NCBI GenBank assembly: GCA_035578905.1
Contig: JAQJVL010002544.1
Location: forward strand, 1-64,000
Source: Stictocephala bisonia
Lineage: Eukaryota > Arthropoda > Insecta > Hemiptera > Membracidae
Length of the DNA stretch: 64,000 bases
Direction of reading: 5' to 3'
The first letter of the stretch is position 1; each line of letters begins with the position of its first letter. The translations under genes were made by a program, and so were the position numbers. The notes under the pieces are model-generated. The model worked only from the letters and a program-made list of their open reading frames with translations. It ran no database searches and was not told the origin of the DNA. Shown here in pieces: positions 1 to 64,000 of this stretch.

Positions 1-1181
1 TACTGCCACTGATTTGTATTTGTCATCCAGGGTAGTGATCTCACCGGTGACAAGGTCAACTATTGCATCAGTCGTATCTCTCATTTAAAAATACTGCCAC
101 TGATTTGTATTTGTCATCCAGGGTAGTGATCTCACCGGTGACAAGGTCAACTATTGCATCAGTCGTATCTCTCATTTAAAAATACTGCCACTGATTTGTA
201 TTTGTCATCCAGGGTAGTGATCTCACCTGTGACAAGGTCAACTATTGCATCAGTCGTATCTCTCATTTAAAAATACTGCCACTGATTTGTATTTGTCATT
301 CAGGGTAGTGATCTCACCTGTGACAAGGTCAACTATTGCATCAGTCGTATCTCTCATTTAAAAATACTGCCACTGATTTGTATTTGTCATCCAGGGTAGT
401 GATCTCACCGGTGACAAGGTCAACTATTGCATCAGTCGTATCTCTCATTTAAAAATACTGCCACTGATTTGTATTTGTCATCCAGGGTAGTGATCTCACC
501 GGTGACAAGGTCAACTATAGCATCAGTCGTATCTCTCATTTAAAAATACTGCCACTGATTTGTATTTGTCATTCAGGGTAGTCATCTCACCGGTGACAAG
601 GTCAACTATTGCATCAGTCGTATCTCTCATTTAAAAATACTGCCACTGATTTGTATTTGTCATTCAGGGTAGTCATCTCACCGGTGACAAGGTCAACTAT
701 TGCATCAGTCGTATCTCTCATTTAAAAATACTGCCACTGATTTGTATTTGTCATCCAGGGTAGTGATCTCACCGGTGACAAGGTCAACTATTGCATCAGT
801 CGTATCTCTCATTTAAAAATACTGCCACTGATTTGTATTTGTCATTCAGGGTAGTCATCTCACCGGTGACAAGGTCAACTATTGCATCAGTCGTATCTCT
901 CATTTAAAAATACTGCCACTGATTTGTATTTGTCATCCAGGGTAGTGATCTCACCGGTGACAAGGTCAACTATTGCATCAGTCGTATCTCTCATTTAAAA
1001 ATACTGCCACTGATTTGTATTTGTCATTCAGGGTAGTCATCTCACCTGTGACAAGGTCAACTATAGCATCAGTCGTATCTCTCATTTAAAAATACTGCCA
1101 CTGATTTGTATTTGTCATCCAGGGTAGTGATCTCACCGGTGACAAGGTCAACTATAGCATCAGTCGTATCTCTCACTTAAA
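1..1181. repeat. 91-bp satellite array, 13 copies
   Basis: Head-to-tail tandem repeat with starts at 1, 92, 183, 274 and so on, period 91 bp, about 13 copies, running off the left edge. Copies differ at only a few recurrent positions (C/T, G/C, G/T and T/A variants). On the minus strand each unit reads ATG followed by about 34 open codons into the next unit (MRDTTDAIVDLVTGE at its start) before a stop; 91 is not a multiple of 3, so no long ORF forms. The last copy ends in a variant (cacttaaaaa) and passes into unique sequence. Confidence 0.97.
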
Positions 1182-3416
1182 AACCCAATATTGACCATCA
1201 AACAAAATTTTGTACTGAAACAAAATGTTTAATAATCTATAATTTAAAAACGCATCTTAAACTTTTGAAATAGTTAGAATACTTGCAATTGGACACCAGT
1301 TACGAGGGAAATTAGAATCTTCATAGATAAAATTGGACGAATTATGGCCTGTTTGAGTTCGCGTGGAAATAATCCCTGTGACAAAAATGCATTTACTTCA
1401 CAATGTAAAAGAGGAAAAATATGATTCTATATTTCAATAATAATTAGATCCACAGTAACGATCGTTAACGATAGTATGTCAACAATCAAAGTGTCATTTG
1501 ATACAATAATTGTTTTTTTAATGTATTTGATTTTTTTTAATTTAAAAAGATATTATTATTTTTTTTAAATATGAAACTTTTAATGTAATTCTTGACTATT
1601 TCAAATTCAAAAACTAGTAATATTAACTTATGGTCTACTATATTGAACCTTTAATACTCATACCGTCATTATAATGATAAACACGAACCACACAGTTGAA
1701 GTAGGACAACATGTTTTAGTCCGCTGACGGTGGGATTGTATGTCTTTAGGCCGCTTTTATGGAATGCGAGAGCGGTTTTGCGGGAGCGAAATTCTCATGC
1801 GATACCCGCTGTTGCGGCCTGCAGTTTTTTTATACTTCCTATGGTGGGGAAGTAAGTGCTGCGTTGCCAACGTTATTCAGTTGTCAGCCCGAAAGAAAGT
1901 GGGTAGCACCACAGAATAAAAAGAGATGTCTATTTATTTGTCTGTGGTAGCACTGATAAGGGAATAGGTTGGTAGTGCACAACCGCAGAGCATAAATGCT
2001 CCAATAAGATTTAGTGTATATTGAAACCACAAGAAATTAAGCGGTACTAGTGTAGTGTGAACGCACCGGAAGCGGTATACCGCGTCAGTGTAGGCCCTCC
2101 CATTCTCATCCGTTGCACTAAAATACCCAGCGGTTTACCATTACCGCGTACCGCACCTATAATTCCTATTTCACACGCTCACAGATTTTTCCAGTGAATG
2201 TTTATTGGGGAAAGTACAAAATGTGTTTAGAACAGGAACCAAAATAAAATGTATTGTTTCGTGTTTCAATTATTAGTAAAAATCGGTTCTGTCTGCACCC
2301 CATCTTACAATTCAAATGATGTTTTATACATAATAGTTTACTTAAAATAACAAAGTAAAAAGAGCAACGATGTACTGATGTGCACTAATGATAGATGAGT
2401 GATTAACCAACTCGACTGTAGAGTGTAGGTCGATCGTGGTGACGCGGGTATATTTAACAATACGTATTCTACAACGGCGATCATAACGTGTAAGAATTTA
2501 ATGTTGTATGGTAATACAAGAAGGTAGAATTATTTCCAAAAATTGCAAAAGAATGCTAAAAATATATTCGCTTTTTTGCATGAAATAGTCAATGCAGGTT
2601 TCTCTATATCCACAAGTCTTATTATTTATACTTAATAATTTTCTATTTTCACTTCTATTTAAAGATAAAAGATGTAAATTAAAATATTTTAACTCCTATG
2701 AAGTTCACCTTTCGATAAAAATAGTGAAATTTTGCATCTTTCTTCATTATGCAATCGACTTATGTGTGAATTTCGAGTCAAGATGGAATCCTATGCAAGT
2801 TTTTCGTGTATCAAAAATTTTTTTTCAATTCTTGTCAAGAAACTTGACTGGCCAGTCATGTGAGCCGAAGGCCGTAAATATTGCGATCCTTGCCGGCGAG
2901 CCCAGTAAGCCAATTGATTGATTAGTCACTTAGACAGGAGGAAATTGTATATGATATTAACAAGACACACATTTAATTCTATATTACAGCAGAGATAAAA
3001 AGAAACAGAAAACATTTTCTTATGGCCGCAGCGAACGCTTCAGTGGCAGTTATAAACAGATTACTGTACAACTAATATAGTAGTAATTACTACGTTTATC
3101 CTTGATTATTTGGAAGGAGTATAGGGAGGAATTGACAAGGTTCTGGTACTACCATCGCATTGCAATCTGGAGAAATAACTACTCGACACACATTCAGTAC
3201 ACTATTGGATGGGACATCTGTTTCTTTCTTCTCTCTGATTACGATGAGTGTGACACAGTCATGACGATAACATTTGTATACAAAGTTTGACTTATGTGTG
3301 AGCTCTTCAGATATAAAATTATTCTGAAAAGAATTTAAATAGTTTTAAAGAAAGGTCTGGTTTACAAGTCTTAAATTAGCAAGTCAGATGTAGTTTAAAA
3401 AGATTATCTTTGAAAT
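1182..3416. other. spacer, nothing recognised
   Basis: AT-rich sequence between the 91-bp satellite and the solo LTR. The open frames here (for example 1759-1950 and 2592-2921 on the plus strand) are short and show no recognisable domain or codon pattern. A locally GC-richer patch at about 1720-2160 has several CCGC/GCGG inverted motifs and might be an old DNA-transposon remnant, but no terminal repeats could be paired. It has no counterpart near block B, because there the sequence left of the LTR is retroelement interior. Confidence 0.6.
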
Positions 3417-3421
3417 GATAG

Positions 3422-3709
3422 TGTAAAAAGTCAGATTAGACTCAAAAAAACAATACAAAAGACATTTATTCACAAAGAGAAATTATATTAGTACATAAAA
3501 AGAGTTAAACTGAGACAAAAAAATGGCTAGACATCAAAAAATACATTTTACTCATTTCTATAAAATTCTAATTCACAAAAAATAATTCAATAACAAAAAA
3601 CATATGTTTTGTTAAAATAATAGTTTTACTGAAAAATATTTAGTCAACCAGCTGTTATTGATTTTAGAAAAACAATGTTCTCCAATATTAAGCTGTTTGA
3701 TTTCTTACA
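3422..3709 (-). mobile_element. solo LTR of BEL/Pao element (block A)
   Basis: A 288-bp LTR beginning TGTAA and ending TTACA, nearly the same as the three LTRs at 35472, 41119 and 46765. It is flanked by a perfect 5-bp target duplication GATAG (3417-3421 and 3710-3714), the size usual for BEL/Pao. No internal sequence is left, so it is the product of LTR-LTR recombination. The right flank (gatagatagtataag) is the same as that of the rightmost LTR of the array at 47053, so both descend from one insertion event. It differs from the array LTRs at several positions. Orientation is given as for the array. Confidence 0.93.
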
Positions 3710-4770
3710 GATAGATAGTATAAGAAACGTGTTGAAAAATTGTCAGACTGTTTTAATTGGTCTTCAAAATCTCGTGCCTTGGCATGTTTTATTTCTTTGC
3801 GATAATTTTGTTTGAAATTTCTAAAAAAATCTTTTGAACTCTTCGTTTCAGTTTTGGTGTGAATTGAGTAATACAATTTGAGCCTCTCTCTCATGTTAAG
3901 GATGTCCTGTGTAATCCAGGAATTGCTCTTCTTTGAGCACGCTCCTTAAAATTTTTGAATGGGCAAGTTATATCTAAACGAAAGGTTAAACGGTACAAAA
4001 ACGTGTTAAAGGCTTCCTCTACTTGCTTGAAGGAATCTAGAAAAGACCACGATTCTTTCATGAGAAATTTACTGAAAAGTTCAACGTTTTTACAATTAAG
4101 ATCACGTGCCGTTTTAACGAATGGATGTTTGGAAATTGAATTTTGGTGAGAGATCACGCTTTCCTGTACGAAATAATCTGAGAAGGCCGCGTTCAATACG
4201 GAGAGATCAAAACGTCTGGGATGTTTGTGATTACGTTGTCGAATCACAAGCCGACCAAATCAAGCCGAAAGAAATGAGGATGTCCCCTAGCCGCTGGGTC
4301 AGGGGGTTTGTTGTGGTTTAGCACGTCAATGTTGAAGTCACCAGTGATTATGAACTTCAATGATTTGGAAATGAGAAAATTTAGAAGGATCTCAAATTTT
4401 TCAAAAAGGTTGTGCTGCAACCGTTTGGAGATCTGTATAAGCCAATTACTGCCAATTTTTACTGCGGAATTTAGATAGATTTTGATTACTCCCACTTCAA
4501 AGTCTATATCACAGCTGTAATCCACTTTGAGGGTTGAAATTTTAATCGAGATTTAACGAAAATTGCCACGCCACCCCCTTTAAAGTTCGTGCGGTGAAAA
4601 GAGCTAGCCAATTCATAGTTTGTCGATTCTGAACATACAGACAGTGTTAGCTGTGAAGCCATCAGAGACAATGAAGACTTCAGGGTGCAGTTCTCCTGCC
4701 ATAAGTGTCAGCTCATCTTCTTTATTGGTGGCAGACTGTGCATTTTGAATTTGAAATTTTGTGAATTTAA
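3710..4770 (-). pseudogene. LINE ORF2 endonuclease remnant (block A)
   Basis: Minus-strand remains of a non-LTR retrotransposon ORF2, apurinic-endonuclease (EEP fold) part and the linker that normally leads into the reverse transcriptase. Visible pieces, in gene order: a stretch reading HPEVFIVSDGF near 4680, a piece around TNFKGGGVAIFV near 4570, then 4525-4244 with the family motif FIITGDFNIDVL (GDFN holds catalytic and metal-binding residues), then linker frames 4247-3891 and 3894-3710. Several stops and frame changes break it. Compared with block B about 19 bp are missing near 4229, which shifts the frame. The reading frame stops at the LTR; no reverse transcriptase is found beyond it. 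The endonuclease call is firm, the exact clade (CR1/Jockey-like) is inferred. Confidence 0.8.
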
Positions 4771-5094
4771 TTTTGTTTTCTTTGTGGTTTTATACATTTT
4801 GAATGTCCGAGTTCTGTTGTCCCTACATTATCTTTAAATAATTCAAAAGAAAGTGGTTTTTGGGCTCTAATGTCTGTGAACTCGCTAAATACGACGTAGT
4901 GATATAGTCCCTTGACCGATGAGTAGGCCTAACTTTTTACCGCATCTGCAAAAGAGTCAAAGGGCAGTTATATCTTAAGTTTTATGGTTCAGCTGTGACT
5001 GGTATTTCCAAGGCTGTAGGTAGCTGTGTAGGTGGAGAATCCAGGAATGGGCTTGACAGCGGTTCGGTGGTCGTAGCAGATGGCTGGATTGAGA

Positions 5095-5425
5095 CTTTTG
5101 TGGTGGAGCGGTCTATTCTCTTCAGGCATTTTATGGCTTGCTGTTCCGCTTGAGATGCATCCCGTGGAATGTAAAAGCACCTCTGCCGATACGATAGAAG
5201 TCTAGAAGCTCTGCCCCACAGTGCCTCGCACACAACTCCTCTATATAATGGTTGACTAGCGCGGTCCCTTGGTTGATACGATGACTGGCAGGCAGGTCGT
5301 GTCTGTGGGGTAGAGTGGACAGAACAAGTCTAGAGGTCCTAAGTTTACATTTGATGCGCTGCTCGCCTATTAAACGGGAGATAACATTTTTAAACCTGCC
5401 GTTGGAGGTCTCAAGCCCTCATGAG
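5095..5425 (-). pseudogene. LINE ORF1 SGNH/esterase-like C-terminus (block A)
   Basis: On the minus strand this segment reads like the C-terminal part of the SGNH-hydrolase-like ORF1 of CR1-type LINEs in arthropods: STLPHRHDL, then LVNHYIEELC, then RIGRGAFTFHGMHL, with the D..H pair (here FTFHGMHL) typical of the end of the SGNH fold. It lies upstream of the endonuclease remnant on the same strand, the normal LINE order. It has no intact start and is followed by stops. The clearer copy in block B carries 6 extra bases in frame. Family identification is from memory of motif shape and not from a search. Confidence 0.6.
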
Positions 5426-6764
5426 TAAATAGTGATTGAAAAATGGTTGATGAAACTTAAAAGAATACAGCAAATGGGAGTTTTAACACCGGCAGTCAGA
5501 CGTGCCGTACCGTTGGAGCGGAGGCGTGGCAACATTGCTGGGCTTTGATACCGTGCGTAGGCTAATAGGTACTCGCGTCAGATGCGACTGCGCATCGGTT
5601 TAAAACAATTTGATGTGTAACACCAGTTGCTCGACTTGGCGTTCAGGCAAATACCAATCTGCTTTTCTTTTCGCATTAGTCGACTCAACAGGAAATGTGC
5701 ATCAGCCATCCGACATCAGTTAAATTACTTAGTTACTTTCGTTGTAAGATAGCTGATTCACAATGACTGTGGTGTTGTTGTTACCGATACGCAAAGCCAG
5801 CTAATAGTGATTCTGTTTCTTACCTGCTGTTTCAGTCTCATGCAGACATAAGTGATTTTCCTGCATCTGATGTCCAGCGCATCAGTTGCGCAGCTTAAAA
5901 TGATGCAAAACATCTTATGCTGTTGTTTCGGACCATCTAGGGCGGCGATTGCCTAAATTCTTCAATAATCCAGATAAGTTAGTTTTTAAGAATTGCAATA
6001 GCCAAGGATAATTGTGAGATCACGTAGGGCAAAGGTTAGGGAATTTGTGGGGAATGGGCCTTATGACCGTTGATAGTTTTTCCTATGGGCTATGGTGTGA
6101 TATCTGAAAACCACATCTTTTTTAAAAAGTAAACGCGTTCAATCAACCCAGGGAATGCTCTACTAATAGCTTCTTAATTATGTTGCCTAATCAGTTACTT
6201 GAAGCCCTGTGCAGATGATAGTCTTTTCTCTGGGAACTTGGTGTCATAACTGGTTCCCTGTAGAGTCTGACCTAGACCGAGTTACTTATTTAAATATTAA
6301 GTAATCCCTTACATTTTAATTCAGTTATGTACTGGTCAATTGTTAAACCTGGGTTATGGTCTATGCAGTGAACGGTCTTACTGTGTATGTTTCTTTTACC
6401 GCATTTTATAATCTGTAAATTTATGATTTACTTTCAATGTAGGATCTCCATTATCAATTAGATGTTTAACTGTGAATGGGGTTCTGTTTGGATTCACACC
6501 GAAATTCTTAACTAACCAAATTTAAGGTATCACTCCCGATGGCAAAAATCATCTTTGTTGTATCAATTGTAGCATTTTGAACATACTAAATAAAAGTTGT
6601 TGAGTTGTGGGACACCGGTCTAAATCCGTTTAGCAAATGTTAGTAGACCTCCCGAGATATAATTCCGTAACCTTTCGCATTGTAAACAAAACTGTTAGAC
6701 CAATATGATAGTAGAGGTATACTTTAACAAATACATAAAAACAACTAAATAATTTTTATTCAAC
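5426..6764. other. spacer, no gene recognised (block A)
   Basis: About 1.3 kb shared with block B (48812-50164) at high identity with a few small indels, for example a 10-base piece near the gatctagggcgg motif present only in B. No frame of useful length and no terminal repeats were seen. Confidence 0.6.
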
Positions 6765-9700
6765 GTTTATGATTCAACCATCAATGTGTGTAGAATGGCT
6801 GCCAATGTGTAGCCTATGGAATGACTATCATGGGGTATGATATAATCAACGAACACGGTACAACTATCAACGTTTATTATACGACTATCAATGTGTATAG
6901 AATGGCTGCCAATGTGTAGCCTATGGTATGACAATTATCGGGTATGATATAATCAACGAACACGGTACAACTATCAACGTTTATGATACGACTATTAATG
7001 TGTATAGAATGACTGCCAATGTGTAGCCTATGGTAAGACTATCATGGGGTATGATATATTCAACGAACACGGTACAACTATCAACGTTTATGATACGACT
7101 ATCAATGTGTATAGAATGGCTGCCAATGTGTAGCCTATGGTATGACTATCATGGGGTATGGTATAACCAACGAACACGGTACAACAATCAACTTTTATGA
7201 CACGACTATCAATGTTTATAGAATGATTGCCAATGTGTAGCCTATGGTATGACTATCATCGGGTATGGTATAATCAACGAACACGGTACAACAATCAACT
7301 TTTATGACACGACTATCAATGTTTATAGAATGATTGCCAATGTGTAGCCTATGGTAAGACTATCATGGGGTATGATATAATCAACGAACACGGTACAACT
7401 ATCAACGTTTATGATACGACTATCAATGTGTATAGAATGACTGCCAATGTGTAGCCTATGGTATGACTATCATCGGGAATGGTATAACCAACGAACACGG
7501 TACAACAATCAACTTTTATGATCGACTATCAATGTTTATAGAATGGCTGCCAATGTGTAGCCTATGGTAAGACTATCATCGGGTATGATATAACCAACGA
7601 ACACGGTACAACTATCAACGTTTATGATACGACTATCAATGTGTATAGATATGACTGCCAATGTGTAGCCTATGGTATGACTATCATCGGGTAAGGTTTA
7701 ACCAACGAACACGGTACAACAATCAACTTTTATGACGACTATCAATGTTTATAGAATGGCTGCCAGTGTGTAGCCTATGGTAAGACTATCATGGGGTATG
7801 ATATAATCAACGAACACGGTACAACTATCAACGTTTATGATACGACTATCAATGTGTATAGTATATGACTGCCAATGTGTAGCCTATGGTATGACTATCA
7901 TCGGGAAAGGTTTACCCAACGAACACGGTACAACAATCAACTTTTATGACGACTATCAATGTTTATAGAATGGCTGCCAATGTGTAGCCTATGGTATGAC
8001 TATCATGGGGTATGATATAATCAACGAACACGGTACAACTATCAACGTTTATGATACGACTATCAATGTGTATAGTATATGACTGCCAATGTGTAGCCTA
8101 TGGTATGACTATCATCGGGAAAGGTTTACCCAACGAACACGGTACAACAATCAACTTTTATGACGACTATCAATGTTTATAGAATGGCTGCCAGTGTGTA
8201 GCCTATGGTATGACTATCATCGGGTATGGTTTACCCAACGAACACGGTACAACAATCAACTTTTATGATGACTATCAATGTTTATAGAATGGCTGCCAAT
8301 GTGTAGCCTATGGTATGACTATCATGGGGTATGGTATAACCAACGAACACGGTACAACAATCAACTTTTATGACACGACTATCAATGTTTATAGAATGAT
8401 TGCCAATGTGTAGCCTATGGTATGACTATCATCGGGTATGGTATAACCAGCGAACACGGTACAACTATCAACGTTTATGATACGACTATCAATGTTTATA
8501 GAAGGGCTGCCAATGTGTAGCCTATGGTATGACTATCATCGGGTATGATATGACCAACGAACACGGTACAACTATCAACGTTTATGATACGCGACTATCA
8601 ATGTGTATAGTATGACTGCCAATGTGTAGCCTATGGTATGACTATTATCGGGTATGATATAACCAACGAACACGGTACAACTATCAACGTTTATGATACG
8701 ACTATCAATGTGTATAGTATGACTGCCAATGTGTAGCCTATGGTATGACTATCATCGCGAAAGGTTTACCCAACGAACACGGTACAACAATCAACTTTTA
8801 TGACGACTATCAATGTTTATAGAATGGCTGCCAATGTGTAGCCTATGGTATGACTATCATCGGGTAAGGTTTACCCAAAGAACACGGTACAACAATCAAC
8901 TTTTATGACACGACTATTGATGTTTATAGAAGGGCTGCCAATGTGTAGCCTATAGTATGACTATCATGGGGTATGGTATAACCAGCGAACACGATACAAC
9001 AATCAACTTTTATGACACGACTATCAATGCTTATAGAATGATTGCCAATGTGTAGCCTATAGAATGACTATCATGGGGTATGGTATAACCAGCGAACACG
9101 ATACAACAATCAACGTTTATGATACGACTATCAATGTGTATAGAATGGCTGCCAATGTGTAGCCTATGGTATGACTATTATCGGGTATGATATAACCAAC
9201 GAACACGGTACAACTATCAACGTTTATGATACGACTATCAATGTGTATAGTATGACTGCCAATGTGTAGCCTATGGTAAGACTATCATGGGGTATGATAT
9301 AATCAACGAACACGGTACAACTATCAACGTTTATGATACGACTATCAATATGTATAGTATATGACTGCCAATGTGTAGCCTATGGTATGACTATCATTGA
9401 GAAAGGTTTACCCAACGAACACGGTACAACAATCAACTTTTATGATGACTATCAATGTTTATAGAATGGCTGCCAATGTGTAGCCTATGGTATGACTATC
9501 ATGGGGTATGGTATAACCAACGAACACGGTACAACAATCAACTTTTATGACACGACTATCAATGTTTATAGAATGATTGCCAATGTGTAGCCTATGGTAT
9601 GACTATCATCGGGTATGGTATAACCAGTGAACACGGTACAACTATCAACGTTTATGATACGACTATCAATGTTTATAGAAGGGCTGCCAATGTGTAGCCT

Positions 9701-10293
9701 ATGGTATGACTATCATCGGGTATGATATGACCAACGAACACGGTACAACTATGAACGTTTATGATACGTCTATCAATGTGTATAGAATGGCTGCCAATGT
9801 GTAGCCTATGGTATGACTATCATCGGGTAAGGTTTACCCAACGAACACGGTACAACAATCAACTTTTATGACACGACTATTGATGTTTATAGAAGGGCTG
9901 CCAATGTGTAGCCTATAGTATGACTATCATGGGGTATGGTATAACCAGCGAACACGATACAACAATCAACTTTTATGACACGACTATCAGTGCTTATAGA
10001 ATGATTGCCAATGTGTAGCCTTTAGAATGACTATCATGGGGTATGGTATAACCAGCGAGCACGATACAACAATCTACTTTTATGATACGACTATCAGTGC
10101 TTATAGAATGATTGCCAATGTGTAGCCTATAGAATGACTATCATGGGGTATGGTATAACCAGCGAACACGATACAACAATCAACTTTTATGACACGACTA
10201 TCAATGTTTATAAAATGATTGCCAATGTATAGCCTATGGTATGACTATCATCGGGTACGGTATAACCAACGAACATGGTACAACTATCAACGT
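6765..10293. repeat. 107-bp satellite array, about 33 copies (block A)
   Basis: Tandem repeat with a basic period of about 107 bp (gaacacggta at 6851, 6958, 7065), about 33 units. Two sub-types occur: one with acaactatcaacgttt and one with acaacaatcaactttt. In places they alternate to make a 214-bp higher-order unit, seen at 7693, 7907 and 8121 (aaggttta variant). Elsewhere units are shuffled, with small indels (103-110 bp). No open frame runs through the array. Confidence 0.96.
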
Positions 10294-10897
10294 TTTAAAT
10301 TAAAATAAAACCTTTATTGTTTTTTAGAGACGACGTAAAAAGCACATGGTGACGTAAGGTTAAGTTCCCATGGGAAAGGACAAACAGGCGGTTGCTGTAA
10401 CGGTGTTGAGTGATACTGAATGCCGCCTTTTCGATCAGCAGTTGGGCCATCTGTTATTGCAAATGTGGTTGCCTATAACGATAATGGTAATCCACGGATT
10501 GAAAGCGCGTGATCTGCGATTTTCACCAAGAGGAATTCCTCATGCAATCCGGTGGTAGATGTTGTAATGAGTAATTTTGTGGTCAGTTTAGTGTGGTTCT
10601 CAGGAAATGATGTCATCTCATTGAGCAGTTAAATCATTGCGTAGATGAAGAAACGAATTTGAACAATTAATTATATTTGCTATCGTATATTTAATTGTTA
10701 GACTACTGGACGTTAGCGTGTCTCAAAAGTCACCTTCATCGATAAGTGGTATTGTCTTTCTAAACGACAATGTATGTTTAAGACGGTTGTCGGTGAATTT
10801 GACTTTTCCATAAGTATATAACATCTTCATGAATATTTCTTATCGAATAATTGTGATTAGGATGGTTAAATTCCGTCTCTACATTTAATTATATTTG
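10294..10897. other. spacer with a 62-codon ORF shared by both blocks
   Basis: Unique sequence after the satellite. The plus-strand ORF 10370-10558 (62 codons, starting MGKDKQAVAVTV) is the same, residue for residue, in block B at 53133-53321. I do not recognise the product. Identity between two such recent copies is expected whether or not it is coded, so it is not listed as a gene. Confidence 0.4.
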
Positions 10898-11297
10898 TTT
10901 TTTTTTTTTTTTTTTTTTTTTATAATAAATGTATTTATTGTTTTCACAGGTACAGATTAGTTTCACAGGCAAAATTATTGATCACAATAAAAAGGCACAT
11001 TTGATGAAAAATAAAAAAAAAAAAAACAAATAACTAAAGAAACACAATTATAACTTATGCGCCTAAATAAAGTACTCCAAATTATATAATACATTCTTGG
11101 TTATAATACAATAATATAAATACAGTTTAAATACAACCAGACACAAGCTAAATTATTAAACATAAGATTAATTTGTAATGAAACAGATATATTCAAAAAC
11201 CAAAACAAACAAAAGAAAACATAAATACTGAAACCTGCGAAAAACAACTGCGACCCCAACAGACCAAGGGCCCAATTATGGGGGCAACCCATTTTTT
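10898..11297 (-). mobile_element. retroposon insertion present only in block A
   Basis: Block B reads G-TTTTT-G at 53657-53663, while block A has at that spot a T24 run (10898-10921), about 370 bp of new sequence and then TTTTTTG. The T run is the poly(A) tail of a minus-strand retroposon, preceded on that strand by caataaatacatttattata, a tail type usual for LINE 3' ends. The insert is about 395 bp with a T-rich target duplication. No recognisable protein; probably the 5'-truncated 3' end of a LINE, or a SINE. Confidence 0.8.
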
Positions 11298-12109
11298 GTC
11301 AACCTTTCTAACAAATTAGAACTTTTGTTTGATATATTATTATTAATACATGTCAAGACGAGACTAATAAAAAATGGAACCTTATTTCCTTTGTCCTATC
11401 CACAGAGTAATATTATTTATGTGACAATTTATTACATATGATCTGTCTATGAGTCCATCGATTGCACACTTACCATCCCAACACACTCCACTTCATGTCT
11501 CAAATTCACATCAGTGTCACAGTGACTCAAGAGCATATGTTTTTTTCCAGGACAGTAAAGACGGTGTTTTTAAATTATCAGCGGGGGAGGGGATTCATAA
11601 GCTTCAAGAAGTATATTAGTAAATTATTATCATCTGAAGACTTATTTACAATGCGTTTCAGTGCCTACATTAAAAAAAATTACCCCGGTGATATATGTTT
11701 TTATTATTTATTTCAAAAGAATTGTTTAACATATTTTTATTTTTTTGAATACGATTATTCTGTAATAAATCACATTACGATTTTAATGGAGCTTTTTATG
11801 TAAATTATTGTAAGTTTACATACCCATACACGTACAAAGGCATTGACCCACCCATACACGTACAGTGGCATACCTTTTCGAAGTAACTCAATTACCACTC
11901 GTGCGAGTAAAGAGTCGGGTTGAGTTGCCACGTTTGACCCCTTCAAGCATCGGTCTACCCAAATTTTTCTGTATATTTTAAATGTATTTTACTTTAATAC
12001 TTAATTTCAGGTATTTTAAAAGTCCAATGTAACTTTTAAACATTTTCATGTAAACTTGAAATATATTGAATTCGAAGCGATGTTCGAATTTATGCACAAT
12101 TTTCTCAAT
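11298..12109. other. spacer, AT-rich, no gene (block A)
   Basis: Shared with block B at 53663-54443. At 11819-11868 it holds two copies of a unit cccatacacgtacagtggca; block B has only one. The same unit forms larger arrays inside the gypsy element (19085-19330 and 19600-19692). Confidence 0.6.
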
Positions 12110-12361
12110 ACGATAAAAACACAAACTAAAGAGCACATTTACCGAACGATAAAAACACAAACTAAAGAGCACATTTACCGAACGATAAAAACACAAACTA
12201 AAGAGCACATTTACCGAACGATAAAAACACAAACTAAAGAGCACATTTACCGAACGATAAAAACACAAACTAAAGAGCACATTTACCGAACGATAAAAAC
12301 ACAAACTAAAGAGCACATTTACCGAACGATAAAAACACAAACTAAAGAGCACATTTACCGA
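12110..12361. repeat. 36-bp minisatellite, 7 copies (block A)
   Basis: Seven perfect or near-perfect 36-bp units (each starting acgataaaaacacaaac). Since 36 is a multiple of 3, one frame on each strand stays open across the array (IKTQTKEHIYRT repeats on plus, FSLCFYRSVNVL repeats on minus), which makes false ORFs. Block B has 10 copies. Confidence 0.97.
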
Positions 12362-12631
12362 ACGCTAAACTTTGGAATTCATCTAATTATAACCAAGGCT
12401 TATTTATAATGTAATTTTTTATGAACTGAAATAAATTCTTAAATAATAAATAAATGCACAGTTTTGCAAGTAAAACTTTCAAATATTTACCATAGTTATG
12501 ATGCGTTGAATATTAAAGACTAACTTAATTGTAGTGTAAGTCCATAGAAATAATTACAACATATTGTTTATACAACATAATAATCATTTCTTCCAGTCGT
12601 TTTAGAAAATATTTGACAAATTTACTAAATT
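12362..12631. other. AT-rich spacer between minisatellites
   Basis: Nothing recognised; colinear with block B 54804-55073. Confidence 0.6.
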
Positions 12632-12946
12632 AAACCTAGACCCAGCCACTCCCTCACTGATACACATTCTAAACCTAGACCCAGCCACTCCCTTACTGAT
12701 ATGAATTCTAAACCTAGACCCAGACACTCCCTCACTGATTCACATTCTAAACCTAGACCCAGCCACTCCCTCAATGATACACATTCTAAACCTAGACCCA
12801 GCCACTCCCTCAATGATACACATTCTAAAGCTACTCAGCCACTCACTCAATGATACACATTCTAAAGCTACCCAGCCACTCCCTCACTGATACAAATTCT
12901 AAAGCTAGCCAGCCACTCCCTCACTGATACACATTCTAAAGCTATT
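12632..12946. repeat. 37/39-bp minisatellite (block A)
   Basis: About eight tandem units built on ccagccactccctcactgat. The first units are about 39 bp and begin aaacctagac, later ones are about 37 bp and begin aaagctaccc. Block B has the same array with a different order of variants. Confidence 0.93.
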
Positions 12947-15900
12947 CTCAACATACATGTATACAAACCCCGGGTTCAGGCTTTGACCATTTTTGCTCTT
13001 AAGGCCACATTTTGAGGCAGTTATTTTTATACCTGCACCTGAATATGGAGCTAACAGAATAAATGTTACAAAAGTGAAACCTTGTATAGACGTTATACAC
13101 GCGCAACATATTTGATTTTAGACTTGAAACTATTAATTTCATACATCAGGTGTCAAACTCTTAAACTACAGAATAATACCGTATTACTAAAATCAAAACT
13201 TGTAAACCCGTAATAAACGCTCCGCATATTTAAATTTAGATGTTGAAACTAAAATAGCATTCATTAGGTGTAAAACTCTTAAACTACATTCAAGAATAAA
13301 CCAAACAAAATTCTGTAATTCTTTAAGTTTAATAAATTTGCTCAATTAATTTACTTTTCGAGTTTCAGATAAGTTACTGTAAAGTTTATAATGTTTAATA
13401 CTGTGTGAGCACACACAAAAATGGATTCTTCTCTTCAATCTGAATACAGTTTCAGGGGACTCTCTCGCCCCAAAGATCACACACCTCAATTATGTATCAA
13501 TGTATTGTCCAAAACACTTACCGGTAGATAAAACAAAACAAAGGCGATGATGGAGCAAAACATTAAATGGAGATATAAATGTTAGTCGGTATAATTTAAT
13601 AAAGTATCGCTATTACCAGTAAAATTTACATTTGCACTGTACTGCTAATATTGAATATAATAATAGAAAATATACAGTAGTAGCCTACACTACGAGAAAT
13701 TATTATATTTTAGAACCTTACAGATGCCTTATTACAATTTTACTAACTTTACAAGATATTTCTTCTACATGAGAAAGGTACTACATGAAAATACACTGTT
13801 ACTGCACTTTCACTCTGCCTTAAATTTGGTTTCTAATCATCTTGCAATCCTGAAGGATAATTTAAATCCTGAATTATGTATATTTAATTACTTACGAAGG
13901 CCCGTTAACTATCCATGCCCGATAAGTCCACTCAAACCACCTTACTGTCGCAAAACGTCACAACACAGCTGATACCTGTCCACGGCCACTTCGATCAGTC
14001 GACGATTCCACAGCAACTGCCTGGCCGATATAGCAGTCATTGTTGGTTCCCCGCTTTCCCTCCCCTCTACGTCGACGCACAGTATAACTGTTACATAATA
14101 CACTAAGCTAACCTACAATAAATTTAACAAAATTACATCTGGTTCTCCTCTCTCGATGAGGAATCTAATTCGAATTCAGATAATGTTACGCATTGATTCA
14201 AGTAATTCGTTTATTACCCTGAAATACTATTTGAAAGTCTTAGAGTTTATCTGCAGTGTTATAGGATTCTATGTAATCAAAGTAAAACTAATAGTTGTAA
14301 GGAGTTAATAAAGAAGATTTATATCAGGATAATGTGCAATATTAACTTATGTTTTCAAAATATCGACAAAATATGTGATGCGTAAATGTGGGCAGATATT
14401 TCACCGTCAGCCGTCTATACGTGTGGATCTATGTTACTGTTACTGTTAACTACGGGTCGGTTCGTGTTGTAGTGAACACCGATGGTCCTTTATAGAGGAC
14501 AATAAGTTTACGTGTGTTTGGTAATTTAACATCTTCAAGAATTAAATTTAACTGTGCGTAAAAAGTATTAAAATACTTAATATATTTAGAAAAACCAACT
14601 TATGGTCGATTAGAATAGCTCTTTATTAATCAAATGACACTTTAAATGTGTTACGATACAATCATTATCATGGACCGAATCCTTGAAGTAGAAAGCCATG
14701 TTTTTGGCTTTTTACGTGAAAGCCATTAAGGGGGGGGGGGAGGTGGTGCGCAATATATATTGTACGTGTTATTGTTCTTACAAACCGTATGACTAAACGT
14801 CCGTTTTACGGATTGTTCCCTAGGTACATCTTCTCTCATTGAGGAAGTAATTACAGTTGTTCGTGCACGATATTTTTTATTGTGGTCACTGTTATGCTTA
14901 ATTTTTATTTTCCACAAACACGGAACTCTTTTATAACGCTTAATAAATTCTGTAAAAAATGTATTAGAGCAGTGCTGCAAGCCCGATGGCATAGTGTTAA
15001 ATGTGCAAAACAATGTTTTAAATATATTGCACATGAATAGAACAGAGTTCACATCTTTCTCCTTTCCCCGACAAAAGGATTCTGTGTTTTCACTCTTTGT
15101 TTTAATTGATACTATTTATCGATAAAAAGACAATGCTCGCCCTGCCAGATATCCTCTTCTTTGTGGAATTCATTATATTTCGATAAAACGTACGTTTTGC
15201 TGTTTTCGTGCTTTGTTTTAATTGATACTATTTATTGACAACAAGACAATAACGATAAAATAATGCGTGTATAAACATCTTTTTGTGATGATTTCTCAAA
15301 AAACTTTATTCAGTCGGACAGTAAATATTTGTTTATTGATATTTATAAAATATTTCCTACGCGAGGGAGTAAATTGAAACTTGACTGATACGTCGACTAA
15401 GGGAAAGTTCCATATAAATGAAATGTAATATGCTTTATTTAATGAGTCAAAGTTAGGTCCTTTGTTACACTTAACATTATAAAGGAAATACGATACAAAC
15501 TAGAATATCTACAAAATGAATATATCTACAAGTTATGAAATAATAATCTATACAAATTAATCCTCAAGCGTAAAAGAACATAAAACGAAAGAAGAAAATA
15601 AACAACAACTAAATTTCACTAAAAAATAAGAAAAATCAAAATAATTCCAGAAACTAACCAACAAACACACAGTAAACACTCCGCTCTACACTGACAGCAC
15701 GACCGAGGCTTGTATTATGGTTACTGTGTAGTGTTTGTTTAACTTGGACGTAGTTCAGTGTTCTTCAGAGAGTGTCGGCTTTCATGTGGTGTTATATATA
15801 TATATATATATTTCAAGGACAAGAACACTATTTTAGTTTATCAATTTGTGCACTATGAGTAAGAAATAAATAACAGTTTAACGACTTTATCGCCATGAGA

Positions 15901-16284
15901 TTATGACAATAAAGAAGCTGTTTATTTTATGTATAGGAAATAGGGATGAGAAGAATTTTGAGATTTCTTTATGTATTTTGAATGGTCGTGGAAGTATGAA
16001 TCTTAATTCAGAAACCATTTCGGAATATCATTCTCATCATGTTATGAACTAATTCCTCGGGTGGTTGAAGTAGTATTCAGGGCTAAAATACAAACTGAAA
16101 GAAGTACACCGAGCTGTAAAATGTTGGTACAGTAATTACAATAATCACAATGTATTGATATTCGACGAACCTAATAATTTTGCTGTTTTGTGATATATAT
16201 ATATATATATCAACAATATATATATCAACGGCAATAGACACAAATTACAGAATTTCCTTCACAATGAACATTGTTAAGTGAGCA
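12947..16284. other. spacer, no gene recognised (block A)
   Basis: Colinear with block B 55383-58700. It contains small frames at 13724-13972 and 14726-15052 that are kept in both copies but have no recognisable domain; the second reads through a G10 run that makes a false polyproline end. A direct repeat (ttgttttaattgatactatt) occurs near 15098 and 15218. (TA)n runs at about 15796 and 16193 differ in length from block B. Homology with B ends at 16284. Confidence 0.6.
16278..16283. other. candidate empty target site of the Polinton-like element
   Basis: GTGAGC followed by aactcgac. In block B the same GTGAGC (58694-58699) is followed directly by AGTAGTAGGG, the candidate left end of the Polinton-like element. 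Polintons make 6-bp target duplications and begin with AG, so block A would hold the uninterrupted site. Confidence 0.6.
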
Positions 16285-16379
16285 ACTCGACAGCTAATTA
16301 AAGAAAATAGTTGTAAGAAGCAAATAGGTATTAGATCTTTTTTCCAGCCATCTACCAGTGGTGTTTATAAAAACCACAA

Positions 16380-16620
16380 ATACTATAGTACAGTATTAAT
16401 AAAATAGAAGAATTCTGAATTAAGAAATGTTTTGTCAATTTGAAGCTAAATGACAAAACATTTAGCTTAAAATTGACATAAATTATACATAACCAAGATA
16501 TTCGAACAATAAAAGCAAGGCCCAGCAGTTCATTTAAAAACAAAAATAATAAAGTAAAAATAATAAACACATGTTCAAAAATAATTTTAAAAAGCACTCT
16601 TCAACCAAAACACAGATTCA
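16380..16620 (-). repeat. left (3') LTR of the gypsy element
   Basis: Aligns with 20440-20630 plus 21677-21705. It ends (plus strand) in cagattca, i.e. starts TGAATCTG on the element's strand. A hairpin aaatgttttgtca/tgacaaaacattt at about 16425-16462 is absent from the other LTR. Confidence 0.75.
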
Positions 16621-16638
16621 TATAATTTTCCCCCTCTC
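16621..16638 (-). promoter_or_regulatory. polypurine tract of the gypsy element
   Basis: On the minus strand GAGAGGGGGAAAATTATA lies directly before the 3' LTR, the expected place for the plus-strand DNA primer. Confidence 0.75.
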
Positions 16639-16801
16639 AACGATGAAGACTAGTAATCTTTTAAATAGTTAGGGGGCCTTCGAATTCTTTGAGGTCGCTG
16701 ACTATCACATGAAGATCGCAGACTTCCATCTGGGAAACCATCTTCTAAATTGTTTTGAGAACTACTTGGCGACAGACGATCATCTTCTTCCTGTTGCATA
16801 T

Positions 16802-17755
16802 TTAGCGATTGAGATTGCAGTAGCTTATCATCCCTTGAAGGTGATCATTACTATTTTCTAAAACAGAGTAGTCTTCTGTTCCTCGAGGAGCCAAGTATCT
16901 CAAATATACTTTGGTTTCCGTCCCATCAGGAAGCTGAACAAAGACGTAGATGGGATTAACCTCTAACAGTGACACTTCTTGAACTTGCGGATCATATTTT
17001 GAAGAGTTGGCATGTCTTTTCATCAATACATACCCTGGTACAGACAGCCATGAAGGTAAAGATGAACCACAGGAACTTCGTCTTTGAATGTTGTTTAAAC
17101 ATTCTTTCATGAGGTGTTTCATTTGTTGAAGTGCAAAGCAATGAACGTATGGCATGTAAAGCTTCACCTAGGACACATTTCCACCGATTAACCTCTAGGT
17201 TTTTAGACTTGAGTGCTACTAGCATGATTGTTTTCCAAATTACTCCATTGTATCTTTCAGTTTATCCATTGCCCTGTGGGTTGCAGGCAGTTGTGTGACT
17301 TGAAGCTGTTCCAATTGAAGTAGAAAAGTTTTAAACTCTGCACTCATGAAAGACGAAGCTCGATCGGAATGAATGTATGAAGGTGTGCCGAAAATATAGA
17401 AAAGACGTTTCAAAGTTTCTATTATTGTAGCTGAGGATAGATCTGCACATGGTATCGCAAAAGAGAATCTTGAATATTCATCAATTATTGTCAAGAGTTA
17501 TCGATTTCTTGAGGAATAAGGTATAGGGCCTTTAAAATCTAGATTTAACCCCTCAAAAGGTGCAATGGTTACCTTTTGAGCTTTTTTGCAATGGTCAATA
17601 TAAATGAGCTTACCTTCAGTTTTCAAATAGTTAGGTTTGATTTCGCAACAAAACTTACAATTTCTTTTCATCTCCCTGACCTCATTGATTGAAAACGGCA
17701 AATTCTTGCATCGTATCCAATGAAACATTCTTGTAACGCCTGGATGACACATACG
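16802..17755 (-). pseudogene. gypsy integrase remnant
   Basis: Minus-strand integrase in four overlapping broken frames. In order: the zinc-binding HHCC part (MCHPGVTRMFHWIRC ... CKFCCEIKPN), the first catalytic Asp in LNLDFKGP, then YSRFSFAIPC and HSDRASSFMSAEF with the second Asp, the region holding the last Glu in damaged form (KDTME near 17245), and a C-terminal part ending near 16860 (VYLRYLAPRG) with the SH3-like chromatin-binding look. Frames change at about 17495, 17235 and 17165. It is not functional as it stands. The family is certain at the Ty3/gypsy level, the lineage is not. Confidence 0.88.
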
Positions 17756-18720
17756 CGTTTGCAGCTAACTAAGAGTAGGACTTGAGATTTCATTTGGTCG
17801 TTTGGAATAGGAAAGTCTAGAAGAGGTTGGAGCCTAGTTGGATCTGGACGAATGATATGATCAGAAATCGTATTGCCTAGCAAGTTTATGGATCCTTTTG
17901 AAAAAGTAGCCTACTCTTTTCTTTATTGATATTTAGATTGTATTTATCCACGGCTTCCATGAACTTCTGTATATTTGCATCGTGTTCTTCTTGATTATTT
18001 ACGCAAACAATAACATCATCTAAATAAGCGAAAGTATCTTGAAGATCTTCAGTTTTAATTATCTCATCTATAAACCTCTGAAAACATGGAATCCCATTCG
18101 TTAAACTAAAGGGAATCCTACAAAATTCGTATAGTTTGCCATTTGCTTCGAAAGCGGTGTACGGTCTTTCAAACTGATTGGAACTTGGTGATAAGCACTA
18201 CTCAGATCAATAATGCTGAATATAAAGCACTAGGCTACTTTATTGATAATATCATTGACTCGAGGAAGAGGATAAGCATCCAGTTGAGTAAATTTATTTA
18301 TGGTTTGTGAGTAGTCAACACACTTAAATTTCTTATGATTTTCATTAGCAACGACGACAACTTACGCTCTCCATGGTGATTTACTTTCTATAATTAAACC
18401 TTCTTTTAAAAGACGTTTGATCTTCATATCAATAAACTGTCTATCTCGCAAAGAAAGGCTCCTGCTTTTAGTAGATATTGGTTTACAGTCTGGAGTTACG
18501 TTTTCAAACAACTTAGCCTCAGGAACATTTGCAACAGCTAAATTACATATTTCAAAAGAGGGCTTGGAACCTTTAAACTCAATTACAGATTTTTCATATA
18601 ATTGCAGTATGTCATCATGACCTATTATGAAATCAACGCAATAATTTGGTAATACTGAAACTGGAAAATGTTTGAAATAATGATCTTTTAGTTTCAAGTT
18701 TACATTACAGGTAATACTTT
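17756..18720 (-). pseudogene. gypsy reverse transcriptase remnant, RNase H missing
   Basis: Minus-strand RT. The N-terminal part (18697-18362) has the palm entry KSRSLSLRDRQFIDMKIKRL and GLIIESKSPW. After frame breaks between about 18360 and 17890 the pieces QLDAYPLPRV, IIDLSSAYHQVPI, FSLTNGIPCFQRF and the catalytic YLDDVIV (YxDD box, near 18020) are readable. The thumb follows (LGNTISDHIIRPD near 17860). Straight after it the sequence passes into the integrase zinc finger, so the RNase H domain that should lie between appears to be deleted. Several frameshifts and stops are present. Confidence 0.88.
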
Positions 18721-18784
18721 AATTATGCATGATAATGACTTGGAAGCCATTGATATTTTATTAATTGAGGTTTCAGAACTAAAC

Positions 18785-19072
18785 TTAGATCTTTTGCAAA
18801 TTGTTCGTTGCAAATCTTGAAGAGCTCCCACTATCTACTAAAGCTTTGGCATTCACTCCATTAACAGTTAAATCAACCAGTGTTTTAGACAAACATGCAG
18901 GAGCAATTACTGAAATTACATTACCTTCAGAAAAATCGTTCGTTGATTTGTCACCTGTAGATGAAACAGCTATTTTTGATTTGTTAGATTTTGAACGGCA
19001 CACTATTGCAAAATGACCTATTTTGTTGCAGTAACGACATGTCATTGTCGTCTCTTTATATAGTAAAATCAA
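18785..19072 (-). pseudogene. gypsy nucleocapsid knuckle and protease remnant
   Basis: 95-codon minus-strand frame. It starts with a CCHC zinc knuckle CRYCNKIGHFAIVC and continues into a retroviral-type aspartic protease with the active-site motif ALVDSGSSSRF (D-S-G in place of the commoner D-T-G). It is cut off from the rest of gag by the insertion at about 19060-19740, so the polyprotein is broken here. Confidence 0.85.
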
Positions 19073-19084
19073 TGGTAAAATGCA

Positions 19085-19330
19085 TCACCCACCACCTACC
19101 CTGACATGAACAGTATAGTATTGACCCACCCATACACGTATGGTGTGATATTGAGCTACTCGACCACCTATACACGTATTGTGTGGTATTGAGCTACTCG
19201 ACCACACCACCCGCCCACCAAACACATACAGTGGTACTACCCACCAGCCCACCCATACACATACAGTGGTAATGACCCACACGCCAACCCATACACATAC
19301 AGTGGGTACTTCCCAATTAATGTAAAACAA
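19085..19330. repeat. minisatellite of about 24-40 bp units
   Basis: Irregular tandem copies of cccacccatacacgtacagtgg-like units (key parts: cccatacac and acagtggta). The same unit is at 11819-11868 and 19600-19692. Confidence 0.85.
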
Positions 19331-19479
19331 TGTTCGCCAAAAACCAAAAGGCTGTCAACTTAGGGTATGTTTTCATAGTTGAAGCAAGTCTCTGGAAACA
19401 GACTCTGATAGCATAGAACCTTCCTCGTAAAGAATGACCTATGATGAGTCACTATGCCTTCGCACAGGTATGGGAAGAT

Positions 19480-19590
19480 GCACTAATGGAAATATTATAT
19501 AGTGGAAAATCACACTATGTGATCATGGAGCCACCATTCAAACTATGGATCACATAATTAATGATTGCCTTTTGACAATAAACTTCTACA
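19480..19590 (+). pseudogene. LINE C-terminal zinc-knuckle fragment
   Basis: Plus-strand reading LCDHGATIQTMDHIINDCLL fits the Cys-His knuckle found after the reverse transcriptase in some arthropod LINEs (CxCG...QTMxHIVxxC). It is a short fragment with no intact frame around it. It may belong to the same LINE family as the fragment at 22140-22561. Confidence 0.5.
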
Positions 19591-19599
19591 AATACCCGC

Positions 19600-19692
19600 C
19601 CACTGACTCATACACGAACAGTGATGATCATCCCGCTTATCCATACACTTACAGTGGTATTGACCCACCCACCCACCCATACACCTACAGTG
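19600..19692. repeat. second minisatellite patch in the gag insertion
   Basis: Further copies of the cccatacac...acagtggt unit, up to the start of the hairpin region. Confidence 0.8.
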
Positions 19693-19722
19693 GTGATGAA
19701 TTTATAAAGAATTTATAAAGAT

Positions 19723-19772
19723 AATTAAGTGTCCAGCAAAAAGTGCAAACTTCTTTTGCTGGACACTTAATT
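19723..19772. repeat. 19-bp perfect inverted repeat at insertion edge
   Basis: Arms 19723-19741 and 19754-19772 (aattaagtgtccagcaaaa and its complement) with a 12-base loop. The right arm is gag coding sequence (KCPAK on the minus strand), the left arm an inverted copy of it. Confidence 0.9.
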
Positions 19773-20390
19773 CTTGCATGTTTTGGTCTTCCAAAGAAGT
19801 TACATTTTTGATTTGTAGCAATAACTAAAGTCTCTGTGCACGAATTGCATCCAGTTTCATTATTTAAAACAGTGACATTTTTGTTCAGTGTTGGAAGAGC
19901 ATTTACAAATTTATCTGAATTCAAATAAGAACTTGATTGTGTCTTTGCCATTTCAAAAGCTAAATTTTGTTTCATTATGAGAAAGTGGTTTTCAAGCAGT
20001 CGCATTCGAGTTTCTTGTGAATGTAATCCTCGTATGAAGGCGTCTAATACATGAGCTCCTTTATTTTCTTGAGCAGATACTGATTTAAATTCACAATATT
20101 GATTTAATTGTTGTAAAATTGTGAAATATTGTGACACAGTCTCATGTGGTGCCTAGCTTCTAGTTGCTAATTTATGACGAGAAAAAACTTCATTTTTAGG
20201 CTTCACATAGGCAGCTGTCAATTTTCCAATAGCGTCCGAATACTTGTCACAATCATTGAACAATGTGTAGATTGTTGGCGATACATAGTTTACTAAAAGA
20301 GATAATTTACGTTTGTCATCAATGTTTTCTACACCAGATATAAAGTTGTCAAAAGTACATTTCCAATGAAGCCAGTTCAATGGCAGAATT
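19742..20390 (-). pseudogene. gypsy gag remnant
   Basis: Two minus-strand frames. 20380-20153 gives the capsid-like N-terminal part (MNWLHWKCTFDNFI). 20137-19685 begins at the matrix/capsid helix region (SQYFTILQQLNQYCEF, HVLDAFIRGL, TRMRLLEN), which matches the retrotransposon-gag fold, and ends in a first zinc knuckle CNFFGRPKHARIKC. A stop or frame change at about 20140-20155 separates them. After the second knuckle cysteine the frame runs into the foreign insertion. Confidence 0.82.
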
Positions 20391-20439
20391 GTGTGAGTTA
20401 GGGTCTGTAATAAGTTTACCTGGACGAAGAAGTTTATTC

Positions 20440-20630
20440 GTAGTATTTAATGAATATTTATGTCAATTAAATTGACCTAAGAAAACAGAAGAATACTGAA
20501 TGATAAAACATTTTAGCTTTAATTGAAATAAACTATACATAACGAAGATATTCCATCAATAAAAGCAAGGCCCAGTAGTTCATTTAAAAACAACAAAAAT
20601 AAAGTAAAAATAAGAAACATATGTTTTTAA
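20440..20630 (-). repeat. right (5') LTR of the gypsy element, inner part
   Basis: Matches the left LTR (gaagaatactgaatg, then caataaaagcaaggccca). Its remainder lies at 21677-21705 on the far side of the piggyBac-type insertion. The inner limit is approximate, and no primer-binding site was identified. Confidence 0.75.
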
Positions 20631-21672
20631 CCCTCCAAGTGCTGACTTTTTTCCCCTCAGTGCTAGGCCATTTTTGCTTGCCCGCGTATACTGCTAAATT
20701 TCTGTATTTAACTCCATTTGAACACTTACCTCTAATGGCGTCTCAGTTATAGACCACTTTTTGTAAATATTTCAACAGCATTTTTTAAATTTTTTACTTA
20801 GCGCCTATTTATTAGCATATAGTAACGACCCACAAGTAATTCCATTACATACAAAATCTTCTCCATTCAATTCTGATAAAAAAAAAATACTACAAATTTG
20901 CTCTTTATTGTACATAAAAAAAATTATTAAAATGTATTGTTTGAAACTTTTCATAAGAGAAAAAATTGCACTTTTTGAAAAACATTGTTACAGTCATAGT
21001 TTTTTACAATTACAAATAAAAAAATCAAGAAAACACACAATATTACTGTTGTTTCCAACTTTTTGTTACACATAGCCCTTATTAACAATGATATGAAAAT
21101 TTATTTTCAATATATACAACAAAAACAACGTATCTAAAATCTATAGTCACTATCTTCATCGTTCAAAACATTTCTAATAGCACTGGAATTATTTAATTCA
21201 CTCATAATTACTTCTAAATACTAATTACAATTAACTTTCATACAAAAATATATTTATATAAACAACACGAAATCAAAAGAAAACACAGCACTCTACGCAC
21301 AGTATAAACAACAATGCGAAACTAGTCACGACTGTCAAGAGTAAAATAACAGCTGTTTTTCGACTAACAATGTTCGATTATATTCATCACTAGATTATAT
21401 TGTAATGTATTGTTTCGATAAAGCACTTATTATCCGTTGTTATTATATTATATAATATTATATATAATATTATTATATATAATTTATTATATATAATTTT
21501 ATAATTAATAAATATATTATATATATATTTATTATAGCACTTGTTGATCCGACAATTAATAACGGAGATATATTACGCATTGTGAAGCGATGTTTATTTC
21601 GTCCCGATCGGGACTTTAGCACTGGGAATGATCTTTATTTCGTCCCGATTGGGCTTTTTAGCACTTGGAGAG
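20631..21672. mobile_element. non-autonomous piggyBac-type element in the LTR
   Basis: 1042-bp insertion bounded by TTAA on both sides (20627-20630, 21673-21676). Terminal inverted repeats are CCCTCCAAGTGCT at the left and, on the complement, CTCTCCAAGTGCT at the right. The other gypsy LTR shows the unoccupied site (ttttaaaaagcactcttc). TTAA duplication and CCCT-type ends are piggyBac hallmarks. Near each end AGTGCT is repeated in a subterminal direct repeat; at the right end the repeat includes ATCGGGACGAAATAAA. The interior is AT-rich with no transposase domain. A 24-codon minus frame at 21134-21205 (ends NVLNDEDSDYRF) could be a leftover acidic transposase N-terminus; that is a guess. Confidence 0.88.
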
Positions 21673-21676
21673 TTAA

Positions 21677-21705
21677 AAGTACTCTTCAACCAAAACACAG
21701 ATTCA
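21677..21705 (-). repeat. right (5') LTR of the gypsy element, outer part
   Basis: aagtactcttcaacc through cagattca continues the LTR after the TTAA, as in the left LTR at 16591-16620. Confidence 0.8.
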
Positions 21706-22139
21706 TATCAAACTCAATCTGTATTCTAATTTATTTCATCATGTACTGTACTTAAAAATGCATTTTAATATTTCTCCTGTACTTATATATTGATTTACAT
21801 TGTTAAAATAACCCATGTTCAAATAATATATACATACAGTAAAATTTTGTTGTGCAAATTACGTTATTTTTTATACACCTCCTGTATTTTTATAAATAAC
21901 CTCCATTATCCGGAAAGCGTCAAGTCCCAAAAATACCGGATTAAAGAGATTCTACTGTAATACAACTGGATTACCAGCAGTAGGAAATAGAGGTCTCTTT
22001 CAAGAAAATTCTCACTAGTAAATCTCCAAATCAAACAGAAGTACTCCGCCCGAATGCCTCAAGTATAACTAAACGGATAGTCAGCTTATCAAAGTCAACC
22101 CACCATCCTTCTGACAAACATGTGCTTTACAAGTTGAAT
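21706..22139. other. spacer with a possible pogo-type MITE
   Basis: AT-rich. At 21835-21960 the ends tacagtaaaatttt and agagattctactgta are imperfect inverted repeats, and the right end (CAGTAGAATCTCTTTAATCC on the complement) resembles the termini of pogo/Tigger-like elements. Body about 120 bp. Tentative. Confidence 0.4.
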
Positions 22140-22561
22140 TAAATAAAAAAAGAGTCAATTGGCATCCCTGGAGACTTCCAGAAATTTCATGGAGGAAGAT
22201 ATAGACAAGACGATTTTCGCTATACCAGCAGAGAAAGCAGCTGGTCTTGGCGGTATTTTTCCGGAATTTCTGTTTCATGCTGGTAGCAAAGTGAAACAAT
22301 GGTTTCAAACCGTCTACAATAAGAAATATCTTTCTCCTAATAAGGTAGAATCAGTTTGCCAAAACATTATAATAGCGATCTAAAGTAGTAGCTGTTCTGA
22401 AGCCTGTCAAAAACCTCGAACGAGTGAAATGTTATCGCACTGTCTTCTTATGTTTGTTATAAGTTGCTGGAAAGAATGTTGTACAATAGAATATCACCCA
22501 TTGATTCTAATGTTCCAGTTGAGCAGGCTGGTTTTCGCCATGGCCGAAGTTGTAGCAACCA
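22140..22561 (+). pseudogene. LINE reverse transcriptase fragment, plus strand
   Basis: Plus-strand frames in RT order: EKAAGLGGIFPEFL (normally GKAAGPDGIYPEFL in LINEs) within 22159-22383, then VVAVLKPVKNLERVKCYRTV near 22386, then YKLLERMLYNRISPI and VPVEQAGFRHGRS up to 22560. Stops and frame changes separate the parts. The fragment ends where the Harbinger element starts; its continuation (palm with YADD) is not found on the other side. It belongs to a different LINE family from the minus-strand RT at 26005. Confidence 0.8.
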
Positions 22562-22827
22562 GGGCCCTGTTTCACAAAAGTACAAGTATTGTAGGTAACG
22601 AAATTGTTAAAATCTAGCATTTGTAATTAAAAATTGTCCAAAAACAGGTGTTTCACAAAGATTTGCATTACTTGTTGGTAACAAGAGTAATTTGATTTGT
22701 CACTTACAAGTGTAGCTAACTTATTGTTGCTAACAGCTGTTGATTTGTATATGACTTGAATAAAATCTTATTGTTTATAAATATTGAGTTGAGGTTATAA
22801 AGGTTGCAGGGCAATTAATTAAACAAA

Positions 22828-23990
22828 ATGTCAAAGAGTGTAGCATTAGCAAATAAACTCTGCATTTTAAAAGAGGTCAGAGATAATAAAGACACGCTCT
22901 TTCGTAATTTTTCTCCAACATTAACAAAATATATTAAAATGAATTGCTAGATACAAATTCATGATAAAAGTAGCAGTGCTGGTTTGGTAGCTCCTGACAA
23001 AGAGTGGGCTTTTACACGTGATGTTTTTTGGCAAAACTGCAAGAAAGCTACGATGGTAATACAAATTTGTTTTTATTACTAATTTATATTGTAGTTTTTA
23101 ATCCTAGGCTACAAATCATATATATTTTTACATTTTAATATAGACTTATAATTATCTTTGAATGATTTTAACAAGTTTATGGTATGGTTTTTCATGTATT
23201 CCACTGCTTATTGGATGCTTTCAATCTGCTATGAATTTTGACAAATTTAGAATTTGACATAAAGAGTCCAGTAGTTTTTTTCCCAAAACCAATTAAGTAG
23301 GCATACTCACAATGCAATGGAGAAAAAGGCCTTTTTATTCATTTACAAATCAGTAGGCCTAGTCCCAACTAGTGTTGAGGTACCCCAGTGTGTTTTATTT
23401 TATTAAAAATACAAGTTCTTAGAAATGTTTTTAAAAATTCATTAATTTGTTTCACTGCAGTAATTCATATGTTATTAAGCTTAATTCACATTATTCTAAG
23501 ATTAATTTAACTGTTTTTTAACTTGTCTGTTGTTTTTCAGAAAAAATCGATAATCGCAGAAAACTGGATCAGGAGGAACAGACTCAACATTTACCGAAAC
23601 GGATAATGTCATTTGAGATTATTGGCCGTGACAGCCCTTTAGTCACATCACTGAATGTTTCATAAACTTGGGAAAATATCAATGAGAATGACACTGAAGC
23701 TGCTAAATGTTATATGAAAACTAATAATGTAATGACAACAAATAATGATGACGATATGAATGAAATTACTCTTGACCATGGTTCTACCAACAAAAACTCT
23801 AATAAATGAAAACCTTTGCAGTCAACAGCACAAGATGATGGAATTTTGTAGTTAAAAAAATAGACAAATTATATTACAAAATGACATTCTAGAAAAAGAA
23901 AACTATTAAAAAACTCCAGATTTTAAAACTTGAGCTTGAATTGCGGATCCCTCCATCAAAATTTTACTCAATCTTTTGAAAATTTTGTAT
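22828..23990 (+). pseudogene. Harbinger Myb/SANT-like accessory protein remnant
   Basis: Plus-strand remains of the DNA-binding partner that Harbinger transposases need. First exon 22828-23054: MSKSVALANKLCILKEV, NFSPTLTKYIK and APDKEWAFTRDVFWQNC, the three-helix Myb/SANT-like part with its spaced tryptophans, broken by a TAG at about 22948. An intron-like gap (after about 23054, ending in tttttcag at 23540) leads to a second part with IDNRRKTGSGGT-like sequence, ISFEIIGRDSPLVTS-like sequence, and a C-terminal helical piece LEKKTIKKLQILKLELEL followed by PPSKF near 23960. Several stops in the second exon. Not functional. Confidence 0.75.
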
Positions 23991-24204
23991 TGGATATTAA
24001 TGATTTAGTTTCAAATGAAAATAATTCTTAGTAATATTAAATTAAGACCTGTATTTTAAAATATATATTGAGTAATTTTAATATCAATGTTTCATAATAT
24101 TACACATTTGTATGAATAAACAATTAATGTTCTAATTATTGTGGTGAAGGCTGAAATATCTTATTAACTCTTGTTGTCGTTGCCTTGCATTCTGTGGAGC
24201 TTGC

Positions 24205-24960
24205 TCAGCATGCAGGATTGTCATAATTTTCACATAATATATCATGATCCCTAGGGTCTCGAGATATGTTGTACAGAACTATACAGCATTTGAAAATGTT
24301 AGCAGCATAAACAGGAGACAAACGCATATAGTTGAGACATGGAAAGTTTTCCTTTAGCATGCCGAATGTTTTTTCAGAAAATCTTTTTGTTTGTTTGCGA
24401 TCTCTGTTAAAAACATGAGCTCCAGCTACTTCTTGTCTTTCTGACGGAATAATTAGCCATTTCAGCAAAGGGTAGCCAGAATCGCTAAGAATTACTGCCT
24501 TTGGAATAGGACGCAAGCCTTGTTCCATTCGGTGATAAAGGCTACTATTTCTCAACACTCTAGCGTCGTTGCTTCCTGGCCATTTTGCACTAGCAAAATA
24601 TTTCCATGTTAGGACCACACACCATCATACAGCTGATTGAGTGATTTATATTTCGATCCATAAATGCAGCCTCATTAACAGTAGATGCATCTATTTTGAT
24701 TAATGTCCCATCAACACATCCTATCACTTGAGGGAATCCAGCAACAGCAAAAAATTGGCTGTCATATTAAGAACACTTTCAGGCCAGTTGACAACTTGAT
24801 TGAATATTAAGTGATTCACAGCATTTGTGACATTTTTGTTATATCTACAAACACTGGCTTTACTCACCCCATGTGCATCTGCTATGACATGGTAATGACC
24901 CCCATTGCCTAACCAATGTAACGTAATACAAAGCTGCAATTTTGTTGACAGTGATTGAGA
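24205..24960 (-). pseudogene. Harbinger DDE transposase (HARBI1-like) remnant
   Basis: Minus-strand DDE_Tnp_4-type transposase in three pieces. 24939-24724 holds the N-terminal helix-turn-helix part (LHWLGNGGHYHVIADAHGVS). The 24620-24720 gap in another frame reads VIGCVDGTLIKID with the first catalytic Asp. 24618-24205 holds KWPGSNDARVLRNS, then ILSDSGYPLLKWLI with the second Asp, and the C-terminal part NRDRKQTKRFSEKTFGMLK with the region of the final Glu. Two frame breaks. Length and order fit a nearly complete but dead transposase. Confidence 0.87.
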
Positions 24961-25062
24961 ACGGTTGATTATATGATATATGCTTGGGCATATGACAGTA
25001 AGTAGCTACTCCAGTTCGATTTAAGTTATCCTAAACCTTTCATTGAAGTCAAATAAAGATTC

Positions 25063-25533
25063 AAAATGTAATAATAATAATAATAATAATTCTTTTATTG
25101 CAAACAAACATTTAACATAAATGTATCACAATCGTCAGGTGGTAAATAAATATATAAATATAGACAAATAAAACATATAGACAAATAAAACATTCATTCA
25201 CATCAAGGTCGCAATCAAACATACAAAGATATTTCATACATTCTTAGTCTAATGGTGATTAGTCACTCAGATACAGTCCACAATCTCAGTTTTGAACTTT
25301 ATTACAATTAAATTTTAATTTGCCCAGCGGCCAGTCATAAACTCATCAACTGAATAAAATGATTTTGACAACAAAAATCGTTTCAAACGAGTTTTAAATA
25401 TATTCGGAGAGTTAATATTTTTAATGCTTTCGGAATGTATATTTATACGTTGCCTAAATGTTCTTCTTTGTCTCTGAGCTTGAACATTTATTTCCTTTTC
25501 ATCATCAGAGGAAGAGCTAGACCACATTATCAC
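25063..25533 (-). pseudogene. LINE 3' end with (TAA)n tail
   Basis: The minus-strand frame 25533-25315 ends in SPNIFKTRLKRFLLSKSF then YSVDEFM, a C-terminus common in Jockey/CR1-type LINEs. It is followed by a roughly 240-bp 3' UTR, a ttgcaataaaagaatt signal and a (TTA)n tail at 25068-25090. 5'-truncated. Confidence 0.7.
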
Positions 25534-25785
25534 TAATTATAGATAAACTAGGGGACACCCCTGCATGCTTCGCATGCCAACCCCGATGCTCGCTGCAATC
25601 GATACACCTCGGCCTTCGCCCTCAGCATGTAACTATTCAATGCAAAAAATAGGAGATTAACTATATAACGTAAAATCACAACATTAAATTTAGTTACAGT
25701 ATCTCACTCACACTAATTGCTTTGCCACCTATTTAGCCCATTTCAACCATGTTCATTACATTTATTTTTATTTAACAGCTGAAGA
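25534..25785. other. unassigned 250 bp with hairpins
   Basis: Contains ggggacacccc and gcatgcttcgcatgc (6-bp stem, 3-base loop) at about 25551-25580 followed by CG-rich text. It may be the end of a Helitron or MITE; no second end found. Confidence 0.35.
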
Positions 25786-27380
25786 TTTTTTTTTTTACAC
25801 TTTTATTTCTGGATCAATATTTTACATATTATACACAGAAAATGTAACAGGTGGAATAATAACATTATCGGGTTCGCTCATATATGAGTCACCCTGTAAC
25901 ACGAATAACAATCAGTAAACAAAAAATATATATATATATAACATATTTAAGTAAGTTAAAAAAAAAAAAAAACACAAATAAGTATTACATAGAGAGGCTA
26001 TAAATCAGTCTATCATGTCTTGAGGAAGTCTGGCTTTCAAACGCCTGTGCAAAGTAGGTTCTCCAATGTGAAAGCTAATAGCTCCTGGAACATTTTCTAA
26101 GTTTGCCATGAACTTACGACAACTTCTTTTAATAAAAGCATCAATGGTATCGAGTCCAAATTCTACATGCAGATGAGAGTTACGTATGTACCACGGACTA
26201 TCAACTGCAATTCTTAAAACTTTGTTTTGGAAAATTTGCATCTTTTTCAGTTTGCCGGAAGAAATGCACATTCCCCAAACTGGACAGGCATACATAATTA
26301 ACGGCCGAAGAATTGTTTTATATATTAAAAATGTACATTCTGGTTTTAAAGACGACTTTCTGTTTATTATAGGAAATAACAGGGATAGACGTGCGTATGC
26401 TTGAGTGAGTTTGTTGTTTACGTGAAGATTCCAGTTTAATTTTTTATCGAGGTAGACACCTAAGTATTTTATGCCTTGATCATCAGGGTTCCAAGGAATT
26501 GAAGTATTTTCAATAGTAACTTCAGGTGGCAAAATATACTTCCTCAAAGAGAAAACCTTTGTTTCACATTTCAATGGATTTAACGATAGTCTCCAGCTTT
26601 TAAACCAATTGGTTAGAGATGTAACGCTGAATTGTAAAGAATTTACGGCCTGGTTGATGTCAATGTGCTGGGTAATAAGAACCGTGTCATCAGCATAAAG
26701 AGCGATAGTAGCCTGAGGAAGCTCAGGAATATCAGACATGTATAAATTAAAAAGAAGAGGTCCCAGTATTGAGCCTTGAGGAACACCTGCGCTTATTGGA
26801 CGAACTGAGGAAAGTGTGCAGTTGAGTTTGACACAAAAAGTCCTATCAGACAGAAACGATTGCAACAAAGCTCTCAGATACAAAGGAAGTCCAAACTGAT
26901 ACAATTTATATAACAGGCCACCATGCCAAACCTTATCAAATGCACTTGTTATGTCCAAAAATGCTGCCGATGAATGAAGCTTCTTCTCAAATCCTTTACA
27001 TATGATTTCATTGATTCGTAGAAGTTGATGAGATGTAGAATGCCTTGTACGAAATCCAAACTGATAAGGGGGAATGATATTAGAAGAATCCAAGTATTTT
27101 AGCAGTCTCTTCTGTATAATTTTTTCAAATAATTTTGATATTGATGAAAGGAGACTAATCGGACGGTAACTGCTAGGAAAATGTTTAGGTTTGTTGGGCT
27201 TGTGTATAACAATTATTTGAGCAAGTTTCCAGTTTTTGGGAAAGTAACCAACAGAAATACTAGCATTAAAAATAGATGCCAGTATTGAAAGTGCTTTGGT
27301 AGAAAATTCTTCAAAACTATGTTAGGTACCAAGTCATGCCCTGGAGATTTTCTGTTGGGGAGATTTTTAATAATATTTTT
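25786..27380 (-). mobile_element. Jockey-like LINE, 5'-truncated
   Basis: Minus-strand non-LTR element: RT coding part, roughly 200-bp 3' UTR, aataaaag signal and an A11 tail (25786-25796 on plus as T). Upstream coding continues to about 27380 with one frameshift near 27310 (RT entry NRKSPGHDLVPN and YRPISLLSSISK), where the palindromic element begins. Confidence 0.87.
26005..27093 (-). pseudogene. LINE reverse transcriptase (Jockey clade-like)
   Basis: 362-codon open minus-strand frame, the longest intact LINE piece in the window. In order: FGFRTRHST at about residue 12, the palm motif AFLDITSAFD with first catalytic Asp near 44-53, GVPQGSILGPLLFNLY near 104-119, the catalytic box YADD near 133-136, thumb with KYLGVYLDKKLNW near 210, and the C-terminal tail typical of Jockey-like ORF2. 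The given ATG is internal: RT motifs continue upstream in the same frame to about 27300, so this is the C-terminal two thirds of ORF2. No endonuclease is left. RNA-templated insertion is the family role; this copy is truncated and dead. Confidence 0.9.
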
Positions 27381-27924
27381 AATCCACCACCTACCTACTC
27401 AACACTACACTCTCGTTAGATCATCTTAACATTCATCGAATAAGGCTTTTGATTGTCCATCTACCCATCCATAAGCTCATGTACAAGACACCTACCAAGC
27501 TCCATAACCCTTCCTATTCAGTAGTAAGACTCTCCTACCCATTTACCCAACACACAGTTATTTTATATACCAACTACCCTCCCAACACGTAATATTATCG
27601 ACATACCACTTACTTAACATACAAGACTGACCATACACTCTACATAGAAGACGTTTGATTATCCACTCACCTACTCAATACACACAAAACACTTGTTTGA
27701 TCACACAACAATTTAACAAACACAACTGTCGATTGACACTCCACCTTCCCAAAGCATAAGACTTTTGAAGGACCACCTACCAAAGATACAAAAATCATGA
27801 TAAACAAACTACACACTCTGCAGACATGACTTAATATACCATCATACTACCATGAAAATAGTCCTATTGACATACCCCTACCTATTTAACATACGCACCA
27901 CACCCCATAAAATCATGACTTAGG

Positions 27925-28620
27925 AGTCCACCCACCTACTCAACACACAACACCTCTGATAGATCATCCACCTAACCATTACATAAAACCTTTGTGTGAC
28001 TCACAATCCTAACATTCATGAACAACCATCCTCCTAAACATACGACTTAACCACCCACAAAAACAAGACTTTATGTATAACCACCTATTTAACATACGTA
28101 ACACACACCATAAAATCATGACTTAACAGTCCACCAACCTACTCAACACACAACACCTCTGATAGATCATCCACCTAATCATTACATAAAACTTTTGATT
28201 GACTCAAAATCCTAACATTCATGAACAACCATCCTCCTAAACATACGACTTAACCACCCACAAAAACAAGACTTTATGTATAACCACCTATTTAACATAC
28301 GTACCACACACCATAAAATCATGACTTAACAGTCCACCTACCTACTCAACACACAACACCTCTGATAGATCATCCACCTAACCATTACATAAAACCTTTG
28401 ATTGACTCGCAATCCTAACATTCATGAACAACCATCCTCCTAAACATACGACTTAACCACCTACAAAAACAAGACTTTATGTATAACCACCTATTTAACA
28501 TACGTACCACACACCATAAAATCATGACTTAACAGTCCACCCACCTACTCAACACACAACACCTCTGATAGATCATCCACCTAACCATTAAATAAAACCT
28601 TTGATAGACCACCAACACAC
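27925..28620. repeat. 203-bp tandem repeat in left palindrome arm
   Basis: About four units, gtccacc at 27925, 28129, 28332 and 28534, each holding aaaatcatgacttaacag and aacatacgacttaaccacc. Confidence 0.92.
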
Positions 28621-29399
28621 ATGAACAACCTTTCTACCTACCTACGTTACATCCAACACTCTAGACTTACCACCCACCTACTCAACACATAGATAGACCA
28701 CGTAACTACCCATTACACAAAACCTTAGATTTACTCACAACATTCATGGAAGACCTACCTACCAAACATACAACTTAACCACCCACTTAGCCAACTCACA
28801 ATTATCATTACAGACCAACTACCTTCCCAACACAATACCTACTGTGTAGTCATCTTTATATACCACATACCATACCAACACATAAACTTATTGACAGACT
28901 ATCTACTTAACATACAAGACTTACTTCCTAATAGACAATCTACATAAGGCTTTAGTTATCATTCCAACTATCCAACACACATGTACAAGACACCCACCAA
29001 ACTCCATAACCCTATCTATCCATTAGTAAGACTCATAATTTACCCAACACACAGTTATCTTTACAGACCAACTACCCTCCCAACACATAATATTATTGAC
29101 AGACAACCTACTGTACATACAAGACTTACCACCCACCTACTCAACACACAGATAGACTACGTAACTAACCATTACATACGACATCTGACTGACCACCTAC
29201 CTACCTAATATACTAGACTAACCACACTCTACATACATACACCCACCACTCATCCTACAGACAAAACTCCTAGAGAACTATTTTAAAATAACATTATTAC
29301 ACTGTAAGATAGGTTTAATATAGCTAAAGACCTAAAATGTTTCCTAAAATTCTGTTTTCTCTAGAAATATGAGAGCCGTTGGTGGAATACATCCAAACT

Positions 29400-29875
29400 A
29401 AACATAGAAAAAGTTAGGTTTAAAATCAATGAATATAGAAAAAGTCTGGTTAAAAAAATGAACATAGAAAAAGTTAGGTTAAAACAATGAACATACAAAG
29501 GGTTAAAAAATAAACATAGAAAAAGTTAGGTTAAAAAAATGAAGATAGAAAAAGTTAGGTTAGCAAACATCAGAAAAGTAGGTCTAGCAAACAACCGAAA
29601 GGTTGATTGCTATCCTTACTTTTCCAAAAAGTTGTTAAAATTAACAAAAGTCAAAAAACCATTTTTTGAGTTGGTAATTTTAACTGAACTTTTCGGATGA
29701 TTGCTAACCTAACTTTTTCTATGTTCATTTTTTTAACTTAACTTTTTCTATTTTCATTTTTTTAACCTAACTTTTTCTACGTTCATTGTTTTAACCTAAC
29801 TTTTTCTATGTTAATTTTTTTAACCTAACTTTTCTATGTTCATTGTTTTTAAACCTAACTTTTTCTATGTTTAGT
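29400..29875. repeat. palindrome centre with inverted 30-bp repeats
   Basis: Left side has about five copies of gaaaaagttaggttaaaa (29400-29563), right side the complement (29705-29875). The centre itself (about 29600-29690) contains a smaller inverted pair gttaaaatta and taattttaac. Confidence 0.88.
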
Positions 29876-30764
29876 TTGGATGTATTCCACCAACGGCTCT
29901 CATATTTCTAGAGAAAACAGAATTTTAGGAAACATTTTAGTTCTTTAGCTATATTAAACCTATCTTACAGTGTAATAATGTTATTTTAAAACATGATTAT
30001 ATGAAGCAATAGTGTTTTTATGGTGGATGGGTAGTTCTCTAGGAGTTTTGTCTGTAGGATGAGTAGTGGGTGTATGTATGTAGAGTGTGGTTAGTCAAGT
30101 ATATTAGGTAGGTAGGTGGTCAGTCAGATGTCGTATGTAATGGTTAGTTACGTAGTCTATCTGTGTGTTAAGTAGGTGGGTGGTAAGTCTTGTATGTACA
30201 GTAGGTTGTCTGTCAATAATATTATGTGTTCGGAGGGTAGTTGGTCTGTAAAGATAACTGTGTGTTGGGTAAATCATGAGTCTTACTAATGGATAGATAG
30301 GGTTATGGAGTTTGGTGGGTGTCTTGTACATGTGTGTTGGATAGGTGGAATGATAACTAAAGCCTTATGTAGATTGTCTATTAGGTGGTAAGTCTTGTAT
30401 GTTAAGTAGGTTGTTTGTCAATAAGTTTATGTGTTGGTAAGGTATGTGGTATATAAAAATGTCTACACAGTAGGTATTGTGTTAGGAGGGTAGTTGGTCT
30501 ATAATGATAATTGTGTGTTGGCTAAGTGGGTGGTTAAGTTGTATGTTTGGTAGGTAGGTCTTCCATGAATGTTGTGAGTAAATCTAAGGTTTTGTGTAAT
30601 GGGTAGTTACGTGGTCTATCTGTGTGTTGAGTAGGTGGGTGGTAAGTCTAGAGTAATGGATGTAATGTAGGTAGGTAGCAAGGTTGTTCATGTGTGTTGG
30701 TGGTCTCTCAAAGGTTTTATGTAATGGTTAGGTGGATGATCTATCAGAGGTGTTGTATGTTGAG

Positions 30765-31745
30765 TAGGTGGGTGGACTGTTAAGTCATGATTTTATGGTG
30801 TGTGGTACGTATGTCAAATAGGTCGTTAACATAAAGTCTTGTTTTTGTTGGTGGTTAAGTCGTATGTTTAGGAGGATGGTTGTTCATGAATGTTGGAAGA
30901 GGTGTTGTGTGTTAAGTAGGTGGGTGGACTGTTAAGTCATGATTTTATGGTGTGTGGTACGTATGTTAAATAGGTGGTTATACATAAAGTCTTGTTTTTG
31001 TGGGTGGTTAAGTCGTATGTTTAGGAGGATGGTTGTTCATGAATGTTAGGATTGTGAGTCAATCAAAGGTTTTATTTAATGGTTAGGTGGATGATCTATC
31101 AGAGATGTTGTGTGTTGAGTAGGTTGGTGGACTGTTAAGTCATGATTGTATGGTGTGTGGTACGTATGTTAAATATGTCGTTATACATAAAGTCTTGTTT
31201 TTGTGGGTGGTTAAGTCGTATGTTTAGGAGGATGGTTGTTCATGAATGTTAGGATTGTGAGTCAATCAAAGGTTTTATGTAATGATTAGGTGGATGATCT
31301 ATCAGAGGTGTTGTGAGTTAAGTAGGTGGGTGGACTGTTAAGTCATGATTTTGTAGTGTGTGGTACGTATGTTAAATAGGTGGTTATACATAAAGTCTTG
31401 TTTTTGTGGGTGGTTAAGTCGTATGTTTAGGAGGATGGTTGTTCATGAATGTTAGGATTTTGAGTCAATCAAAGGTTTTATGTAATGGTTAGGTGGATGA
31501 TCTATTAGAGCTGTTGTGTGTTGAGTAGGTGGGTGGACTGTTAAGTCATAATTTTATAGTGTGTGGTACGTATGTTAAATAGGTGGTTATACATAAAGTC
31601 TTGTTTTTGTGGGTGGTTAAGTCGTATGTTTAGGAGGATGGTTGTTCATGAATGTTAGGATTGTGAGTCACTCAAAGGTTTTATGTAATGGTTAGGTGGA
31701 TGATCTATCAGAGGTGTTGTGTGTTGAGTAGGTGGGTGGACTCCT
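30765..31745. repeat. 203-bp tandem repeat in right palindrome arm
   Basis: Six inverted units (ggtggact at about 30772, 30925, 31127, 31330, 31531, 31736). The first spacing is only about 152 bp, the others about 203. Confidence 0.9.
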
Positions 31746-32338
31746 AAGTCATGATTTTATGGGGTGTGGTGCGTATGTTAAATAGGTAGGGGTATGTCAA
31801 TAGGACTATTTTCATGGTAGTATGATGGTATATTAAGTCATGTCTGCAGAGTGTGTAGTTTGTTTATCATGATTTTTGTATCTTTGGTAGGTGGTCCTTC
31901 AAAAGTCTTATGCTTTGGGAAGGTGGAGTGTCAATCGACAGTTGTGTTTGTTAAATTGTTGTGTGATCAAACAAGTGTTTTGTGTGTATTAAGTAGGTGA
32001 GTGGATAATCAAACGTCTTCTATGTAGAGTGTATGGTCAGTCTTGTATGTTAAGTAAGTGGTATGTCGATAATATTATGTGTTGGGAGGGTAGTTGGTAT
32101 ATAAAATAACTGTGTGTTGGGTAAATGGGTAGGAGAGTCTTACTACTGAATAGGAAGGGTTATGGAGCTTGGTAGGTGTCTTGTACATGTGCTTATGGAT
32201 ATGTAGATGGACAATCAAAGGTCAAATGCAATGGAGATTTAGGTGATATATCAGAGGTACATTGAGTTTACTAGGTGGGAGGTTAGTCAAAAATCTTGTA
32301 TTTAGAGTTTGTGTGGTCTGATATGTTTTGTATGTTTG

Positions 32339-32344
32339 TTTGTG

Positions 32345-32402
<58 letters not shown>
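32339..32402. repeat. (TG)n and T43 run
   Basis: A short tg microsatellite followed by over 40 T, the poly(A) tail of the adjoining minus-strand LINE. Confidence 0.85.
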
Positions 32403-32405
<3 letters not shown>

Positions 32406-32798
32406 GAAGTGGAAATGCATTTAGCATTCCAGGCAGAGGCCCATAGTTGTTATTATTGATTATAGTAGATATTTGCCTGGATATGTGAGACTCGACGCAG
32501 TGTCGTACTAAACTTGACACTAGCGCCTATACTCACTAAAACCACTCCTGTCTTCTGGCCTCTAATCCCCCACGGAAACCGCCGTCTAGGCATTACATCG
32601 CGGGGGGAGGAATTAGCTATCGCTATTCCTTCGGGTGACTAAGGTGTTGTTTCTACCTTCCTTCTAAGTTCTAGCTTTTGCTCTTATTCTTTCTATGGAA
32701 CGCAACTCTGTAAGTACTTCCGTAGTGAATGCACTTGTTGCATTCCAGACAGTTTCACTTGATATCATTTCTTCTACTATCGACTCTGGTTTTATTCT
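32403..32798 (-). pseudogene. LINE 3' end and ORF2 C-terminus, cut by gap
   Basis: On the minus strand the frame from the gap reads EEMISSETVWNATSAF and TEVLTELRSIER, then stops at 32664-32666. A roughly 260-bp 3' UTR and a long poly(A) tail follow. The acidic-aromatic C-terminal helix fits the end of ORF2 in R1-like or related LINEs; the clade is uncertain. The frame continues into the N gap. Confidence 0.6.
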
Positions 32799-32898
32799 NN
32801 NNNNNNNNNNNNNNNNNNNNNNNNNNNNNNNNNNNNNNNNNNNNNNNNNNNNNNNNNNNNNNNNNNNNNNNNNNNNNNNNNNNNNNNNNNNNNNNNNN
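32799..32898. other. assembly gap, exactly 100 N
   Basis: 100 N is the conventional size for a gap of unknown length. The sequence on the two sides is unrelated (LINE on the left, BEL/Pao interior on the right). Confidence 0.99.
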
Positions 32899-32935
32899 CC
32901 AAATACAACTCTACATGTCTGTAAATTATAAGGTT

Positions 32936-35440
32936 TTATAATTCATCAACCCATAGGAAACGTAGAAAATCTCTGTCATCACTATGCACACCAATCTGCA
33001 GGAAAGCCTTCTCAATATCTGCAACTACTCCATACCTATGCAATCTGAAACGATTCAATATTGAGGGAATAAGTTCTATAAGATTGTCACCTTTATTTAG
33101 GCAATCATTCAATGAAGGTTGATTATTCTCTTTAGCTGATGCGTCGAATACAGGTCTCAATTTGGTTGTAAGGCTATTTTCTTTTATCACGTGTCGATGG
33201 GGTAAATAGTGTCCATACTCCAAATCTGCTTCACTAACCTTCTCTATAATTCCCATTTCCTCCCAGTCAGATAAAACCTGTTGATACGTGGTCAAGTGTC
33301 CACTGAAACTAAGTTTATGTATAAGGTTATCAAGTCTTTTTTGTGCTATTTTTAAGTTTGTGGGTAAAGGAGGGTGATCTTCCATCCACGGCAATTTGAC
33401 TTGATATCTGCCATCTTCTTCCACTGTAACAGATTCTAAGAAATTATCCATTACTCTGGTTTGATCCGCAGCTTCAGTCATGGTCTTTTCTGGATCCTTA
33501 ATTCCCAACACATCTAAACTCCATAAATCTGAAATGGGTTTATCCATTGGAGACAACAAGGATGTAACTACCATCGAATTGGATTTGTTGTTTCCTTCAG
33601 TAAAGGTTTTTCCCATCAATGTCCAACCTAACAATGTATGCATAGCAACCAATCCATTAGACAAAAAATGACGCTTCTCTGTATATAATTTACCTGCTAC
33701 GTCTGCACCGATGAGAACTTCAATAGGTCCATTTCTATCTGTGATACTGATTCCTAGTGCTTTGAGCTCGGTACTCCAGGGACCCGGTGTGACTGCTAAA
33801 ACATCACTACAAATCACTTCTTGATCTAAAACATCGAAATTGCAGGAATAACTGTCGCTTAAATCACACAGTCTAATTTTGTAACAAGCATGTTCAATTG
33901 TCTCTGTGCTTGTGCCACCAAACAAACCATGAACCAGTTTTTCCTTCCTGATTGAGTCATAGTTGAATTCCTTTGCCATGCTCTTCAAAACGTAAGATCT
34001 TTGTGATCCTGTGTCGAAAATAGCACGTGCTGTTCGCTCTTGATTTTGACCTCTAATTTTCACTAGAAATGTTTGTAAAAATACTTGAGTATGTACATTG
34101 TTAGCCAAAGAACTTTCATTAGAATTCTGTTCACATTTTTTATTAAACTCTTTACGTACGACAACAGCATGTCTACCATTGCACAAGGGACATTTTATCT
34201 GTACCCTGCAATGTATACTTTTGTGCCCATACTTTGTACAAGTGAAACAACACCCATTTTTACCTAGTATTTTCAGTTTCTCTTCTACTGACATACTAAC
34301 TTCTTGACAATTCTCATTTAAGTGGTTTGAACCACAAAAAACACATTTTATTACTCTAGCAACCTTATCGAGCTTGCTTGGGTTAACCAAACCTGATGCT
34401 GTTGGCAGTGCTTCATTAGGCTTAAATCTATGTACTTTGGAAAAGTTACTTGCCTTTTGGTGAGGTTCTCTCCTTTTGGTGTTTTCAAAACTTGACGCAG
34501 CCAATGTGATGCGTTCCTCATTGGTAACTTCTTTTTGAAGAAATTTCATCAGTGCCTCCAATCGATCTTTCAATTCAGCATCAATCTCATAGCTGGAGTG
34601 TCTCTGCCATGCTCTCAGAACATCCTCAGGCAAACAAGACTCAATTAAGGGATATAGCGTGGCGGAACATTTGTCAATTGTTACTCCTAGCATCTCCAGT
34701 GCTCTAAGCTGTGTTTCTAGTTTGTCATAGATGAAAGAAACTCCTACTTTACTGTTTAAGTTACTTAGTACTAACTTCAACAGTTCTCTAACGTAGACCT
34801 CTATTAGAAGGTCGTCTCTACCAAAACGATTTTTCAAACTTTGTAATGCTTTACAATAGTTTCCTGAAGTAGCAGGGTAGCTTTCAACAATCTGACGGGC
34901 CCTAGAATTAGGCAATGTAGCCTGTACAAGATAGTGAAATTTATCAATATCGTCAATTTCCTCATCTTCATCTATTCTTTTGAACTGTGCCCAAAATGGC
35001 AGCCAGTCCTTCAAGTCTCCGCTTAGCTTAGCAAATTCTAAAGTAGGAAGTTTAGGTTCATTCCTAACAGATGTAGATTTACTTGTTATAGATTCATTCA
35101 CCGACTCAGGTGAACTAGGCCTAATCAATCTACTCTGTGCAATAAAATTGACTACATTATACTTCTCTATATGTGTACCAGCTAGCCTAACTTCTTCATC
35201 TAACTCCTTCTCTTCAGCATCAGAATGCAGTAAAAAATCTAATATTTCTCTATTTAAGGCATTAAGTTTGTCAGCCTTACCTTCAAGACAGCTTAGCTTA
35301 CCACGAACTTCATTTATATTGCACTCATCTTTGTCTAGTTCTAGACAAATTTCATTATGAATTCTCGTGAAAGCTGCTCTCAATGTCTTCCTCAATTTCT
35401 TGTTTCTTACAAAATTGACTTTATCTTGTTCTATACTCAT
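32936..35440 (-). pseudogene. BEL/Pao gag-protease-RT(N), third unit
   Basis: 834 codons, identical to the units at 38583 and 44229, with the same in-frame stop after WVDEL. The stretch from 32899 to the stop differs from the other units by a 2-base change (ctctacatg against ctctagcatg), near the contig end. Everything downstream of this frame (rest of RT, RNase H, integrase) is lost in the gap. See the entry at 44229 for domains. Confidence 0.92.
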
Positions 35441-35445
35441 AATGT

Positions 35446-35461
35446 CCTGTCACGGTCGCCA
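35446..35461 (-). promoter_or_regulatory. primer-binding site, third unit
   Basis: On the minus strand TGGCGACCGTGACAGG, complementary to the 3' end of an insect tRNA-Arg including CCA, 10 bases inside the LTR and 5 bases before the gag ATG. Confidence 0.85.
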
Positions 35462-35471
35462 AATCGCCAAA

Positions 35472-35761
35472 TGTAAAAAGTCAAATTAGACTCAAAGAAA
35501 CAATACAAAAGACATTTATTCACAAAGAGAAATTATATTAGTACATAAAAAGAGTTAAACTGAGACTAAAAAATGGCTAGACATCAAAAAATACATGTTA
35601 CTCATTTCTATAAAATTCTAATTCACAAAAAATAATTCAATAACAAAAAACATATGTTTTGTTAAAATAATAGTTTTACTGAAAAATATTTAGTCAACCA
35701 GCTGTTATTGATTTTAGAAAAAAAAAATGTTCTCCAATATTATGCTGTTTGATTTCTTACA
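35472..35761 (-). repeat. BEL/Pao LTR, left of array
   Basis: 290 bp, TGTAA...TTACA. It differs from the other two array LTRs at about four bases in its first 110 bp (for example ggctagac against gggtagac, actcattt against attcattt) and by an A-run length. Confidence 0.95.
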
Positions 35762-35775
35762 TTCTCCCACCTTTT
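35762..35775 (-). promoter_or_regulatory. polypurine tract, second unit
   Basis: AAAAGGTGGGAGAA on the minus strand directly before the 3' LTR. Confidence 0.88.
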
Positions 35776-35974
35776 GACTTGAAAAGTCAAAACATGATTG
35801 ATCAATTTAGGTATCTTTGTGGTGGCTTAATTGTTCTTCCATATCTATTTGTAAATTGTTGGTCGTTCACATTCTGACACTGATTGGCTTCTCCTTTTTC
35901 ATTAAATATTTCACTTTTATCATCCTCATCGGTTTGATGAGTTAACTTCTTTTTGTCTTCAGAATGGACGATTT

Positions 35975-37780
35975 CTAGTGGATACAGTGTTGTATCGGTC
36001 TTAACAATCGCCCTTTTGATGTTTTTAGCTCCACCAGACGTGTATTACCATCTTTTCCAGGAACAATCTTATCAATCTTCGCTAATGGCCAATCAATACG
36101 TTTTATATTGTCACTTCCAAGTAAGACAATTTCTCCAACTTGTATTTGTCGTGATTTCATTTTCTTCGAATGCAACACCAATTGACTCAAATATTCGCTT
36201 CTAAACCTCTTCTGAAGATCTTCTTTCACTTTAAGTTTATAATCCCAACGTCTAGACAAACTAGTGTTTTCAATGTGGTCTAAGTCGAGAACTCCATACT
36301 CCCTTGTATCATTCAAAAACATTGCTGGTGTCAAAACCTTCATATCTTTACTGTCTTCTGAAATGTAAGTTAAAGGTCTTCTATTAATAATCGATTCACA
36401 ACAGCATAATATGGTCAATAATTCTTCATAGGCTAGACAAGCTCTTCCAAGTACTTTGTGAAGAGGTTGTTTTAAAAGCCGTATAAGCCTCTCCCACCAT
36501 TCTCCCCACCATGGTGATGCTGGAGGGTTGAATTTCCACTTTATACGTTTGATAGTACTGTACTCAACTATCTTACTCCAGTCTAACCTTTTAAGTGCAT
36601 TGTAAGCCCCTTGAAAGTTTGTTCCATTATCTGTAATCAAAATTAATGGACGACCACGCCTGGAAATGAATCTTCTGAAACTTTGTAAAAATGAGTCAGT
36701 AGATAGAGAAGTGACTAATTCCACGTGCACAGCACGATATACCGCACAAGTAATCAACGTAATCCATGCTTTCTGACCATCTCGTAGGAAAACAGGTCCA
36801 GCTAAGTCAACTCCACAGACTTCAAAAATTGAAGCATCTCGAATTCGATGTGAAGGAAGGGGCACTGGGATGGTATCCAAACTTTTCACATTGTATCTTT
36901 TGCAAATTATACATTTGTCAATAACTGATTTTACAGTCCTCCTCCCACTGATTATCCAAACATCTTCTCTTAAAATAGACAGTAGACCCTGAACTCCTAC
37001 ATGACAATTTTCCTCGTGCTTAGATTTAATGTAACCATGAACGACAGGATGATTGTTTGGTAATTCAATTGGCAAATTAAAATTTTTACTATCAGGTCTC
37101 TCGGTAAGCCTAGTTTTTATTCCTATCAAGCCATCATTATCTTCAAAAGGACACAGTGACTTTAGCTTTTCATCCTTGATACCAGAAAAGTGTTCTTTTT
37201 GAATAAGTTTGAACACTTGATTTTGTACTCGAACTAGCTCCTCTACTGTCAATTTTCCTGAGAGTCTCTGGTTCTTATTTCTCGCATTCTTGCCAAATCT
37301 TAAAATCCAGCCTATTAATTTGACAATCTTATCAAATTTAGAGAAATATCTGCAGTACCAACTATTGGATTCAACTCCTAAAGTTAACAAATTCTTTGAA
37401 ATAGACTTACTTTTCCTCCGTTCTGAGTTTACTTCGTCCTTATCAAATTCTTTAGAAGTCTCTTTTGGCCACATTTCTGGCGAATCTCTCAACCATTGTG
37501 GTCCCTCCCACCATTTAGACTCAACTAGCTGCTTAGGAGAACATCCACTTGATGGCAAGTCGGCAGGATTTAAATGGCCCGGAACATGATGCCAAGATTC
37601 AATTTTACTTAGTGATCTTATTTCCTTAACGCGATTCCAAACAAAGACCCCCCACTTGTCTTCGTTCCGTATCCATGACAAGACTGTGCTAAAATCTGTC
37701 CAATACCATGTTGGAACATTTTCAAAACCAATACTTCTCAAAACATTATTTGTCAAACGAGCGCCAATAGTAGCCGCCAT
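35975..37780 (-). pseudogene. BEL/Pao RNase H-integrase, second unit
   Basis: 601 codons, identical to 41621-43426. RNase H end (WYWTDFSTVLSWI, HHVPGHLNPADLPSSG) at the start, integrase zinc finger HEENCHVGVQGLL...CIICKRYN near 255-295, catalytic core CGVDLAGP (first Asp), TDNGTNF (second Asp) and WWGEWWERL (Glu), then the C-terminal domain. The frame opens after an in-frame TAG (37784-37786) and ends early at HCIH; a frame shift away, the usual C-terminus (PLEI ... RYGRTIKPPQRYL) follows. Confidence 0.93.
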
Positions 37781-37786
37781 CGACTC

Positions 37787-37984
37787 CTAACTAGGAATAA
37801 TCATTTTCTTAATAGGTGCGACTCTACTCTTAGCTTGTACCAATTGAACTGTGATACGTCCATTAGATTCACCCCTTAAAAATACCGCCGAAGCGTAAGC
37901 ATCTTGGCTCGCATCACAGAAACAGTGAACTGTCCAGGAAACATTCCCTTCAATTTCATATCCAAAATATCTTGGAACTTTCAA
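37787..37984 (-). pseudogene. BEL/Pao RT/RNase H linker piece, second unit
   Basis: 65 codons (KVPRYFGYEIEG, FCDASQDAYASAVF with the RNase H first Asp in CDAS). Same frame as the RNase H-integrase frame, separated from it only by a TAG. Confidence 0.85.
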
Positions 37985-38011
37985 AGTAGAAAAAACTTCT
38001 AATTGTTCGGC

Positions 38012-38476
38012 CTAATTTAGGAAAAAAACGTTTAAAATCTTCAGGTACCTCATCATCCCATCTAATTTTACTTTCCCAAGTTTTTTTAGCAATATTTTGG
38101 GCAAAAGAGCAGCAGGACAAGTAATGCCAATAGGGTCGAAAAATTTGTGAGCAAAATACAAAATTAATCTCTTTGTTAACATTTCGGGTTCTTTAAACTC
38201 TAAGTTTTCTGAATTAATTTGAATCATATCAGTATGTCTGTTCCAATTTAAACCTAATATAGACGTTAGTGTAGAATCGGGTTGAAAACTCTGAACTTCA
38301 GTGTACTCCCAACATCGTAGACAAAACTTAGCATCTTTCATTATGGAAGTAGCTTGTTCCACAAATCGATTCAACTCTGAAAAATCATCAAAACTTGCCA
38401 TACAGTTATCCACATTAAAAACTTTTGAAAAGTGTCTCAATAACTTCTCGTGAATAGTCTGATGACCCTGAATCAA
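38012..38476 (-). pseudogene. BEL/Pao RT C-terminal piece, second unit
   Basis: 154 codons from the RT active site on: the catalytic box region (VDNCMASF), SILGLNWNRHTD, KRLILYFAHKFFDPIG. It is out of frame with the upstream RT frame because of a single-base change just at the active-site box. A stop near 38012 separates it from the RNase H part. Confidence 0.88.
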
Positions 38477-38582
38477 TTAGATTGATAGTCCGTTCTAAGT
38501 GAAGCTTGATTACTGCACTCAGCATAAATGGACTACATGTAACTCCAAATACAACTCTAGCATGTCTGTAAATTATAAGGTT

Positions 38583-41087
38583 TTATAATTCATCAACCCA
38601 TAGGAAACGTAGAAAATCTCTGTCATCACTATGCACACCAATCTGCAGGAAAGCCTTCTCAATATCTGCAACTACTCCATACCTATGCAATCTGAAACGA
38701 TTCAATATTGAGGGAATAAGTTCTATAAGATTGTCACCTTTATTTAGGCAATCATTCAATGAAGGTTGATTATTCTCTTTAGCTGATGCGTCGAATACAG
38801 GTCTCAATTTGGTTGTAAGGCTATTTTCTTTTATCACGTGTCGATGGGGTAAATAGTGTCCATACTCCAAATCTGCTTCACTAACCTTCTCTATAATTCC
38901 CATTTCCTCCCAGTCAGATAAAACCTGTTGATACGTGGTCAAGTGTCCACTGAAACTAAGTTTATGTATAAGGTTATCAAGTCTTTTTTGTGCTATTTTT
39001 AAGTTTGTGGGTAAAGGAGGGTGATCTTCCATCCACGGCAATTTGACTTGATATCTGCCATCTTCTTCCACTGTAACAGATTCTAAGAAATTATCCATTA
39101 CTCTGGTTTGATCCGCAGCTTCAGTCATGGTCTTTTCTGGATCCTTAATTCCCAACACATCTAAACTCCATAAATCTGAAATGGGTTTATCCATTGGAGA
39201 CAACAAGGATGTAACTACCATCGAATTGGATTTGTTGTTTCCTTCAGTAAAGGTTTTTCCCATCAATGTCCAACCTAACAATGTATGCATAGCAACCAAT
39301 CCATTAGACAAAAAATGACGCTTCTCTGTATATAATTTACCTGCTACGTCTGCACCGATGAGAACTTCAATAGGTCCATTTCTATCTGTGATACTGATTC
39401 CTAGTGCTTTGAGCTCGGTACTCCAGGGACCCGGTGTGACTGCTAAAACATCACTACAAATCACTTCTTGATCTAAAACATCGAAATTGCAGGAATAACT
39501 GTCGCTTAAATCACACAGTCTAATTTTGTAACAAGCATGTTCAATTGTCTCTGTGCTTGTGCCACCAAACAAACCATGAACCAGTTTTTCCTTCCTGATT
39601 GAGTCATAGTTGAATTCCTTTGCCATGCTCTTCAAAACGTAAGATCTTTGTGATCCTGTGTCGAAAATAGCACGTGCTGTTCGCTCTTGATTTTGACCTC
39701 TAATTTTCACTAGAAATGTTTGTAAAAATACTTGAGTATGTACATTGTTAGCCAAAGAACTTTCATTAGAATTCTGTTCACATTTTTTATTAAACTCTTT
39801 ACGTACGACAACAGCATGTCTACCATTGCACAAGGGACATTTTATCTGTACCCTGCAATGTATACTTTTGTGCCCATACTTTGTACAAGTGAAACAACAC
39901 CCATTTTTACCTAGTATTTTCAGTTTCTCTTCTACTGACATACTAACTTCTTGACAATTCTCATTTAAGTGGTTTGAACCACAAAAAACACATTTTATTA
40001 CTCTAGCAACCTTATCGAGCTTGCTTGGGTTAACCAAACCTGATGCTGTTGGCAGTGCTTCATTAGGCTTAAATCTATGTACTTTGGAAAAGTTACTTGC
40101 CTTTTGGTGAGGTTCTCTCCTTTTGGTGTTTTCAAAACTTGACGCAGCCAATGTGATGCGTTCCTCATTGGTAACTTCTTTTTGAAGAAATTTCATCAGT
40201 GCCTCCAATCGATCTTTCAATTCAGCATCAATCTCATAGCTGGAGTGTCTCTGCCATGCTCTCAGAACATCCTCAGGCAAACAAGACTCAATTAAGGGAT
40301 ATAGCGTGGCGGAACATTTGTCAATTGTTACTCCTAGCATCTCCAGTGCTCTAAGCTGTGTTTCTAGTTTGTCATAGATGAAAGAAACTCCTACTTTACT
40401 GTTTAAGTTACTTAGTACTAACTTCAACAGTTCTCTAACGTAGACCTCTATTAGAAGGTCGTCTCTACCAAAACGATTTTTCAAACTTTGTAATGCTTTA
40501 CAATAGTTTCCTGAAGTAGCAGGGTAGCTTTCAACAATCTGACGGGCCCTAGAATTAGGCAATGTAGCCTGTACAAGATAGTGAAATTTATCAATATCGT
40601 CAATTTCCTCATCTTCATCTATTCTTTTGAACTGTGCCCAAAATGGCAGCCAGTCCTTCAAGTCTCCGCTTAGCTTAGCAAATTCTAAAGTAGGAAGTTT
40701 AGGTTCATTCCTAACAGATGTAGATTTACTTGTTATAGATTCATTCACCGACTCAGGTGAACTAGGCCTAATCAATCTACTCTGTGCAATAAAATTGACT
40801 ACATTATACTTCTCTATATGTGTACCAGCTAGCCTAACTTCTTCATCTAACTCCTTCTCTTCAGCATCAGAATGCAGTAAAAAATCTAATATTTCTCTAT
40901 TTAAGGCATTAAGTTTGTCAGCCTTACCTTCAAGACAGCTTAGCTTACCACGAACTTCATTTATATTGCACTCATCTTTGTCTAGTTCTAGACAAATTTC
41001 ATTATGAATTCTCGTGAAAGCTGCTCTCAATGTCTTCCTCAATTTCTTGTTTCTTACAAAATTGACTTTATCTTGTTCTATACTCAT
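38583..41087 (-). pseudogene. BEL/Pao gag-protease-RT(N), second unit
   Basis: 834 codons, same protein as the units at 32936 and 44229. After the stop at 38583-38585 the RT frame continues in the same frame (IYRHARVVFGV, SPFMLSAVIKLHLE), so the break is a nonsense codon and not a domain end. Confidence 0.93.
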
Positions 41088-41092
41088 AATGT

Positions 41093-41108
41093 CCTGTCAC
41101 GGTCGCCA
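41093..41108 (-). promoter_or_regulatory. primer-binding site, second unit
   Basis: Same 16-base tRNA-Arg complement as at 35446, five bases upstream of the gag ATG. Confidence 0.85.
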
Positions 41109-41118
41109 AATCGCCAAA

Positions 41119-41407
41119 TGTAAAAAGTCAAATTAGACTCAAAGAAACAATACAAAAGACATTTATTCACAAAGAGAAATTATATTAGTACATAAAAAGA
41201 GTTAAACTGAGACTAAAAAATGGGTAGACATCAAAAAATACATTTTATTCATTTCTATAAAATACTAATTCACAAAAAATAATTCAATAACAAAAAACAT
41301 ATGTTTTGTTAAAATAATAGTTTTACTGAAAAATATTTAGTCAACCAGCTGTTATTGATTTTAGAAAAAAAAATGTTCTCCAATATTATGCTGTTTGATT
41401 TCTTACA
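41119..41407 (-). repeat. BEL/Pao LTR, middle of array
   Basis: 289 bp, TGTAA...TTACA. Same as the 46765 LTR apart from an A-run length; serves as 3' LTR of the first unit and 5' LTR of the second. Confidence 0.95.
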
Positions 41408-41421
41408 TTCTCCCACCTTTT
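41408..41421 (-). promoter_or_regulatory. polypurine tract, first unit
   Basis: AAAAGGTGGGAGAA on the minus strand adjoining the LTR. Confidence 0.88.
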
Positions 41422-41620
41422 GACTTGAAAAGTCAAAACATGATTGATCAATTTAGGTATCTTTGTGGTGGCTTAATTGTTCTTCCATATCTATTTGTAA
41501 ATTGTTGGTCGTTCACATTCTGACACTGATTGGCTTCTCCTTTTTCATTAAATATTTCACTTTTATCATCCTCATCGGTTTGATGAGTTAACTTCTTTTT
41601 GTCTTCAGAATGGACGATTT

Positions 41621-43426
41621 CTAGTGGATACAGTGTTGTATCGGTCTTAACAATCGCCCTTTTGATGTTTTTAGCTCCACCAGACGTGTATTACCATCTT
41701 TTCCAGGAACAATCTTATCAATCTTCGCTAATGGCCAATCAATACGTTTTATATTGTCACTTCCAAGTAAGACAATTTCTCCAACTTGTATTTGTCGTGA
41801 TTTCATTTTCTTCGAATGCAACACCAATTGACTCAAATATTCGCTTCTAAACCTCTTCTGAAGATCTTCTTTCACTTTAAGTTTATAATCCCAACGTCTA
41901 GACAAACTAGTGTTTTCAATGTGGTCTAAGTCGAGAACTCCATACTCCCTTGTATCATTCAAAAACATTGCTGGTGTCAAAACCTTCATATCTTTACTGT
42001 CTTCTGAAATGTAAGTTAAAGGTCTTCTATTAATAATCGATTCACAACAGCATAATATGGTCAATAATTCTTCATAGGCTAGACAAGCTCTTCCAAGTAC
42101 TTTGTGAAGAGGTTGTTTTAAAAGCCGTATAAGCCTCTCCCACCATTCTCCCCACCATGGTGATGCTGGAGGGTTGAATTTCCACTTTATACGTTTGATA
42201 GTACTGTACTCAACTATCTTACTCCAGTCTAACCTTTTAAGTGCATTGTAAGCCCCTTGAAAGTTTGTTCCATTATCTGTAATCAAAATTAATGGACGAC
42301 CACGCCTGGAAATGAATCTTCTGAAACTTTGTAAAAATGAGTCAGTAGATAGAGAAGTGACTAATTCCACGTGCACAGCACGATATACCGCACAAGTAAT
42401 CAACGTAATCCATGCTTTCTGACCATCTCGTAGGAAAACAGGTCCAGCTAAGTCAACTCCACAGACTTCAAAAATTGAAGCATCTCGAATTCGATGTGAA
42501 GGAAGGGGCACTGGGATGGTATCCAAACTTTTCACATTGTATCTTTTGCAAATTATACATTTGTCAATAACTGATTTTACAGTCCTCCTCCCACTGATTA
42601 TCCAAACATCTTCTCTTAAAATAGACAGTAGACCCTGAACTCCTACATGACAATTTTCCTCGTGCTTAGATTTAATGTAACCATGAACGACAGGATGATT
42701 GTTTGGTAATTCAATTGGCAAATTAAAATTTTTACTATCAGGTCTCTCGGTAAGCCTAGTTTTTATTCCTATCAAGCCATCATTATCTTCAAAAGGACAC
42801 AGTGACTTTAGCTTTTCATCCTTGATACCAGAAAAGTGTTCTTTTTGAATAAGTTTGAACACTTGATTTTGTACTCGAACTAGCTCCTCTACTGTCAATT
42901 TTCCTGAGAGTCTCTGGTTCTTATTTCTCGCATTCTTGCCAAATCTTAAAATCCAGCCTATTAATTTGACAATCTTATCAAATTTAGAGAAATATCTGCA
43001 GTACCAACTATTGGATTCAACTCCTAAAGTTAACAAATTCTTTGAAATAGACTTACTTTTCCTCCGTTCTGAGTTTACTTCGTCCTTATCAAATTCTTTA
43101 GAAGTCTCTTTTGGCCACATTTCTGGCGAATCTCTCAACCATTGTGGTCCCTCCCACCATTTAGACTCAACTAGCTGCTTAGGAGAACATCCACTTGATG
43201 GCAAGTCGGCAGGATTTAAATGGCCCGGAACATGATGCCAAGATTCAATTTTACTTAGTGATCTTATTTCCTTAACGCGATTCCAAACAAAGACCCCCCA
43301 CTTGTCTTCGTTCCGTATCCATGACAAGACTGTGCTAAAATCTGTCCAATACCATGTTGGAACATTTTCAAAACCAATACTTCTCAAAACATTATTTGTC
43401 AAACGAGCGCCAATAGTAGCCGCCAT
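41621..43426 (-). pseudogene. BEL/Pao RNase H-integrase, first unit
   Basis: 601 codons, identical in protein to 35975-37780, with the same flanking TAG and the same early end. Integrase joins the DNA copy to the genome; the HHCC finger and D, D, E residues are all visible (GVDLAGP, TDNGTNF, GEWWERL), so this domain taken alone looks intact, but it is cut off from RT by upstream stops. Confidence 0.93.
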
Positions 43427-43432
43427 CGACTC

Positions 43433-43630
43433 CTAACTAGGAATAATCATTTTCTTAATAGGTGCGACTCTACTCTTAGCTTGTACCAATTGAACTGTGA
43501 TACGTCCATTAGATTCACCCCTTAAAAATACCGCCGAAGCGTAAGCATCTTGGCTCGCATCACAGAAACAGTGAACTGTCCAGGAAACATTCCCTTCAAT
43601 TTCATATCCAAAATATCTTGGAACTTTCAA
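43433..43630 (-). pseudogene. BEL/Pao RT/RNase H linker piece, first unit
   Basis: Same 65 codons and same ending TAG as at 37787-37984. Confidence 0.85.
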
Positions 43631-43657
43631 AGTAGAAAAAACTTCTAATTGTTCGGC

Positions 43658-44122
43658 CTAATTTAGGAAAAAAACGTTTAAAATCTTCAGGTACCTCATC
43701 ATCCCATCTAATTTTACTTTCCCAAGTTTTTTTAGCAATATTTTGGGCAAAAGAGCAGCAGGACAAGTAATGCCAATAGGGTCGAAAAATTTGTGAGCAA
43801 AATACAAAATTAATCTCTTTGTTAACATTTCGGGTTCTTTAAACTCTAAGTTTTCTGAATTAATTTGAATCATATCAGTATGTCTGTTCCAATTTAAACC
43901 TAATATAGACGTTAGTGTAGAATCGGGTTGAAAACTCTGAACTTCAGTGTACTCCCAACATCGTAGACAAAACTTAGCATCTTTCATTATGGAAGTAGCT
44001 TGTTCCACAAATCGATTCAACTCTGAAAAATCATCAAAACTTGCCATACAGTTATCCACATTAAAAACTTTTGAAAAGTGTCTCAATAACTTCTCGTGAA
44101 TAGTCTGATGACCCTGAATCAA
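43658..44122 (-). pseudogene. BEL/Pao RT C-terminal piece, first unit
   Basis: Same 154 codons as at 38012-38476, with the same frame shift at the active-site box. Confidence 0.88.
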
Positions 44123-44228
44123 TTAGATTGATAGTCCGTTCTAAGTGAAGCTTGATTACTGCACTCAGCATAAATGGACTACATGTAACTCCAAATACAA
44201 CTCTAGCATGTCTGTAAATTATAAGGTT

Positions 44229-46733
44229 TTATAATTCATCAACCCATAGGAAACGTAGAAAATCTCTGTCATCACTATGCACACCAATCTGCAGGAAAGC
44301 CTTCTCAATATCTGCAACTACTCCATACCTATGCAATCTGAAACGATTCAATATTGAGGGAATAAGTTCTATAAGATTGTCACCTTTATTTAGGCAATCA
44401 TTCAATGAAGGTTGATTATTCTCTTTAGCTGATGCGTCGAATACAGGTCTCAATTTGGTTGTAAGGCTATTTTCTTTTATCACGTGTCGATGGGGTAAAT
44501 AGTGTCCATACTCCAAATCTGCTTCACTAACCTTCTCTATAATTCCCATTTCCTCCCAGTCAGATAAAACCTGTTGATACGTGGTCAAGTGTCCACTGAA
44601 ACTAAGTTTATGTATAAGGTTATCAAGTCTTTTTTGTGCTATTTTTAAGTTTGTGGGTAAAGGAGGGTGATCTTCCATCCACGGCAATTTGACTTGATAT
44701 CTGCCATCTTCTTCCACTGTAACAGATTCTAAGAAATTATCCATTACTCTGGTTTGATCCGCAGCTTCAGTCATGGTCTTTTCTGGATCCTTAATTCCCA
44801 ACACATCTAAACTCCATAAATCTGAAATGGGTTTATCCATTGGAGACAACAAGGATGTAACTACCATCGAATTGGATTTGTTGTTTCCTTCAGTAAAGGT
44901 TTTTCCCATCAATGTCCAACCTAACAATGTATGCATAGCAACCAATCCATTAGACAAAAAATGACGCTTCTCTGTATATAATTTACCTGCTACGTCTGCA
45001 CCGATGAGAACTTCAATAGGTCCATTTCTATCTGTGATACTGATTCCTAGTGCTTTGAGCTCGGTACTCCAGGGACCCGGTGTGACTGCTAAAACATCAC
45101 TACAAATCACTTCTTGATCTAAAACATCGAAATTGCAGGAATAACTGTCGCTTAAATCACACAGTCTAATTTTGTAACAAGCATGTTCAATTGTCTCTGT
45201 GCTTGTGCCACCAAACAAACCATGAACCAGTTTTTCCTTCCTGATTGAGTCATAGTTGAATTCCTTTGCCATGCTCTTCAAAACGTAAGATCTTTGTGAT
45301 CCTGTGTCGAAAATAGCACGTGCTGTTCGCTCTTGATTTTGACCTCTAATTTTCACTAGAAATGTTTGTAAAAATACTTGAGTATGTACATTGTTAGCCA
45401 AAGAACTTTCATTAGAATTCTGTTCACATTTTTTATTAAACTCTTTACGTACGACAACAGCATGTCTACCATTGCACAAGGGACATTTTATCTGTACCCT
45501 GCAATGTATACTTTTGTGCCCATACTTTGTACAAGTGAAACAACACCCATTTTTACCTAGTATTTTCAGTTTCTCTTCTACTGACATACTAACTTCTTGA
45601 CAATTCTCATTTAAGTGGTTTGAACCACAAAAAACACATTTTATTACTCTAGCAACCTTATCGAGCTTGCTTGGGTTAACCAAACCTGATGCTGTTGGCA
45701 GTGCTTCATTAGGCTTAAATCTATGTACTTTGGAAAAGTTACTTGCCTTTTGGTGAGGTTCTCTCCTTTTGGTGTTTTCAAAACTTGACGCAGCCAATGT
45801 GATGCGTTCCTCATTGGTAACTTCTTTTTGAAGAAATTTCATCAGTGCCTCCAATCGATCTTTCAATTCAGCATCAATCTCATAGCTGGAGTGTCTCTGC
45901 CATGCTCTCAGAACATCCTCAGGCAAACAAGACTCAATTAAGGGATATAGCGTGGCGGAACATTTGTCAATTGTTACTCCTAGCATCTCCAGTGCTCTAA
46001 GCTGTGTTTCTAGTTTGTCATAGATGAAAGAAACTCCTACTTTACTGTTTAAGTTACTTAGTACTAACTTCAACAGTTCTCTAACGTAGACCTCTATTAG
46101 AAGGTCGTCTCTACCAAAACGATTTTTCAAACTTTGTAATGCTTTACAATAGTTTCCTGAAGTAGCAGGGTAGCTTTCAACAATCTGACGGGCCCTAGAA
46201 TTAGGCAATGTAGCCTGTACAAGATAGTGAAATTTATCAATATCGTCAATTTCCTCATCTTCATCTATTCTTTTGAACTGTGCCCAAAATGGCAGCCAGT
46301 CCTTCAAGTCTCCGCTTAGCTTAGCAAATTCTAAAGTAGGAAGTTTAGGTTCATTCCTAACAGATGTAGATTTACTTGTTATAGATTCATTCACCGACTC
46401 AGGTGAACTAGGCCTAATCAATCTACTCTGTGCAATAAAATTGACTACATTATACTTCTCTATATGTGTACCAGCTAGCCTAACTTCTTCATCTAACTCC
46501 TTCTCTTCAGCATCAGAATGCAGTAAAAAATCTAATATTTCTCTATTTAAGGCATTAAGTTTGTCAGCCTTACCTTCAAGACAGCTTAGCTTACCACGAA
46601 CTTCATTTATATTGCACTCATCTTTGTCTAGTTCTAGACAAATTTCATTATGAATTCTCGTGAAAGCTGCTCTCAATGTCTTCCTCAATTTCTTGTTTCT
46701 TACAAAATTGACTTTATCTTGTTCTATACTCAT
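44229..46733 (-). pseudogene. BEL/Pao gag-protease-RT(N), first unit
   Basis: 834 codons starting five bases after the primer-binding site (MSIEQDKVNFVRN), so this start is secure. In order: a basic and coiled gag N-terminus (1-110); the Pao gag domain with LPTLEFAKLSGDLKDWLPFW near 130-150; three Cys/His knuckles near 365-430 (CVFCGSNHLNENC, CFTCTKYGHKSIHC, CPLCNGRH); an aspartic protease with AIFDTGSQRSYVL near 480 and GADVAGKLY near 580; the RT N-terminal palm LRPVFDASAKENN near 765 and VVADIEKAFLQI near 812, whose Asp is the first catalytic one. It ends in a TAA inside RT although RT sequence continues in the same frame. No envelope frame exists in the unit. Confidence 0.94.
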
Positions 46734-46738
46734 AATGT

Positions 46739-46754
46739 CCTGTCACGGTCGCCA
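46739..46754 (-). promoter_or_regulatory. primer-binding site, first unit
   Basis: TGGCGACCGTGACAGG on the minus strand, 10 bases inside the 5' LTR; complementary to tRNA-Arg 3' end. Confidence 0.85.
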
Positions 46755-46764
46755 AATCGCCAAA

Positions 46765-47052
46765 TGTAAAAAGTCAAATTAGACTCAAAGAAACAATACA
46801 AAAGACATTTATTCACAAAGAGAAATTATATTAGTACATAAAAAGAGTTAAACTGAGACTAAAAAATGGGTAGACATCAAAAAATACATTTTATTCATTT
46901 CTATAAAATACTAATTCACAAAAAATAATTCAATAACAAAAAACATATGTTTTGTTAAAATAATAGTTTTACTGAAAAATATTTAGTCAACCAGCTGTTA
47001 TTGATTTTAGAAAAAAAATGTTCTCCAATATTATGCTGTTTGATTTCTTACA
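46765..47052 (-). repeat. BEL/Pao LTR, right end of array (block B)
   Basis: 288 bp. It is followed at 47053 by gatagatag, the same flank as the block-A solo LTR. Confidence 0.95.
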
Positions 47053-48120
47053 GATAGATAGTATAAGAAACGTGTTGAAAAATTGTCAGACTGTTTTCCT
47101 ACAGTCAATTGGTCTTCAAAATTTCGTGCCTTGGCATGTTTTATTTCTTTGCGATAATTTTGTTTGAAATTTCTAAAAAAATCTTTTGAACTCTTCGTTT
47201 CAGTTTTGGTGTGAATTGAGTAATACAATTTGAGCCTCTCTCTCATGTTAAGGATGTCCTGTGTAATCCAGGAATTGCTCTTCTTTGAGCACGCTCCTTA
47301 AAATTTTTGAATGGGCAAGTTATATCTAAACGAAAGGTTAAACGGTACAAAAACGTGTTAAAGGCTTCCTCTACTTGCTTGAAGGAATCTAGAAAAGACC
47401 ACGATTCTTTCATGAGAAATTTACTGAAAAGTTCAACGTTTTTACAATTAAGATCACGTGCCGTTTTAACGAATGGATGTTTGGAAATTGAATTTTGGTG
47501 AGAGATCACGCTTTCCTGTGCGAAATAATCTGAGAAGGCCGCGTTCAATACAGAGAGATCAAAACGTCTGGGATGTTTGTGATTACGTTGTCGATGGCAG
47601 CGCTCGATGCGTAATCACAAGCCGACCAAATCAAGCCGAAAGAAATGAGGATGTCCCCTAGCCGCTGGGTCAGGGGGTTGGTGTGGTTTAGCACGTCAAT
47701 GTTGAAGTCACCAGTGATTATGAACTTCAATGATTTGGAAATGAGAAAATTTAGAAGGATCTCAAATTTTTCAAAAAGGTTGTGCTGCAACCGTTTGGAG
47801 ATCTGTATAAGCCAATTACTGCCAATTTTTACTGCGGAATTTAGATAGATTTTGATTACTCCCACTTCAAAGTCTATATCACAGCTGTAATCCACTTTGA
47901 GGGTTGAAATTTTAATCGAGATTTAACGAAAATTGCCACGCCACCCCCTTTAAAGTTCGTGCGGTGAAAAGAGCTAGCCAATTCATAGTTTGTCGATTCT
48001 GAACATACAGACAGTGTTAGCTGTGAAGCCATCAGAGACAATGAAGACTTCAGGGTGCAGTTCTCCTGCCATAAGTGTCAGCTCATCTACATTATTGGTG
48101 GCAGACTGTGCATTTTGAAT
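47053..48120 (-). pseudogene. LINE ORF2 endonuclease remnant (block B)
   Basis: Second copy of the block-A remnant. The endonuclease frame 47895-47545 runs on for 116 codons here, past FIITGDFNIDVL into SSAAIDNVITNIPD, because block B keeps about 19 bp that block A lacks. Linker frames at 47548-47243 and 47246-47053 follow. It ends against the LTR. Stops remain, so it is dead as well. Confidence 0.82.
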
Positions 48121-48469
48121 TTGAAATTTTGTGAATTTAATTTTGTTTTCTTTGTGGTTTTATACATTTTGAATGTCCGAGTTCTGTTATCCCTACATTA
48201 TCTTTAAATAATTCAAAAGAAAGTGGTTTTTGGGTTCTAATGTCTGTGAACTCGCTAAATACGACGTAGTGATATAGTCCCTTGACGGACCGATGAGTAG
48301 GCCGAACTTTTTACCGCATCTGCAAAAGAGTCAAAGGGCAGTTATATCTAAAGTTGTATGGTTCAGCTGTGACTGGTATTTCCAAGGCTGTAGGTAGCTG
48401 TGTAGGTGGAGAATCCAGGAATGGGCTTGACAGCGGTTCGGTGGTCGTAGCAGATGGCTGGATTGAGAC

Positions 48470-48811
48470 TTTTGTGGTGGAGAGGTCTATTCTCTTCAGG
48501 CACTTTATGGCTTGCTGTTCCGCTTGAGATGCATCCCGTGGAATGTAAAAGCACCTCTGCCGATACGATAGAAGTCTAGAAGCTCTGCCCCACAGTGCCT
48601 CGCACACAACTCCTCTATATAATGGTTGACTAGCGCGGTCCCTTGGTTGATACGATGACTGGCAGGCAGGTCGTGTCTGTGGGGTAGAGTGGACACAACA
48701 AGTCTAGAGGTCCTAAGTTTACATTTGATGCGCTGCTCGCCTATTAGGCCTAAACGGGAGATAACATTTTTAAACCTGCCGTTGGAGGTCTCAAGCCCTC
48801 ATGAGTAAATA
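48470..48811 (-). pseudogene. LINE ORF1 SGNH/esterase-like C-terminus (block B)
   Basis: Clearer copy of the block-A segment: the frame 48696-48505 starts MSTLPHRHDL and ends near GMHLKRNSKP, and upstream codons (NGRFKNVISRL) extend it to about 48790. Six additional bases (ggccta) keep the frame. The SGNH call rests on the LVNHYIEELC and FTFHGMHL pattern. Confidence 0.6.
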
Positions 48812-50164
48812 GTGATTGAAAAATGGTTGATGAAACTTAAAAGAATACAGTAAATGGGAGTTTTAACACCGGCAGTCAGACGTGCCGTACCGTTGGAGCG
48901 GAGACGTGGCAACATTGCTGGGCTTTGATACCGTGCGTAGGCCAATAGGTACTCGCGTCAGATGCGACTGCGCATCGGTTTAAAACAATTTGACGTGTAA
49001 CATCAGTTGCTCGACTTGGCGTTCAGGCAAATACCAATCTGCTTTTCTTTTCGCATTAGTCGAGTCAACAGGAAATGTGCATCAGCCATCCGACATCAGT
49101 TAAATTACTTAGTTACTTTCGTTGTAAGATAGCTGATTCACAATGACTGTGGTGTTGTTGTTACCGATACGCAAAGCCAGCTAATAGTGATTCTGTTTCT
49201 TACCTGCTGTTTCAGTCTCATGCAGACATAAGTGATTTTCCTGCATCTGATGTCCAGCACATCAGTTGCGCAGCTTAAAATGATGCAAAACATCTTATGC
49301 TGTTGTTTCGGACCATCCTAGTGAGGGATCTAGGGCGGTGATTGCCTAAATTCTTCAATAATCCAGATAAGTTAGTTTTTAAGAATTGCAATAGCCAAGG
49401 ATAATTGTGAGATCACGTAGGGCAAAGGTTAGGGAATTTGTGGGGAATGGGCCTTATGACCGTTGATAGTTTTTCCTATGGGCTATGGTGTGATATCTGA
49501 AAACCACATCTTTTTTAAGAAGTAAACGCGTTCAATCAGATCCAATCAACCCAGGGAATGCTCTACTAATAGCTTCTTAATTATGTAGCCTAATCAGTTA
49601 CTTGAAGCCCTGAGCAGATGATAGTCTTTTCTCTGGGAACTTGGTGTCATAACTGGTTCCCTGTAGAGTCTGACCTAGACCGAGTTACTTATTTAAATAT
49701 TAAGTAATCCCTTACATTTTAATTCAGTTATGTACTGGTCAATTGTTAAACCTGGGTTATGGTCTATGCAGTGAATGGTCTTACTGTGTATGTTTCTTTT
49801 ACCGCATTTTATAATCTGTAAATTTATGATTTACTTTCAATGTAGGATCTCCATTATCAATTAGATGTTTAACTGCGAATGGGGTTCTGTTTGGATTCAC
49901 ACCGAAATTCTTAACTAACCAAATTTAAGGTATTACTTCCGATGGCAAAAATCATCTTTGTTGTATCAATGGTAGCATTTTGAACATACTAAATAAAAGT
50001 TGTTGAGTTGTGGGACACCGGTCTAAATCCATTTAGCAAATGTTAGTAGACCTCCCGAGATATAATTCCGTAACCTTTCGCATTGTAAACAAAACTGTTA
50101 GACCAATATGATAGTAGAGGTATACTTTAACAAATACATAAAAACAACTAAATAATTTTTATTC
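48812..50164. other. spacer, no gene recognised (block B)
   Basis: Colinear with 5426-6764, with small indels only. Confidence 0.6.
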
Positions 50165-53058
50165 AACGTTTATGATTCAACCATCAATGTGTATAGAATG
50201 GCTGCCAATGTGTAGCCTATGGAATGACTATCATGGGGTATGATATAACCAACGAACACGGTACAACTATCAACGTTTATGATACGACTGTCAATGTGTA
50301 TAGAATGGCTGCCAATGTGTAGCCTATGGTATGACTATTATCGGGTATGATATAACCAACGAACACGGTACAACTATCAACGTTTATGATACGACTATCA
50401 ATGTGTATAGTATGACTGCCAATGTGTAGCCTATGGTATGACTATCATCGGGTAAGGTTTACCCAACGAACACGGTACAACAATCAACTTTTATGACGAC
50501 TATCAATGTTTATAGAATGGCTGCCAATGTGTAGCCTATGGTAAGACTATCATGGGGTATGATATAATCAACGAACACGGTACAACTATCAACGTTTATG
50601 ATACGACTATCAATGTGTATAGTATATGACTGCCAATGTGTAGCCTATGGTATGACTATCATCGGGAAAGGTTTACCCAACGAACACGGTACAACAATCA
50701 ACTTTTATGACGACTATCAATGTTTATAGAATGGCTGCCAATGTGTAGCCTATGGTAAGACTATCATGGGGTATGATATAATCAACGAACACGGTACAAC
50801 TATCAACGTTTATGATACGACTATCAATGTGTATAGTATATGACTGCCAATGTGTAGCCTATGGTATGACTATCATCGGGAAAGGTTTACCCAACGAACA
50901 CGGTACAACAATCAACTTTTATGATGACTATCAATGTTTATAGAATGGCTGCCAATGTGTAGCCTATGGTAAGACTATCATGGGGTATGATATAATCAAC
51001 GAACACGGTACAACTATCAACGTTTATGATACGACTATCAATGTGTATAGTATATGACTGCCAATGTGTAGCCTATGGTATGACTATCATCGGGAAAGGT
51101 TTACCCAACGAACACGGTACAACAATCAACTTTTATGACGACTATCAATGTTTATAGAATGGCTGCCAGTGTGTAGCCTATGGTAAGACTATCATGGGGT
51201 ATGATATAATCAACGAACACGGTACAACTATCAACGTTTATGATACGACTATCAATGTGTATAGTATATGACTGCCAATGTGTAGCCTATGGTATGACTA
51301 TCATCGGGAAAGGTTTACCCAACGAACACGGTACAACAATCAACTTTTATGACGACTATCAATGTTTATAGAATGGCTGCCAATGTGTAGCCTATGGTAA
51401 GACTATCATGGGGTATGATATAATCAACGAACACGGTACAACTATCAACGTTTATGATACGACTATCAATGTGTATAGTATATGACTGCCAATGTGTAGC
51501 CTATGGTATGACTATCATCGGGAAAGGTTTACCCAACGAACACGGTACAACAATCAACTTTTATGACGACTATCAATGTTTATAGAATGGCTGCCAGTGT
51601 GTAGCCTATGGTATGACTATCATCGGGTATGGTATAACCAACGAACACGGTACAACAATCAACTTTTATGACACGACTATCAATGTTTATAGAATGGCTG
51701 CCAATGTGTAGCCTATGGTATGACTATCATCGGGTATGGTATAACCAGCGAACACGGTACAACTATCAACGTTTATGATACGACTATCAATGTTTATAGA
51801 AGGGCTGCCAATGTGTAGCCTATGGTATGACTATCATCGGGTATGGTATAACCAACGTACACGGTACAACAATCAATTTTTATGACACGACTATCAATGT
51901 TTATAGAATGATTGCCAATGTGTAGCCTATGGTATGACTATTATCGGGTATGATATAACCAACGAACACGGTACAACTATCAACGTTTATGATACTACTA
52001 TCAATGTGTATAGTATGACTGCCAATGTGTAGCCTATGGTAAGACTATCATCGAGTAAGGTTTACCCAACGAACACGGTACAACAGTCAACTTTTATGAC
52101 GGCTATCAATGTTTATAGAATGGCTGTCAATGTGTAGCCTATGGTATGACTAACATCGGGTAAGGTTTACCCAACGAACACGGTACAACAATCAACTTTT
52201 ATGACACGACTATTGATGTTTATAGAAGGGCTGCCAATGTGTAGCCTATAGTATGACTATCATGGGGTATGATATAATCAACGAACACGGTACAACTATC
52301 AACGTTTATGATACGACTATCAATGTGTATAGTATATGACTGCCAATGTGTAGCCTATGGTATGACTATCATCGGGAAAGGTTTACCCAACGAACACGGT
52401 ACAACAATCAACTTTTATGATGACTATCAATGTTTATAGAATGGCTGCCAATGTGTAGCCTATGGTATGACTATCATCGGGTATGATATGACCAACGAAC
52501 ACGATACAACTATCAACGTTTATGATACGCGACTATCAATGTGTATAGTATGACTGCCAATGTGTAGCCTATGGTATGACTATCATCGGGTATGATATAA
52601 CCAACGAACACGGTACAACTATCACCGTTTATGATACGTCTATCAATGTGTATAGAATGGCTGCCAATGTGTAGCCTATGGTATGACTATCATCGGGTAA
52701 GGTTTACCCAACGAACACGGTACAACAATCAACTTTTATGATACGACTATTGATGTTTATAGAAGGGCTGCCAATGTGTAGCCTATAGTATGACTATCAT
52801 GGGGTATGATATAACCAGCGAACACGATACAACAATCAACTTTTATGACACGACTATCAATGTTTATAGAATCATTGCCAATGTGTAGCCTATAGAATGA
52901 CTATCATGGGGTATGGTATAACCGGCGAACACGATACAACAATCAACTTTTATGACACGACTATCAATGTTTATAGAATCATTGCCAATGTATAGCCTAT
53001 GGTATGACTATCATCGGGTACGGTATAACCAACGAACATGGTACAACTATCAACGTTT
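50165..53058. repeat. 107-bp satellite array, about 27 copies (block B)
   Basis: Same family as at 6765. From 50454 to about 51600 it is a regular 214-bp dimer: the aaggttt variant recurs at 50454, 50668, 50882, 51096, 51310 and 51524, exactly 214 apart each time. The rest is a mixed order of the two monomer types. Confidence 0.96.
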
Positions 53059-54443
53059 TAAATTAAAAGAAAACCTTTATTGTTTTTTAGAGACGACGTA
53101 AAAAGCACATGGTGACGTAAGATTAAGTTCCCATGGGAAAGGACAAACAGGCGGTTGCTGTAACGGTGTTGAGTGATACTGAATGCCGCCTTTTCGATCA
53201 GCAGTTGGGCCATCTGTTATTGCAAATGTGGTTGCCTATAACGATAATGGTAATCCACGGATTGAAAGCGCGTGATCTGCGATTTTCACCAAGAGGAATT
53301 CCTCATGCAATCCGGTGGTAGATGTTGTAATGAGTAATTTTGTGGTCAGTTTAGTGTAGTTCTCAGGAAATGATGTCATGTCATGAGCAGTTAAATCATT
53401 GCGTAGATGAAGAAACGAATTTGAACAATTAATTATATTTGCTATCGTATATTTAATTGTTAGACTACTGAACGTTAGCGTGTCTCAAGTCACCTTCATC
53501 GATAAGTGGTATTGTCTTTCTAAACGACAATGTATGTTTAAGACGGTTGTCGGTGAATTTGACTTTTCCATAAGTATATAACATCTTCATGAATATTTCT
53601 TATCGAATAATTGTGATTAGGATGGTTAAATTCCGTCTCTACATTTAATTATATTTGTTTTTGTCAACCTTTCTAACAAATTAGAACTTTTGTTTGATAT
53701 ATTATTATTAATACATGTCAAGATGAGACTAATAAAAAATGGAACCTTATTTCCTTTGTCCTATCCACAGAGTAATATTATTTATGTGACAATTTATTAC
53801 ATATGATCTGTCTATGAGTCCATCGATTGCACACTTACCATCCCAACACACTCCACTTCATGTCTCAAATTCACATCAGTGTCACAGTGACTCAAGAACA
53901 TATGTTTTTTCCAGGACAGTAAAGACGGTGTTTTTTAAATTATCAGCGGGGGAGGGGATTCATAAGCTTCAAGACGTATATTAGTAAATTATTATCATCT
54001 GAAGACTTATTTACAATGCGTTTCAGTGCCTACATTAAAAAAAAAATTACCCCGGTGATATATGTTTTTATTATTTATTTCAAAAAATTGTTTAACATGA
54101 TATTTTTATTTTTTGAATACGATTATTCTGTAATAAATTATATTACGATTTTAATGGAGCTTTTTATGTAAATTATTGTAAGTTTACATACCCATACACG
54201 TACAAAGACATACCTTTTCGAAGTACACTCAATTACCACTCGTGCGAGTAAAGAGTCGGGTTGAGTTGCCACGTTTGACCCCTTCAAGCATCGGTCTACC
54301 CAAATTTTTCTGTATATTTTAAATGTATTTTACTTTAATACTTAATTTCAGGTATTTTAAAAGTCCAATGTAACTTTTAAACATTTTCATGTAAACTTGA
54401 AATATATTGAATTCGAAGTGATGTTATGCACAATTTTCTCAAT
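53059..54443. other. spacer with the unoccupied retroposon site (block B)
   Basis: Colinear with 10294-12109 but without the roughly 395-bp retroposon: 53657-53663 reads GTTTTTG. Contains the same 62-codon ORF (53133-53321). Confidence 0.7.
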
Positions 54444-54803
54444 ACGATAAAAACAAAAACTAAAGAGCACATTTACCGAACGATAAAAACACAAACTAAA
54501 GAGCACATTTACCGAACGATAAAAACACAAACTAAAGAGCACATTTACCGAACGATGAAAACACAAACTAAAGAGCACATTTACCGAACGATAAAAACAC
54601 AAACTAAAGAGCACATTTACCGAACGATAAAAACACAAACTAAAGAGCACATTTACCGAACGATAAAAACACAAACTAAAGAGCACATTTACCGAACGAT
54701 AAAAACACAAACTAAAGAGCACATTTACCGAATGATAAAAACACAAACTAAAGAGCACATTTACCGAACGATAAAAACACAAACTAAAGAGCACATTTAC
54801 CGA
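54444..54803. repeat. 36-bp minisatellite, 10 copies (block B)
   Basis: Ten units of the block-A repeat. The three base differences among units (for example cgatgaaaac and aatgataaaa) change the amino acid in the plus-strand open frame, as expected without coding constraint. Confidence 0.97.
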
Positions 54804-55073
54804 ACGCTAAACTTTGGAATTCATCTAATTATAACCAAGGCTTATTTATAATGTAATTTTTTATGAACTGAAATAAATTCTTAAATAATAAATAAATGCA
54901 CAGTTTTGCAAGTAAAACTTTCAAATATTTACCATAGTTATGATGCGTTGAATATTAAAGACTAACTTAATTGTAGTGTAAGTCCATAGAAATAATTACA
55001 ACATATTGTTTATACAACATAATAATCATTTCTTCCAGTCGTTTTAGAAAATATTTGACAAATTTACTAAATT
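54804..55073. other. AT-rich spacer between minisatellites (block B)
   Basis: Nothing recognised. Confidence 0.6.
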
Positions 55074-55382
55074 AAACCTAGACCCAGCCACTCCCTCACT
55101 GATACACATTCTAAACCTAGACCCAGCCACTCCCTTACTTATATGAATTCTAAACCTAGACCCAGACACTCCCTCACTGATTCACATTCTAAACCTAGAC
55201 CCAGCCACTCCCTCAATGATACACATTCTAAACCTAGACCCAGACACTCCCTCACTGATTCACATTCTAAAGCTACCCAGCCACTCCCTCACTGATACAC
55301 ATTCTAAAGCTACCCAGCCACTCCCTCACTGATACACATTCTAAAGCTACCCAGCCACTCCCTCACTGATACACATTCTAAA
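55074..55382. repeat. 37/39-bp minisatellite (block B)
   Basis: About eight units as in block A, in a different variant order. Confidence 0.93.
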
Positions 55383-58300
55383 GCTATTCTCAACATACAT
55401 GTATACAAACCCCGGGTTCAGGCTTTGACCATTTTTGCTCTTAAGGCCACATTTTGAGGCAGTTATTTTTGTACCTGCACCTGAATATGGAGCTAACAGA
55501 ATAAATGTTACAAAAGTGAAACCTTGTATAGACGTTATACACGCGCAACATATTTGATTTTAGACTTGAAACTATTAATTTCATACATCAGGTGTCAAAC
55601 TCTGAAACTACAGAATAATACCGTATTACTAAAATCAAAACTTGTAAACCCGTAATAAACGCTCCACATATTTAAATTTAGATGTTGAAACTAAAATAGC
55701 ATTCATTAGGTGTAAAACTCTTAAACTACATTTAAGAATAAACCAAACAAAATTCTGTAATTCTTTAAGTTTAATAAATTTGCTCAATTAATTTACTTTT
55801 CGAGTTTCAGATAAGTTTCTGTAAAGTTTATAATGTTTAATACTGTGTGAGCACACACAAAATGGATTCTTCTCTTCAATCTGAATACAGTTTCAGGGGA
55901 CTCTTTCGCCCCAAAGATCACACACCTCAATTATGTATCAATGTATTGTCCAAAACACGTACCGGTAGATAAAACAAAACAAAGGCGATGACGGAGCAAA
56001 ACATTAAATGGAGATATAAAATGTTAGTCGGTATAATTTAATAAAGTATCGCTATTACCAGTAAAATTTACATTTGCACTGTACTGCTAATATTGAATAT
56101 AATAATAGAAAATATACAGTAGTACACTACGAGAAATTATTATATTTTAGAACCTTACAGATGCCTTATTACAATTTTACTAACTTTACAAGATATTTCT
56201 TCTATATGAGAAAGGTACTACATGAAAATACACTGTTACTGCACTTTCACTCTGCCTTAAATTTGGTTTCTAATCATCTTGCAATCCTGAAGGATAATTT
56301 TAATCCTGAAGTATGTATATTTAATTACTTACGAAGGCCCGTTAACTATCCATGCCCGATAAGTCCACTCAAACCACCTTACTGTCGCAAAACGTCACAA
56401 CACAGCTGATACCTGTCCACGGCCACTTCGATCAGTCGACGATTCCACAGCAACTGCCTGGCCGATATAGCAGTCATTGTTGGTTCCCCGCTTTCCCTCC
56501 CCTCTACGTCGACGCACAGTATAACTGTTACATAATACACTAAGCTAACCTACAATAAATTTAACAAAATTACATCTGGTTCTCCTCTCTCGATGAGGAA
56601 TCTAATTCGAATTCAGATAATGTTACGCATTGATTCAAGTAATTCGTTTATTACCCTGAAATACTATTTGAAAGTCTTAGAGTTTATCTGCAGTGTTATA
56701 GGATTCTATGTAATCAAAGTAAAACTAATAGTTGTAAGGAGTTAATAAAGAAGATTTATATCAGGATAATGTGCAATATTAACTTATGTTTTCAAAATAT
56801 CGACAAAATATGTGATGCGTAAATGTGGGCAGATATTTCACCGTCAGCCGTCTATACGTGTGGATCTATGTTACTGTTACTGTTAACTACGGGTCGGTTC
56901 GTGTTGTAGTGAACACCGATGGTCCTTTATAGAGGACAATAAGTTTACGTGTGTTTGGTAATTTAATATCTTCAAGAATTAAATTTAACTGTGCGTAAAA
57001 AGTATTAAAATACTTAATATATTTAGAAAACCCAACTTATGGTCGATTAGAATAGCTCTTTATTAATCAAATGACACTTTAAATGTGTTACGATACAATC
57101 ATTATCATGGACCGAATCCTTGAAGTAGAAAGCCATGTTTTTGGCTTTTTACGTGAAAGCCATTAAGGGGGGGGGGGGGAGGTTGTGCGCAATATATATT
57201 GTACGTGTTATTGTTCTTACAAACCGTATGACTAAACGTCCGTTTTACGGATTGTTCCCTAGGTACATCTTCTCTCATTGAGGAAGTAATTACAGTTGTT
57301 CGTGCACGATATTTTTTATTGTGGTCACTGTTATGCTTAATTTTTATTTTCCACAAACACGGAACTCTTTTATAACGCTTAATAAATTCTGTAAAAAATG
57401 TATTAGAGCAGTGCTGCAAGCCCGATGGCATAGTGTTAAATGTGCAAAACAATGTTTTAAATATATTGCACATGAATAGAACAGAGTTCACATCTTTCTC
57501 CTTTCCCCGACAAAAGGATTCTGTGTTTTCACTCTTTGTTTTAATTGATACTATTTATCGATAAAAAGACAATGCTCGCCCTGCCAGATATCCTCTTCTT
57601 TGTGGAATTCATTATATTTCGATAAAACGTACGTTTTGCTGTTTTCGTGCTTTATTTTAATTGATACTATTTATTGACAACAAGACAATAACGATAAAAT
57701 AATGCGTGTATAAACCTCTTTTTATGATGATTTCTCAATAAACTTTATTCAGTCGGACAGTAAATATTTGTTTATTGATATTTATAAAATATTTCCTACG
57801 CGAGGGAGTAAATTGAAACTTGACTGTTACGTCGACTAAGGGAAAGTTCCATATAAATGAAATGTAATATGCTTTATTTAATGAGTCAAAGTTAGGTCCT
57901 TTGTTACACTTAACATTATAAAGGAAATACGATACAAACTAGAATATCTACAAAATGAATATATCTACAAGTTATGAAATAATAATCTATACAAATTAAT
58001 CCTCAAGCGTAAAAGAACATAAAACGAAAGAAGAAAATAAACAACAACTAAATTTCACTAAAAAATAAGAAAAATCAAAATAATTCCAGAAACTAACCAA
58101 CAAACACACAGTAAACACTCCGCTCTACACTGACAGCACGACCGAAGGTTACTGTGTAGTGTTTGTTTAACTTGGACGTAGTTCAGTGTTCTTCAGAGAG
58201 TGTCGGCTTTCATGTGGTGTTATATATATATATTTCAAGGACAAGAACACTATTTTAGTTTATCAATTTGTGCACTATGAGTAAGAAATAAATAACAGTT

Positions 58301-58699
58301 TAACGACTTTATCGCCATGAGATTATGACAATAAAGAAGCTGTTTATTTTATGTATAGGAAATAGGGATGAGAAGAATTTTGAGATTTCTTTATGTATTT
58401 TGAATGGTCGTGGAAGTATGAATCTTAATTCAGAAACCATTTCGGAATATCATTCTCATCATGTTATGAACTAATTCCTCGGGTGGTTGAAGTAGTATTC
58501 AGGGCTAAAATACAAACTGAAAGAATTACACCTAGTTGTAAAATGTTGGTACAGTAATTACAATAATCACAATGTATTGATATTCTACGAACCTAATAAT
58601 TTTGCTGTTTTGTGATATATATATATCAACAATATATATATCAACGGCAATAGACACAAATTACAGAATTTCCTTCACAATGAACATTGTTAAGTGAGC
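55383..58699. other. spacer, no gene recognised (block B)
   Basis: Colinear with 12947-16283. Differences from A: shorter (TA)n runs, a 14-base deletion near 58145, and a G12 run at about 57168 instead of G10. No domain seen in the small frames (56074-56409, 57105-57491). Confidence 0.6.
58694..58699. other. candidate 6-bp target duplication of the Polinton-like element
   Basis: GTGAGC directly before the AG of the candidate element end. The same six bases with uninterrupted flank are at 16278-16283. Confidence 0.55.
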
Positions 58700-59850
58700 A
58701 GTAGTAGGGATTTGCCGTTCCTGGCCCAGAGCTTGAATTTCGGGACCAGTGGACCAGAGATTGAATTTCGATATATATATATGGTTAGATGTGTTTAGAT
58801 TGATAATTTGACAGTTTGCTCGGATGGTTGATAATTTTGTGGTGCAGTGCTAGGCGTGAATTGAAAGTTGTGTTTTAGTTTTAGTGCGCGGTGAATGGGT
58901 TCGAGTGTCACGCGGTGAATTCGGCCAGAACGCCGATCGAGATTTCTGCAGTGGCATCGTTTCGCGGAGCACTGTGTAGGCAGTCCCGGCGGTGCGGTGT
59001 TATAAGTGATTCGATCGCGGCACAGGCAGTCCCGGTGGTGCAGTGTTATAAGTGATTCGATCGCGGCACCCCGCGGAGCACTGTATAGGCAGTCCCGGTG
59101 GTGCGGTGTTATAAGTGATTCGATCGCGGCACCCATTCCCCGCTGGTTGTTTGACACGATAACATTCGCGTGGTTGTTTGCGTGAGATTTCGGTGGTGGA
59201 TGCGGCTGCTCCGTCACTTGGCTATCATCTTCCCTCGTCCCTCATCACCTTAATAAAATAATTTCACATCTTCCACAATACTCAAAAAAGTCTTCCCTTA
59301 ACGTTCGCGTATCGTTCATGTAACGTTCAAGTATCGTTCAGGTGACGTTTACGTGTCGTTTAGGTTTCGTTTACGTATCGTTCAGGTGACGTTTATCTTT
59401 CCTCGTCCATGTATCGTTCAGGTGACGTTTCGTCCACCCCAAAAGATTCGATCGCGGCACCCCACGGAGCGCTGTGTAGGCAGTCCCGGCGGTGCGGTGT
59501 TATAAGTGATTCGATCGCGGCACCCATTCCCCGCTGGGTTGTTTGACACGATAACATTCGCGTGGTTGTTTGCGTGAGATTTCGGTGGTGGATGCGGCTG
59601 CTCCGTCACTTGGCTGTCATCTTCCCTCATCCCTCATCACCTTAATAAAATAATTTCACATCTTCCACAATACTCAAAAAAGTCTTCCCTTAACGTTCGC
59701 GTATCGTTCATGTAACGTTCAAGTATCGTTCAAGTATCGTTCAGGTGACGTTTACGTGTCGTTTAGGTTTCGTTTACGTATCGTTCAGGTGACGTTTATC
59801 TTCCCTCGTCCATGTATCGTTCAGGTGACGTTTCGTCCACCCCAAAATAC
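58700..59850. repeat. candidate terminal repeat region with nested tandem repeats
   Basis: Contains four copies of a roughly 60-bp unit (aggcagtcccggcggtgc, ataagtgattcgatcgcggc) at about 58978, 59026, 59088 and 59480, and a 391-bp duplication (about 59070-59450 and 59461-59846; gtgcggtg at 59101 and 59492). The minus-strand frames 58795-59217 and 59418-59630 are readings of these repeats and not genes. Confidence 0.75.
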
Positions 59851-60190
59851 GATCAATTTTCAGGGCGGTCAGAGGAGACAGCTAACTCTGTGCAAATGGC
59901 TACTTATAAGACTAATGTCAACTCAACAGCACTTCTGAGTGCTAACGATATGTATGTGGTGCAGCAACAACATTCATCGTCGTCTTTCCCCTTCGTTCAG
60001 GTGACGTTTATCTTTCCTCGTCCATGTATCGTTCACGTGACGTTTCGTCCACGTATCGTTCAGGTGACGTTTATCTTCCCTCATCCACGTATCGTTCAGG
60101 TGACGTTAACGTGTCGTTTAGGTTTCGTTTACGTGTCATTCAGGTTTCGTTTACGTGTCGTTCAGGTGACGTTTATCTTCTCTCGTCGTC
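59680..60190. repeat. cgttcaggtgacgttt repeats
   Basis: About ten scattered copies of a 16-base core cgttcaggtgacgttt joined by variants (cgtttaggtttcgttt), partly inside the 391-bp duplication. They read in several frames. Confidence 0.8.
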
Positions 60191-60323
60191 CTCGTCGTTT
60201 CTTCACTCTTCAACACCAAAATACGACAAATGTTCAGGGTGGTCAGAGGAGACAGCTAACTCCATGCAAATGGCTACTTATAAGACTAATGTCAACTCAT
60301 CAGCACTTCTGAGTGCTAACGAT

Positions 60324-62075
60324 ATGGCTTCGTCGTTTCTTCACTCTTCAACACCAAAATACGACAAATGTTCAGGGTGGTCAGAGGAGACAGCTAACTC
60401 CATGCAAATGGCTACTTATAAGACTGATGTCAACTCATCAGCACTTCTGAGTGCTAACGATATGGCTTCAAAGAAGCAATGTCCTACTTGCAATGCGTTT
60501 GTACACGCATCAAATATGTCTTGACATCGTAAGACGAAAAAATGTATCGCAGCTTCCACAGGCTACCAATCAACGGTGCTAGCGCTCGGACCTTTTCCTT
60601 CAACCACCACTGTATGTCCTCAGAAGGAAACTTGTCCAGCATGTGGTGTTGACGTTCTGGCTAAAAATATGTCACGACACCGTAAATCGAAACGCTGTTT
60701 GAGTATCACAGTTTCAAATAATCCTAACACTGCAATGCCAGTACTCAACCAGGCATCAAACTATTCGCAAAAGAAACCATGCCCAAAGTGTGGAATTGAA
60801 GTGACTGCATCCAACATGTCACGGCATCGTAAATCGAAAAGATGCATCACGACTTCTTCTCCTGAGCAAACGGCTGCAGTTCCAGATATTCAGACTAGCT
60901 CAAATTCGAATGATGCTACAAAACAGGCATGTACTATATGTGGCACCGAAGTTTCTATTCGTAATATGCTTAGACACAGAAAATCCAAAAAGTGTAACAC
61001 TAATACGATGCTACGCAACAGAGTCAAACGTTTTGGAATCAAACCAGCTCCAGAATCGGTAATGTGTTGGGTATGCGAAAAGTCTATTGAAAAACCTAGA
61101 TATGCCTCACATATAAAATCTAGGGTTCATAAACGAAGGGCAATGATGTATCCATACTCCACAGAATCAGTATTGTGTGAGGTATGTGAGAAGACTATCG
61201 AAAAGTCTAATTTGGTTTCCCATGTAAAATCTGAGGACCACAAACAAAGGAGGATGATGCTACCTTCGGATTTCGTTGTGTCCAATCCAACAATCAAAAG
61301 AATAGAGGAACGTTTTGCTCAACGACTACCAGCCTCAGGTCCTGAAATATCCGAACTTGTTGCAAAATATCCGAAGTCGAAAGTTAATCGCCGGCCTGTA
61401 AAACCACTCCAGACATACGATGAAGATTTTATGAAAAGTAAACGTACGACACCAATCAATCCCAGAGCTTACGCTCGCAAGACAAACAATCGACCAAATA
61501 GCCCATTGCTAGATGATGCTTCCCCAGTATCTTCTCCTCATAGTGACTTTGAGGTAGATTGGTCAGCCCCCATTCCTTCTCCAATCAGCCCTCTACCAGC
61601 TTCCCCAGTATCTTCTCCTGACTTTGAGGTAGATTGGTCAGCCCCCATTCCTTCTCCAATCAGCCCACTACCTGATTCCCCGATTGCTTCTCCTAAGTCA
61701 AAGCCCGAAGATCATGATAGTTCTGATCCTGAATCATATTTGAGGGAGGCTGACATAGATAATGTTATAGAATTATTGGGTAACGTAATCTCAGAAGCAC
61801 GTAGAAATCCAAATTGGAACGAAGCTAAATTTAGAGATGCCATAAATGATTTCGATTTGTCATTTTTAGACGATCCTAAAAAGGAAGAAGTCGTGTTTGA
61901 ACCACCAAAAAGAGTTGTACATTCGGATTCGAATAAAATTAGAAATATAATGGGATCTCCACCTCATTCACCAGAGTCTACACATAATCAGAGTTGGGAT
62001 GAAGATGATCTCGATTTCGATTTAACATATTCACCTAAAAAAAAAAAAACAACATTAACGAGAAATCGTCATTGA
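60324..62075 (+). pseudogene. N-terminal zinc-finger frame of the polymerase gene
   Basis: One plus-strand frame, open from at least 60024 to 62075 but for a TGA at 60522-60524; the part after it starts at an ATG at 60576 (499 codons). It holds four Cys2-His-Cys fingers of form C-x2-C-x11-H-x5-C (about 60480, 60632, 60779, 60930; e.g. CPACGVDVLAKNM), the first broken by the TGA, then two C-x2-C-x11-H-x5-H fingers (about 61066 and 61177; CWVCEKS and CEVCEKT). A Ser/Pro-rich acidic part follows with a 25-codon in-frame duplication (61545-61694, FEVDWSAPIP). Upstream, a 46-codon block (WSEETANSMQM) is duplicated with a 138-bp period. The start at 60324 is a choice (MASSFLHS); the true start is unclear. 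The TGA sits where the other fingers have CGA/CGG-type Arg, fitting C-to-T decay. The frame ends four codons after... an A13 run, ten codons past it, while polymerase coding goes on in another frame. Confidence 0.7.
62037..62049 (+). other. A13 run at the frame junction
   Basis: Thirteen A. The zinc-finger frame continues only to 62075 past it, and the polymerase frame opens at it in -1. It may be a length change in the run, a sequencing indel, or a slippage site. Confidence 0.85.
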
Positions 62076-64000
62076 ATATACCAAACAGTCCCGTTTATGG
62101 ATCTCCACTTCACTTTCCAGACAGTCCCTCATATTCACCACTGAGTCCAACTGATAAAAGAGAAGAAGAAGAAGACGACGACGACGACGACGATCTAAGT
62201 TCAGATTCAGATTCCGTGTGTACTGTAATTGAGAACCCCAAGTACAAAAATAAAAACAAACCAGATAATCCAACGTTGGAAAACTCGCCACAGAACAATG
62301 TGGATGAAGAGAAAGAAGAAACATTCGAACTACATTCACTGGCCGAGGCTATCCGGGAAAAACAAACCGCTTTCTGGGGACGATTGAAAACCTACACTAT
62401 TGCTAATCAACTAGCATTCAAAGATGTGTTCCGTTTCTTTAATGCGTATAAACCCCTAGTCATTGAGCTGATTGAAAATGAAATATTGAAAAATAACCTA
62501 AAAGCTAACGTTTGGTTTTTCGCTGTTTACAAACGGCCAGCAGATGGCAAGGTTATTGAGCGAACCATGAATTTCAAAACGAAAAATACAGTATTACTGC
62601 CCACTTCAGATATATCAGAATATTACGATAGCACAAAGAAAAAAATCATGGCCCAGATGGAGGAATTTCAGGAGAACGGATCGCAATGGACGCTCAAAAA
62701 TATCGAAGGCATGGAAATTAGATTGAACAAATATATTCCCCTGAAGGGAGCTAGCTACATACCACTACCTCCAGCTATTGAAAACCGGAAAGCTGTTATC
62801 AATGTGGAAAATAATGATCAAAAGTGTTTCTTGTGGAGCATTTTAGCCGCACTTTACCCAGCAAAGAAACATTCTCAACGGGTGAGCAAGTATAAAGCAC
62901 ATGAACATGAATTTGACGAATATCTTAAAGGTATTGATTTCCCGGTACAGACTTCCAAAGTTCCGACATTTGAGGAACGTTCCGGTATTTCAATTAACAT
63001 ATATGCTTATGATGAAAAGTTTATAATCTATCCTCTCCTAGTTACAAATGAAGAAAAAGTCCAACACGTAGATTTGTTGTATATGAAGAATGAAAAGCAA
63101 GCTCATTACTGTTACATAAAGAATCTGGAAAAATTAGTGAATTCACAAGTGACAAAAAATGGACATAGAATCTGGCTGTGCAGACGGTGTCTTCAGCATT
63201 TCGGAAGAGAGGATTTGTTAGATAAACATAAATTGGACTGTGGGAACCACAAAGCTTTGAGAGTCGAGTTGCCAGATGAAGGTTCTTTCATCAAATTCAG
63301 ACAATTCAACTGCTCGATGAGAGTCCCGTTTGTATTCTACGCTGATTTCGAATGTTGTTTGATTCCAATAAAAGAAGCACAAAAGGAGAAGGATCCAACC
63401 GAAGGAATCACAGAACCCTATACCCTGCGATATCAAAAACATCGACCAATAAGTTTCTGTTTGTATGGAACACACGACAGAGGTATTTATAAACCACCAG
63501 TTAGTTATTTCGGCGAGGATGCAGCTTCAAAATTTGTAGATACATTAATATGTGAATCGGAGGAAATCTTTAAACGCTACAACAGTGAGAATGCGGTTCC
63601 AATGTTACCACTGACTGATCTTGAATTGAGAGAGGTTGAAATCACCAACAGATGTCACATATGTAGAAAATTATTAGAAGATGACCGCGTGATGGATCAT
63701 GATCATATAACCGGTAAATTCAGAGGTGTTGCCCATAACAAATGTAATTTGAATTATAAAGTGCCTAATTTCATACCCGTCTTCATTCACAACTTGGCTG
63801 GTTATGATACACACCTATTCATTAAGCAATTCGGAGAGCGTGGTAACACTATCGATATAATACCAAACAACGAAGAGCGGTACATTTCGTTTACTGTGAA
63901 GGTGGAAAATGGTATTAAACTACGATTCCTTGATTCTTTCAAATTTATGAGTCTCAGTTTGGACACTCTCGTAAGCAACCTGCCTAAAAGTAAACTAATG
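62048..64000 (+). pseudogene. protein-primed family-B DNA polymerase, N-terminal part
   Basis: 651 open codons in the -1 frame relative to the zinc-finger frame, entered at the A13 run (62037-62049) and running off the window. After an acidic SP-rich linker comes the N-terminal domain common to invertebrate Polinton-type polymerases (FKDVFRFFNAY, GASYIPLPPAIENRKA, CFLWSILAALYP near 62830). Then a Cys/His finger (CRRCLQHFGRED near 63180), the 3'-5' exonuclease first motif FYADFEC (D and E metal ligands, near 63337), an inserted His-Me/endonuclease VII-like finger (CHICRKL ... MDHDHITGKFRG ... HNKCN, about 63656-63750) and the second exonuclease motif HNLAGYDTH (near 63790). The polymerase palm and the priming-specific TPR motifs lie beyond the edge. 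It would copy the element's linear DNA from a protein primer. No ATG starts this frame near its beginning, so it depends on the upstream frame. Confidence 0.85.

Follow-up and report, generated by a model that had tools for sequence, protein, structure and literature searches.

Polintons (Mavericks) are regarded as transposons and viruses at once, and most of their vertebrate copies are degraded (PMC8097293). Vertebrate elements are described as having 6-bp target-site duplications (TSDs), the end motif (AGT)2//(ACT)2, terminal inverted repeats (TIRs) of 46-1,447 bp and sizes of 12.7-24.6 kb (PMC8097293). Adintoviruses are defined with reference to an OTU-like PolB domain and to Alpha and Beta clades, and zinc-finger genes are reported in some of them (PMC11071296). 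As regards target choice, retroviruses that generate 6-bp duplications are also reported to favour a central pyrimidine-purine (YR) step (PMC4422553). The literature on Polintons and Hemiptera includes an aphid mobilome and an arthropod survey; at the level of titles and abstracts, the open-licence PMC literature yielded nothing on leafhopper Polintons, on presence/absence polymorphism of Polintons or on a palindromic Polinton target.

The window, i.e. the whole 64,000-nucleotide stretch analysed here, corresponds to positions 1-64000 of contig C2544 (93,076 bp) in the 1.68-Gb genome assembly of Stictocephala bisonia, and contains two homologous blocks, A and B. Considered as a whole, the evidence is best explained by a Polinton that inserted recently in block B, beside a block A that still holds the empty site, a reading to which we assign a probability of about 0.94.

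Termini and gene content of the element

An initial annotation of the window had proposed that a Polinton-like element starting with AG begins where the homology between A and B stops, and that GTGAGC is the duplicated target. Both proposals held: the left junction reads TTAAGTGAGC followed by AGTAGTAGGG, the first base of the element is 58700, and its ends are AGT...ACT. The right end had been foreseen as ...CT, then GTGAGC, then aactcgacagc. When the contig was read past 64000, this end was found exact to the base 8.7 kb beyond the window edge, at C2544:72694, where CCCTACTACT is followed by GTGAGC and AACTCGACAGC; the element thus occupies C2544:58700-72694 (13,995 bp). Neither of the outcomes named beforehand as contrary was seen, since the terminal repeat is present past 64000 and the right flank is related to block A from 16284 onward. 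Past the right GTGAGC, homology to block A picks up at 16278 with 98-99% identity and extends, in pieces, to about 25,787. Block A itself reads TTAAGTGAGCAACTCGACAGC with a single GTGAGC, as expected of an empty site, and the left and right matches on it overlap by exactly these six bases. An inverted copy of the whole of 58700-59850 had also been anticipated; such a copy is limited to the terminal 142 bp, or 156 bp at the right end, whereas the remainder is a tandem-repeat region confined to the left end. Coordinates are collected in Table 1.

Table 1. Location of the features discussed in the text
Feature	Position	Strand	Remark
Block A, left flank of empty site	12110-16283	+	98.4% identical to 54552-58699
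Dispersed repeat across empty site, 121 bp	16225-16345	+	in at least 39 further places of the genome (40 of 506 candidates scored)
Empty target, one GTGAGC (block A)	16278-16283		
Block A, right flank of empty site	16278-19042	+	99.0% identical to sequence from C2544:72695 onward
Scaffold gap, 100 N, between block A contig and block B contig	32799-32898		
Left 6-bp TSD, GTGAGC	58694-58699		right copy at C2544:72695-72700, outside window
Polinton, left 5.3 kb	58700-64000	+	whole element C2544:58700-72694
Left TIR, starts (AGT)2	58700-58841	+	inverse at C2544:72539-72694, same but for TA tract
Left-end region, short and 138-bp tandem repeats, perhaps regulatory	58978-60469	+	without copy at right end
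ORF with C2H2-like zinc-finger units	60462-62075	+	one in-frame stop at 60522-60524
PolB frame, N-terminal part	62039-64000	+	endonuclease VII-like segment 1.3e-05; RNase-H-like match only 0.026

Both termini begin with (AGT)2, and the TIRs are identical at 142 of 142 comparable positions, the only difference between the left (142 bp) and right (156 bp) repeats being a TA tract that is 14 bp longer on the right. Because the two TIRs are identical outside this tract, a recent insertion is suggested. A 20-bp piece of the TIR (TTTGCCGTTCCTGGCCCAGA, inverse orientation) is repeated directly inside the right TIR (L009 8519-8538), and no such match was reported for a second copy inside the left one.

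The predicted gene set comprises PolB, an A32-type ATPase, a PLA2 protein, a double-jelly-roll capsid, an rve integrase, a penton (minor capsid protein, jelly roll), which counts among the features of a Polinton/Maverick, and, weakly, a protease; because of this set, the element is classified from its sequence as a Polinton/Maverick. The integrase (PF00665, 5.7e-14; PFV integrase by sequence, 6.2e-06) is the only reversed gene among those assigned; its D, D and E residues were chosen by motif, the E following the second D after 33 intervening residues, and no family of the chromodomain type, a C-terminal integrase feature listed for adintoviruses, appeared among Pfam matches up to E 1. The ATPase matched PF04665 (8.1e-10) and gave the one clear match overall in PHROGs, a terminase-like family; a PDB sequence search at E 0.1 found nothing for it. 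The major capsid protein matched PF21738 (5.2e-30), and its profile had a single, meaningless match in PDB. In the putative protease, H55, D70, Q98, C106 and C110 were invariant across 18 aligned sequences; its profile had adenain as best PDB match, a weak one with an E of only 0.011, and a search of PDB with the single sequence found nothing. The capsid, penton and integrase frames have a start codon and no stop within, and the frames of the ATPase and the protease-like protein are likewise free of stops, but show no evident ATG ahead of the conserved part. In this copy the frame of PolB, one piece of which matched DNA_pol_B_2 at 1.8e-16, is broken: it runs on into C2544:64001-65801 and changes once there. 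Given this frame change and the in-frame stop in the zinc-finger ORF, the copy as assembled would rely on PolB from elsewhere, unless the breaks are sequence errors.

A family of elements and its target sites

The genome was searched with the left end and with the TIR only, 40 of 408 and 40 of 349 candidates being scored, respectively; all family counts are consequently lower bounds, and end matches starting after TIR base 3 were left out. The family comprises tens of copies. Both ends were read for 28 elements of 11,768 to 14,283 bp (median 13,631), and an exact 6-bp TSD was present in 26 of them, as against 0 of 756 mismatched-partner combinations; the exceptions were C4038, with one mismatch, and C5557, without a TSD. 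At least 12 further ends were single, of which six had no partner region fetched and six had one fetched that gave no match. AGTAGT stood at all 56 paired ends, an outcome favoured by the picking of ends by TIR similarity, and TGTAGT replaced it at 2 of 12 single ends (C143, C6928). The first 70 TIR bases were the same in 17 of the 28 elements and showed one to three differences in nine; the remaining two had 25 and 43 differences in an ungapped comparison, in which an indel could cause such values. Contigs C5992, C5491, C5130 and C6338 (L089-L092) have a common flank, AATCTCAAAGAT, at a Polinton end and carry one and the same insertion, which means that stretches present several times exist in the assembly.

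A central YR step was found in the 6-bp target of 19 of the 26 two-ended sites (background 0.26, p 7e-7), a pattern that was noticed in these sites before being tested on them, five steps having been looked at. In a follow-up, which took the hexamer beside a single end as the duplication with no partner to check, 9 of 20 distinct hexamers (from 23 single ends) had this step (p 0.05). The window's own site, GTGAGC, is without a central YR. Just outside the target, TA occurred on 12 of 52 sides of the 26 exact duplications (background 0.098, p 0.004). The YR preference is taken here as a lead only, which might indicate that target DNA is bent in the same manner as by retroviruses.

The anatomy of the element is consistent with a mechanism in which a retrovirus-type integrase would insert the AGT...ACT ends at a target cut with a 6-bp stagger, thereby generating the duplication of GTGAGC that is observed. 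New linear copies would presumably arise when PolB, primed by a protein, starts synthesis at the (AGT)2 ends, perhaps with passage within virions. The target lies in a dispersed repeat, into which this 13,995-bp self-synthesizing, virus-like transposon inserted.

The empty site and the nature of blocks A and B

Sequence with 93-96% identity to the 121 bp spanning the empty site was found, at full or nearly full length, in at least 39 other places. Because this dispersed repeat is continuous across the site in those places, the site was originally empty. Of 483 candidates for the flank at 58100-58712, 40 were scored; near-identical matches over the full length came from just two of these, the flank itself and block A (96%), the next-best place having 77% identity. 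The exception is a 61-bp stretch within this flank, which belongs to the dispersed repeat and recurs at 95-98% in many places. In general, precise excision can also yield single-copy empty sites, and block A might on that account have formerly held a Polinton and lost it. This is very improbable given the uninterrupted repeat copies elsewhere, on the strength of which excision from A was rejected, and given that A has one clean GTGAGC and no footprint; precise excision is not known for elements with this type of integrase. Even less credence is due to the junctions being an artefact of assembly or a chimera: the scaffold does have one gap and homopolymers within the element may carry errors, but no Ns occur between 32899 and 93076, and identical termini recur elsewhere with 26 exact TSDs of differing sequence.

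A run of 100 Ns joins the two contigs that carry blocks A and B. Over 15,798 aligned bases the blocks show 121 mismatches (0.77%), a tally from which the tandem repeats at about A 6751-11292 were omitted, as was the piece at A 11293-12369 (94.9%, the differences being mostly gaps). Their homology is limited on the left by an LTR element, present in A as a solo LTR (3422-3709) that has a GATAG duplication and in B as a tandem array, and on the right by the start of a poly-T in A, followed by an ORF that by its look resembles a LINE reverse transcriptase. No A/B homology was found beyond these two borders.

The tandem LTR retroelement occupies 32899-47052, at the start of the right contig, with a period of 5,646 bp and about 2.5 units that are 99.8-99.9% identical. 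From the appearance of its ORFs it looks like a BEL/Pao element, and a 1-kb probe of it, aligned over most of its length, matched 24 other places with 83-98% identity. An array of a roughly 107-bp unit, at 6760-10295 and 50163-53058, differs in length between A and B. Near the end of the left contig, a large palindrome (27880-31787) contains 203-bp tandem units and shows strong opposite GC skew in its arms.

The joined flanks of four other elements, two on small contigs (C7699 and C5516) and two on larger ones (C667 and C502), were used to search for an empty copy. Such copies were found for C7699 on C3 (594 bases, 100%) and for C5516 on C98 (240 bases, 100%), the two flanks overlapping by 6 bp in both pairs. 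With longer flanks, counted by hand, the pairs showed 19 mismatches in about 3,310 bases (0.57%) and 12 in about 1,940 bases (0.62%), respectively. No empty copy of the C667 site was found in this search, and for C502, which sits in a repeat, the best flank copy had 98% identity.

From these sequence comparisons, A and B probably represent one locus in its empty and its filled allelic form, placed one after the other by scaffolding, two recent duplicates being less likely than two alleles. Under the duplication alternative, the blocks would be a true segmental duplication and the Polinton would have entered copy B afterwards, which would make the empty site paralogous and leave the insertion mechanism unchanged. 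The presence of both blocks in one scaffold and the single insertion found on four contigs would fit with this. Nevertheless, we consider it unlikely: A and B are on separate contigs bridged only by Ns, the ends of their homology are accounted for by retroelements, and the three filled/empty pairs, which are on different scaffolds, show similar divergences (0.77%, 0.57% and 0.62%), whereas duplications differing in age would be expected to vary more in this respect. Because divergence is similar at the three sites, a single level of heterozygosity fits better than duplications of different ages. The Polinton family is probably still polymorphic. A wider proposal, which we hold tentatively and at somewhat less than even odds, is that the family is transposing now in the living insect, that capsid-bearing copies segregate as presence/absence alleles, and that the integrase selects its target by bending the DNA where a pyrimidine-purine step lies at the centre, in the manner of retroviral intasomes. 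If this were true, an animal Polinton would become directly testable for its integration and its production of virions.

Comparison with known systems

The closest named relatives are found in leafhoppers, and not in vertebrates, for the best protein matches of this element. Capsid relatives in Macrosteles quadrilineatus and Homalodisca vitripennis are 65-69% identical; the penton of Homalodisca is 50% identical over nearly the full length and 55% over part, and a leafhopper protease is 66% identical over 81%. These proteins, known from database names alone, are called only uncharacterized or hypothetical. One protein from a source labelled lgn is 98% identical to the capsid. Judged by these names, the host would probably be a hemipteran, as Stictocephala bisonia is. 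When viral contigs were searched with the capsid alignment, 50 stretches matched a pattern, and none was confirmed as a relative. Membership of the Ginger DNA transposons, which are not known to carry capsid genes, was rejected in view of the 6-bp TSD and the AGTAGT termini observed here. Ginger elements are similar in having a Gypsy-like integrase and TIRs, and are described as differing by a 4-bp TSD (5 bp in TDD-4/5), TGTNR termini and, for Ginger1, a size of about 2.6-7 kb (PMC2836005).

Adintoviruses, as described, resemble the element in combining PolB with a retrovirus-like integrase, a hexon-like capsid protein and a penton (PMC11071296). The T/A-flanked central YR pattern of target sites, if upheld, resembles what is reported for retroviruses that generate 6-bp duplications (PMC4422553) and would suggest a common manner of target bending. 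The vertebrate Mavericks are alike in TSD length, end motif, TIR length and size, all within the reported range, and in their PolB, ATPase, integrase and capsid genes; by contrast, their genes are generally arranged in two modules on different strands that point to the centre, whereas here, among the assigned genes, the integrase alone is reversed (PMC8097293). The present assembly offers 26 elements that retain both ends and are flanked by exact target duplications, together with three sites at which filled and empty forms coexist. Recent integrations with their pre-integration sequence would provide a way to ask, in living insects, about movement and particle formation. The element belongs to an already known kind, and its worth lies in unusually clean evidence, in a recent and probably still segregating family, and in the preservation of pre-integration sites.
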